Positions 1-64,000 of a stretch of 64,000 bases of DNA are shown here, piece by piece. Made by a program: the position numbers and the translations under genes. The notes under the pieces were generated by a model that was given only the letters and a program-made list of their open reading frames with translations, did no database searches and was not told the origin of the DNA. The stretch comes from Psococerastis gibbosa (lineage: Eukaryota; Arthropoda; Insecta; Psocodea; Psocidae): contig OZ020487.1 of NCBI GenBank assembly GCA_963971405.1, positions 35,995,039-36,059,038 on the forward strand. Reading direction: 5' to 3'. Numbering within the stretch: the stretch's first letter is position 1; every line of letters begins with the position of its first letter.

Positions 1-261
1 TAATCGCTATTTTACTAATTATAAGGACTCTGTTTTTGGTGCCAGCCACAATGTACTTGCGGCGTTTACAGTAGGCGCAGTCAGAATGGGTTAGTTGTAA
101 GAAAGGAAAGGACCAAAATTCGTCCATATGGAAGAAAAGACAAGCCTAGTGTGACATTAGACTAACTTAAAAAATAATAATAAAGCTACAATAATATTAA
201 TCATGAACCAAATAAGTGGAATAAATCTTCCTCTTTCTAAACTAATTTTAATCACTTTTAC

Positions 262-3200
262 CAATAGCATGATATACGTTGGCTTCTTTGCCCGTTGAAA
301 TACAACCATCAATTTGTCGCAGGGTACCGCGATTCAGCAATTTAAAAAGTATCATCCTTGTTCTTGGATCCATAACTTGCTCTGCTGTGGCTCTGTCCGA
401 TTTATCTTTTGTGCGGACCCTGAAAAACATTCAGTCGCCTATTAATCGAGTACCACAAAAAAATCAAAGACTTGTTGGGATTTATTTCCGCTTATAAATT
501 TCAGTTATAATACCAGAATGGGTAGGGTGTACCACTTAATTGACTGCATGAGGTTCATAAGATGTGAGTAGGACCCAACGTATTTTCAATAAAATTAACA
601 TAAAAAACATACTATGAGGGCGTTTATATAGTAAAGAGGTTGCACGAGCGGGTCTGGCATAAAATAAACAAAGGATAAGCTTGTCATTCCGGGGTCTTAT
701 AAACTTTGTGAAACATATCTTAAGAAGTAGGCTATATATAATTAAACAAACTTCAAGCTTTTCGGGCCCTGAGAGTTGACAGAATGCTCCAACGTTATTA
801 CCACTAACCAAAGTGAGTTCTTCTCTTAACCTTATTGGCCGCAAACCCTAGAGATGAATGAGTTTTGGGGGCTGTGGCGAAATAAAAGCCGCTGACATGA
901 GGGGACACTTGAGTAAAAAAAAATTGGTTGTCTGTAAGTCGGTTGCAAAGTCGGTTTACAGACGATAGTTTAACGTGACAACGCCTAAATTACTAAATCT
1001 TACTTAAATAATATATGGCTGGAACGAGAAAGAAATGTGGAAAGCCCTTAAGTACTTTGAATTTCGTGCGCACCCCCTGACGTTTCACACCCCTAAAGCC
1101 AAACCCCTTGCTTGATCACCACAAATATAGCATGACCTGAAAGAATAAGAATAGACGAAGAAATATAATTTTAATTAAGATAAGCCTTTCACATCAGCCC
1201 AAAAATTTGTTTTAAACCCGCCCATGTAATTCAAATGGGATTGCTTGAAAGGAATTTTTTCACGTTTTGTGGTCCACTTGTGTTTAAGGGCGGAAGGGGT
1301 GAATTTGGAAATATGTATTTACACTCGTTTGAAACCTTAATTTATCCTGCTATTAATGAGACATTAAAAATTCTTTTCGGTTGAAAATTCCAGGCTGTGG
1401 AATTTTTTTACTTTATGCATGTAAATTTAAAAGTACCCATTGAACCTGTTTTCCGCCGAAACACGGATGGCTTCCACACTCACCTGAGCCCAAACGATGG
1501 GACGGATAGTAAAACTGAATATACAGGTATTTGGAAAGAGTAAGAAAGATGGGAAAGAACTGAAGTAGTTTGAAGTTTTCAGATTGATATTAACAACCTC
1601 AAAAACGCGGCCGAAAAAGGCCTATTTTCTATTAAAATCGGCTTTATGCGGGCCAAATTCGGGTGCACGTTTCCACCCCCCAAAGTCGAACCCCTTGCCC
1701 TATCACAACAAATATAGCATGGCTTGAAAGAGGAAGAATAGACGAAGACATGAGTATAATTTAAATTAAAATAGACCTACATCTGCCCAAAAAGCTTTGA
1801 TTTGCTTTAAACCCGTGTAACGCACCATGGTAACGCGTCGTGTTACGCGTCGTGGTAACACTTTTTGGTACATGCAGTCAGCATGCAGCCAGCGCTTATC
1901 GATTTATTAGACGTAGTCACGTCAAAATTAAGAAAAATACATGAATTATTATTATTATTATATGTTTTTTAATAATATGTATGGCTATCATGAGCTTAAG
2001 GTAGCAATTTCCCGAGTATTTAATTTGATTCCCGCCAGTCTTCTAGAGTTGGATAGCTACAATGCTGTTAAGTGAAATCTAGGGGACTGGCTGATAAATT
2101 AATTAAATGATGGCGATTAATTCCTTTTGATTAATTTTTATTTTATTTTATACTGGATAATGTAAGGTAACCTTAACTTATTTAACTTTAACTAACTATA
2201 TAACTGTATTATTACTTTTTATTTTTTTATTTTCACTTGTAATAATGTAGTTCATACTCCCTATAACTACAATATAACTGTTTGTAGCCTTTCTGGTGAA
2301 TCCTGCCACAAGCCCCCCTTATGGGGTTTACATGCAGTATTCCGGTAAAAACTATTATTTTAATACTGTATTGTATTCTTTCTATTAAATGCTCCCAGTG
2401 CTGGGGGTACCGGCTGGTAAAAAAAAAGTGTCTGTAAATCACCTGTAAATCAATCCCTCATTTACAGCTGCAGTAGCCAAGCTAGGGACAAAGATTGATC
2501 CAAGCCGAAAATCATTTGCTCCATATGCAACTCACAACCTATCCCCGCTGCAATTTGGTTTTAATGAGAGGTTTCAAAGTAGATTTACTTACTTTCCACC
2601 GCCAAGGGATTTCAAAGCATTTGCTCCTGGCACTTCATACTGATCTAAATTAATTTTTCCAGCTACTTTACTAAATAATTTATCAACTGATTGGTACTTT
2701 TTGACACGGTCTCTGTCCTGCTGTTGATTCAAATGACTTCGATTAGTAGCAACTGTTGCTGTTGTTTTACATCCATCCATGGGACCGTCCCAATCCAGTA
2801 ATTCTTCATCTGACGAATCAAACTCGTCTGAGCTGTTGCTGTCATGTTCATCATTTTCCGTCTCTAGGCCCGAAATAACTTCAACCTCATTCTCCTTAAC
2901 CATAATCCTAAAATACAAGTTAAATTTAGACTAGAGTAAGAACTTCAACATGCAAGGTATTTAAGTTACCTGTAGGTTACGTTATTTGACGCAAGCAACT
3001 TTATCTAGTTGCGTAAACTCATGTAAATGGGTAGGGTACTATTAGATGGCAGTTTTCTAGCCCAGAAAAATGTAAGCCATTATTTTGTTACATACTACTA
3101 TATTATATATAAATCCATCTTAAAAATAGGCAAGCAAAAATTAATTATTAGCCTACTGTAATGTATTGGCAAGTTATCTGCAACTTGTAAGTAATAGTAG

Positions 3201-3280
3201 CATCAGACATCAAAATGTATAGATAATGGTAAAACGAGGACTTACACAGCATCTTCAAATTGTCCTTCTACTTCATCCAT
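262..3280 (-). CDS. RIOK1: RIO kinase 1, 5' partial (three exons)
   Basis: RIOK1 is an atypical Ser/Thr kinase/ATPase of the cytoplasm that acts in late 40S ribosomal subunit maturation. Three coding exons are seen on the minus strand: 3280-3246 (ATG at 3280-3278), 2907-2593 and 419-262. All join in phase with GT-AG borders (35 + 315 + 158 nt, 169 codons); the donor at 261-260 shows that the gene continues beyond the left edge. Residues 1-116 are the family's variable acidic N-terminus, rich in Asp, Glu and Ser and including a [12 protein letters not shown] stretch. Residues about 120-169 begin the RIO domain with the highly conserved [15 protein letters not shown] and the ATP-loop [11 protein letters not shown]. 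The catalytic loop and metal-binding Asp lie outside the window. A small in-phase exon between exons 2 and 3 cannot be excluded. The gene is divergent from UQCRC2. The family assignment is secure. Confidence 0.93.
420..2592 (-). repeat. RIOK1 intron 2 with a diverged direct duplication
   Basis: No exon was recognised here. Two related blocks, about 1030-1225 and 1620-1825, lie in the same orientation. They share runs such as ACAAATATAGCATG, AATAGACGAAGA and TTTAAACCCG, with similar sequence before each block. It reads as an old duplicated repeat of unknown type with a spacing of about 590 bp. Confidence 0.5.
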
Positions 3281-3573
3281 TTCGTGATTCAATTCCTTCA
3301 CTCCTCTTTCTCAAGTAAATTACTTATGCCTGCCTCCTAGCTCCTACAACAGTACAACGAGGTAAGAGGTTTGTTTGTTTGTAATACTTTTGTTGATTTC
3401 ACTTTTACAATGACCTTGAATTTGTTATCCTGCCAACTTAAAAATAAATATTTTACATGTTTAACTTACCAGGAGAGAAAAACGGTACTGTAACATGTTT
3501 TTAAATATTTCGGCAGCCATTTTTGCACCGAGAAATTTTCTTCTGGTGACGCTCGACTGCTGTAAAATTTTTG
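3281..3573. promoter_or_regulatory. Divergent promoter region RIOK1 / UQCRC2
   Basis: The 293 bp between the RIOK1 start (3280, minus) and the UQCRC2 start (3574, plus) must hold both 5' UTRs and both proximal promoters. I see no clear TATA box in a convincing position for either gene. A TATA-less bidirectional promoter is an inference from the geometry. Two housekeeping genes head to head within 300 bp is a common animal arrangement. Confidence 0.6.
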
Positions 3574-6500
3574 ATGGCATCGAGCGCAATGAAGGCTCCT
3601 CTTGTACGAGTTGCTGCGGTAAGTTTGTCTTAAACTGAACATCATGTCGTTTCCGAGATCAATTGGCCTGGTTGTCGATGGTTGTCCCCTCCTGACAGGA
3701 GGTTTTTACTGGAAGCTTGTTTGGTTCTAATAGGTCTAGTTACTCCTCCTACCTACCCATGTATTAATAATAATAGAACCTGTTTCCACATTTTCAGAGA
3801 GGGTTTGCTGCCCAAGCAAATCCTATTAAAGTTGTCGCACCTAGCGTGACAGTTCTTCCAAACAAAGTGACTGTAGCTTCGCAAGAAAACGGTGGTGGCT
3901 TGTCAAGGGTTTCCATTGTGTTCAAGTAAGTAATTTGATTAACAGAAATTCATCAATCGACTTGCTAAGTCAATTTTGAAAAAAATTAATAATTCTGCTG
4001 AAGAAAATATGACCGCATAAATTTAGCGATCAGATTTTGACGCTCTCTATACCACCTCAGTGGGTCAATGACTAAGTTAAATTGATAGAATTAAAATTAA
4101 ATTTACCCTTTGCCTGGGTCTAAAACGAAATTAACACCATGCCACAACGGAAGCTGCTAGTGGTTTTCGCCTTGCATCAATGTATCTTAACAATACCCAA
4201 GCAAAATTAACAAGTCAATCAAATTTCATTTACAGAGCTGGATCCCGCAATGAATCATCCCAAAGCAGAGGAGCCGCGGCAGCGGTCCGCTCAAACGCTG
4301 GTTTGGCCACCAAGAAGTTTAGCCAGTTTGGCATCATCCGGAACGTTCAGCAGGGTGGTGCATCCCTCTCAGCCACTGGAGATAGGGAAACAACAGCTTT
4401 TACTTTGGTAGCAACTCGCGACCAAGTGGAAGCCCTTCTGCCATATTTGGCCGAGGTTGCTTGCAGTCCTGCTTTTAAGGTTGGTATGAATTCAAGTATG
4501 GTAAAAGGCCAATTTTATGATTTGCCGCAATAGAGAGTATTAATTGATTAAATAATTTGATTGTCATAAAAAATGTCGTATTTAAATTATAGTTGACTTG
4601 AACACTTCGCCAACGGCCTTACCATCTTGAATCCATTAGAGCAGACCATGTTTCAAACTGCGGCAAACTTGGTATTGTGCACAGCGTTGGCAGGGGAACA
4701 TGGTGGGACATGATAACGCGCTTAGGCAGTCTACTTGCGTGTCGAGTCCTGGTCACCTCCGATTTAATCGTGTGACTTTACCATGTTCCCCAAGTGGTTC
4801 GGAATCCACTATAATCAGGCGGTCCACCCTGTCAGTCAACTACCCTTTCCCCCGAGGTAAAAGAGCCTGCACCTTAGTGTGCCTCAAGTTAACAAAGACT
4901 AGCTCCCTCCGCGAGGCTGACAGGGTTGCTTAAATTAGAAATGCTGAAAACAACAACAACAGTTGACTTGAACAGGAAGAAACATACATCATGTGTCGTT
5001 GGTTTCGAAAATCTGAACGCAAATAGACCGAGATCATAAAAAAGTTTGAGAAACATAATTCATGGACTTCTATGCATTCTCTGTAGTAACTAATTAATTG
5101 TTGTTTATTTTTCAGCCGTGGGAGCTGTCCGACAATGTCCCTTTATTAAAGTACCAACTGTCTCTGCTGACTCCTCAAATCCGAGTAGTTGACATTCTCC
5201 ATAAGGCCGCTTACCGCACCGGTCTTGGCAACTCCATTTTTGTGAAAAAGGATCACTTAGGAAAACAAGACAGTGAAACAGTAAGTTAACTTGCTTCATA
5301 CTCCCCGACTGTACATTGCCAAATATATGTCTTGAAACTGGTAAAAGTACACACCTTTTCATCCTTGCAAACTTGATGTAGTGTTACTGTTCCGCAGTAT
5401 CGAAACTAAAAAAAGGTTCTGGGTTTGATGAAAATCTCCTAGGTGTGAATCCAATGTACCATTCATCACCATTGAAGTTCTGAAATTAGATTGCTCTGTG
5501 AATTTGTTCTATAAAAATTCTTCAGTGTTATTATTTCTGGGCTTCACATACATTTAATTCAATATTTTTCTAACTAGGCCTACCTTGTTTTATTAGTTTT
5601 TAACCCAGTTGCATTTTTTTTCATTAATTTTAGTCAATTTTCCTTGTTTCAAGTTTTAGCTTGCTCCGACCATCCAACGGTAAATTCTTGGCCAAATGAT
5701 TACTGTAAAGATGTGAATAAATTCCGTTATCCAGATAATTATTTATAATTGAAGCTCGGAGGGACCATAATCTTTAGGAGCATGATTTCCATAGCAGAGT
5801 AATAAAACAATATTGTTTTATCTTAAACGAGTCATTCTTTGGTTGATAGTTTCGATTTTTTTTTAATTAGACATATTTAATTATTTTACAGCTGAAACAC
5901 TTTTATTCATCTACTTTCACCGCCAACAGAGCTGCTGTTGCAGGAGTAAACATTGACCAAAGCCTTCTTAAGGACTTTGCGAATAGTCTGCCTTTAGCTA
6001 CTGGCGAAGCCAAACCTGGAAACGGTAAATACTTTGGAGGAGAAATCCGGAAAGACAAATATGGCAACTCCACCCAAATCGCCATTGCAGGAGAAGGCGC
6101 TGGGTAAGTCTTATAAATACTAGATTTCCGAAATTTAGCAAAACTACAAAATTATCAACCGGAGCACTAATCATTGTTGTCAAACCGTGAAAATTATTAC
6201 CATAGTGTTAGGCAATTACCCATCATGGGCTAAACGTATTAGCAGCTGGGAAGATAGCTTAAAAGCAAATCCGACACATGGTACCTCTGTTTAATTGGAA
6301 ATCAATTAAAATTGAAATTGGAGGGCCTCCCCCCTCGCGTTTTTTATGTTAAATGTCACAGGAAATAACGATCGTTGAGGCCATTAAAAATATTCGTTAA
6401 AAGAGCAGAAATGCTCCACCATATTTCGATATGCGATTATGATACGCGATTACCCTTCTTGCACAAAGCCAAATTTCATACGACATTTCAATGTTTCTCT

Positions 6501-9500
6501 TCATTTTGATACGTAGGATGTTTAACACAGTTTGGAATTTCTTAAAATTGACATCCTCAGTGACCCTTATTTGTTACAAATCAAGTTCAATAACTGTGGC
6601 CGATTGGTATTAATGAATTAAGGACAGCTACATAATGTAAACCAAAGCGTAGGGGAAAATAGTTTATAGACTATGACTCATTCTTGGCTATTTATCGATA
6701 TTTCATGAGACATTTGACTTTGCGCAAAAAATGGACATTTGCCCTTAACTGAAGGATCTTTGGACGCTACAGATGGATTATCTATGGCGCCTATTCCACC
6801 GGCAAATTTGCTTCACTAAAATTCACTTGTGTTTTGAGATTATTTTTTGTTTGTTTTATTTTAAGGAGAATATTATGTAGATACTTAACTTATCTATTAT
6901 TATACGTTAAATTATAGGCTAATATGGTAGCAGACATCATTAATAATATTATTTCTTAATTTATAATAGATAAGTTAAGTATCTACATAATAGTCTCCTT
7001 AAAATAAAACAAACAAAAAATTTCAGAACACAAGTGAATTTTAGTGAAGCAAATTTGCCGGTGGAATGGGCGATTATGTAATATTGTCAATTGTGTAATA
7101 TTGTCATATATAAATATTATGTGTGGTATATATCACACTGACATTAAATTAACTTTGGCTGAAGAGGTAACCTCCTTGTTATAACCGAAATTAGAGGATG
7201 GGTTCGAATGCCGCCAAGTGCAGTTTTTTCCATATCTTCTAATTTCGGTTATTACGAGGAGGTTACCTCTTCCGCTGAAGTTAATTTAATGTCAGTGGTA
7301 TGTATAAATTGCCTTTATGCAATAAATTAAGCTCACAGACTTGTTCGGTAGATAGTTGTGTAGCTGTGCTAACCTGTCTAGCAATGCGAATTATGTCAAT
7401 ATGAGCATATGTAGAGTATTTGGAGATTGCTAGGTTTGTAATCCAGCGGTTAATACGACGCCCCAGTTAGGCGTCGATCGTGGGTTCGAATCTAGCCATG
7501 TCCAGATTTTTCCATATCCTCTAATTTCGGTTGAAATTGTCAAATTATTCCATTGACAGTCTATCCGATCCGAAGTCTGCTCTTGCTCTGGCAGTATTAC
7601 AAAACGCCCTTGGAGTCGCCCCGAGCGTTGCATGGGGAACCGGCGCTGGCCCATTACTAAAGGCTGTAGCAACCGCCACTGATGGCAAGGCCGGAGCGTC
7701 CGCATTGAACGTGAGCTACACTGACAGCGGGTTGTTTGGTGTTGTCATCTCCTCTTCAGCTTCTGCTTCTGCAAAGGTATGTTCACTAGTAACAATCTTA
7801 GCTTTGTGATTTATAAGCCCTGTACACACGATGAAGAACCAGTAGAATCCGGGCTTATGGGCCGTGGCCGATATGAAAGTGAACTTCCAGACGTTTCGTC
7901 AACATCTGCGGTCGACATCTTCAGTGACTCGCGAGTCACTCGCTACCGAGCCACCGAGGTACAACCTTCGAAGTCTACGCGGCGCCACTGAAGATGTCGA
8001 CCGCAGCTGTTGACGAGAAAATGAAAGTTCACTTTCATTTCGACCTACATATCGATTCTACTGGTTCTTCATACGACTCCGGCCATGAAACCTTTGCAGT
8101 TACCCTGTACGCCCGGATGATGATTTGAACGCCAGTGATCCGCCGAGAAATTAGCCATGTAAGCTAAGGGGCTTGTACAAATCTCCAGAATTAGCAAAAT
8201 AAGTAGATATCTGTCCCTGGCTTATAATTTTTCAACTGGCTGCCAGTTGAATTCTGGCGCCTGTTCTCAACGGATCTGCCTTACTGTTTCCTTTCCGTTT
8301 ACCAAATATTTATGTTATTAATTCTATTAAATACGTGTTCATATTACTCTATGGAATAATACCAAATGGCGAGCAATAAGACTATAAAGTCTTGTCTTCA
8401 TGCTAACCCTAAAACCTATTGTATTATTAATTAATAGCTATGTACTTATAATTAAATCTAGACGAAAAAGAAAAATGGGACAGAGAGGGAAAAAAGGATA
8501 AAGTACAATAAGTACAATATATGTAGGGCGGGGGGGGGGGGGGGGGCTTCATTGTTATCACCATTACCAGACAGGAGCGAGTCTCAAGCGTTATCTAAGA
8601 TATATTGTTTAATTATTTTCTTAAAGCTACTGAGTGAATTAGCTGCCCAGTTCATTGTGACAAAGAAATTGTTCATTTCCTGGTTTTATCATTATATCCA
8701 ACGTATCGTATATGACAGGAGTTATTTAATACTGCCTCTGTTTTATCATAAGTGAGCCACTTGTATTTTCTGTCAAATTTATCGACTTTTACTTTACTTT
8801 TTACTTTTTTATTCCATATTGTAAATTCTTATGAAGCTGTTTACCATACATGTATATATGATGCGCTGTGAAATATCTGTCAATTTAGTTTGAAAATACA
8901 GCAATTAATTATTGTGAGTTTAACTAAAAGTTTTCCAGTTTCGAAAGATATACTATGGCTAAAAACCCGAACTCAACAAACGAAAAGTGAACGAGCATAG
9001 TTCAATTTCTATTGTAAAATCAGTAAAATGGACAATTGAAGAAAGGAGAAGTAATTTCGGCTGAGAAGTTTAGGATATCAAGCCACCATTAAAAGAAACA
9101 AGGGAAGTATTATGTTCGTTGTTTTAATGGCAATAAACCTAAGTAAGCAAATGTGTATTGAATCATTAAACAATTAATACACAATAAATAACTGTTAGGT
9201 CGCCGTAGAACTATAACAAAATAAAATGTTTAAAAAAATTAAACATGCTACGATTAAAATAAACTTACGCATTAATATCATATCTCACATAACGAACAGT
9301 CTAGTCCACTATTTCAAATACGGATTCCACCTCTTCCCGTCTCATCAGCCATTCCCGAGTGAATGTAGAAAATTTATTTATTGACATGTTGAATGTTAAT
9401 CTAAAAAAGAAAAGATCCGGTTGGAAGTAAATTATCAGAACAGACATAATTGCCAATATTCCATTGGTTCCATTAGAAATTTCTAATGGCTCACTTATTA

Positions 9501-10662
9501 TGAAACAGAGTTAGCAATTTAACTGAAAAGCTTTGTGCTATTTATACCGTTTATAACTATTTCTTTTACAGGCCATCGAAGCAGCACTGAAAGTGCTCAA
9601 GGGTGGTTCAGTGACGGACGCCGATGTTGCGCGTGGCAAAGCTCTGCTTAAGGCACGGCTAGTGGAAAATCTTGACAACACTGCCACGTTGGTTGAAGAT
9701 CTTGGCGCACAAGCTGCTCTAACTGGTAATTCCTAACATTTTAATTTACGTACTATGTTTAAATTTTATGGTGCGAGTGAGGCTCTGGTCCCGATACAAA
9801 CGACAAGATTAAATGAGGGTTGATATCATTGGAAAACTAATAGATCGATAGGTATTTGTCATTGATTTATATTACGGCAGCAAAAAGTTTGCGCTCAAAT
9901 ATCAATTTTTCACCGCACGGCAATATTATAGGCTGTACTTGGTTAAGTCATGGTTCTACCTGTGTCCCAAAATTCTTACGCAAACAATACAAATATTGTC
10001 CGAAATCCATGGGGGCATTGGATATGGGACCAATGGGCCATTACAAATAGACCTAGGTCCATAAAAACGTTCTTCAGTACACTATTATTATCATTATTAT
10101 TATTCCATGCATTATATTACCATCACGACTGTTGCCAGTGGGAGCCATTATCGCTCGGAAAGTATCGGCAAGGCGGCTATTCCACCGACCTCGTTTTGCA
10201 GCGTGAGCGTGACATTGACGTGGTAGCAGGCATTAATGATTTATTAATAATGTCTGCTACCACGCTGCAAAACGAGGTCGGTGGAATAGCCGTCTAAAGA
10301 GTACTAGTCTACTAGACCACTCCGCCATGTTCCAATGCATGGTCTAGTATTGGTCACTGAGACTTTACTGACGCTTGTGTTGCACTTAAAGCCTTTTCAG
10401 ACTTTTTAATTCTGGTAACTCCTAGTAATTTGTTGGGTCGCCTATTGAGTGCCTACTCACAGTACTGAAACCCCCATAGTCCTCATTCACTAATTGAATT
10501 GTACTTCCAGGTACTGTCCAAGATGGCTGCTCTACGCTCACTGCTATTGAGTCGGTGACTACTTCCGATGTAAACGCCGCTCTTAAAAAAGCTACTTCGA
10601 AACTGTCCCTTGCTGGGTTCGGCAATCTTAACTACGTTCCATACCTTGACCAGTTGAAGTAG
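3574..10662 (+). CDS. UQCRC2: Cytochrome b-c1 complex subunit 2, mitochondrial
   Basis: UQCRC2 is core protein 2 of respiratory complex III, on the matrix side of the inner mitochondrial membrane. Eight coding exons join in phase: 3574-3618, 3798-3925, 4236-4479, 5116-5280, 5892-6103, 7560-7776, 9572-9725 and 10511-10662 (TAG). They total 1317 nt, or 438 residues, close to the usual 440-455. The N-terminus is a basic presequence lacking acidic residues (MASSAMKAPLVRVAARGF). It is followed by the M16-peptidase-like fold: KAGSRNESS, then AAVRSNAGLATKKFSQFG, and NVSYTDSGLFG near residue 325. The metallopeptidase HXXEH motif is absent, as expected for core 2. All introns are GT-AG. Introns carry mobile insertions: a 5S-like SINE in intron 3, a palindromic element and tRNA-type SINE sequence in intron 5, and a palindrome in intron 7. 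The start is chosen because it begins the presequence just before a donor in phase with exon 2. Confidence 0.95.
4605..4960 (+). mobile_element. 5S-rRNA-like SINE, full copy in UQCRC2 intron 3
   Basis: The element is flanked by an exact 14-bp direct repeat AGTTGACTTGAACA (4591-4604 and 4961-4974), the signature of LINE-driven retrotransposition. The head, GCCAACGGCCTTACCATCTT at 4609, closely resembles the 5' end of 5S rRNA. The 3' end is an A-rich CAA repeat (4946-4960). The body is shared with copies at 34392-34684, 52670-52898 and 62711-62953. The 5S origin rests on recalled 5S sequence; the duplication and tail are directly seen. Confidence 0.8.
6786..7072. mobile_element. Palindromic MITE (P1) in UQCRC2 intron 5
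   Basis: Nearly perfect inverted arms of about 140 bp run from CTATTCCACCGGCAAATTTG to its complement near 7050. The centre contains GGTAGCAGACATCATTAATA, which recurs in elements P2, P5 and P6. The centre alone marks it as a member of that fold-back family. Confidence 0.75.
7135..7298. repeat. Inverted repeat made of SINE-tail sequence
   Basis: The arms CACTGACATTAAATTAACTT (7135) and its complement (ending 7298) enclose two opposed copies of the block TAACCGAAATTAGAGGA. The same block is the 3' part of the tRNA-type repeat at 54634-54912, so this is two fused tails of that family. Confidence 0.6.
7321..7530 (+). mobile_element. tRNA-like SINE (family F2), abutting UQCRC2 exon 6
   Basis: The sequence matches, in reverse, 54634-54912 over most of its length (shared TAAGCTCACAGAC, GATAGTTGTGTAG, GCTAACCTGTCTAG). 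It contains a tRNA-type block: TCCAGCGGTTAA as a possible A box and GGGTTCGAATC as a good B box. The end of the repeat (TCTAATTTCGGTT) lies about 27 bp before the splice acceptor of exon 6 at 7559/7560. Confidence 0.7.
7832..8075. repeat. Inverted repeat, family shared with 12167-12636
   Basis: Arms of about 95 bp pair GAAGAACCAGTAGAATC (7832) with GATTCTACTGGTTCTTC (to about 8072), and GTCGACATCTTCAGTG with its complement near the centre. The internal CGTTTCGTCAACATCT is also in the element at 12167, which has similar ends. A fold-back or TIR element of unassigned type in UQCRC2 intron 6. Confidence 0.55.
8527..8547. repeat. Poly-G tract
   Basis: A run of about twenty G residues in UQCRC2 intron 6. 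The rest of intron 6 (8080-9560) shows no recognisable gene or element. Confidence 0.7.
9933..10078 (+). repeat. Dispersed repeat R2, copy 1
   Basis: Shares TACTTGGTTAAGTCATG, ACAATACAAAT and GGTCCATAAAAA with 22625-22915 and 50545-50806. The copy is shorter than the others, with an internal deletion. No coding potential or promoter boxes were recognised; probably a non-autonomous element. Confidence 0.55.
10172..10294. mobile_element. Palindromic MITE (P2) in UQCRC2 intron 7
   Basis: The arms are GGCGGCTATTCCACCGACCT and its near-complement ending at 10294. The centre is GTGGTAGCAGGCATTAATGA and its complement. With arms of about 50-60 bp this is the shortest and cleanest member of the family. 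Confidence 0.8.
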
Positions 10663-11734
10663 AAAGTCTTGATAACACTATAATTATTGTATATTATAAA
10701 CATCTTTGTTAAAATAATATTGCTGTAGTTTCTGGACCATTGGACTCATAGGTGTACGTTATGATGCTTTGAGTGTTACTTGCGTTAATTAAGCTACTCG
10801 CGAGTTAATAATACAGTCAAACGTTTTATTTAAGGGCATGTGTCGCGGAAATTGATTCCTCTGAAAAATGTGAAGGGTCTTTTTTGTAGGAATCGCTTAG
10901 TCATAATCGACAAGTTATGTCTAATTTTTTTTATACATATAACTGATAAGAAAAGAAAACATTTACGGGACGGGACAAATGACCTCGAATAAAAAAAATA
11001 GCTCGGATGAATTATTGTCTATTGGGGACTTTTGACAGTTTGTTTACAATGACATCCGGTCCCTAACCGATTTCCAGCCGTGTCCGAATTTATGCAACCC
11101 TACCACGGAGCTGTCTTGGTCGGCCTGCAACATTACTATTTACTTTTACTTTTCAACGATGTTTTTCAAAGATTTCACGGATTTAAACCATTTGCAACTA
11201 GGTCTAACTGGTTTTTTGTTTAAAAATAAATTTTTTGGGAAATGGCTGAGCTTTTCAGCAAACAGGCTAAAAAAAAATTTTTTAGTAACATTTTAGATGG
11301 CCTACATTTTTATATTTCTAGCCTGCCTTCGTAACCATGTCTGTTTCCATTTGAACTTGATTTTATTGGTGAATTGGACACCCCCACAGTCAACTGACTG
11401 ACACTGACAATCTGTTTTAGACGGTCCCTTTCGGTCGGTAGAGTTTTCCTGAAAATTTGAAACTGCGCGGTATTTTGCTGCGAAAAAATGTTTTACTGTA
11501 GACACTGACGTTGGCGCGAACTAAAAAGCAACCGAACTTGTTCTGTAGTTTGTTGTTATTTGTAGTAGTTATTATTTTTATAAGTAGATTTTTAGATAGT
11601 TTAGTTTTTTTGTGTAGTTTAGCTATAATTTAATTTTTGAATCATCAACTCTTGCAAATTCTTAGTAATGTAAGTATTCGTATTTAGTTGTTTTTTAGAA
11701 ACAAATTAACTTAAGTGTTTAAAAGAATTATAAC

Positions 11735-11915
11735 AGTACCTTCTTCTTCAAGTTGCAACTTACAGCCAGCTGGCTGGTTGACCGAAAGTAGCAACAGGTG
11801 ACTTCGATGACATCCACTCTCCTCGATCCCCAACATCCTCCATCACTTGCTACAAAGATTCTATTCTTGGGCGCACAGGTCGGTTGACGCCTTCTATGAT
11901 GCAGCTGACGAAGTT
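11735..11915 (-). pseudogene. Non-LTR retrotransposon 3' fragment
   Basis: The region starts with a CTTCTTCTTC tract and resembles 47160-47345, sharing the CAGCCNGNTGGCTGGTTG, GTGACTTCGATG and CCTCGATCC runs. The better-preserved 47-kb copy reads as the C-terminal end of a LINE reverse-transcriptase polyprotein on the minus strand. Here only DNA similarity to it is visible. The rest of 10663-12166 shows no gene. Confidence 0.5.
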
Positions 11916-12166
11916 CTCGTTAATATACAGCGTGAGCCAAAGCAGTCATGTCACCACCCCTACTTCGTTAATATGGGGAATATTGAGGTGCAGTAAAAAT
12001 ACGTATCGTTGAATAGGGGTCAAACTTTTCTATGGTCCTACAGAAGTATGATAGGCGTACTCAAAGTACTACTTTTAAATGATACCCTAAATGGAAAGAG
12101 AATTTTTAATAGGCTACATTACATGAACAGTTCAAACCCTTCAATGACATTCAAGACAAGGAAGTT

Positions 12167-12636
12167 GATGAAGCAATAGTCCGGGCTGATGGGCCATAGT
12201 CGATGTGAAAGTGTGCTTACTAACGTTTCGTCAACATCTTCTGTGGTACTAGACTTACCTATAATAGCTTATATATTTGGTCAGTTCGGAGGCTAATTAG
12301 TAATCAAAGGTCTCCAAGGTACAGTGGCGGATTAAAGGGGGCGGTGGTCCCCCCCCCCCTTAAAAGCACCCAAAGCTATAAAAAAAGAAGCATTTTCTAT
12401 CACAAAGAGTACACAAATAATTTCGCAAATTAGTTCTAAAAAAGAGGAATTGGCACGAAAATGTCAATCACTGTCTACAAGTGTCTATTTGCCACGTTTT
12501 TACATTTTTTATTTTTGTTGACTAGCTAGTAATAGACCTAACAAAGCTTCAAATTGCCATCCGCCCCTCCCAAAACTCTTTGTTTAATCCGCCACTGCCA
12601 AGGTACAATAATCAGCCCGGATTTTACTGCTTCATC
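12167..12636. mobile_element. TIR element interrupted by a hAT-like MITE
   Basis: The ends are imperfect inverted repeats: GATGAAGCAATAGTCCGGGC and, inverted, GATGAAGCAGTAAAATCCGG. The interior carries CGTTTCGTCAACATCTTCTG, shared with 7832-8075. A younger hAT-like element occupies 12322-12597. Confidence 0.55.
12322..12597. mobile_element. hAT-like MITE with exact 8-bp duplication
   Basis: Terminal inverted repeats are CAGTGGCGGATTAAA and its complement. The flanks are an exact 8-bp duplication CCAAGGTA (12314-12321, 12598-12605). Eight-base duplications with CAGTGGCG-type ends are typical of hAT elements. There is no transposase, and a C-rich tract lies inside. Confidence 0.85.
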
Positions 12637-12906
12637 ATGGGTCTCACTCTGACCGTGAAAACCTTTGTAGCGTAATTCAGTTATTCCCGAACTTTTTTTC
12701 TAATTTTCTTGGAGATATACAAAAGGGAAAGGCTGCTGCGAGTATTTAAATCTGAAGCTGTCAATTATGTTCTCACAAAAGGGTATTTTTCAATTTTTGG
12801 TACTAGTAATCCATAGCTAATTAAGATAATTCGTTAATGTAGCTTATATCGTCATTCGAGTGTGACGTTAATCCCCTATTTTTTTTTAGCAGTTTTCAAT
12901 TAATTT

Positions 12907-15900
12907 ATGACCATGTATAGCGCTGTAATGAGAGGCTTCATCAGAAATTCCCAAATAGCTACAACTACGAGAGCAATGTCCTCGCAGGCTTCATTAGTCA
13001 GGACCAGTGTGAACGACAAGACCGGGTTGGCCATTGTGACGATGCAGAGACCACCAGTGTGCAGTATTAACTTGGAACTTGCCACAGAGTTGCTGAAAAC
13101 CTTCAAAGACCTCGAGCGCGACAAGTGCCGCGGAGCTGTCTTAACATCAGTAAGTTTTTTTTTTCTTATTTAACCGAACAAACTTTTTTCGAAATATCGT
13201 ACCTATATATCCATGTTTGAAGCATAATGAGTAGACTAATCCCTATACTCTTCTGCTCTTACTGCGTCTTCTATCGAAGATGGGCGATGATCATGGCCAG
13301 TGGCGGATTTACCAATAGGTATGTGAGGCAAAAACCTATTTTTTCGTGCATATATTATGTAAAAAAACAAAGCAAGAAAAAAACACAAGATAAAAAAGTA
13401 GTTTATTTTGATTATAAACATTGCTTTTTAATTAAAAAATAGTGGTTTTGTTAGTGAACTACCCCCACTGCATGCACAATAATTATTAATGTCCGCGACA
13501 AGGGAAGTGCCTACATCCGCACAAAGCCAAATCCGCCCCTGATCATGGCAATTTCATGATGACTATACTAGGGGATTGTAATGCAGTGGTTTTTCCATTT
13601 GCATTCCACATCCTTATGTCGTCGACTCTTCATAGAGTTCCTCCTCCTTCGGGGGCCAGTTTCCCAACCCCAGGACAAAAGAGTGCCCTGCACAGAAGAG
13701 ACTGTGTTCTTCTCTATCTTTTCAGTCGCTATTACTCGTCTCCATCGTCACCATGGGAATCAGGTACAGATTAGGGATTTTCGCCGCTGAGACCATATGG
13801 CATTACTCAGAAGCTCAGCGACTTTGAAGACTAATCCCTACAGACACTAGTCTTGGCCTTTCCGAAATGTCATTCTTGAGCTGCTGGTCGTAATGCATAC
13901 TGAAAGTCCGAGGCTACACTTAATACCTTATTACTATTGTAATTTACTGTGTATAATCTGTCCTGCTAATTTGCAGTTTTAAACCCATCTGATTTCAGGC
14001 AATGCCATCAACATTTTCCGCTGGGCTGGACATCCTAGAATTGCATAAACCCAATCTAGATAGACTAAGGACATTTTGGACAACACTGCAAGATTTATGG
14101 ATGACTCTCTATGGCTCTAGCTATCCTACAGCTGCGGCCATAAATGTGAGCACCTACACATTTTTATGTGATTAAGAAATTCGGAATTCTAAAAAACTTA
14201 ATTTTTACTGCTGCAATGTCTATAGCCTACATACAGTATGTTACACTGTTTCTTGTGTGCCTCTATATTATTCTATTATTTTGGTTCATAAGAGGTCATG
14301 AGTATAACACAGTTGGTAGATAACAAGGCTGTAAAGCCGAAGACGTCATAAAAGAAAAATTTTCCCCCAGGTATAATGAAAAGAAGACTTAATAGTCTTA
14401 TTGTTCGCCTTTTCTTTTTCTTTTTTCAATAAAGTCGGGGTCAATTCAATTCAATAATGTTGCTGACACCTGACAACAGCATCAGGATTCTCGACTAGTC
14501 CTAACATAAGGCCTTAAGTCTAAACCCTCATTAGGTGCCCATTCCATTGACCGGCTAGGGCTATTTCCAAAAACGGTGACGTGGTAGCAGACATTCAAGA
14601 CTTAGGTGGTGTTTCCATCGACCTCACATTGCAGAATGCAAATGACATTGACGGAAATAAGAATTTTTCTTTTTATAGAAATCTATTAAAATGTTTGTAC
14701 TTAACATATCCCATGACGCCACTTTTTAATTTTAGTTTGCTTGTTTCTGATTTTACTGTATGATCATTGATCAATTTTAACTATGGCATAGAGGAAAATA
14801 AACATTTCCGTCAATTCTGCAATGCGAGGTCGGTGGAAACGCCACCTAAGTCTTGAATGTCTGCTACCACGTCACTGTTTTTGTAAATAGCCCTAGCCGG
14901 TCGATGGAATGGGCGCCTTAGGTTAACGTGCTATGTCGTTTCTGTTCGTGGTTCATACATGCCTTCGTGACTTAAAAAGGATAATAATTCCCTGCAATAG
15001 TTTCAAATTTCAATAAAGAATACGAGTTTGAATAAAAACGGCTTACTCACGGTGGCCTAAACCTACGTCTGAGTAGGCCTATAATATTATATAATCTCAT
15101 CAAACTTTCACCTCTGTGTTTGTACTATGTGAGATAGATAATTAACGACGTACTACAGTATGCTATTCGTCTTTATTATACCTAAAGGATCTCCAGCCCT
15201 CTTTTCCTTTGCAACTGGATGTATATGGATCTGCTCCTTCATGTTGTTTTTTCAAAGAGTGTCTTATTTTTATCTTGGTTTTTAGGGGCACAGTCCGGGT
15301 GGTGGATGCCTGCTCGCCATAAGCTGTGAATACCGGGTCATGGTTCGCCAGGAAGGACAGCCTTACACTATTGGTCAAAATGAAGCGCGGTTAGGCTTTG
15401 TACCGCCTCAATGGTAACATATGAATGAATGAATGTATTAAATATAGAACAATTTAAATACAATAATTGTAAAGCCCCACATGAAGACCTATAACAAGCA
15501 TTTAACCCATTTTCTATTTGTTAGCATACACCTAATTGCATTGATATTATGTATAGACTTTCAATTAGAGTATAGAAGGAACTCCAATTATATATTTGAA
15601 TCGGTACAGCCTGATTTGGGAGTATAGGGTTGCCAACATACTCTATTTCAGAGTATTGTAGGCCTACTCATATTCGTGCATGTGTACATTTAGAGTACGG
15701 TACGCAAAAATACATACATGTAAGAAGCAAAATATTTTTTTATGATTTTTATAAATTTAATTAGAAATTAGCTATTTATTTAGCCTACATAAATTTAGTT
15801 TTGCAGTGTGAAGAGGCTTTTCAAAAAAGTAAGAATTCTGCGAAAACCTCAAAAAAATATTGTTTTAAATTGTAAATAGCTTGAAGCATGTAAGTATATA

Positions 15901-17200
15901 TAAATGTATAGTATAAGTATATATTATAGTATTCTGTGGCTTCAAGTTCGAACCCCCCTGATTTACAATACAATGTTAAAGTGTATTTTCGGTGTGACTT
16001 TGACAATTTAACAGTAGGTATACTAAGTACTCTTTTTATTCCTTCTCAAAAGTCAGATGTACTTTATTTCGAGAAAACAAAGTTGGCAACCCTAGATCGA
16101 GACCCCAGCATTCGGGGTTAAAGCTGTTTATTGAGTTTTCCATAAAGGGTATAATTTTGACGAAAATGAGCCCTAGCCTTTTCGGTAATGCAATAGCATA
16201 CATCAATTTTTTTTAGAATAGAAATTGCTGCTCTAAAATTGTCCTGTTTACATTTTTAACCCAGTTATGTATTCTCTATCGCCTATGGTTCAGCTATTAC
16301 CAAACAAGATAGTGGTCCGCTGGCCTACAATTTTTCTTTTTCGTTCAAAAAATTCAAATTCAAATTCAAATTTACAATCACGCTCTTTATTTTTTAGGAT
16401 TATAGATTCTTATTACAGCATATTGCCCCGAAGACTTGCTGAAAGTGCCTTAACGTCTGGCAAGCTTTTTACTGTTGACGAAGCTCTCAAATTTGGCTTG
16501 ATAGATGATATTGCGAAGGATAATGAAGAAGCAGTGGCCAAAGCAGAGGTGTGGCTTGCTGGCCTCTCAAGGATTCCACGTAAGTAGACTATAGATTTTA
16601 TGGTCTTTGATGCCATAGGCCAATAGCTTGTAGGTTGCTTGTAGATGTGCGTTTCTCTATATAGGCTACGCCAAGCAAGCGGGCTGATCGGGGGCTGTCA
16701 TAACTCATCATGTCATCAAGAAAATTAAAAAGCCTACATCAAGACTGATGAAGTTATTAAGATACATAAGATACATTCAATTGAATCGTTTGTGGATAGG
16801 TATGTGATTAAATATTGTGTGGAAAATAGGGAGTAAAATAATATTACTAGTAGTTGAAATCAATTTCAATATTGACACTACACATTATGTACATGGGCCT
16901 TGATGGCTTGATAGCCTATTGGAAGGATTGCTCGGTAGCAGTCACAACAGTTTGCAATCAGGAAATACCAGATACCTATAGGCATAATAGGATATATTTA
17001 AGAGTAGGTACCGTATGTTATGGTTTGTTGTTCTAGCCGGTGCTCGTAAGTTGACTAAACTGGCCATTCGCAGTAAAGCTCTGGATGCACTTCATAAAAA
17101 CAAACAATCAAATTTGGACTACAATGTTGACTACATCATATCAGACAGGGTTCAAAAACCGCTCTCGGCTTATTTGGAATCTCTGAAGACGAAAAGTTAA
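12907..17200 (+). CDS. ECI1: Enoyl-CoA delta-isomerase 1, mitochondrial, paralogue A
   Basis: ECI1 moves cis/trans-3 double bonds to trans-2 during beta-oxidation of unsaturated fatty acids in the mitochondrial matrix. Five exons: 12907-13149, 13999-14145, 15286-15413, 16398-16579 and 17037-17200 (TAA). They give 864 nt and 287 residues, all with GT-AG borders. The N-terminal 30 residues are basic and hydroxylated, consistent with a mitochondrial presequence. A crotonase fold follows: FSAGLD at residues 87-92 and GHSPGGGCLLAISCEYRVM at 131-149. The expected catalytic Glu is at residue 163 in NEARLGF. There is no C-terminal peroxisomal signal (ends in TKS). It differs from paralogue B and the family at GHSPGGGC (normally PAGG) and NEARLGFVPPQW (normally NETQLGIVAP), so its activity or specificity may have shifted. 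A second in-frame ATG at 12913 is an alternative start. A palindromic MITE occupies intron 2. Confidence 0.93.
13298..13541. mobile_element. hAT-like MITE in ECI1-A intron 1
   Basis: The ends are CAGTGGCGGATTTACC and its near-complement finishing AAATCCGCCCCTG. Exact 8-bp flanking duplications ATCATGGC lie at 13290-13297 and 13542-13549. The interior is AT-rich with no coding sequence. Confidence 0.85.
14534..14917. mobile_element. Nested palindromic MITE (P3) in ECI1-A intron 2
   Basis: The outer arms GGTGCCCATTCCATTGACCG and complement are flanked by TTA on both sides (14531-14533, 14918-14920). An inner element at 14605-14846 has ends GGTGGTGTTTCCATCGACC and complement, and sits at a TTA/TAA junction in the outer centre. 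The 3-bp TTA and the GG-starting ends suggest PIF/Harbinger; this classification is inferred. Confidence 0.75.
15625..16094. mobile_element. Candidate MITE in ECI1-A intron 3
   Basis: Ends TAGGGTTGCCAAC and the complementary GTTGGCAACCCTA bound 470 bp of AT-rich sequence. I could not find a clear flanking duplication, so the boundaries are tentative. Confidence 0.45.
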
Positions 17201-17307
17201 TCAATTTTCATACAAAAATATAGTCTGTCCATCTGGAGGTTAGGTAGGTAAGTTATAGACCAGCCAACCAGCAAAACCCCGTAATTATTTCGTAACCCAT
17301 ACGAAAA

Positions 17308-18757
17308 GAATCGGTCCGAGTTTACTCGAACACGCAGTGGCGTAGCCAGAATTTTTTTGGGGGGTCCAGTTTTCAAGCAACATCAATACATAAAGTTTGC
17401 CCGTTTGGGGTGGTGTTTCATTTGGCACTCCCCCCCGTATTTTCGTAAAATAGTAGAGAAATAGGAAAACCGGCCTCATGGATGTACGCATCTTGTAATT
17501 AGGGACATGATCTTAATTTCCCCACCCGAGGGGTTGGGGGACTGAAGGGGGGCCCGGGGGTCTTCCCGGGGAAGGTTTTTGAAAAAATAGGCCTGAAAAT
17601 GTGGATTTTTACACATTTTGATGCATATGCGTCTTGTTTTACAGCCGAAGAATAGTATACCTACTGCAAGAAAAGGGAGCCCGGGGGTCTCCCCCGGAGG
17701 AATTATTTTGAAAAAGAATATGTCCAAAATAGTGGAATTTACGCACTTTGAAAGCAGTTATGCTCATATTTTACATATGAAGAATATTACAGGTAACAAG
17801 GGGGGCCCGGGGGCTACCATGGGGAATGTTTTTTAAAAGATAGACCTGAAATAGTTTGTCGGCAAAAAAATTTGATTTTTCAGACGATAACATTATTAAC
17901 AAACCTGGAAACAGGGAGACCGGGGTTTCCCCGGGGAATGTTGTTGAATAAAAATCTGAAAAATTTTCTGTTTTGCTAAATTTGGGGGAGGGGTCCGGAC
18001 CCCGGTGACCCCCCCCCCCCCTTGGCTACGCCACTGCGATCATCCTTTCTAATTTATAAAATATTAGATAGACATAATGTGTAATTTCATAGTAAAAAAT
18101 TTCCCTATAAATTTAGTTAAATTTCGGTTCCCTCTGGGTGGGGGCCCACCTCAATAGGTTATATTAAGAACCAAATATTTTTTTGGGAAAGCAACCGGTT
18201 TGCTTTTGTTACTCTATTAATCACCTAAAATATACGGTACCTGAAGGTAGAAATCATAGATATGGAAAGGTTCCGCAGAATAAATATTTTTTAGTCATTT
18301 TTCATGAAAATTAAGTTTATTTTTTTACCCCCAGAAGCATACTAACAAGGGGCGAACAACCCACCGCATTTTGTTATCATTAATAGCGACTACAATATAC
18401 GTGAATTTAAAAGAAATCGTTGGAGCCGTTTTCGAGAAATAATTTTTTTATGTGTTTTTTTGGGAGTTCATTGAAAATACAACCCCCCCCCCCCCCCCCA
18501 ATGGAGTTAGCCCAAAATAAAAAAAATTGTCATGGTTTTTGTGAACCTACATGCAAAATTTCATTCAAATCGACTTAGTAGTTTGTCCGGAAATCAGTGA
18601 ACAGACAGACAGATAGAGCGACAGACAATTTGTAAAAACCACTTTTTTGGGTTCCTGGGACCTCAAAACTAAAAACGTGTAAATCCGTTGAAATCTCGAA
18701 GTCAAACATTGTGACCGTCACAAAACTTTCCTTATACTACGTATGAATTGGAAGGCA
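17308..18757 (-). mobile_element. Repeat family R1 copy, split by a hAT-like element
   Basis: R1 is an 800-900 bp repeat with ends GCTTTCCAATTTAT and complement. It has a conserved interior: TGTCTGTCTGTCTGTTCG, then GATTTTGATGAAATT, then AACGGCTCCAACGATTTC. This copy is on the minus strand (ACTACGTATGAATTGGAAGG at 18738). It is interrupted at 17335-18036 by another element. An ATA microsatellite follows at 18757-18781. Confidence 0.7.
17335..18036. mobile_element. hAT-like element inserted in R1
   Basis: The ends are CAGTGGCGTAGCCAGAATTT and its complement TTGGCTACGCCACTG. Compared with intact R1 copies, the flanks CGAACACG and CGATCATC are diverged versions of one 8-bp site (CGAACATG), as expected for an old hAT duplication. 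The interior contains diverged internal repeats of the form GGGGGCCCGGGGGTC. No transposase was found. Confidence 0.75.
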
Positions 18758-19597
18758 ATAATAATAATAATAATAATAATAGTAATCTGACTTATGACGA
18801 AGAAAACTAATTTGAAAAATCGCGGGATTTTGAATTATAGCAAATGTTGCCTAGCAAAAAGTAAACATGATTAAATTATCACTATTATCAGTTTGATCTT
18901 TTTGGAGTTTGGACTGATCTCTATCATATTTCTAGGCTATAAAGTAAATCTTCTTTAAGTAAGTAATAAAACAAAACTACCTCTTTTCATATTAATCACG
19001 TCATTTGTAATTGGACCCACTAAATAAGTCGATCATGGTCAGCACGTCAGCTAACTCATAACTGTATTGTTTCTCAGCTGTTACAATATTATACTACGTA
19101 TTGTCACTTTAAACTGCCGCATAGAACACATTCGTGTCAGTCCTATTTCTTATTATAATACTTAGTGCTCTTTGTCTTGCCGTGCGACAGAATTCTTCTC
19201 ATTCAAAATAAATGTATGAGGTGCATCTCAAACCTACCGTGGGACACCTCTAAGGACAGGTTGTTGCAAGAGCTAGAGTGGTTAATTCATTATATATTAT
19301 CATCATATTATAGTATTCTGTGGGTTAAATTCTGAAGACCACGTATTTCTGGATGTTATGACTTTTATATATAAGATAGAAAACAATCGGTAAAGGTCTA
19401 GTTAAGCTACCCCCAATAAAATAACAAAATATGGGCAATATGGCTATATGTAAGTTATCGTTAGGTAATTTAGCTTAAGAGAAACCCATTTCTGAATGAA
19501 TTAGTGGACGGTGAAGCATAATTATTTAACTTACCTATTACTTATACTAATTATTTTATGTTGAATTTAAGCAGTGGTAGGGATTGGCACTTATTGC

Positions 19598-19770
19598 TTA
19601 TGACAAATTTTATGGAAGGAACATGTCAGAGGCATGTAAATAAAGTAACTCTTGCTTAAATTTTGAATTAGGCTATCTAGTATCTTGTCATTTGGACGTC
19701 TGGCTTCCACTTTATATGCTTTTTCATCCGACTTTTTGAACCGCCGGGTAGCTTAACTAAAACTTTGACT
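19598..19770 (+). repeat. Dispersed repeat R3, copy 1
   Basis: Shares long stretches with 40888-41045 (TGACAAATTTTTATGGAAGG, GGCATGTAAATAAA). It also shares TTATATGCNTTTTCANCCGA and TTTTTGAACCGC with 21903-21970. It lies immediately 3' of the LINE remnant in that element's orientation. The adjacent 18790-19590 shows no gene. Confidence 0.5.
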
Positions 19771-19774
19771 TGAC

Positions 19775-21262
19775 TTAGGTTGGCGCGTCCAGCCCGGGGG
19801 GACTTTTGGCCGCTGCCACTACACCACGCCACCTCGGACGATCTTCCGCCGCTAGCTTCCAATCTCGGGTGCCGGTGGCGTACACATCTTCGAGCACTTG
19901 GTCTCTCCATCTTAGCCTTGACTTACCGGGACGCCTAGGGTGGTTGAAAGTGTCTTCGAAAACTTGCTTCGGCGACCTCACCGCTTGCATACGATTTATA
20001 TGACCCAGCCTTTGGATTCGACGCCCTTTTAGTTCTGATATTGTGTTCGGGGAGTCGAATAGGGCATGTATTTTGGCATCGTGTTTGATCCTCCAGACAC
20101 CGTTCTCCCATCTACCGCCGAAGATAATGCGAAGCATTTTGTTCTCGAAGACTCTTAATCTTTGGGCGTCCTTAGTATGAAGTGTCCAGGCCTCACGTCC
20201 GTACGTTAGAACAGGCCGAATTAGGGTCTTATACAGGCGAACCTTTGTAGTTCTAGACAGGAGTCGAGATCTAAATAGTGGTCGGACTTCATAGATAGCC
20301 ACATTCGCAGCCTTGATACGGTTCTTAATGTCTTCCCCCATGCAGTTGTCACTCTTCATCACCGAGCCGAGGTATCTAAATTGCTGATCTGACTCGAAGC
20401 GGTCTACCTACGCCGGTAGACACTGGTTCTTCTTTGGACTATAAGGTGTTTTGTCTTGCCTATGTTAATCTTTAGTCCAACTAATCTAGCATCCTCCTCT
20501 ATTGTCTTCACCAAGGCTACCACCTGTTCCTCGTCATGAGCCATAATGTTCAGGTCGTCAGCGTAACCGAGGATTCTTATCTGACCCCCTATCTCAACCC
20601 CACCTGGCATTTCAGTAGCTCTCCTTACCACTTTCTCCAACACCAGATTAAAGAGACACGGCGAGAATCCGTCCCCTTGTTTCACTCCCGATAAGACATC
20701 ACATTGATCCGACAGGCTTCCCTCCGCCTATACTCTAGCCCGCGACCCCCTCATGCATACCTGCACCATCCTCACTGTCTTTTGGGGTATCCCCATTTCT
20801 TCTAGGATCATCCAAAGTTGTGACCGTTTTTATAGAATCATACGCCATCGCAAAATCCAAAAAATGTTGTGTACAGTCACATTGAACTCCCACGCCTTCT
20901 CGAAAATCTGCCGGAGCGTGAAGATCTGGTCCGTAGTTGAGCGGTTCTGGCGGAAACCTGCCTGGTAGTCGCCGAGACATTCTTCTGTGTATGCCTGAAT
21001 TCTTCTCAGAATTACGTAGGAGTGTAAGACAACACCTTATATCCAACCGACAGCAGGGAGATGCCTCAATAATTTTCGCACTGAGATTTATCGCCCTTCT
21101 TGAAGACTGGGGTAATGATTGCTTCCTTCCAATCGTCTGGTAGTCTCTCCTCCCTCCATATTTTCAATATGAGTAGGTGTAAAGATGATGCGAGCCTCTC
21201 GCACCCACATTTTAGCAATTCAGCAGGGATGTTATCCACTCCGGGTGCTTTGTTATTGCTTT
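19775..21262 (-). pseudogene. Decayed non-LTR retrotransposon (LINE) reverse transcriptase
   Basis: Read on the minus strand, successive frames give reverse-transcriptase motifs in order. They are NNKAPGVDNIPAELLK (about 21250-21200), AGFRQNRSTTDQIF-like residues near 20950, KQGDGFSPCLFNLVLEKV from 20682, and the catalytic box YADDL at about 20565-20551. The C-terminal part has KVRLYKTLIRPVLTYG (19775-20362), the thumb/connection region typical of LINEs. At least two frameshifts break the reading frame, so it is dead. The N-terminal endonuclease is missing; the fragment ends at 21250-21262 against an R1 repeat. The clade cannot be fixed by eye. Confidence 0.85.
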
Positions 21263-21880
21263 CCAATTTATACCTCGTAGTATAAGGAAAGCTTTGTGAC
21301 GGTCGAAATGTTCGATTCCGAGATTTCAACGAATTTACACGTTTTAAGGTTCCAGGAACCAAAAAAAGTGGTTTTTACGAAATGTCTGTCTATCTGTGCG
21401 TCTATTTCCGGGCAAACTACTCGGTGATGATACTTTGATGAAATTCGGCATGTAGGTTCACAAAAATCATACCTCGGGACCATTTTTTTTTGTTTGGAGC
21501 TAACTCAATTTGAGGGGGTTTTTCTCTCAAAAAACCCCAAAAAAACGTCTAAAAAATTATTTCTAAAAAACGGCTCCAACGATTTCTTTTAAATTCACTT
21601 ATATTGTAGTTGTTATTAATGTTGATAAAATGCGGGGGGTTGCTTGCACTTTGATAGTTTGCTTCTGGGGGTAAAAAAATAACAAAATTTTCATGAGAAA
21701 AGACTAAGAAATATTTTTTCTGCGAAACCTTTCCATCGATGATTTCTACATTCAGGTATGTTTTAGGTGTTAAATTCTGTAACGAAACCGGACAGGTTGC
21801 TTTCCCAGAAAAGTATTTGGTTTTGTACAAAAAAAATGTTTTTTTGTTTTTTTTGTTTTTTTTTAATGACAACATTCACG
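21250..21880 (+). mobile_element. Repeat R1, copy 2 (3' end missing)
   Basis: Begins TTGCTTTCCAATTTATACC and follows the R1 interior through ATGTTTTAGGTGTTAAATT near 21770. The expected right end (ATAAATTGGAAAGC) is absent. It is joined directly to the LINE fragment on its left. Confidence 0.65.
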
Positions 21881-21902
21881 CTCAAATTGATTGCACTAGA
21901 GA

Positions 21903-21970
21903 CTTCCACTTTATATGCATTTTCAACCGACTTTTTGAACCGCGGGGTAGCTTAACTAAAACTTTACCAT
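21903..21970 (+). repeat. R3-related 70-bp block
   Basis: Closely matches 19699-19768 in the same orientation (TTTTTGAACCGCGGGGTAGC, then TTAACTAAAACTTT). The two blocks bracket the LINE and R1 copy 2. Confidence 0.6.
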
Positions 21971-22154
21971 GTGATTTTATTGTTATTTTATAGGATTTGC
22001 TTTGTATAATTAATTAATTTTAGACGTAAATAATGTTGCCAGTACGTTGTGTTATCATGTTGAACGGTAAAATAATATGTTTGAGAGAGCACGCAGTGTC
22101 CATGAAATTAATCCTGTAATTATTTTTAGCTAATTCTCCACTGAACCAGCAGCC

Positions 22155-25100
22155 ATGTCTGTCGCTATAATGAGAAGGTTGAAAATGTCCAAATTAGCTG
22201 CAGCTACAAGAGAATTGCGAGCCATGTCTACACAGACCCCATTAGTTAGTGCCTGCGTCAATGAAAAGACTGGTGTTGCAATTGTGACGATGCAGAGACC
22301 ACCAGTCTGCGGTATTAACTTGGAATTGGCCTCTGAGTTACTCAAGACCTTCAAAGATCTCGAGGCTAACAAGTGTCGTGGAGCTATTTTAACATCGGTA
22401 AGATTGTAAGACTGTTTTACCCTAGATGGTCCCCTGGATATTTCTAGTATATCAGTGTCTTTGGTGGGTCCTTGAAAAAGGCACCTTTAGAAACAACCAC
22501 AACGGATGTATTTAGGCCTAATTTGCAATTTGCAGAAAACGATTGTCATAGCGGGATATGAACGCAAGATCTTTGTCTACTCGGTCCATCATATACGGAA
22601 CCACATTTACAGAGATTCTATGCATTGCACTATCTGGGCATCTGAGACTCGTACCTGTACTCGCATCTTGGTTAAGTCATGCTTTCGCCTGTTTCATTGC
22701 GTCAATAGAAAGCTTATCTCAGCTTCTCCATTATCGCTTGTAGCCGGTGCAGGTTGACATCGAGAACGTATACCAGTTTGCCAATGGCCAACAATTCTTA
22801 CGGGAACAATACAAATAATGTCTGAAATTCATGGGGTCATTGCCATTGGACAAGGGACCTATGGGCCTCTATAAGTAGGCATTATTCCATATAAAGTCCT
22901 TCGGGACATCATTATAGAATAAAAATAAAATAATCAATGTGTTGTATAACTGCGCTTTAAAACACACATTTCGTCCATTTTTATCAGCTTTTTGCATTTT
23001 ATTTTCAGGCGATGCCATCAATATTTTCGGCGGGCTTGGACATTTTAGAAATGTATAAACCTGATGTGACAAGAATGAAATCGTTTTGGAGCACACTACA
23101 AGACTTGTGGCTGGCTCTCTATGGCTCAAGCTATCCTACAGCTGCGGCTATAAATGTATGTTCAATGAAATGTTGTTTAAAAACTAGTTTTTTAGGTGGG
23201 AATACCATCGACAGTGGCGTAGCCAGAATTTTTTTTTTTTTTGGGGGGTCCAGTTTTCATAAAGTTTGCCCGCTTACGATAGGTTTTCGAATGGGTGGTG
23301 TTTCATTTGGCGCTCCCCCCCCCCCCCCCCGGATTGTTTTTTAAAAGATAGGCCTGAAATTTTGATTTTGCAGGCGGTAACTTTATTAACAAAACTGGAA
23401 AAAGGGGCACCGGGGTCTCCCCGGCGAATTTTTTTTTAGATCAATATCTAAATAATTTGCTATTTTGCTAAATTTTGGGGGGGGGGGGGTCCAAACCCTG
23501 CTGACACCCCTCCCCCTTGGCTACGCCACTGTCCATCTACCTCCTTTTGCAGAATGCAAGTGACATTGACGAGGTAGCAGACATTAAAGACTTAATAATG
23601 ATGTCTGCTACCACGTCAATCCACTTGCATTATGCAAAACTAGGTTGATGGAATTGCCGCCATAGCAATACCAACTAGCAAGCAATGATTTTTATGCTCT
23701 TCCTGAATGTCAATGGTCCTCACTTCCACCCCGCCAGAGAATCATCATGTCCTTTACTAAGTTCTTTTTTTCTGAGCTTCGGATGTTGTCGTATGAAAGT
23801 CCTTATAAGAGACAAATGGACAGAGCCATTCATGGGCCGGAGTGGTGTCGGCATAGGCGGCAACTCCACCGGCGAATTTACTTCGTTTGTGATTTGAGAT
23901 TTTTTGTTGATTTTGTTTTGAGGAGACTATTATGTGGATACTTAACTTATCTCTTATAAACTAAGTTATAATATGGTAGCAGACATCATTAATAAGTCTC
24001 TACCATATTGTAACTTAAGTTATAATAGATAAGTTAAGAATCGACATAATAGTCTCATTAAAACAAAACAAACAAAAAACTTCATATCACAAATGAAGTA
24101 AATTCGCCGGTAGCAATGCCGCCATAGGTGATGCTTCACTGGGGAGCACTATTCATGCTCACAATCATTTCTGACGCCATATTTAGTATTAACTTCTTTT
24201 AGAATTACCTGCTGTGATGGATGTCAATTCTCAAATATAGCGCCCATGATTAACTTATTGTTATCATTACAACTCTCACTCTTATTGTTATTGTCATTGA
24301 TGAGCATTCTTCCCTGTCATTTTAATTTACTGAAGTTGCTGAGCTACAGGTCCAAATGATAGGCTTACAATCCAATAACAGCTATTAATTTTAAATTTTA
24401 CTTCATTACAATTCAAATGATCACTTAGGTCTTAGTTTAGTCGTAAAATGAAGGAAATTAAATAGAAAATGATACGATATGCCACTCTCCATAAGGTAAT
24501 CATGGGCGCTATTATGAGGGATTGAACCTCCAATCAGAGGAGGGGATTTTGCCACACTGTTTTTTATATTTCTATTACAAAGGTTGTCCCATCCTGTGGC
24601 TGGAGACCGTTATCAATATGGCTGCTAGTGTAGCCTGTACAAGATATGTACGCAATTTGGCGGGGAAAGCCAGTGATAAGTGTAGCCTGCACAAGCTAAG
24701 TACAGGTTTTTTTGATCGGGTCCAGGTATCCGTTCTGCTATGCTGCAATGTGTAAGACTTCGATATTTTTGGCGTTGGTACTTATCTCTGATAGTTGGCT
24801 TATGGTTAACGGGTGCCTCGTAAGACATATTATGGCTCCCGCCGCTCCAGTTAATATATTTCTATGGGTTGTCCCGGCTGGAGGCTAATGATATCCTGGT
24901 TAATGAAATACATCTTTTAGATCAACCGTGGTCTTTTAGCCCGGATTCTCATATTCCATCAAGGTATGATTCATTACAAAAGTATACATGAACGTAAGGT
25001 GCCCATTCCATTGACCGGCTCGGGCTATTTCCAAAAACGGTGACGTGGCAGCAGACATTCAAGACTTAGGTGGCGTTTCCACCGACCTCGCATTGCAGAA

Positions 25101-27505
25101 TTGACGGAAATGTTTATTTTCCTCTATGCCATAGTTAAAATTGATCAATGATCATACAGTAAAATCACAAACAAACAAACTAAAATTAAAAAATGGCGTC
25201 ATGGGATATGTTAAGTACAAACATTTTAATAGATTTCTATAAAAAGAAAAATTCTAATTTCCGTCAATGTCATTTGCATTCTGCAATGCTAGGTCAGTGG
25301 AAACGCCACCTAAGTCTTGAATGTCTGCTACCACGTCACTGTTTTTGGAAATAGCCCTAGCCGGTCAATGGAATGGGCGCCTTAAGGAACAATTATTTTA
25401 ATGGTATACACATTTTTAGGGTCACAGTCCAGCTGGCGGATGCTTACTTGCTATAAGCTGTGAATACCGGGTAATGGTTCATCAGGAAGGAAAACCTTAT
25501 ACAATTGGGCTTAATGAAACGCAGCTGGGGATTGTGGCGCCGCAATGGTAAGGTTCTTTCATTTTTACATTTTAGCTTTCTTATTTATCCGTTAGTACAA
25601 TATCAGTAAAGCTTTGTTATTTTTTGATTTCCGCATTTACTTGCTTCGAGGTCCCTGAAACCCAATGAACTGGTTTTTATGAAGTGTCTGTTTGTCTGGC
25701 TGTCCTTCGATTTGTGGACAAACTATGGATTTTGATGAAATTAGGTTAAAAAAAAATCGTATCCCAGGACCATTTTTTATATTTTGGCTAACTATATACG
25801 TATTTATTTAATTATTTCCGGTCGTAAAAATCTTCGCCTGTACATGAATGTTATTGTATTACTTTTGAACTACCTAGTTAACTTAGTCCTTTGTTTCTCA
25901 GGTTTATTGACTCATATCACAATACATTGCCACGTAGAATTGCTGAAAGTGCCTTAACAACCGGTAAGCTTTTCACCGTTGACGAAGCTCTGAAAGTCGG
26001 TCTGATTGACGACATTGCAAAAGATAAGGAAGAAGCGGTGGCCAAAGCGGAGGTATGGATTTCTGGCTTCTCGAGGATTCCACGTAAGTAGCTGCCACTT
26101 TTACACTTTGCACTGCTGCCCATTTATGGCCGTTGGAATATATTGCAGCCAAAATAGGATAATCCTAAAAAATTATATTAGAAAAGAAACTATAACTGTC
26201 TAATACCAGGGAAATTATGTAATTTATGTTAGGTAAAACATAGGTAGCTATGGAGGTCTGGCACATTGTAATAACCTTTAGACGCGCTAATATATGTAGG
26301 AGCACACTGCTATAGTCGTTTTATTTATTTATATAACACAAATTGGGCACACATTTCAAATTCCAAGACTAACAAACCTAGAAATTAGAAAGAAAAAAAA
26401 AGTCAAAAGTTACGTTGTCAGTCGTATTTATGGCGCCAATTTTGGTTTTTAACGTGACCGAAGAACTTATTTATGGAGGGGGGGGTGGATATAAGCGAAA
26501 TTTACACTAAATACAATAGGATTCACTTTGTGCCACCCAGTGAAAATTTCTTAAAATATGCTCTGGTTGTACAAGCACGCTACCTTGCCACCGAAGTGGC
26601 TAAAATTTGAAGCTAAACCGGTCAGAAAGACTCGTAAATCGGGTTTTAGTCAGAAAGTATCCTTTATTCTCCCACTGTTTTACGGACACAGTTGACTCAG
26701 CCAAAAAATCAAACGTCAATTAGATGTTAATTAGATAATAAATATTGACTTTTTGTTCTATTACTAAGCCAACCTAGCGGAGTTAGGGCTATAAAGCCCT
26801 CTCTTACACTCAACTAGAAAGGCCCGGGACCGCCTGCTTTACATGCCCTCCGAGCATGGCCAGAAAATGTAGGAAGTGTAGGACTCGAACCAACAACCTT
26901 TCGGGTGAAAGTCAGAGTCAGATAAAATTAAGCCTTTGATAATGCGACGGGTTATTAATCAGCTAAGGCAGTAACTATGCAAAGGCGTGAGTGTCACTGA
27001 ACTAAGCATTAGATCAAAATGCTGATATTTCTTCCAGAAATTACTAATAATTTGCGGGTTTCCATGTTTTAATAGTAATTGACCCACATCGTGAATACCC
27101 CTAAAACCTTCAGTACTTCGGCACTGTACTGCACCGTTTCGCACCATAGTAGTTCCACCACTGTATCCATATGATATATCTAAAAATGCTCAGAAAAATG
27201 TCTCCTGTTTGTCCTGATAATTTTGTCAATCCTACGATTGATATTTCAAGAGATATTTAGTATTTGCACTGATAAGGGTTTTCCCCTTCCAATTGTCTCT
27301 TCATCACCCGTTCTGAAGTGAATTAAATTATGTTGTTGCAGCCGCAGCTCGCACATTAACAAAACGGGCTCTTCGCGGTGAAGCACTCAACAGACTGAGT
27401 AAACAGAAGGAGGCCGACTTGGAACACTTCGTTGCGTTCGCCACATCAGAAAAGGTCCAGAAATCACTAGCTGTTTATCTAGAGGCTTTGAAGAAGAAAA
27501 ATTGA
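22155..27505 (+). CDS. ECI1: Enoyl-CoA delta-isomerase 1, mitochondrial, paralogue B
   Basis: This is the second tandem ECI1 gene, with five exons: 22155-22397, 23009-23155, 25420-25547, 25902-26083 and 27342-27505 (TGA). The exon lengths are identical to paralogue A and again give 287 residues. It has a basic N-terminal presequence (MSVAIMRRLKMSKLAAATR), FSAGLD at 87-92 and GHSPAGGC at 131-138. The expected catalytic Glu163 lies in NETQLGIVAPQW, which fits the family consensus better than paralogue A. The C-terminus VQKSLAVYLEALKKKN has no peroxisomal signal. Reaction and location are as for paralogue A. Introns 1-2 are loaded with elements: R2, a hAT-like MITE and palindromes. Palindrome P4 ends only 38 bp before the exon 3 start. 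I regard B as the conserved copy and A as the more divergent one; expression data would decide this. Confidence 0.93.
22625..22915 (+). repeat. Dispersed repeat R2, copy 2
   Basis: Shares GGTTAAGTCATGCTTTCGCC, TTGACATCGAGAACGTATA and ATAATGTCTGA with 50545-50806. It lies in ECI1-B intron 1. Function unknown. Confidence 0.6.
23195..23661. mobile_element. Palindromic MITE (P5), split by a hAT-like MITE
   Basis: The left end GGTGGGAATACCATCGA and right end GGTTGATGGAATTGCCGCC are imperfect complements. The core GACGAGGTAGCAGACATTAA pairs with its complement. The left arm is broken by the insertion at 23212-23531. Confidence 0.65.
23212..23531. mobile_element. hAT-like MITE inside P5
   Basis: Ends CAGTGGCGTAGCCAGAATTT and TTGGCTACGCCACTG are the same as the 17335-18036 element, of which this is a shorter relative. 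The flanks ACCATCGA and TCCATCTA match at six of eight positions, consistent with an aged 8-bp duplication. Confidence 0.75.
23856..24123. mobile_element. Palindromic MITE (P6) in ECI1-B intron 2
   Basis: Long inverted arms (GGCGGCAACTCCACCGGCGA and complement) enclose ATATGGTAGCAGACATCATT. This is the closest relative of P1 in UQCRC2 intron 5, sharing AACTTATCTNTTATAA and GAGACTATTATGT. It is flanked by ATA on both sides. Confidence 0.75.
24998..25381. mobile_element. Nested palindromic MITE (P4) in ECI1-B intron 2
   Basis: Same outer and inner arms as P3 in ECI1-A, with the central unique core in the opposite orientation. Left flank TAA and right flank TTA. It ends 38 bp before the first base of ECI1-B exon 3, so it borders the branch-point region. 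Confidence 0.75.
25605..25830 (+). repeat. Repeat R1, diverged fragment
   Basis: A weak R1 match in ECI1-B intron 3: AAAGCTTTG, GAAGTGTCTGTTTGTCTGGC, ACAAACTATGGATTTTGATG and ACCATTTTTTATATTTTGGC in R1 order. Confidence 0.5.
26751..26925 (-). mobile_element. tRNA-derived SINE (family F1) in ECI1-B intron 4
   Basis: On the minus strand it reads CGAAAGGTTGTTGGTTCGAG then TCC, a good Pol III B box. A body ends in GGTTGGCTTAGTAATAGAAC and short A/T runs. The same unit occurs at 49167-49294 and 55761-55963. Here the A-box end is eroded. Confidence 0.7.
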
Positions 27506-28489
27506 TTACATATCAGGTGATAACTACCAAGGTCCGTGAACACAAAGTACAATCTGAGTTTTATGTACATAAAAAAGAATTGTATTTACTAAAAATTAGA
27601 AAGCACGTAGGCGCATTCGAACGAACGGCCAGCGTAGGGTTTTTCCCGATCAGGTAATTTGTCGTGGCATTCTTACAGATTTAAGCATTCTGTAATTTTG
27701 TATTCACAAACGTTTCTATTCAAAGCCATTGTAAATGCTTCATTTGTATCAACTCGGGGTTAGTGCAAAAATTAGGGTTGAAACATTCCTAAATATATAA
27801 GTTAGAAGTACAGTTGGCGCCCTATTCAACGTTAGAGGGGCGTCAATTCAGGTTTCCTGGGAGTGGGGAAATATCAAAGTCCAAAATACGCCTGGATGTG
27901 GAAACCATACTGTATTCAATGCAGTTGACAATAACGACTGTTAAAAAATGTAGGCAAAGTCGGTTCTTTATGTGGCCATTTCGTATCTTATTGGTGACTG
28001 TGGAAGGAAGAGTTCATAAAATTTGCCAGATTGACTCGCACAGTCTCTTACATTCTTGATTTATAAAATATTTCATAATCTGCCTTAACTTCACTGTCAA
28101 TTTAGAAATTTATTGGTACCTTCAACCTTCTATCTGAGGCTGTTAGAACTTTTCTTACTTATGCATTATCGTTTATTGATACATGTTTCATTTGGTTTTA
28201 TTGTTTATGAAATACATCTATATTTTTAGTAATCGGAAATAGACTCCGTTTTCCGCGACCCCAAACTTTTCACAGAGCCAACCTGGCGTGGCCAGATTAG
28301 TTGTGGTTTATTAGGAAAATGTTCCGCCGGGCCTGAGACCACCCAACCCCAATCACCTTCACTGGTAGGAAAAACGCAGTTGTCGGGCATAACATCCCAA
28401 ATAGAGCTGTGGTCAAGAAAGAAGATCCTCTGCTGGTCCTCAGGCAAATGGGTTGTCAGGCTGGGCCACAACGGTTTTTTTTTCATTTA
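27506..28489. other. Intergenic, no gene seen
   Basis: Downstream of ECI1-B. A block at about 28375-28480 (GGTCAAGAAAGAAGATCCTC) resembles 55200-55290 and, inverted, about 61960-62035. This is a low-copy dispersed repeat. Nothing else was recognised. Confidence 0.5.
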
Positions 28490-31379
28490 TAGCCCAGTCA
28501 ATGAACGCTCAAAAAAAGGTATAGAGGGAGTTGGAGGGATAACAATTTTTGACTTCGTAACTTTGTTTAGACTAGTTAGGAGGTGAACATATCAAAAGTC
28601 CTCACTCGGAGCCCTTGAGCCGGTGGGGAGGGGGGGCTGTGAAGGTACCGTTTTTTGGTTTTTCGCTTATATTTCGGAAATTATGCGCCCCAGCGATATT
28701 TCTGTTCTATACCAAATTAATGCTGATTAAATTTGCTACAATTTATATGAAGTAAAGTTTTTTTGTTATCTTGCATAGTTTTCGAGATATCTGCTCGGGA
28801 AAATCAGTAACTTTGGCGTCAAACGTATTGGCCAAAATATACACCATTACCGGTAGGTATGCACACATAATGAGTATTGGACGGACGTCTAAATAGCTCC
28901 CAACATTCATCCGTTGCTATGAACATATTGTTTGTGCATGTGGAAAAAGGGCAAAAAGAAAAGAAGAAGAAAAAAAGAATTATTTTTTATTGGTACCTAT
29001 TGAAAAGTCAAAAAAATACAATAGAGTGCCATTTCAGTTAATTACTTTGCTCTCATGGGGCGGGGAGGGTGTTTTGATTTTGATTTGGGCGCCATTTTCT
29101 CCGATGTCTTCTTCATGGGACCCCTGGTCAGGGACGGAACCAGCCCATTTCCCCATTTGGGGGGGGGGGGGGTCAAACAGGAAAACATATGTACTGTAGT
29201 ATCAATTACATTAGAGAGTAATAAATTAACTTGCAATATATTTACAAAATTTTGGGAAGAGGGGCAGCGACCCCCTGTCACCCCCCCCCCCCCCCCGTAT
29301 GCGTCCAGGCCCCCTTCTCATGTTAAAACGGCCAGTGCATCCTCTTCATCTCAGTCCACGAGAGGAACCCTATTCTGGCAGTTCCCCTGGCACATTTTAC
29401 ATAATGGGGAGTATTTGAGGCTCTAAGGTTTTGGCTATTAAGTACGTTTCAGGCTCTGGCGCAGACGTTTTGCACTAGGAGACATTTTTTAGGACAGCGT
29501 CCGGTGTAGCTCCTATCTCATCACCAGGCATTTCTTGTTTATCTTCCACCAATATGTCTGAAGAGGCAAGTTATATTATTTCCCAGTCACAGCTGAACTT
29601 TTAGAAAAGTCCTGAGGGAATGTTGTTTTGCTGCTCCCTCGGTGGACGGAAGGTATGACATGTCAGGCTTAGTGGTGGCCACCGATTTATGGAATGTCTT
29701 GTATCTGTAAGCATTCAGGGAGACCTCTTTCGCTGGAGCCCGGAGCCATACCACCTAAAGATGCAGGTTTCACCTGCCTTTTATGCCTGGGCGATGGTGG
29801 AGGAAGGGTCTGAAAAGACCGCTGCTGCTTTCTAGACCCCTGGACAAATGCGACTTTGTGTTTCAAGATGCAGATGTTGTGTTGCATCCACTAAAGGCGT
29901 GCAAGAACAAGACGTTCTTGAAACCTTGTTGCTGAAGCTCTTGGAGGTTTGATGAAACAAATGTCCTTAATTGCGCATCAGCTCAAGCCATCAAGAGGAC
30001 TATGCGATCTACATCTAAACACACAATGCCGACAGGTAATGTTTCCGAAATGACTTCCCCACACCGAGGGAGCAGCAAAACAGCATTCCCTCCGAACGTT
30101 TCTGGAAGTTCAGCCGCGGCTGAGAAATAACCTGCCTCATAAGACGTATAGGTGGAAGACAAGAACTGCCTGGACCCAGTCCGAAATTAGCTAACAGCTG
30201 CATCGGAGGATATCCTAAAAATATTTTAAGCAAAACAGACTTTGCCAACGCAAAGTGTGGCTGCAAAAAAGCAAGCCTCAAATACCCCCACTATGTAAAA
30301 ATTGTCAGTGCCTCGCTCAGAAGAGAAGAGGAGGATCCACATGCCATTTTCCTTCAGAACAAGACCGAACAGCAAGGGGCATGGACGGATACGGGGGGGT
30401 GGGGGTGACAGGGGGTCGCTGCCCCCCTTCCCAAAATTTTGTAAATATATTGCAAGTTAATTTATTACTCTCTAATGTGATTGATACTACAGTACATATG
30501 TTTTTCTGTTTGACCCACAACTGCCCCCCCCCCCCCAAATGGGGATATGGGCTGGTTCCGTCCCTGAACAGGGGTCCCATGAAGAAGACATCGGAGAAAA
30601 TGGCGCCCAAATCAAAATCAAAATACCCTCCCCGCCCCATGAGAGCAAAGTAATTAACTGAAATGGCACTCTATTGTATTTTTTTGACTTTTCAATAGGT
30701 GCCAATAAAAAATAATTCTTTTTTTCTCTTCTTTTCTTTTTGCCCTTTTGCCACATGCACAAACAATATGTTCATAGTAACGGATGCATGTTGTTGGGAG
30801 CTATTTAGACGTCCGCCCAATACTCATTATGTGTACATACCGGTAATGGTTTATATTTTGGCCAATACGTTTGACGCCTCGCAACACTAGAATTGGTTTA
30901 ACTTAAGAAAGAATGTCTATCAAACGGTAAAGTAACATAAACTATTGAAGGGAATTTAATGTTCTACAACTCTATGGCCTGCATTTATTTTTTGGTTGCA
31001 TTGTTAAAGAGTTATCCTGTCAAAAAGTTCAAAAAAAAGTTAGGAAAAAGTGGATTTTTTCAAAATTACTGATTTTCCCGAGCAGATATCTCGAAAACTA
31101 TACAAGATATCAAAAAAACTTTACTTCATATAAATTGTAGAAAATTTAATCAGCATTAATTTGGTGTAGAGCAGAAATATCGCTGGGGCGCATAATTTCC
31201 GAAATATAAGCGAAAAACCAAGAAACGGTACTCTCAAAGCCCCCCCCCCCCCCCCCCGCCTCAAGGGCTATGAGTGAGGACTTTTGATATATTCACCTCC
31301 TAACTAGTCTAAACAAAGTTACGAAGTCAAAAATTGTGTTCCCTCCAACTCCCTCTATACCTCTTCATTGACTGGGCTA
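28490..31379 (+). mobile_element. Long-TIR DNA element with decayed nuclease/Cys-rich gene (element 1)
   Basis: The ends are TAGCCCAGTCAATGAA and its complement, flanked by TTA on both sides (28487-28489, 31380-31382). The inverted arms are very long: 28490-29317 on the left, 30372-31379 on the right. The left arm lacks about 180 bp seen in the right arm (about 30880-31060). Interior 29318-30371 has a plus-strand gene remnant. The end sequence resembles the TAGTCCGGTCAATTTAGAC end of the element at 44238-46236, and both contain the same protein family. G/C homopolymer runs interrupt the arms. Confidence 0.8.
29880..30340 (+). pseudogene. Decayed C-terminal part of XPG/PIN-like + Cys-rich protein
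   Basis: In broken frames the plus strand gives LPHTEGAAKQHSLRTFLEVQ (from about 30052), matching in pattern LPPTSVAAHQHLFRVYYQVQ of the 45-kb element. A second piece reads NAKCGCKKASLK and then CKNCQC (about 30246-30315), matching the Cys-rich motif AKCGCKKVGLSC...CTNCQG. Several stops and frameshifts separate these pieces. The parallel order of both blocks, inside an element with related ends, makes the assignment credible despite weak identity. Confidence 0.6.
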
Positions 31380-31439
31380 TTAACAATATACACCTTTCTG
31401 CCGCCCCCCCCCCCCCCCAATACCGGTTACATTCAAGTG

Positions 31440-31785
31440 CAAACAACCCTTAAGAAAGTACGGTACTTACAGTTACCAAGCCTAAGCATCTCAAGAATGA
31501 CCCAATAGGAACTGTATCTATGAAATACCATGTGAATGTGATGGAGAACATGTCGGTCACTAGCAGAAAGAGTACAGGAACACAAACGGTGCGTGAGACT
31601 GGGAGAAACAGAGAAATCCCATTTAGCAGACCCTTTCTGGACTAAAGACCATACAATCAAATGGGACACATCAAGGATCATTATTAGGGAGACAAGTTTC
31701 ACACAGAGAAAGCCAAAAGAAGCAACAGCTATGGCCCTGAATATTGATCCCATAAGCCAGCCCAGCATGACATACACCCGTTAGG
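31440..31785 (+). pseudogene. Penelope-like retroelement remnant (GIY-YIG end)
   Basis: The plus strand reads CIYEIPCECDGEHVGH (about 31510-31558), then after a frameshift LAERVQEHKRCVRLGETEKS and HTIKWDTSRIIIRE, up to a stop at 31782. This order is typical of the C-terminal GIY-YIG endonuclease of Penelope-like elements. The reverse transcriptase is missing. It lies next to the right end of element 1. Confidence 0.7.
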
Positions 31786-31824
31786 GTCGCCATTAGTTAG
31801 GGATAAAGTTCAGGTAGAAGGGGT

Positions 31825-31984
31825 CCATGGGGTCCGGACACCCCCCCCCCCCCCCCCGATATACATTTTTGTATGTAAACCTGTATGGTTTGAAGAATTT
31901 ATCCATTAATTCAGTAATAAATTACGTTTAAAAAAAATTTGGACCCCCCTCCCCTCCCGAAATCAAAACCTGGGCACGGCCTTG
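31825..31984. mobile_element. MITE fragment related to 38626-38806
   Basis: Shares GGGGTCCGGACACCCC, TGTAAACCTGTATGGTTTGA and GAAATCAAAACCTGGGCACG with the intact element at 38626-38806. The left terminus is missing. Confidence 0.6.
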
Positions 31985-32430
31985 CCTTCACCTAAAAATG
32001 GGCTCCGCCCTAATTGTTCGATGTCTGTAAGCGCCCTGCTTCTAATGAATATTAACTCAGGAGGCAATTTAAGTCCAACTAATCCTTTGCTAAATACTGG
32101 CAATGGGAATAAATTAGTGTATAACTTTTGGTTGGTAGTCAATGGTTGGTTGCTGAATAAGAATTGAATGGGCCGTACTACAGAATGGACATGGAGTAAG
32201 AAAGTGAGCTGAGTTGAACTGAGTTAGCAGTTGCAGTCAATTCACTCCATTGTGAGGGCAATTGAGAGCCCGGGGAGTGACATCAAAAGTCTTCCTGTCC
32301 TACAATAGGACCCCATCTTCTATTCAGCTTCCCAATATCCGTACGTGGCGGATCCAGACTAGATACATCTCGCTGCGTTGCATTGCTCCAGTTATTTCAA
32401 TACTCTCAATTTGTATTAACTTAGTACTGT

Positions 32431-32701
32431 TGTAAGTGGGATCACTATTGGGGCTTGGGGCGCAACAGGCTACTCACTGTTCTGGTTGTCTTGCCGCCTG
32501 GTGTCGAGATGAGCTCGCTGTGGACGATGGACAAACACGCAGTGAACCAACAAAAGCAACCCGCGCAGAAGCTTAGTTCGGTACTAAGAAAACGAAGGAA
32601 GTTCAATAATAAAACAAGTTGCTGCGAATGCTCGCTCGTACTCAACGGAACTGCGCGATTAATAGAACTTGTTATAATACAAAACTGAATTATTTTTAAC
32701 A
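32431..32701. mobile_element. Solo LTR
   Basis: A 271-bp unit begins TGTAAGTGGG and ends TTTTTAACA, with exact 5-bp duplications ACTGT (32426-32430, 32702-32706). It contains an AATAAA signal at about 32606. No internal retrotransposon sequence lies on either side, so it is probably the product of LTR-LTR recombination. The clade is not determinable. Confidence 0.7.
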
Positions 32702-32706
32702 ACTGT

Positions 32707-34381
32707 ATATGATGAATAATAATTTAAGTTTAACGCTGCTGGCTTCCCACCTGCTTCTTTATTCACTAAGGTCATGCAATTTCTGACTTAATTTACAATC
32801 TTATGTTTAAAAAAGAAATACTTCTTGCATAAATGATGACTCACGTTACTTTTACGAAACTTAATAAATGCAAGGCCATAGGCTACGAGTTATCCTACTT
32901 TGGTTTGTATTTATCTTGTCTGGTCAAATGCGGCTTCACGTAAGCCCATACTATAGCAACTCGACTTAGGTAGGTACCGTATTTTGAAGTTGTTTTTCAT
33001 TTCTATTTAGAGACTTATCCTAAGTTGCTGATAAAAGAATGATGAATATAAAAACGTGGAAAAAAAACGGTTGTACCTTATTAATCATCTCATTAAGATG
33101 ATTACAAAACTCATTTTGTGGAAAGGTCAGCCCACAGAATACTATAATATCTCAGTCAGCCCACCTTAGTTTGTACTTGTATATGATGAAATGTGATTGC
33201 TTTCAGGCTTTCTCTAAATCTAAACTAATATCAATTAGGCTATCAACGAATCAATCATTTGCAAGATGTACAGTGCACACATAAATATGTGACAGCAGTG
33301 CACTTGTACAATATCATAATAATTGTGTTCTGTTTGTAAAGACACGAGTTTCACAACAGGTTAGCTCTATAGAATTTGGGGGTGAAGCTTCTTTGTCCCC
33401 AGCATTTTCTTTGTTGTGTTTGTTAAATCCAAATACCCAATGGTTGTATTACTTGTATTCCTAATCTACCTCATGGGGTCATGGCCAAAACTACCTGGGC
33501 GTTATTTTCATTACAAAAATATCCGTTCTCCGTGTAATTTTGTGACCCTCTATTTTCAAATCGTTTAGGTCGGTGGAGCTTTACTAACGGGGGCCGTACT
33601 CAGTCGAATGCCTATTGCCTACGGCGTGAAAAAATGCCACTCCACAAGCCTAAATTGGTGTTAAAAGATAAATCAGTAATCTCACTAATCTCCCGGCTCT
33701 TACCCGATGCTGAACCCCTGACGTGTGACGTCCCTGAGGCCTGAAGAGGCGCAACCGCGCAAATTGCAAAAGCAAATGTTGACAAGGCACTGTAATCAGT
33801 GTAATCCCTCCCGCACCTCCATCCCCATCCGTAGACCGTAGTCCGTACCTTTTTCAAATTTTGGTGCCTGGCTTGGTTTCCCGAGTATATCTTATGACTT
33901 ACATGACATAATGACACCTTTTCACATTTTGAAGGGTGGTCTTATTTGAGAATGCCCCCAAACGTTTGGTCTTCCTCAACAATTTTGAGTTCCTGGATGT
34001 TCAAGCTTTCCTTTCCAATTAATTTCCCAAGTATAACTTATGACATAACTTTTGGCGATCAAAATTTTGGAGGGCTAAATCAGTTAATCCGCCAAAACAG
34101 GGTGAAGTTCGCCGGACCGGCGGGGAAGACCGAGTTATTTTTCAACAACTTTCAATGGCTACAAACCCCGCTATATAGCTGCAAAGTATATGTGTTATCA
34201 CATAAAAACAGACTACGCTGGCTCTCCGTCATATATTTGAGGTCAAGATTTTCATAGAAGCGAAAATAAAACCAAGTTAACAACGAAGAAAAAATGAATT
34301 ATGTTCGCTTCTATGATAACAGAATTTTGGCCTCGCATCTAACAGCAAAGTTTTGTCCCAATTCACCCTTTTCACGGTATG
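32707..34381. other. Intergenic, no gene seen
   Basis: No exon or complete element was recognised. Two related lines occur at 33880-33950 and 34015-34080 (CCNAGTATANCTTATGAC), suggesting an internally repeated old element. Confidence 0.4.
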
Positions 34382-34391
34382 AATAATGTAG

Positions 34392-34684
34392 TAGGAGTAG
34401 TGTTCGTCGGGTTAATAACGACTTAGGCCTCATTTGGGCCCATAGAGCGACCCCGACTTGACTGTCCTATGCCAGCCCATAGGACAGTGGACCTCCTGAT
34501 TATAGTGGATTCTGAACCACTTGGGAAACACAGTGAAGTCACACGAATGACACGATTACTTCGGAGGTGACCAGGACACGTCCTACCATGTTTCCCTACC
34601 GGCACTGTGCACACGACCAAGTTATCTGCAGCTTTGAACCTGCTCTGGTCCGCTGGATTCAACATGGTATGGCGGCCGGTCATC
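34392..34684 (-). mobile_element. 5S-rRNA-like SINE, copy 2
   Basis: Minus-strand copy with the 5' end at the right (GGCCGCCATACCATGTTGAA on the minus strand). It has a TAC-type tail at the left and flanking direct repeats AATAATGTAG (34382-34391, 34685-34694). Confidence 0.75.
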
Positions 34685-34694
34685 AATAATGTAG

Positions 34695-36970
34695 GTACTG
34701 TAAATTATGTACACCAATCGGCAAATCCATACCTGCTGCGTGACTGTTGCCTTGAAACTTGAGGGGTGGCAACGTAGAATTGAAAAATATACATTATCTA
34801 CCTTTTTGATGTTGCTGCATTATGGGTGACCCTAGAAACCCCACTCAGAAAAAAACGCTCAGTGCCCGCCTGCAGTTACTCGTTACACTATAATGTCCCT
34901 AAATCCGTACCTGTTTGACTGCCTATATGGACGCAGGAGATAATAATAACACTAAACCTCGTCATTCCTTAATCATTGTCTATCTGTGAGTCCCTGCGGC
35001 CTGCGCTAGGCCGACCCTGCAGTGCAGTAGCCAGTAGGCTGCATGAAAATTGAAAACACATGGCATGACTAGTAATAAACAATCTAGCAGTGCCTAGCAC
35101 GGGAAGCTGGAGCTGCGCTGAAGAACAGCCTATTAATCAAATCGTAAATCTCTAGGCACTAGGCCGACCCTGCAGTACCTGAAAAGTAAAAACACATGGC
35201 TAGGTACTCCAGTCCGTACCTGGCTGGTTGTTCGGTGCCTGGCACGGGAGGCTCCCAATGTCACCGACCCGTGCTCCACACTTGTCTTACGGCACCATTA
35301 CAGTTAGGCACCGCCTATGGTTAACTTACTTGTGCCGGCCGCATCGCAGATATTTTTGTTGGTGCTTGCAGCCAGTGATGGATCCAGGTTAGGTACGCCG
35401 ATGAATGGGGAATATTTTTCAAAGTAAAATAATTTGTGTGGCTGTTCTGTATTTCTGTCTGTACTCTTTAGTCATTAGTATTTCGCCTTCCTTGGCGTCG
35501 GCGTCATATTGCCCCCGTAGTAAACCTGAATGGATACTATTATAGACATTGGCTGTTTATTCTTATTCTAGCTGTGAGTTGTAAGCTGTCGGCTAAGTGG
35601 CTAAGACCCTGTCTGACGTGAGAACACCTAAAAATTATAACTTACTGCACATATACGATGTACAATCCATGTTCCCTTTCTCAGTGGGTTACCGACTAAT
35701 CGTACATATAATCACGCAAATGGGCTTGAAATAAATAAAAGAAAATATCTGAACCTGAACTAAAATATTCTAAATTCTTAGATGACCTAATCTGCTCTAC
35801 AATAACTCAGTCATAGTCTGCTCAAAGAATAATGTTGCCTAGATGCAGTACTGCAGTAGGTACCTATACGTAAATCCATATACAATAATATTTTTTCGTA
35901 GAGCTAAATGCACTTCTAGGCACACGTGGTATGCTCTCCCATATTCGTCACGGCAGGGGCGTCGTTTAGGGTCCCAGGGGGGGAGGAGTCAATTGCACCC
36001 CCCCCCCCCGTGCTATTTGAAAAAAACACGGCATTGAAAAATATTGAAATGACGGCCATAGAGCGAAATATTTTCATTGATTGCTTAATGATTATGTTCA
36101 TCACGTAGGTAATGCATATTAGTAACTACCTAATAAATTAATTTATATATACATTTTCCTTGAACCCAATTGCCTATTAATTGGCCTTAAACCTTTTATA
36201 TGAGTGGAAATAACGTAACTAGGACAGCAAAAATAGTACCTACGGAGTGTATCCGATTCGTTGAGGACATTTTAATAGTCTGACTCTTGGCTATATATAA
36301 AACCTGTATGTGCCAGGTGCCTACATGCAATCTTTGTGAAATTAATGTTGGGCGTTATCTGATGGCATAACTGCGCCTGAGCTCTGTTAGAAGACCTCTC
36401 TTGAATACCTAATTGAAGTTTGGATAGGACCTAAATTCGAGAATGTCATACCTACCGTATTATTTATTAATCTTTTAGAAAATTGACCCCCAAAATATCT
36501 GACAGTTAGTAATGGGAAGGAAAAACTATTGATTTTTGTTTATTATTGAGAAAGAAAGGGAATGCAGGTACCTATAAACTTCAATAAGACTATAGAATTA
36601 GTATAACTTGTAGCATTGCTGATCTCAGCAGCATGCTCGAGTTCGTCTGAGTCATGAACAACTAAAATTGTTGACACGAGGCGCCTGCTAAGACACCTTA
36701 TTGGTCTGTTTTACTTATTAATTGTGTAAACGTAAGCATTCTGAAATAGCTTGACCTAAAATGCCAACCAACTGCGGTCAATATTAGCAAGTCCAAATTT
36801 TGGCTATTTGTCAGTTTCTATGCAATTGTGTAGAATGACAGCCTGATAGAAAGTGAATGTGTAATAATGTGTTGGTTGGCTATTAATTAGGGTTTATAGG
36901 TTAAATAACGCTCCGTATAGGCTGGTATACCTTTGAAACCTGAGGAAATATCAGTTTGAATCTATATAAG
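34695..36970. repeat. Unassigned sequence with a local duplication
   Basis: Blocks at about 35014-35110 and 35155-35250 share CTAGGCCGACCCTGCAGT, AAAACACATGGC and TGCCTNGCACGGGANGCT, indicating a diverged tandem duplication of about 140 bp. A truncated MITE-like end (CAGGGGCGTCGTTTAGGG) occurs near 35955. No gene was seen. Confidence 0.45.
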
Positions 36971-36973
36971 ATT

Positions 36974-37735
36974 GTTATTATTGCTTTCCAATTTATACGT
37001 AGTATAGGCCTAAGGAAAGCTTTGTGATGGTCGAAATTTCAACGGATTTACACGGTTTGAGGTCCTAGGAACCAAAAAAGTGGTTTTTAGGAAATGTCTG
37101 TCTGTCTGTCGCTCTGTCTGTTCATCGATTTCCGGGGAAACTACTCGGTTGATTTTGATGAAATTTAGCATGAAGGTTCACAAAAATCATACCTCGGGAG
37201 TTTTATTTTTTATTTTGGACTAACTCAATTTGGGGGGGGGGGGGTTTATTCTCAAAAAACTCCAAAAAATTATTTCTCAAAAACGGCTCCAACGATTTCT
37301 TTTAAATTCACATAGGCCTATATTGTATTAGTTATTAATCTTAATAAAATGCGGGGGGTCGCTTGCCCCTTGATAGTTTGCTTCTGGGGGTAAAAAAATA
37401 AAAAAATGTAAATTTTAATGAAAAATGACTAAAAAATAATTTTTCTGCGAAACCTTTCTATCGATGATTTCTACCTTCAGGCATGTTTTAGGTGTTAAAT
37501 TGGGTAATGAAACTGGACAGGTTGCTTTCCCAAAAAACTATTTGGTTGTGTGCAAAATTTTTTTTAAAAAAAAGATAGAAAATTCACGGTCAAATGCATT
37601 GCGTGCCCTGCCATTATTACTGTGTGGTAATGTGTTGGTCTGACCTATCTAGAAGTGGACACCCCCCCCCCCCCCCCCCCGTGATATCCCAAATTGAACC
37701 ATAGGAAAATTATTTACCATGAAAATTATTATTTT
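36974..37735 (+). mobile_element. Repeat R1, copy 3
   Basis: Starts TTGCTTTCCAATTTATACG and contains the full R1 interior through GTAATGTGTTGGTCTGACC and a C-run at about 37662. The right terminal repeat is not recognisable. Confidence 0.7.
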
Positions 37736-38625
37736 AGTAAGGTACCGTATGCACATGGGTTGGCGGAAATAAAGTGGCCTACAGTCATAAAAAATATAAA
37801 TCCGACACTGGTCAGACTCCTACCCTCGTCAGAGTGTTCCGAAGAGGGGGGTTGACATAAGGAATGTTATGACGAGGATGGTGACCCTCTCGTCAGTCTC
37901 GTCATTTCCAAGCAGGTGTTCCAGTGTGAGCGGGAGCGATAGAAGGGCTCTAGGGCCAAAATAATCCAAATGCCGTTGATTTAATGTAGTTCTACTGTAT
38001 ACAATAAGGTTGCTGATTCTGTTGTGCTATAGAAATAGAATGAACCTCTTTTGCATGGTACCAATGTTTCGTGTGGCTAATGGGCTGATTTGGATAATCT
38101 AATTCGTTGGGCGCAAGCGCGCATTTCCGTAAAGACGTCCATTCAAACTTGCTCCTATGTTTCATGGACATCTTAGTTTTGTAGCCTAGGGCAGACAGGG
38201 CTGCTTAGCTAGATGTATAGTTTGCCCTTCAGCCAGCCCAAAGACTGTCTCACTAACACGTACCAGTTACCCTACGTTTTGGTTGGTTGTACAATATATA
38301 CGGTACAAAGGCCCCTGACTATAATAGCCTAATATATAGTGGTGGATCCAGAAGTAGCTGGGACTTAAAAAATGCAAGTAAAATTTAATTCTACAAATCC
38401 TATATAGCCTACTGCTATTTCGCACTAGCGAGTGTGGTATATATCTTTTCCTGTTGGAGATCCCTCCTCTGGCTCCAGGCTCTACATTTTTTATAGTTAG
38501 GCCTAATTCATACCAGTATTAGAAATTTCAAGATTGGAACCTGCCCCCCCCCCCCTCGATTCAACCCGTACAGCCTACTGGCTGATAAGGTATAAACTAA
38601 AAAGTGTCTTTTCTATGCTGCGGTA

Positions 38626-38806
38626 CATGGCCGCGTCCGCAGGGGGGTGGTCCAAGGGGTCCGGACCCCCCCCCCCCCCGAAATATTTTTTTTAATGTAA
38701 ACCTGTATTGTTTGAACACTGGTTAGAATGAACGTTCATTAATAAATTACGTTAAAAAAAAAAAATGGACCCCCCTCCCCGAAATCAAAACCTGGGCACT
38801 GCCTTG
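38626..38806. mobile_element. hAT-like MITE with exact 8-bp duplication
   Basis: The ends CATGGCCGCGTCCGCAGG and CCTGGGCACTGCCTTG are imperfect complements. Exact flanks CTGCGGTA lie at 38618-38625 and 38807-38814. No coding sequence. Confidence 0.8.
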
Positions 38807-39518
38807 CTGCGGTAGGCCTATAAGTCTTTTTTATTCAAAGTTCATAGACCTGCAATACCAGTGCCTAAAATTTGGTTTAGCCTAGGCATAGCTATCCACC
38901 AACACACGCCTTTCATCCTTAAATAGTCAGGATTAACGCAGTCCTGAAAAAAAAAATCCGTATTCGTAATAACCTGCTTGGAAACATATCCGATATTCCC
39001 TCAATTTTATTTCTATCCAGAGTTTATACAATAACAATAGCCTACCGCACTTATATATAGGCTACAGATTATAGTGCATTAATGCTGGTACGGTACAGTA
39101 TATAGGGTGAGCCAAAACTGGTCGTGTATTTTATGATTATAACGTAAAACTGTACTAAAAAAAATATATTTTACCAAGTTAATAACGATACTAACGTCTA
39201 ACTTATTAGTCTATTATGTAGAAGGCACGTATAAACCATCTCAGGTGGCAGTGAGCGGAGCGTACCTGGGAACCTAGCCGCAGCGCTCCACTCGGCGCGG
39301 CACCAAAGACTAAAGAGAGAGAGAAACAAAAATAATTCAGTTGGTGCGAGTCATTTGCTGAGTGAGGTATTGCTTCGCGATGCTTCCCAATTTGCCGCGC
39401 TCGCTTTAGACCTGTTTACATCTGAACTTGTGCTGAAATTATTATTTATCCGTTATTTTATTTATATAACACGTGTTAATATTAATTTAATTCCACATCT
39501 GTTGCAAACTATGTTTTA

Positions 39519-39642
39519 ATGATGAGTGATTTACAAAAAACAGTGTGTTTTCAACATTCTGCCGGTTTAGTGATTACAGTTCTGTGTTGCGCTTGGATAT
39601 TTGGCGGATTAGGACAGCATTTTGTGTATTCTAAAAGTACAG
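39519..39642 (+). CDS. Putative first coding exon of an unidentified membrane protein
   Basis: An ATG-ATG start is followed by 39 more codons and ends at a donor, G|GTAGGT (39643). The peptide has a short hydrophilic head (MMSDLQKTVC), then a hydrophobic stretch LVITVLCCAWIFGGLG of 16 residues, suiting a signal-anchor or first membrane helix. Upstream, 39240-39420 is locally GC-richer with a purine repeat, like a 5' UTR or promoter. A two-codon upstream ORF begins at 39511. I do not recognise the protein and found no second exon, so the gene would need a first intron extending past 40 kb or out of the window. It could be a chance ORF. Confidence 0.4.
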
Positions 39643-40608
39643 GTAGGTTTAAAAACATGGAAGACTGTTTGACTGTTTCTTAATTTAAATCTTTTTATTA
39701 TTATAGTAGGGCTCTTGTCTATTTTGGTTAAAATTATTCTATGCCTAGAAGTGTACCAACAAGCAACATGGCTAGATTATGTACTTATTCAGGTGTAAGC
39801 ATTTTAATTATTGGTTTGAAGATAGCGAATTGTAAGAGGTCTCCAGCCTCTAGCATATAATTTTTCAAGCTACCGAGACAAATAGATAAATTATCCTATT
39901 TAAAAGGCCCACTCGTTTTATGTATTTTCCAATGGATTTCTGTCGTATAGCTTCAAAATGCCGGCTATGCATGTGGCATGTGCCAATGTGCCATAGAGAA
40001 GTGTTTTATTTGGTTGGCCACATGGTCTGATAACTCTGATAGGTTGTGCGCAAAGTTTTTATTCTACAGAAAAGGTCCATTGATATTTGAAGAGCGTGCC
40101 TGCGTACCTCCCAAAGTCTCAGCATGTGCCAGGTGCCTGTGCCTGAGTGTGCCAGGGCCCCAATCCCCATTCCCCATTGTAATTGTAATTTGGCTTGCCT
40201 ATAATTGGAGTCTCAATTCACAGCCGGCCTATTCCATTATCATCATCACCGAATTAAGCAATTAAGCAAATAAAAACCTGTGTTTCACCTAGTGGTGATG
40301 ATGTTAATATTCATTTGGCCCGTCTGCTGGCAGGAATGGTCCAATGGTCCACCACTTAAATGGGGTTACCTAACCTCAAAACCCAGTTTCCGGTAATTCG
40401 GCAGGGAAAATACTCAGCAGCCGGAGATGTTCCTGACAATAATATCTCGGTACGATTCCGATTCTGCCGGTGCCGCGACGAGATAAAACGAAAAGTAAAA
40501 ATAAAGTTTTTCGATATCTCGCTTAGTTTTCGAGATATCGACAGGCCTACTTAAAAATCGAAGAATGAAAAAAAAATTGCATTGGCAGTTATGGGCCCTT
40601 TTGCCTAT

Positions 40609-40890
40609 TGCGGCTATTCCACTTGTCAATATTCCGTCATTTGCAAGGCCGTTGCCAAGGCCCCCCCCCCTGAAATGAAATGCCTTGATACTAGATAGAA
40701 TCGGATTTTGAGAGGAAAAATAAAAACCACTACCGGTATGTAATATCGAATGAAATTTCTAACCCCCCCCCCCTCCTGGCTCCTGGCTACGGCCTTGGTC
40801 ATTTGTGCATCAATAATTGATGAGATGACACAGGGAAAAGAAGAAATTTCATCAATTATTGAAGAAAAATTGACAAGTGGAATAGCCGCC
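40609..40890. mobile_element. Palindromic MITE (P7), split by a hAT-like MITE
   Basis: The ends GCGGCTATTCCACTTGTCAA and the complement ATTGACAAGTGGAATAGCCG are clear. The palindromic AATAATTGATGA core lies in the right half. It is interrupted at 40644-40797. Confidence 0.65.
40644..40797. mobile_element. hAT-like MITE inside P7
   Basis: The ends CAAGGCCGTTGCCAAGG and CCTGGCTACGGCCTTG are imperfect complements. Exact 8-bp duplications GTCATTTG lie at 40636-40643 and 40798-40805. C-runs lie near both ends. Confidence 0.85.
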
Positions 40891-41045
40891 TATGACAAAT
40901 TTTTATGGAAGGAGCATGTCCGAGGCATGTAAATAAAACAATCCTTGCTTAAAATATAAATTATCTTGCCAATGGGGCGTTTGCCTTCCACCTTATATGC
41001 ACTTTCATCCGACTTTTGGAACCGTGGTGCCGGAGGAATCGGAAT
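40888..41045 (+). repeat. Dispersed repeat R3, copy 2
   Basis: Matches 19598-19770 from GACAAATTTTTATGGAAGGA through CATCCGACTTTTGGAACCG. It is joined to the end of P7. A T-run of about 27 follows at 41187-41211. Confidence 0.5.
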
Positions 41046-41249
41046 GTCCCCAATATCCCGAGTAGTGTAGTCAGTAGTGGCAAAGTCTTTCAATGCAAGT
41101 CCACCCTTAAACCTGTACAGTAGGCCTACCCAGCATAGGTAATATGTGTTTTCCCAGGACCTCGGTTATGGGTTGTTTAAGCTATTTTTTTTTTTTTTTT
41201 TTTTTTTTTTGCGTAACTGTAAAATACAGACAGCCTGTGTAACTGGCTG

Positions 41250-43050
41250 TAACTATTAAAAAAAAATGGATTACCTTACTAATGGAAAATATGCTAAGTC
41301 AAAGAGCCTTTGAACTCCAAGCTAAAAGCCCTACGCTGGATAGGTAGGCGGCAGACCTACCTTTGTTGTTAATTTTAAATGACATACTAATCTACAGGAC
41401 TTCCGGGGTCACTCCCGCCATGTGTCGGCAAACATACGGTAAGTTCAATCCGAAGGATAGTGCAGTCTCCGCCAGGATGCATTAGAGTAGGATAAAACAT
41501 GGTGTCCGTCGAATTCCTCTTTCCCAAATGGTGGGAGTAAGAGCAAATCTGTGGCCCATGGTTAGGTGGAGAGCCACATGGAAAGTCACAAGAAAAATCA
41601 CAGTAGTCCAGGTAAACGTAATCTCTTTGGTATCCATTTTGGGGAGATTAAAAAACCACGCCCGGTCTACACCACTGGATATTAAATTAAAGATCCGCTT
41701 CAGTGAGTTTACTATCGGATTAAAAAAAAATGTGAAATCGTGTGGCTAACTAAAGACGTATGTAGACTGTGCAATGTTGCATTCTGGGATATTTCAGTTG
41801 GGAATTACACTGGTATGGTATAGTACTAAGTGCTAGTGAAAGTGCGGGAATCCAAAATACACGGCTTATGGTGGAAAACCACAATAGTTCGCCTTACAAC
41901 CACTCATTAAAGCCACCTTTCATGTACCTGCACGAACCTATATAGCTATACTTTTGCCTGGTATTATTTCCTCGTTGGCTTTAGTGTTAATTACTGTATT
42001 TTTATTATAGATTACTTGCCAACCCATTATAATAGAATACAACCACACTACATGGCTAGAAGTAAGAAAAAATTAAAATGCCTCTAAAAAAACAAAATTA
42101 TCTAAGAATTTATTGGTAAAACTACAGGTCAAGGCGTGTGCGCTGAAATTCCTCCTTTAAGGCTATTTGTTTCTTTGATTTTAACAGATAAAAAATTCAA
42201 TAATTGAATGAAGTTAAATCTTGTTATTGACTAAAGGATTGTTTGAAATTGGTCGCCGGACGGCAGGAAATGTTCAATCAATCCTAAAAGCTTCCATTGA
42301 ATTTAGAGTAGGCTAATGCATAGTTGAAAGCTTACTCAAATGCTTAAACTCTGAAGCTCTGCAGCCCTCGACTCTCGAGGGGTTCTTTGTTGATCCCCAA
42401 TAGTTTTCTAGGTATGCAGCGCCAGTACCCAGTTCCCAGCTTCCTTTTTGTACTGAAAAAAAATCCCCACCCCCCTGACATAATATAATAGGTCACTTTT
42501 GTTCATTTCTTTTTTCTAAATGTCTAACAACAGTTCTATAGTTAAATCTGACGAATGCGTGCGTGGTTGAATCCAAAGCAGTTATGAATAATACATACAA
42601 AATAAACAAATAAACAATGAAAAAATACATGACGGCTTCCTTCGTGTAGTCTTCTCCCAAAGAGATTCAGCATGGAATTTTCGGTCATGTTTCCGTCACG
42701 TGGTCGGAACAATAACGCTGTGTTTACGCCCTCGTCGGTGAGCAATAATTATAACAGACTTCCGAAGGTAAGAGGAGCGTGACATTGGCCAAATAGTGAC
42801 CCCCTAAAAGGGCCAAGTGAGCGGTTCGGCAGCCCGTGGGCGGGGGATCCTTACATACTAAATTGACCACAACTAGCTCGATGGAGATAGGCCTATTGTG
42901 TTACACCCACGTGACCTCTGATGTGAGAATAAAATTAATACGGAGACAGTTATCCTCGGGAGTTTATAAGAATACTATATGGGCAACCATTAAGAGGACA
43001 TGCTACGTAGAAAATGAGCACCCCAAAATTTTTTGTTTTTATTGACTTTT
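41250..43050. other. No gene recognised
   Basis: Low-complexity and AT-rich sequence with short open frames only. None shows a recognisable domain or convincing splice-bounded exon. Confidence 0.4.
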
Positions 43051-43055
43051 TATTT

Positions 43056-43910
43056 TTGCTTTCTAATTTATACGTAGTATAAGGAAAGCTTTGTGATGGT
43101 CCAAATTTTCGATTCCGAGATTTCAACGGATTTACACGTTTTGAGGTCCCAGGAACCCAAAAAAGTGGTTTTTACGAAATGTCTGTCTGTCTGTTCGTCG
43201 CTTTCCGGGCACACTATACTCAGTCGATTTTGATGCAATTGTATGTATGTACGTAGGTTCACAAAAATCATACCTCGGGACAATTTTTTTTATTTTGGGC
43301 TAACTCAATTTGGGGGGGTTTTATTATCAAAAACTAAAAAAAAACGTCTAAAAATATTATTTCCCAAAAACGGCTCCAACGATTTCTTTTAAATTCACAT
43401 ATATTGTAGTTGTTGTTAATGTTGATAAAATGCGGGGGGTCGCTTGCCCCTTGATAGTTTGCTTCTGGGGGTAAAAAAATAAAAATAACTAAATTTTAAT
43501 GAAAAATGACTAAAAAATAATTTTTCTGTGAAACCTTTCCATCGATCATTTCTACCTTCAGGCATGTTTTAGGTGTTAAATTGAGTAACGAAACCGGACA
43601 GATTGCTTTCCCAAAAAACTATTTGATTTTTTGCAAAAAAAAATGTTTTTGAAAAAATGAACAAATGAAAATTCACGGTCAAATGCATTGCGTGCCCTGC
43701 CATTATTGCTGTGTGGTAATTTGTTGGTCTGACCTATCTAGAATTTACCTCACCTCCAGTGACGCCAGGTGGACAACCCCCCCCCCCCCCCCCCGAGATG
43801 CCCGAAATTTAACTATAGGAAAATTATTTACCATGAAATTACTCATTTTCTCTTGCTACTACTTGATAAATTGGAAAGCATGTTCGAGTAAACTCAGACC
43901 GGTTCTTTCA
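43056..43910 (+). mobile_element. Repeat R1, copy 4 (complete ends)
   Basis: Starts TTGCTTTCTAATTTATACG. It reaches the right end GATAAATTGGAAAGCATGTT at about 43864 and the following CGAGTAAACTC. It carries a C-run at about 43777. Confidence 0.75.
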
Positions 43911-44237
43911 ATTAATTAACAAAGCAAGTCATTAAAGATTTGGCTCAGTTGTTGAAGACTACTTCGTGCATCATATAATAGGAAATATTAAATTTTTGGT
44001 ACCTTAGCTCTTCCGTAAATACCAGAACAGACATAACAGGACTGAAATTTCGCGTATACTGGGATTTTTGGAAGAACTACAAAACTGAAAAGTAAAAATA
44101 CCCGATAATATGATGCCTGAAGTAGCCTTCTACAACTTACATGAGCCAAATTTTTAATAACTTGCTGAGTTAATTAATTAAAAAATGAAAATTATTTAAT
44201 TTTGGGGTGCCAATTGTCTACGTGACATATCCTCTTA

Positions 44238-46236
44238 TAGTCCGGTCAATTTAGACCAAAAAATGAGAGTGAAGTTACATAAAGTCCCAACAAGCTGAAT
44301 TTTTGTGAAGTTGTTCAAAACATAATTATAAACAATGTCTGGAAGTTCCCCATCATTCCCCTGTAAGGAAAAAATTTAATTCAAGGTCAAAGGTCAAAAA
44401 AATGAGTTTTTCGCGATTTTCAGCAAAACGGTAAGTTTTATCATAAAAGTACCTCAGACAAAAATTGTAGATCATAAAATTATCTATAAAAAATGTATCA
44501 ATACTTTTTTTATTACGAGCCACCGTTTCTGAGATATAACGATTCTAAAAGTTATAAAAGTTGTTATCGTCATAATATGCATGAGTACGCCACGTATATA
44601 CATCTAGAGTTGTAAAATTTTATATATATATATATTTAATGTTTAAATATTTTATTTGATGAACTTATGACAGTCCCAACCAGTCAACAGAAATTTCTTA
44701 CTAATACCCACAACAAGTCTCGGTTCATTTCAATGTTGAAAGAAAAGTTTACGGCTGAAAATATATTGGTAAAACAAGCTAATAATGATGCTGATGTATT
44801 GATTATTGAAACAGCAATAGAGCAATTCAATTTGACAAATACAACTATTGTTGTTGGTGAAGATGTTGACTTACTTGTATTACTCACTGCTCGAACGCCA
44901 ACTGAAAAAACTATTTTTTTCTTAAAACCAGGAAAAGCTCAGCATCAATCATATATATATTCATCAAAAAGTTTATTTACTCTTGTAAAGTGTAAAGATC
45001 ATGTACTATTTTTACACGCAATAACTGACTGTGATACGACATCTGCATTTTACAGGAGGGGTAAAACAGCAGTTTTCAAAATGTTTGAAAAACAAGATTT
45101 AATTCAATGTGCTGAAGTTTTTAAAAAAAGTGATTCAACTCAACAAGAAGTTATTACCAACGGCATCCGCTTTGTTCTTTCTATGTACGGAGCTCCTAAA
45201 AAACTACCTGTTTAGATAAACATCGATATGCATGTTTCGTTAAAAATACTAAAGATAAAAAACAAGTTCAATTAGCTTGTCTTCCTCCAACTTCAGTTGC
45301 TGCTCACCAACATCTTTTTCGAGTATATTACCAAGTTCAAGTGTGGCTTGGTTATCAGCTAGACCCTACAGACTGGGGTTGGAAGTTGGTCAACAATACA
45401 TTAGAGCCAGTTCAAACTTTACTTCCACCTGCGCCGAAAAAACTGCTAAACATTATTTTTTGCAACTGCAAAAAGGGATGCAGTGCTAAATGTGGTTGCA
45501 AAAAAGTCGGACTGTCTTGTTCTTTGGCATGCACAAATTGTCAAGGCCGGTCGTGCTCTAATATTGAATCACAAACAATGGAGGATTCGTTTGACTCCGA
45601 CGAAATATCATACGATACATCGCTATTGACGCAATTTACTTGCATCCAAAATGAAGATGAAGAAGAAGCAGGAGAAGAAGAACAAGAAGAAGATCAAGAA
45701 GAAGTTCAAGAAGAAGAACAAGAATTTGAAACTTACGAATAAGATGAATAAACTTCAACACTTTTTTCATTTACATCGCTTTTATCTTTCCCAATCTTTG
45801 AAAATTTCCGTTATTTTGCAATAGTTTTACATTAAACAGGATCACAACTGACCCGTGGAGTAGGCCTACTGGGGAAACCACGTTAACAAAAACGTGCTAA
45901 GTACACTACCTCATAGGTGGCGTGGAAACGTGTGCATATTATGACGATAACAACTTTTATAACTTTTAGAATCGTTATATCTCAGAAACGGTGGCTCGAA
46001 GGAAAAAAAGTATGAATACATTTTTTATAGATAATTTTAGGATCTACAATTTTTGTCTAAGGTACTTTTATGATAAAACTTACCGTTTTGCTGAAAATCG
46101 CGAAAAACAAATTTTTTTGACCTTTGACCTTGAATTAAATTTTTTCCTTACAGGGGAATTATGTTTTGAACAACTTCACAGAAATTCAGCTTGTTGGGAC
46201 TTTATGTAACTTCGAATGTCTAAATTGACCGGACTA
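44238..46236 (+). mobile_element. Long-TIR DNA element with XPG/PIN-like + Cys-rich gene (element 2)
   Basis: The ends are TAGTCCGGTCAATTTAGAC and exact complement, flanked by TTA on both sides (44235-44237, 46237-46239). Inverted arms of about 320-360 bp run from each end to a shared CATAATATGCA near 44580 and 45937. The interior holds one gene in two frames. The whole element is 1999 bp, small for an autonomous transposon, so it is probably a deletion derivative that kept the 3' part of a larger gene. Confidence 0.85.
44640..45742 (+). pseudogene. XPG/PIN-like nuclease-domain protein with Cys-rich tail, frameshifted
   Basis: Frame 1 (44640-45215) carries three acidic motifs in the order expected of an XPG/PIN-type nuclease: NNDADVLIIE, VVGEDVDLLVLL and HAITDCDTTSAF (homologues usually have GCD). 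A stop at 45213-45215 is bypassed by a one-base frame change. Frame 2 (45212-45742) continues with LPPTSVAAHQHLFRVYYQVQ and then a Cys-rich cluster with pattern C-x-C-x3-GC-x3-C-x-C, ending CTNCQGRSCSN. An acidic tail rich in EE/QE follows, to the TAA at 45740. The N-terminus probably begins in the middle of the ancestral protein. A nuclease role is inferred from motifs only; a link to Academ-type transposons, which I recall as encoding XPG-like nucleases, is possible but unproven. Confidence 0.75.
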
Positions 46237-46239
46237 TTA

Positions 46240-47150
46240 AGCACGGTTTCAACTTTCAATTACGGCCCGAGTGCCTGGGGATTCAAACACCGTACATTCC
46301 GGTTTCTATCTCATCCAGTCAAATGAAAAAATGGAACTTTGGGAAAAAATCCGATTAAAATAATTGTCATGGAAGCAATAAGCGCAAATTCATTTCAACG
46401 TCGTTAACTTCATTTCTTTAGACTTTCTTTAGTTTATATAAATAATGAAGTATATTGCTTCTACGTGTATTTATTTTTATTTTTTATTTTTACTTTTAGG
46501 CCTACCTATAAGTTAAAAAGTAATAATTTTACATAAAAAGTTGTACCACAAACTTCAAAGTAACGTACCCAAGGAATGGATACCAATTAGGTTTCTGTAT
46601 CTTTGTTGTACTGTATATGCATATACAATATATTATATTATATAGTGCTGTATGTTGTACCTGTGCACAAAAGATTACTATCTTTTGGTTAGGTGATTTA
46701 TCATGCACCTATGTCCTTGAGTGTGTTGAAATCAAAAGTAATTGTCATGATGGTAATTTTCAATGCTTGCCATATGGATCTCATTGCAAAACGCGATTTG
46801 GAGATGTGTCTGGCAGGGCTGTATTGTATTGCGCTGGACTTTGCCCATTCATCTCGCTGTAACACCTGCTGGGGAATACCATTGTTTATAACTCAATTTT
46901 TTTACGCTTTTTCGATTTCCTATTGGTTATCATTGTCGTGTTGCTATTGTTTAGAAATACCATCAACATGAATGACTGGAATAATTTTCAGGTCTTAAAC
47001 AACACATTAATTGTCTGTCTGTTGCGAAAGCTGTTTCTTACGGCCGGCACATTTATTAAGATTTCTGGGGCAAAAAATAAATAAAGCAATACATTTTAGG
47101 CGTCTTTTGTGACCCCCGAATTATGTCCTAACCTAATCACAAAGTTACGC
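46240..47150. other. No gene recognised
   Basis: AT-rich sequence. Short open frames near 46617-46970 have no recognisable motif or convincing splice sites. Confidence 0.4.
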
Positions 47151-47159
47151 CGAGAGAAA

Positions 47160-47350
47160 TGCCCACCCTTCTTCTTCTTCTTCAAGTTACAGCCGGATGG
47201 CTGGTTGGCAGCAACATGTGACTTCGATGCCTCCACTCCCCTCGATCCTGGCACGCTCTCTTCAGCTCCACGTATGTCTTGGCCCCTACATCCTCCATAA
47301 CTTGCTGCAGGTAATCGTTTCTTGGGCGCCCACCCATTTGACTATTTTTA
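47160..47350 (-). pseudogene. LINE 3' fragment
   Basis: The minus strand encodes MGGRPRNDYLQQVMEDVG and RACQDRGEWRHRS, the common C-terminal end of LINE polyproteins (GRPR...W-type). It ends in a CTTCTTCTTC tract on the plus strand, equivalent to a GAA repeat tail. It is related to 11735-11915. Confidence 0.65.
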
Positions 47351-47399
47351 AGCTGACAGAACACACTTTAAAAGGAAAGAACTTTCGAGTCATTCCTTA

Positions 47400-49160
47400 A
47401 TTGGTCACTCCTACCGATATTTTGCGAGTGGTTTTTTCTTAATAAATTGACTCTTTATTTAAATTATTGGTGCCATCGGCATATAGCCTTCGATGGCATA
47501 CTGGTAGCTTGTTCGTACTTGTCTGAGTCTCTACACATCATGCGATCGGAGACCTGTCGTAACTATGAATATAAATATGTATTTCTGTTAATTGACAAGA
47601 AAGTATAAAGTAAAATCGTCAAAATCAGGTACCTAGTTCTGTCATTGTGCTGGTGCCTCAGTGAGTGTAAAAAGCTTTTTCTAAGAGATGGTTTCTAAGC
47701 AATTTAGGGAAGCTAGAAGCATTTCTCGCCACTCTCAGTTCAATCGGGAGTTTTCTAAGGTAGGCGAAACCCTGTGGTATAGGATCCAGTCGCTCACACT
47801 TGGCTGTGCGTGGCGCTGGCCTTACAAGGTCTCCCCGTGTAGGTGTGAGTGTCCCCGTTTTGTTTAAATGTCCCCCACACCGCAGGCTTTAAGATATGTA
47901 GAATGCATCTAAATATGTACAGACTTGGGGCTGTCATGATTGAACTCAACACAGGTATTACCTACAGAGGCGACTGAAGAGGTTTTTCGGATACATTCAC
48001 TGAATTGTTTGCATGCGAATAATTTTTTTGTAGATAGAAAAAAAAGTTTGTAAAACACAGTGCTTCTTGTTGGAATCTGTGACTTGCCGCAACTTATCAA
48101 AGTGAACAACCTGAACCCTGCTACTGCTTTGCTCGCTGACCTCTGCCCTCAATACCCGTGTTGGTAGGTACCCCGCTCACCATTAGGTTAAGGGGGCCTA
48201 CAATTTATGTTGATATATTAATAATGTTGAGAAATACACGAATTATTATATTATTATGATACAGACTGAAAAAAATCCTATATGCAGGTCTGACAGGAGT
48301 TGGTAAGTTTCTGAGGCGGTTATTGAGTGGCTACGCTACGGGGAGTGGGGATATATTATACGCAAAAACAGGACTTTTTCCAAGGGCTGACACAGCTAGC
48401 TGAGGTAAGGAAAGGTGGAACAGAATGGGAAACCTCAGGTTTCGACCTAAAAAAATTGGTGGATTCATGCGACCATTTAGATATAATGACTTACATATCT
48501 TCATATTTCTGTGTTTGTGAAATAATTAACCTATTTTTAGGCCTTTCCGGCAATTAGATACTTTATGGATGGTTGACATTCTACATTCTGTATACTGAAC
48601 CTCCAGCCAAGGCCGTTGTTAGCATGGTCATTATTGAATATGATGGAGAGATATACAACACACTGTATTGTACATTGCGTGCCGTGTGCAGTCACCCTAA
48701 GCTGGACTCTACTATTTTCCAGACCTTGAAATTTCACTGTAATCATTTCATAACGTGTACTGCATGCTACATAATGGGTTGTCATCCGTGGTGGGTAGAA
48801 TTTTCACGCAAGAATTTTGTCGAAAGGTTGGAATGCGAATAACCCCACAATTTTCCCCTCTCTTTCCAGCGCTTGTTTACTGTACCTACCTACACAAGTA
48901 CTTTTCCACCTGAAAGCACCTTTCCAGCTGATATAGACGGAGTGGTATAAAAAATCCACATCTAATTGCCAAAACTTCATTAACATTCTGCTTTACTGCT
49001 GTATATATTTTTTTCTAATTAAAAACATATAATTTTTTGTGTATGGAGTGGCTTAATACAGTGGTTCCCAACTGGTGGTCCACTCAGTAAATACAATAAA
49101 AATTAAAAATTGTCCTATTTTGGAGTGACGATCTTCTACGGTTCATATAAGAAGTAAATT
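47400..49160. other. No gene recognised
   Basis: Scattered short frames only. A motif near 47970-48010 (GACTGAAGAGG, GAATTGTTTGCATGC) recurs near 61848-61890, marking an old repeat. Confidence 0.4.
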
Positions 49161-49166
49161 ATAAAT

Positions 49167-49294
49167 AAGCCCTCTCTTACAGTCAACCCAGCAGGCCCGA
49201 GGCTTTGGAGAAAGCATGGCCAAGAATGTAGCAAGCGTGGGACTCGAACCAACAACCTTTCGGGTGATAGTGAGAGTCTCTACATGTCCTGACA
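49167..49294 (-). mobile_element. tRNA-derived SINE F1, copy 2
   Basis: The minus strand carries TGTCAGGACATGTAGAGA at its 5' end, then CCGAAAGGTTGTTGGTTCGA (B box). The 3' part (AAGAGAGGGCTTAT) is truncated. Confidence 0.65.
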
Positions 49295-49992
49295 ATATCC
49301 TCTTTAAGTACTCGTATAATGACGAAGTTGAATTGAGGCAAGACACTAATGATCTGGTAGAGGAATAGTCCCTTACTGCACGAATATTTTTGGCACCGTT
49401 ACAATATTTGGCAGGCCATGTCCGTGTGCATATGCCTACTACTACTTGGTACCCGATGGAGTAGGTACCTACTCCGCATTGCTCATAATCAAAAATAAAG
49501 TATGGTAACCTTCTGGACGTAGGAAATAGAATAGCAACTATAGGAAGAACTTATCTTGTCTGATCGCCAAACATGTGCATGTACGTGGTACCTACCTAAT
49601 TAATTGATAAACTTCGCCAAGCTCTGCTGACCGAAAAGTCTGTCAGACTATGCCCTAGAGGCGAAGACGTTAAATAAAGACTGCTAAGGTAAGTGTTAGG
49701 GCCCGTTTGTAACAGGCGGATGCAGGAGCGGGTCAAGGGTAAAATAAACATAAGAAAAGCTTGCAGTTTGTTTATTTACATAGACCGTAGTCTTTTTTTA
49801 TGATAAGTTTCTCTAGGCTAAGATAAAACACTTTGCCCAATGCAAACACGGAATTAAACCATTATCCTCTGTTTGAACCGCACCCGCTTGCTATAAAAAA
49901 AAACTCATCATTGACCCTATGCACTGTAGCCTATTTTTTAATTATCATCGCTCCTTGTGAGAGTTTCCTTGGTGACTTCGTGGAACTTGGAG

Positions 49993-50270
49993 AACATCAT
50001 GAGTAGAGGAAGAAGAACGCAATGATCCACAGTAAAATACTTTAATAGTGACCGGTTTCGGATAAAATCCATCATCAGACTAACAACACATGAAAAAACG
50101 CCAGCTTATATACTACTACTACGCCTCCTCCTCCCACTCCCTTCCCGTAGTATATAAGCTGGCGTTTTTTCATGTGTTGTTAGTCTGATGATGGATTTTA
50201 TCCGAAACCGGTCACTATTAATGTATTTTACTGTGGATCATTGCGTTCTTCTTCCTCTACTCATGATGTT
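49993..50270. mobile_element. Near-perfect inverted repeat (fold-back element)
   Basis: Arms of about 120 bp (AACATCATGAGTAGAGGAAG and complement) are almost identical and enclose about 35 bp of CTCC-rich sequence. Each arm contains GACCGGTTTCGGATAAAATC, a type of motif I recall from repeats in many arthropod genomes. The high arm identity implies a young insertion or recent conversion. Confidence 0.75.
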
Positions 50271-50544
50271 ATCATCGCTCTCCGAAAAAAATTCTAGGTA
50301 CGACACTGACCTCATCCATATTATACTAGTACTATAGTATTCTCGGGTAATAGACACCTCCTGTAATTTAGCTTATCCTGTCACGTCTCCTTGGTAGAGC
50401 TTACGGTCCTGCTGCCGCTCGTGCCTTGCACATCCGCTTCCCTGCTGTATGCCAACCTTGTTCCTCAAATTTCCTTTACAAGTCAGTTTAAAAGACCTGC
50501 AAAGTTGCTTCTTGTTACGATTATCGTACTTTCCATCATTTCAG

Positions 50545-50806
50545 GACTCGTACTTGGTTAAGTCATGCATTCGCCTGTTTCATTGCGTCAATGCTAAGCT
50601 TATCTCAGCTTGTCCATTATCGCTTGTAGCCTATGTAGCCTGTAGGTTGACATCGAGAACGTATATACCAATATTGCCAATGGCCAAAACTTCATACTGA
50701 AACAATACAAATAATGTCTGACATCCATGGGGTCGTAGGCATTAGGCAAAGGACCTATGGGTCTATAAGTAGGCCTGGGTCCATAAAAATTCCTTTGAAA
50801 AAATAA
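50545..50806 (+). repeat. Dispersed repeat R2, copy 3
   Basis: Third copy of R2, the most complete together with 22625-22915. It ends GGTCCATAAAAATTCCTTTG followed by an AATAAT microsatellite-like tail, hinting at a retroposon. Confidence 0.6.
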
Positions 50807-50949
50807 CAATAATAATGTCATGCCCGTCGGCCGTTTCATCTCTTTCTTCCCCTTTTCACTTTCCCTTCCTCTCATTGGAATCTTTCATGGGCTTTTAGCT
50901 ACTTTATATAATATAGGCTGTAAGAACATATTATCTATTCCTTAAAAGA

Positions 50950-52215
50950 TATAGAGGGGAGGGGGGGGGGGGGTAGGCGTCATTGGACCATTTCGCCAGT
51001 GGCCTCGAGCAGTTTGGGCATTGGATCTAGGTTGTTTCTTATACAGTATATCGCATATGGTATGGTGTCGTGCGCTTTAAGGGCGGGTCCCATAATCTGT
51101 CCCTTAAAAGTTCATGGTAAGTGCCCCTTTTTAACAGGTGGTTGCGAGAGCGGAAAATAAACATAATTAACAAACATTTTGCTCAATGGAAACACGGAAT
51201 GAAAAGCTTATCCTATGGTTATTTGACGCTCCCGCAACCGCTCGCTTTTCAAGTAATGGTGTGATGCGCTCTTAAAGGCGGTTACTGACTTACATCTACG
51301 GGGTGCAGACGGTGCAGTAATAATATTATACTAGACTGTAGGTACCCGTTCCACTAGCAAATCGTATGTAACAGACTTGGAAAGTTAAAGAAAAACTTAC
51401 GTCAAAACAGAGTAATCACGGTAAGCTAACTTAGTTATACTGTGCAAGTGTGCTGCGATTGACAGGCATGTTATAAACCAGGGGTTCCCCAACTGTGGTC
51501 CACGGACCAAAGTAAGAAATAAGAAAATAAATCAGCTGAGGTATTGGAATGGAAATTTGAAGTACCAGTAAAATACAGTATGTCTGAACTATAATATCCA
51601 ACCGATACCAGTCTTAAACATTTAATCATATATTAGCATACAATTGTAGGCACAAATCATCCTAGAATTTGACGATTTTCCTGTCGCAGCTATGGTGGTC
51701 CGTGGCAAATCATAAAATAATCTAATTTGGGAACCCCTGCTGTAAACATGCCCCCCGAAAGCTCGCATCGCATAGGTATCATTTGCAAGATTACTGTTGT
51801 TCGCGTAGCACTTGCATAGTATGCCACAGTCAACTTACCGTGTCTATTCTACTATGACGTATGGCTTTGCTATTTCGTTTGAAAACTAAATAGGCGCACC
51901 TATTGTATTAGGCTTCAGCAATCATTTGTCCAATTGTCGTCTATTGTAAGCTAGTAGTTCTTAGCCTTGCACACTTATAGAACTGAAGTGATAGTTATTT
52001 TAAACGAACAAGAAGTCTGTTATTGAACAAGCTGTCCAACTATGCTCATCAAGGCTGACGATTTCACTCCTGTCAGATCTTCAAGAAAAGTCTTTAGTTA
52101 CTATAAGTTATGTATAAGGAAGAAAAAGATTAGACTAAATGTCATGGACAAGTTTTATACTGAGTAGTACTGAAGACTGCTCATTTTCGCCGTGACCCTT
52201 TTTCTACTAGCAATA
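50950..52215. other. No gene recognised
   Basis: Contains a short inverted pair, 51482-51510 (GGGGTTCCCCAACTGTGGTCC) and 51690-51740 (GTGGTCCGTGG...GGGAACCCCTGC), that could bound a small MITE of about 260 bp. Confidence 0.4.
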
Positions 52216-52222
52216 TATAATT

Positions 52223-52304
52223 TGTCAGGATATTGTTATAGTGTAGTGGTAAAAGCACTAACGTTGACCTGTTTGGTTGCGGGTTCGAGTCCCACATGTC
52301 CTAC
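52223..52304 (+). mobile_element. tRNA-like SINE head (F1 family)
   Basis: Starts TGTCAGGATATTGTTATAGT. It folds partly like a tRNA, with a 7-bp acceptor pairing AGGATAT/ATGTCCT, a D-stem AGTG/CACT and the B box GGTTCGAGTCC. The anticodon stem does not form, so I call it a SINE head rather than a working tRNA gene. Confidence 0.6.
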
Positions 52305-52324
52305 ATTTTCACTTTCATATTTAT

Positions 52325-52540
52325 TCGTTAGTATAAAGGAATCTTTGTGATGGTCGAAAATTTCAATTGCGAGATTTCAATGGAATTACACGTTTTGAGG
52401 TCCCAGGAACCCAAAAAAATGTGTTACGAAACATCTGTTGGTTGATTTCTAGGTTTATAAAAGTAATTATTGGGTTTAACCCCCCAAAAACGGTCAAAAA
52501 AGGGTAACACATTTTTTTTCTAAAAACCGGCTCCTGCCGC
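52325..52540 (+). repeat. Repeat R1, diverged 5' fragment
   Basis: Follows R1 from GTATAAAGGAATCTTTGTGA through CACGTTTTGAGGTCCCAGGA, then degenerates after a deletion of the TGTCTG region. Confidence 0.6.
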
Positions 52541-52669
52541 CTGATCGAGGCGATTATAATACAGGGGTGAAATAAATACCATATGATTATAACTGTAAAC
52601 AAACAAATTTTGAATAGCACTTTCCATTATAAAATTATCTTATTAAATTTTTATTACCAGGGGATTAAA

Positions 52670-54507
52670 GCCGGCCGCCATACCAAGTTAAATCCAGCGG
52701 ACCAGAGCAGGTTCAAAGATGCAGATAACTTGGTCGTGTGCACAGTGCCGGTAGGGAAACATGGTATGACTTGTCCTGGTCACCTCCGAACTAATCGTGT
52801 GACTTCACTGTGTTTCCCATGTGGTTCGGAATCCACTATAATCAGGAGGTCCACTGTCCTATGGGCCCACACCGTGGCCTGGGACTGTGTCCAACCATTT
52901 GTAGCGGGTTATTTCCGCCACCGTTTCAAACCATTCCGACCGTGGGGTCGAAATGCATGGTTCTTTACAATTTCAACAAAAATCTAAAAACTTACAATAA
53001 TCCAATCCTTGTTTAGGTCCTCCTTCGCCATTTTAATTATTTATAAAAACTAACAAAGATCTGACTCTCGAATGGTTAAGGCAAACTTTGCGCTAATTAG
53101 GCGGTAAATCCGAGAAATTCCAAAATTTAATGAAATACCCAGAGGTAAGGTGGAGCCATAAACCTTTTAACGAAATAATAAAATATATATTGTAAAATGA
53201 GTCACAGGAACGTCCTATTATCGTCAAACAGAAGAAATTATAGAAAAATATCAATTGCACCAACTATTAACTTTTCCGCGCCATTTTCTTTCATTGCCCG
53301 TAGCAGAAGACAGTTAACGTGAACAAGTACGAATGTCACAGATTCAGAGTGGAAGCGTTCTTTAAGCAGTAAAGTTCTAATTTTATCGGGAAGAATTTCC
53401 ATAAATTCCTCATGTAAGAGTGCATAAGAAACCAACAAGTCCTGAATCCGGACCACCACCAGCGGTCGTAAGAGGACGTAAGGAAGGCTCAAGGAGCTCC
53501 GAGGAGGCGTAGTCCTGGCGTATTTCCCCTGACGGGGAGCTACGTCGAAGAGGAAGATGGATGTCCGAGAGGAGCGTCTTGGGCCTGTAAAGGGCGAGTA
53601 GTTCCCCGATGATGCACGGAGGCTAAGGACATGGGCTAGGACCGAGGGATCCTGGGTCAAATTATCCCTCTACTTCACTTCGTATAACTACTTAGCAGTA
53701 AGATCCGCTGGAACCTGTAAGTGTCTTTACCAATTTGTAACTGAAAGGAACTGTTTATTTGAATATGCTGTATGATCTATAAATTGTGAGAAGGACGGCG
53801 TCGCTGTTCCGGGAGTGGAGGATGGATTCGGTTGGTGAAGGGAGCGTGTCGCTCTTCTTCACGATCCGGGGCCATAATCCATTCCCTGAATAGATGGGCG
53901 TCCAGTCCTCAGGATAAGGAAATCATTTAAATTATTGGAGAAACTGTCGGCTGGCACCTTGAGTTTTAGCTTTCTTTACAAAAGTCCAGTCCTCAGCTAT
54001 TCTCTGTTGTCTTTTTTCGTCATGTTAATTTGGATGATCGTGGGTTCGGTGACGGACGGAGGGAGTGGTCCAGATTCAGTTCTGAATCCGGGACTCGGGA
54101 TGGAATCGGACTTTTTCCGTCCCTCAACGAACCAGGTCGGATCTCCGGCGTTATGCAAATTTTGTTATTTATGTTGTTTTGTGCTGGAAGAGATTTTGGC
54201 AGCGGCCACATTGTCGGTCGTTTGTAGGAATTGCCTAATATATTGTTTACTACATCGGATAACCTGTTGTTCTCTGTGGTTTCTTCCTTATCTCTTAAGG
54301 TTGGGAACTCTCTTTATTGTTGGATTGAAGCCCCATTACTCACGCCCTTTATTTTCTGCCGTCCCTGAGCTACCGACGCACCGGCTGAGGCCACCCTTGT
54401 TAAGGTGGAGTTGGATTGAGATAGATCACGGAGTTTATCCGGTTTTGTGTGTTGCCTGCTGGTATTTTCTATCTTTTCCCAAGTTTAACCTTACACATTC
54501 TACTACT
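52670..54507 (+). mobile_element. 5S-like SINE fused to 1.6 kb of extra sequence, one insertion
   Basis: The 5' part (52670-52898) is a 5S-like SINE that matches other copies up to CCAACCAT. The next 1609 bp (52899-54507) are unlike the other copies and end in a short TAC tail. The whole unit is bracketed by an exact 14-bp repeat ACCAGGGGATTAAA (52656-52669, 54508-54521). No conserved protein was recognised in the extra part, although open frames of 140 (53238-53660, minus) and 230 codons (53935-54627, plus, running past the insert) occur. Confidence 0.65.
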
Positions 54508-54633
54508 ACCAGGGGATTAAATAAATACCGGTATTATAATCGCCTACAGCTATTTAAAAAAAATAAAAATATTTTCGCTTATATTGCGAACGTTATCAAT
54601 GTATTACATGGCTATATTATATGGTAATATAAC

Positions 54634-54912
54634 TCTGACAATAAATTAACTTTGGTTGAAGAGGTAACCTCCTAGTTATAACCGAAATTTGATGATATAG
54701 AAAATACTGAATTTGGCGGGATTTGAACACACGATCTACGCCTAACCGGGGCGTCGTCTTAACCGCTGGACCAGAAGCCCCGACAAGAACAGTTCATCTA
54801 TATCCTCTGCTTATATGCTCTTATTGATATCATTCGTATTGCTAGACACTAGACAGGTTAGCACAACTACACAACTATCTAACTGAACAGGTCTGTGAGC
54901 TTACTTTATGCC
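54634..54912 (-). mobile_element. tRNA-like SINE (family F2), copy 2
   Basis: The minus strand reads TGGTCCAGCGGTTAAGACGA (A-box-like) and GTGTGTTCAAATCCCGCC (B-box-like), then the tail TTTCGGTTATAACTAGGAGG. It is the longest copy of this family in the window. Confidence 0.7.
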
Positions 54913-55760
54913 GTAACTGCTGTATAAGCAATAGTATGTAACTGACAAATTGGTTTAATTGTTCCTAAGCTACTGATGGCAGCTTTGTTAAATAACGTAT
55001 AGGAAATTCCAGAGAGCAATCTTCAATTTAATTAATCGACCCTCAATGGCTGTATAATGAGGTAATCTGTGCTTCCCCACCCATTATTATCCAATTAGTA
55101 CACTCCACCAGATCCTCTGGTTCTCCTATATTAATATTAATTACAATCTTAGAATGCAGTATACTTGTGTGTTTTTGGGGATGTCACGGCCTACTGTTCC
55201 CAAAATAGGTCAATGGTCAAGAGAAAGAGGATCCTATACCAGTCCTCAGGCCTAGATCCTTGCCGTGCCACAGGGTTTTTTTTTCTCGTTCGATAGTACT
55301 TTAAGGGTTCTCGCATCTCGCATCTCGCAAAATATAAAATAGAACAATACCGATTTTGTATGTCTTGTCATGGAGGCATGGAGCCACAAACTGACAGCCT
55401 AATGTTAGCAGTTTTCTTGATGATTAGTATTAGTTTTTATTTTTCCAGTTTTTTTGTAAGGGCACTCGTGCCTCAGTGGCCTTCTTATTTAGTAGCTATC
55501 TATCGATTGGTTTGCAGCGAATCGTTTCATATTCTCCCCCATTCATCTCTGGCCTGGGTCGTCCATAGTTTAAACTTGGAAGTAGATTCCTCATCTGTTA
55601 TCTTGCTTAAGTTTTTTTTTGCATACGTGTCCCTCAATGGTGCCTTCTGTTATAAACTGTATTACCTTTGTGGTAAAATTGGGAAAATTTAAAAGTGAAA
55701 AATAGGGAAGAAGATAACGGTGATGGCACCACATAAATAATAAAAATAAATAAATAAGGA

Positions 55761-55963
55761 CTTTTTTTGTTCTATTACTAAGCCAACCTAGCGGAGTTAG
55801 GGCTATAAAGCCCTTTCTTACACTCAACTAGGAAGGCCCGGGACCGCCTGCTTTACATGCCCTCCGAAGCATGGCCAGAAAATGTAGGAAGTGTAGGACT
55901 CGAACCAACAACCTTTCGGGTATGAAAGTCAAGAGTCCTTGCCACTACTCTACATGTCCTGAC
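55761..55963 (-). mobile_element. tRNA-derived SINE F1, best copy
   Basis: On the minus strand: 5' TGTCAGGACATGTAGAGTAG (A box), CCGAAAGGTTGTTGGTTCGA (B box), a body of about 110 bp, and the end TTGGCTTAGTAATAGAACAA followed by an A run. This copy defines the family. Confidence 0.75.
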
Positions 55964-56364
55964 ACATACTCGTACACGATCACTTTGGGTGATATCGGAC
56001 GTAGATTTTGATCACCCTTGGATCACGCAAAAATCAGTCAGTTTCTATATTTTATTTTATTTACTACATAAGTTATGAAGATTTGGTCTATGGAAGTTGT
56101 AGAGGACTACTATACGCAATATCTGAGTATTTTTACTTGTTGGTACTGTCATAAGCTATGTACAGAGATGATTGAGAGCACTAAGCGCCGGCTGTAATAA
56201 CTGATAACTTTTTTTATTTCAACTTTTCCGTTTCCAACTATCTAAACTTAACCAGCCACTAAGTTTAAGAAGAGCTTATCTCACTATATAAGCTTTTGAG
56301 ATAACCTCCCCCTATACTTAGTGGCTGGAAAAGAAAGGGTCTTAGAAGCCTGTACACTGCAGTC

Positions 56365-56488
56365 AACTGCTCCCCCCCCCCTAAATTTGGTAAATCTATT
56401 GTAAATTAATTTATTACGCTCTGATTTAATCGATCCTACATATGGTTTTCCTATTTTGACCCACAAATACCCCCCCCCAAAAAAAAAC
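56365..56488 (+). repeat. Fragment shared with the arms of element 1
   Basis: Matches the inner part of the right arm of element 1 (GTAAATTAATTTATTACNCT, TTGACCCACAA). It continues after R1 copy 5 at 57412 (AATGGGCTGGATCTGTCCCT), showing that R1 inserted into it. Confidence 0.6.
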
Positions 56489-57411
56489 CGGTCCGAGTTT
56501 ACTCGAACATGCTTTCCAATTTATCAACATTAGTTGATCTTCTTCTTCTTCAGCCAACGCCCGTCCTTGGCTGGTAGGCCATTTGACGCACATTAGTAGA
56601 TAGAGAATATGAGTAATTTCATGGTAAATAATTTTCCAGTGGTTAAATTTCCGTTATTTCGGAGGTTCGGGGGGGGGGGGGGTTGTCCACCTGACGTCAC
56701 TGGAAGTGAGATAAATTCTAGAAAGGTCAGACCAACACATTAATTACCACACAGCAATAGTTGCAGGGCACACAATGCATTTGAGCGCGAATTTTCTAAC
56801 ATTTTTTCAAAAAATAATTCTTTGTGCAAAGCTAAATATTTTTTGGAAAAGCAACCTATCCGGTTTCGTTACTCCATTTAACACCTAAAACATACCTGAA
56901 GGTAGAAATTATCGATAGAAAGGTTTCGCAGAAAAATTATTTTTTAGTCATTTTTCATTTTAATTGAGTTATTTTTATTTTTTTACCCCCCGAAGCAAAC
57001 TATCAAGGGGCAAGCGACCCCCCGCATTTTATCAACATTAATAACAACTACAATATATGTGAATTTAAAAGAACTCGTTGGAGCCGTTTTCGGGAAATAA
57101 ATTTTTTAGACTTTTTTGGAGTTTTTTGAGAATAAAACCCCCCCAAATGGAGTTAGCCCCAAATAAAAAAAATGGTCCCGAGGTATGATTTTTGTGAACC
57201 TACATGCCGAATTTCATCAAAATCGACCGAGTAGTTTGCCCGGAAATCAACGAACAGACAGACAGACAGAGCCACAGACAGGCATTTCGTAAAAACCACT
57301 TTTTTGGGTTCCTGGGACCTGAAAACGTGTAAATCCATTGAAATCTCGGAATCGAAAATTTGGACCGTCACAAAGCTTTCCTTATACTAAGTATAAATTG
57401 GAAAGCAAAAA
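56488..57411 (-). mobile_element. Repeat R1, copy 5 (complete)
   Basis: Begins CCGGTCCGAGTTTACTCGAA and ends ATAAATTGGAAAGC at 57410. The flanks rejoin a contiguous sequence known from element 1, so both ends of R1 are fixed here. It contains a 55-bp LINE insertion at 56535-56589. Confidence 0.75.
56535..56589 (-). mobile_element. Tiny 5'-truncated LINE insertion
   Basis: A TGATCTTCTTCTTCTTCAGC tract and 3'-end LINE-like sequence are flanked by an exact duplication ACATTAGT (56527-56534, 56590-56597) inside R1 copy 5. Confidence 0.6.
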
Positions 57412-57699
57412 TGGGCTGGATCTGTCCCTGTGGCCACCCATATTGTCTGGGCATGAATAATAGCGCATCAGCCGCTATGTCGTATGCATGCAAGTGTCGT
57501 TCCACTCATCGGCCTTCCTACGCAGAGCCTAATAAAAGTGCAACATAATTATGAAAATTATTCCGAACGCCTCCTCCATAACGTTTCTCAAACCTAGCCG
57601 TTCGGCATAATTTAATAGGTCATCCCACTGCGTCTGAAATACTATGCAGACTGTCCTTGAAATCCGATTTATCTAGAAGGTTGTGTAGGTTTTAAAAAC

Positions 57700-58075
57700 A
57701 CATTTTTATGCGTTTATAAGTTTATTGCCTTGAGCTACGGGACAAGGCCCGCTACGGGGCGATTTGCCGATGTCTTTTCCATTGTAGCCATAGCAGAAGA
57801 TGTCGTGATGATTTTCGGAAGCTGGCATGAAGCCACCGCACGAAAGTGCACTGTTTTCCCTGGGCACGCCAGATCATAGAAATCTTTTGAAGTAGACTGT
57901 GGGTTGCACCAACCATTCACCAAGCCCTATCCCTCCAATGGAAAAATCGTGTATACGGGGCCTAAGTAGAACGCTTCCTAATTGGCTAGCTCTAACCTCT
58001 TGACGTTCAGCTTTGTATTGTAGCACTTTACCACTTCCACTTGTGCAAAATTGCCTGCATTTCACATGCCCCTAT
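57700..58075. other. Unassigned sequence
   Basis: Open short frames exist on the minus strand but none has a recognised domain. It may be a dispersed repeat, but I saw no second copy in the window. Confidence 0.3.
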
Positions 58076-58087
58076 TTTATAAGCGGT

Positions 58088-58535
58088 TTGAACTGGGGGG
58101 AGTTATTTTTATTTTTTTACCCCCAGAAGCAAACTATCAAGGGGTAAGCGACCCCCCGCATTTTATCAACATTAAGAACGACTAGAATATATGTGAATTT
58201 AAAAGAAATCGTTGGAGCCGTTTTTGAGAAATAATTTTTTTTGACGTTTTTTTGGAGTTTTTTGAGAATGAAACCCCCCCAAATTGAGTTAGCCCCAAAT
58301 AAAAAAAATGGTCTCGAGGTATGATTTTTGTGAACCAACATGCCGAATTTCATCAAAGTCGACCGAGTAGTTTGCCCGGAAATCGATGCACAGACAGACA
58401 GACAGACATTTCGTAAAAACCACTTTTTAGGGTTCCTGGGACCTGAAAACGTGTAAATCCGTTGAAATCTCGGAATCGAAAATTTCGACCATCACAAAGC
58501 TTTCCTTATACTACGTATAAATTGGAAAGCAAAAA
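58088..58535 (-). mobile_element. Repeat R1, copy 6 (half)
   Basis: Contains the R1 5' half in reverse, from TTTTTACCCCCAGAAGCAAA to ACGTATAAATTGGAAAGC at 58530. The other half is missing. Confidence 0.7.
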
Positions 58536-59309
58536 ATGTCTTGAACATAAGGTGTAAGCTGTTTACAAGAAGCACCGTTTACCATTTTCTTGACCCTTCC
58601 CCCACCTGCATAGTTACTGGACTTGTCTGTAGTTTATTGCATTCTGTACCTGTACGTGAGTTTCTTCCGACAGGCTTATCCATTCTTTGCTTTGTGTTTT
58701 TTTGCATGAATTCTGAGTATAGTTTTTGGTCTGTGGCATAATAACACGCTGTACAGTACAATATTAGATTTGATAACTTACCTGCTTACAGCATGGCTCA
58801 TTAAGCAACCAGCAATCAAGTTGGTGTAAATTGATTAGCTTGCATTTTATGCCTAGTTTATTATTGTCTGGTGATAACAATGTCAGTGCTGTCGCCACCT
58901 AGTATGAATTTTGTGGCTTTTGTTTGCGTCCTTGGTATTCGGTGGAGCCATCACCGTGGATGGTGATGGAGCATTGAAGAGGGCGTAACAACGCTGGGAA
59001 ATCCAGGGGACCTTGGCCCTGGCATTGGTAGCTGTACCGGTGGTACCAAGGTACCGACGTCAGTAACATGCTGTCCAGCCTGGATACCTAAACCTTATAT
59101 GGCTCATATATAGCTTCTGTAATAGTGGTTGCAATGTTAAACAGACCGGCTCTTGTTTATGGCATATAGGAAAACTTTGCTTCGAGAGGGAGATAATAAT
59201 TGCATACCAGGTTCTAGTTAAATCATGTTGAGTTGTTACCATGAATGGAAAAACCCTTCGAAGATATCAAATTATCCCACATGTAGGAACCCTGTAATAA
59301 TCTTCAACA

Positions 59310-59590
59310 TCGTCTTAAATAGGCTACATGTCGAAAGAATGTCAGAAGACCGCATGCCGAACAAAATGTACAAAGCATGGCGGGAAGAAGACTACAGGGA
59401 TGTCCACGATACCGCTGGAAGGACGAATTAGAAGTAGGTTTACTACACTTTGCAGACTTCAAACCGGGACAAAATGGAGCTGGGAGTTCTTAGTTGGTGG
59501 AACACCGTACAAAACCGAAATGCCTGGCTGAGTGCTGCTGAGTAGGTCAAGGCCCATGAAGGGCTGTAGAGCCAGAAGAAGAAGATCGTC
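59310..59590 (+). pseudogene. LINE C-terminal fragment
   Basis: The plus strand encodes, across frameshifts, HVERMSEDRMPNKMYKAWRE and then LSWWNTVQNRNAWLSAAE before a stop, the usual C-terminal end of LINE polyproteins. It ends in AGAAGAAGAAGATC, the tail type seen inverted at 47160 and 56535. Confidence 0.65.
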
Positions 59591-60149
59591 TTGAATACAA
59601 GTCAGTCTCTATTTGACCTGGGATCAACAGTTTTAAATTTGTCAAAAAGCTGTTATAATCCAGTAGTGGCGCGTTGTGTGATGCTCGGGTGCTCAAGCAC
59701 CCCCTACATTCAATAGAAGGGGAGGGGGGGGGGGTAAACTAAGGGGTGTCACATTTCCTTTGACCACCTTTGACATTTCCCCCTACGTTTCACCGCTATC
59801 GGTCTGACCGAGTTTATTTGATTTTATTATCTTTGGGCCTTCTAGGTACGCCCAAGCGTAATGTCACAAGCCTACAGTCACCGCTTGAAGGAAAACGCTG
59901 CTGCGGAGCATGTTTCGTATGCTGATTGCTGTCCGCATTTAAGTCCATTAAAAAAAATCATTTTCCATTAAAAAAAAAAAAAATCCACAATAATATTACT
60001 TGCCTTATATCTTGCCTTGTAATGTTATAAAGTATATGCGATCTTTATATTGTTCTGTCATATGATTGTAACAATCAAATTTTGAAATGCTGCAAGTTAT
60101 AGAGCCGAGAGCGTGAGGTTCGAGCGGGCACATTCAACAATTTCCGAAT

Positions 60150-60955
60150 TATGTTATTGCTTTCCAATTTATACGTAGTATAAGTAAAGCTTTGTGACGG
60201 TCGAAATATTCGATTCCGAGATTTCAACGGATTTACACGTTTTGAGGTCCCACGAACCCAAAAAAGTGTTTTTTACGAAATGTCTGTCTGTCTGTTCGTT
60301 GATTTCCGGGCAAACTACTCGGTCGATTTTGATGAAATTCGGCATGTAGGTTCACAAAAATCATACCTCGGGATCATTTTTTTATATTTTGGCTAACTCA
60401 ATTTGGGGGGGGGGGTTATTATCAAAAAACTAAAAAAACGTCTAAAAAAATTATTTCCCAAAAACGGCTCCAACGATTTCTTTTAAATTCACATATTTGT
60501 TGTTAATGTCGATAAAATGCGGGGGGTCGCTTGCCCCTTGATAGTTTGCTTCTGGGGGTAAAAAAATAAAAATAATTAAATTTTAATGAAAAATTGACTA
60601 AAAAATAATTTTTCTGCGACACCTTTCTGTCGATGATTTCTACCTTCAGGTATGTTTTAGGTGTTAAATTGAGGAACGACACCGGATAGGTTACTTTCAC
60701 AAAAAGTATTTGGTTTTGATGCATTGCGTGCCCTGCCAGTATTGCTGTGTGGTAATGTGTTGGTCTGACCTATCTAGACTTAACCTCACCACCAGTGACG
60801 AGTGACGTCAGGTGGGCAACCCCCCCCCCCCCCCCCCGAAATATCGGAAATTTATCCATAGGAAAATTATTTACCATGAAATTACTCATTTTCTCTATCT
60901 ACTAATTTTGATAAATTGGAAAGCATGTTCGAGTAAACTCGGACCGTTTCTTTAT
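60150..60955 (+). mobile_element. Repeat R1, copy 7 (complete ends)
   Basis: Starts TTGCTTTCCAATTTATACG, ends GATAAATTGGAAAGCATGTT and CGAGTAAACTCGGACCG. It contains a C-run of about 18 at 60821. Confidence 0.75.
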
Positions 60956-61235
60956 GTACGTTTTCAATTTACGTTAGCAGCAGGCTTGTGCTTAAGCCAT
61001 GTGTGACGAAAGGCCATCATAACGGGCCAGATTTCCCCAGATGTGTTAATCCAGCTAATTGAGTTGATTAAAGCGGTCAGCGCTAAAGGGGCTTAAAGCG
61101 CTGACAGCGGTTTGCTAAGCCCCTCTCCCCATTAACCCACTCTAATTCAATGCTGGACAAACTGCTTAATTTTTCAGAAAGTATTTAGAGTGGTTGCAGG
61201 AAATTTAAATAGTGGCAAAATGTTTGGAGAACAGC

Positions 61236-61365
61236 CAAGCCCGTACCCAGGATTTAATTTGGGGTGGGGGGGGGGGCGCAAGAACAAAAAGATTTATAAA
61301 TGATAGGTGCATCCGTAGTGATTTTAGTGTATTTAGCTAAAACTCTTACATTGGGTACGGGCCTG
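61236..61365. mobile_element. hAT-like MITE, 130 bp, exact 8-bp duplication
   Basis: The ends CAAGCCCGTACCCAGG and TGGGTACGGGCCTG are complementary apart from single mismatches. Exact duplications AGAACAGC lie at 61228-61235 and 61366-61373. Confidence 0.85.
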
Positions 61366-62151
61366 AGAACAGCACACACCAGACTGTACTCTAAGGATAC
61401 AGCGCTATAATTTAAAAAAAATATTATTTTGATGCTGAAAATTTTGAATATCAACGAAAAACACGCTTCCAAAATGGAGCCTAGTTTCTGTTTTAACAGG
61501 TAGGTTGGATTGCAGAATATATAAAGTTGTACGTTATGCTTAGCTTATAGATGCTATAGATACTGAAATTTCTGTACGTCGGTGTACAGACCAACCTGGT
61601 CCCCAAACCTTCAAAATAGTTTTTTTAAGTACCTTGAGTTGCACTGTATATGCAAGACAATTCTGTGTTCTAAATGACGTCAAAGTATACCAGCATATTC
61701 CTGATGATGTATTATTCTATCCATACAACATGGGCACAGCCAACTCCAAATCGCCTTCGGTGGCAAGGTGATAGCGGGCGAGTATCTATACACCTTGCAA
61801 TCGGACTTATCGTAACTCGACTCAGGAACCTATTAGGTTACTTAGACTGAAGAGGTCACTCGGAAAAATTAATTAAATTGTTTGCATGCTAACATTAAAA
61901 AAAAAAAAAAAAATGGGTTGTCAAAATGACTGATCCAGCGGGTAGTAGATCAGGTTAGCCGATATAGAGAACCTGATTTCCATGGCTCAGCAACCTAAGC
62001 CTGAGGACTCTTGACCACTCCTCTATTTGGGCTGTTGTGGTGAGCAACATGACCGGCAGCAATGTTTTCTCTCTACCGATAATGGTGAGATACCCGGAGA
62101 ACTATCATCCAAATTTTTTCAGGTCAACACATTGCCCCGGTAAGACAAATA

Positions 62152-62400
62152 CATATGAGGAGGCTGTTTACAAACATGGCCAACTCCAAGTTGTAGAATT
62201 TTTCTGGAGATTGGATTTTCTGTTGAAAATTGCATTAAGTTTCTGGACTTCTCAGCGCTTCTGTGCGCAATCTGGCTGCTTTTGTCACTCTATTTAACAA
62301 CGTGCAGGGGGACATTACAATTTTCTGCAAGGTCGGATCAAAACCCCATTTTGTAAAAAAAAATGGAGTTGGCCACGTTTGTAACCAAGCGCCTCATATT
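62152..62400. repeat. Inverted repeat
   Basis: Arms of about 40 bp: ATATGAGGAGGCTGTTTACA ... GGCCAACTCCA pairs with TGGAGTTGGCC ... CGCCTCATATT. A possible MITE of unknown family; an open frame at 62037-62297 overlaps it. Confidence 0.5.
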
Positions 62401-62710
62401 GCTCTGACAATTTCCTTTTTTGGATTTGAGATTGTTGGTTGACCTATTTATAAGAGGGATCCTGTACGATCCTCCCCATCGTCATAAGCAGATTAGCATT
62501 TTCAGTATTCTCTGAAACTTCTAAGAATATGCAAATCCGATAAGTAAGCAAATCCCGAAATCTATAGAGTAGGCTTACTTACGGCTTTTATATTCTCTAG
62601 CGGCTCTGAAGAATGTCTAAAATCAAGCCCATGGATTTTAATAAGGCTCGTAGACTTTGGTTGCCCGCAAATCAGATATTAGTCAGACAGTAGATAACCT
62701 GAAATACAGT

Positions 62711-62953
62711 AGTAGTAGTAGTATGGTTTGACACAGTCCCAGGCCACGGTGTGGGCCCATAGGACTCCAGTGGACCTCCTGATTATAGTGAATTCCGAAC
62801 CACTTGGGAAACACAGTGAAGTCACACGATTAGTTCGGAGGTGACCAGGACAAGTCCTACCATGTTTCCCTACCGGCACTGTGCACACGACCAATTTATC
62901 TGCAGCTTTGAACCTGCTCTGGTCCGCTGGATTCAACTTGGTATGGCGGCCGG
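62711..62953 (-). mobile_element. 5S-rRNA-like SINE, copy 4
   Basis: Minus-strand 243-bp copy with the head CCGGCCGCCATACCAAGTTG at the right, a TAC-repeat tail at the left (62711-62722), and an exact 12-bp duplication CTGAAATACAGT (62699-62710, 62954-62965). It defines the normal length of the short form. Confidence 0.8.
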
Positions 62954-63351
62954 CTGAAATACAGTAACTATTATTTTTGCTGATGGGGTTTTTATGGACG
63001 TATTCCTACTTGTTGTGTGGCCCATTGAACCTTGCCCTACCAATGAAACCATCGGTTTTCGGATATTATTGGTATTGTTTTCGAATGAACTTCTAGCCAT
63101 TGGCAAACTGGTTCACTGTCAACCCACACCGACTACAAGTACCCATGGGCAAGTTCAGACATGCTTACCATTTACATTGTAACAGGTTTTAACTTAACCA
63201 AATATGGGAGCGAGTCTTACCGTACTGGATAAGTAATTTGTATGTAAAATTTGTGACCCGTAACCATTATCGGGTATTACAATATATGGGGGTTTTCTTG
63301 ACTCATTTCATCTTTCAAATCCCAGTATAAAATGTTAGAGAACGGAGGTTA

Positions 63352-63824
63352 GGCGGGGTTTCCACATACGTCGATCGTCAGTGAGAAATATGAAATTGAA
63401 GGACATTTCAATTTTTCATTGATGGCGGTGTTTCTACATGTTTTTTCAACTATTGACACTTTTCTTCTATTGAAACGTATGCGCCAAATTTTTGAAATAT
63501 GTTTGCATTTGTTTTTTGAAATTTTGTTTGTATTTGTTTTCTTCGTACACTTATTATTTTTAATAAAACCTAATAATAGTAGGAGTTCTAAAGAATGATC
63601 GACCTTCACCGATCTGTTTAATGGATGAAAACTGTTTTATAAACTATCTATTAAAATGTTTGTACTTAACATATTCCATGACGCCATTTTAGTTTGTTAT
63701 TGTTTGCAGCGCGTGATTTTACTCTATGATCATTGATCAATTTTAACAATGGCATAGAGTAAAATTGAAATGTCCTTCAATTTCATATTTCTCATTGACG
63801 ATTGACGTATGTGGAAACCCCGCC
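63352..63824. mobile_element. Palindromic MITE (P8)
   Basis: The arms GGCGGGGTTTCCACATACGT and near-complement share a unique core with P3 and P4 (GTTTGTACTTAACATAT, ATGATCATTGATCAATTTTA). Flanks TTA and ATA. Confidence 0.7.
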
Positions 63825-64000
63825 ATAAGAGACGATCGAATGCGGCAAATATAAACATCAAAAATACCATGAAACAGGAATCAATGGTATAGAAGTGTCA
63901 AAAATATCAGGGCATAGAGAAGATATTCTTCTGAGCATTTTGATACGTATGACTATTTAATGGGTATGTGTGGCGTATAAATGGTCAGTGTTAGTTTTTT

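Follow-up and report, generated by a model that had tools for sequence, protein, structure and literature searches.

The nuclease of AcademX transposons is of the XPG type. P elements make 8-bp target duplications and are not known to have an XPG domain. PIF/Harbinger elements have a TWA target duplication, and Tn7 divides its labour between TnsB and TnsA.

Academ is one of 17 DDE/D superfamilies, is abundant in bivalves and has a mean element length of 5565 bp there, according to PMC10294476. An arthropod survey places Academ in all species investigated (PMC6327564). Target site duplications (TSDs) of AcademX are reported as 3 or 4 bp, and TSD length in Academ seems tied to the enzyme present, 9-10 bp with a helicase and 3-4 bp with a nuclease (PMC10045372), which is in line with a nuclease role in transposition.

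Two elements in the window

We analysed a window of 64 kb of Psococerastis gibbosa DNA. It harbors two elements, E1 and E2, which are very probably non-autonomous deletion derivatives of Academ-type (AcademX-like) cut-and-paste transposons, an assignment made by features. Their extents are exactly those of the original prediction, and so is their matching terminal sequence: in its exact form, the 13-mer TAGYCCRGTCAAT is present at four places in the window, solely the ends of E1 and E2. With two mismatches the pattern was found 6 times against 4.64 expected, which is chance level, and thus the exact form alone is informative. The features are:

28487-28489, no strand: left target duplication of E1, TTA
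28490-31379, no strand: E1, non-autonomous, inverted repeats of ~820 bp, ends TAGCCCAGTCAATGAA
29551-30225, minus strand: decayed C-terminal transposase remnant of E1 (XPG/FEN domain and beyond), located by tblastn of relatives
31380-31382, no strand: right target duplication of E1, TTA
42990-44237, no strand: older inverted-repeat element, ends GAGGACATG, TTAA flanks
44235-44237, no strand: left target duplication of E2, TTA
44238-46236, plus strand: E2, non-autonomous internal-deletion derivative, ends TAGTCCGGTCAATTTAGAC
44238-44597, plus strand: left inverted repeat of E2
44646-45215, plus strand: E2 gene remnant, first open part
45218-45742, plus strand: E2 gene remnant, second open part in a shifted frame, Cys-rich tail at ~45455-45562
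45913-46236, minus strand: right inverted repeat of E2
46237-46239, no strand: right target duplication of E2, TTA

E1 is 2890 bp long and its 16 outermost bases are the same at the left and right ends. The right arm is longer (998 bp) because of insertions. The gene remnant has numerous stops (best E 1e-25 in tblastn with relatives) and a part of it is duplicated in inverted orientation at 29949-30164 on the plus strand. A similarity search of the element with relatives found no trace of a DDE-type core. Among 40 scored of 327 candidates, the E1 family has at least 38 arm-length matches at 90-95% besides the two arms of E1, and additionally one 37-base piece. The family looks older, since these arms are 90-95% identical to the E1 left arm. 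A small fragment at 56367-56478 has 79% identity to a portion of E1.

E2 is 1999 bp long, with inverted repeats of 360 bp (left) and 324 bp (right) and the same 19 outermost bases at both ends. Its frame is almost whole, with an interruption near 45215. The two elements do carry the same gene, as predicted, but unequally: the frame is nearly intact in E2 and reduced to a decayed minus-strand fragment in E1. E2 is inserted in the right-hand TTAA of the older element, which also has TTAA at its left edge. Removal of E2 and one TTA restores TTAA, which fits a 3-bp duplication. The interior of the older element has a partial second copy at 37032-37735.

Elsewhere in the window there are two likely host exons, at 4180-4533 with a peptidase M16 domain (Pfam E 2.8e-12) and at 23012-23344 with an enoyl-CoA hydratase domain (Pfam E 6.7e-7).

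Full-length relatives, their ends and their targets

The genome (409 Mb) was searched with the latter half of the E2 gene, and 150 matches were scored of 207 candidates. The best 21 matches, 82-100% identical across the matched part, are the gene-bearing loci of the E2 family. Lower-scoring matches with very long open frames form two further families, B and C. Family B (44% identity to the E2 gene query) has 7 copies, four of them with an intact 1585-codon stop-to-stop frame, and family C (51% identity) has 19 copies, with a 1487-codon frame in 17. Seventeen full-length copies were fetched (7/7 of B, 10/19 of C). All start with TAGTCCAGTCA, and each is flanked by a perfect 3-bp duplication. 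The right end is the exact complement in 16 of these, L035 having one substitution. The ten fetched copies of family C are all 5970 bp long and 99.88-99.98% identical to the reference copy; the corresponding identity in family B is 99.55-99.86%. As judged from the copies, the full-length relatives appear to have been copied recently, and family C to have been active recently. A third family (L048-L050, 10 copies) contains 113-159 codons of the shared gene at 51% identity, sitting within repeats at least 5-8 kb long.

The gene accompanies related ends in four families, E1, E2, B and C. PMC4455052 gives the Repbase superfamily rule, worded for two non-autonomous elements, as the same TSD length and at most one mismatch in the first 11 bases. 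E1 and E2 each have one mismatch of 11 to B and C, with equal TSD length. E1 and E2 differ from each other at two of these positions, and blastn (E 1e-3, low-complexity filter on) found no similarity beyond the ends between them or with B and C. They are therefore two families, not the single one proposed, while their standing as DNA transposons with related ends and equal TSD length was upheld.

The TTA flanks described for E1 and E2 are present in these two copies and are not a rule of their families. Both ends are visible in 18 of the 21 E2 loci. The 3-bp duplication is exact in 16 (TTA in four, TAA in one); the other two have CTA/CAA and ATA/ATG. Both ends of nine paired copies of the E1 family were sampled. 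Two (L061, L065) lack a recognisable end, and of the remaining seven, four have an exact duplication (AAA, GTG, ATT, ATA) and three do not (ATA/CTA, TTA/ATC, GCG/GAT). The ten fetched family C copies are in AAC, TGT, AGT, TAA, ACC, TAT, TCC, TTG, CAA and CTT. TTA-specific insertion was ruled out by the varied duplications in families C, E2 and E1. All seven family B copies (L031-L037) are exclusively in TAA, TTA, TAG or CTA, i.e. TAR/YTA, and target choice may differ between the related transposases of B and C.

The joined flanks of 36 insertions were compared with the window and the retrieved loci, and spanning matches were found for L032 and L004 only. For L032, a family B copy, they align with a dispersed repeat at seven places where it is uninterrupted; at the join, five of these read TAG, one AAG and one TAA, with no extra bases. 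Two of these empty sites are within the window (matched parts 26728-26833 and 55735-55847). The joined flanks of L004 have a spanning match to L037 over 61 bases. The empty sites of L032 show clean insertion. The two dispersed-repeat copies in the window extend in full over 26728-26898 and 55735-55913.

The protein of the full-length relatives is a single chain of ~1500 residues. In brief, it is predicted to have Cys-rich modules at the N-terminus, followed by a winged-helix-like domain, a DDE-type core of RNase-H fold that carries a helical insertion (like P element, hAT and RAG1), a nuclease domain of the XPG/FEN/Exo1 type and, as its tail, a Cys-rich CXC segment. The D, D and E of the core (D438, D604, E845) are invariant in alignment A2, and its best VIA matches are P, Hermes and RAG1. 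It should be noted that the fold of the core rests on structure prediction together with VIA, Foldseek alone being insufficient. The C-terminal domain has profile and fold matches to Exo1, FEN1 and XPG nucleases. Of its aspartates (family C numbering), D1068 and D1266 are invariant in the full-length relatives and D1108, D1182, D1184, D1207 and D1209 are conserved at 90% or more.

The XPG/PIN and Cys-rich gene, suggested earlier to be cargo or the mobility enzyme, now reads as the last part of a transposase whose domain layout is defined; what is left is the C-terminal piece of a ~1500-residue protein with a DDE-type core. The statement that it is not a recognised DDE transposase holds in so far as the core is missing from E2 and has left no trace in E1; it does not hold for the full-length relatives, which are DDE-type.

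The leftover gene of E2

The E2 left arm has at least 24 matches in the genome among 40 scored of 208 candidates. Homology of E2 to the parent-type protein of Cotesia begins at a point corresponding to about residue 1135 in the family C protein. E2 has neither the N-terminus nor the DDE-type core, and the stretch bearing the first two aspartates of the XPG domain is missing as well. A breakpoint at residue 500 of the Cotesia relative P0183 is common to 16 of the 21 loci; two others begin 14-15 residues before this point, two more at 773 and the last at 561. A single deletion derivative was thus amplified, and the gene that remains in it is probably not the mobility enzyme. Among 53 scored of 269 candidates in the genome, none was an intact parent of E2. 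Fragments of related parents are found at C14:7497504 (79% identity) and C20:12376861 (84%).

The E2 majority protein (44667-45742) has 95.5% identity over 354 residues to the predicted Cotesia glomerata protein P0183. A protein of Colias eurytheme, compared with the second gene half, is 92% identical over 73% of it, and relatives in Andrena, Bactrocera, Polistes and Araneus have 65-76%. Based on such comparisons, horizontal transfer is possible. The insect and spider records of this gene are named hypothetical, uncharacterized or Tesmin/TSO1-like.

It is improbable that the truncated E2 protein, with a partial XPG domain and CXC, is made and acts in trans, e.g. by repressing the autonomous protein or competing with it for binding to the ends. 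The whole 363-residue frame is open in 3 of the 21 loci, with an ATG near the breakpoint, and the predicted relatives P0095 and P0191 begin at the same methionine. Young age alone would explain the open frames. The coding part, silent sites included, has diverged by ~0.49% against ~1.36% for the rest of the element (17 copies of L001-L018), where alignment noise in simple repeats could raise the latter figure. There are 65 missense and 4 stop changes against 21 silent ones, a ratio of ~0.8-0.9 that appears near neutral, in 17 of 20 copies; all 20 gave a raw ratio of 0.66, and L020 and L021 (different deletion, misaligned) and the shortened L007 were dropped. With missense and silent rates so similar, the low coding divergence does not look like protein constraint. 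A functional E2 protein was therefore set aside as unsupported.

Still less probable is a new kind of transposon without DDE, in which the XPG/PIN and CXC protein would by itself be the whole mobility enzyme. This protein is the sole recognised coding sequence remaining in E1 and E2, and the acidic residues of the nuclease are conserved in the full-length relatives. However, both full-length families in the genome fuse the XPG part to a DDE-type core, and E2 has spread without the first two XPG aspartates, with few whole frames and with amino-acid changes about as common as silent ones. That the gene is unrelated cargo in elements moved by another superfamily, e.g. PIF/Harbinger with TWA targets, is the least credible reading, for although both window copies are in TTA and family B keeps to its four targets, the gene is tied to related ends in four families, 9 of the 10 family C targets differ from TWA, and the Pfam scan of the B and C proteins found no Harbinger domain.

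Comparison with known transposons

The Academ guess of the original prediction fits every Academ (AcademX) feature tested, the comparison being by features and not with reference Academ sequences. A TSD of 3 or 4 bp, here 3 bp, is found in 17/17 full-length, 16/18 E2 and 4/7 E1-family pairs, the XPG-type nuclease is found on the full-length family C protein, and the DDE/D domain is indicated by the invariant D, D and E, the predicted fold and VIA. The full-length elements are 5.8-6.0 kb long, similar to the 5565 bp mean of bivalve Academ (PMC10294476). AcademH has a 9- or 10-bp TSD and a helicase, whereas the TSD here is 3 bp and a Pfam scan of the proteins of B and C, which was empty, gave no helicase family. 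E2 likewise has no convincing Pfam domain (one family at E 0.15). Six relatives were scanned for DUF6589 (PF20231), and three have profile matches over the core that stay below threshold (E 3.5e-6 to 3.4e-5); B and C themselves have none. Two IMG/VR scans found no viral relatives.

The kind of transposon is thus already known, and the finding adds a new member to it. No description of a DDE, XPG and CXC architecture was found in the literature searched, the main Academ papers being beyond that search. The full-length elements differ from the P element of Drosophila by their 3-bp TSD, in place of 8 bp, and by the XPG domain. The C-terminal domain resembles Exo1, FEN1 and XPG in profile and fold, but its identity to them is 9-18% in the structural alignments listed, and it shares its chain with a transposase-type core and a CXC tail.

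The related ends, the 3-bp duplications, the clean paralogous empty sites of one copy, the conserved D/D/E and the predicted folds are the observed basis for a proposed mechanism. The full-length protein would bind the TAGYCCRGTCA ends, with the CXC tail and the N-terminal modules serving in DNA binding. The DDE core would cut the ends and join them to the target strands with a 3-base stagger, and the XPG-type domain would cleave or trim the other strand or a flap. E2 has spread in the genome despite the missing core, and such a protein could have moved both E1 and E2 in trans, their leftover coding sequence being dispensable.

We tentatively speculate, as a possibility that we consider doubtful, that the chain holds two nucleases, a DDE core that cuts and joins one strand per end and an XPG/FEN-type domain reserved for cutting the other strand or a flap. 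This could be tested in family C, which appears recently active and has many near-identical copies. The family bears the XPG domain, was amplified recently and keeps 17 full-length frames open in one genome; it suits a study of the role of the nuclease domain. The division of labour would resemble that of TnsB and TnsA in Tn7, but within a single eukaryotic protein.
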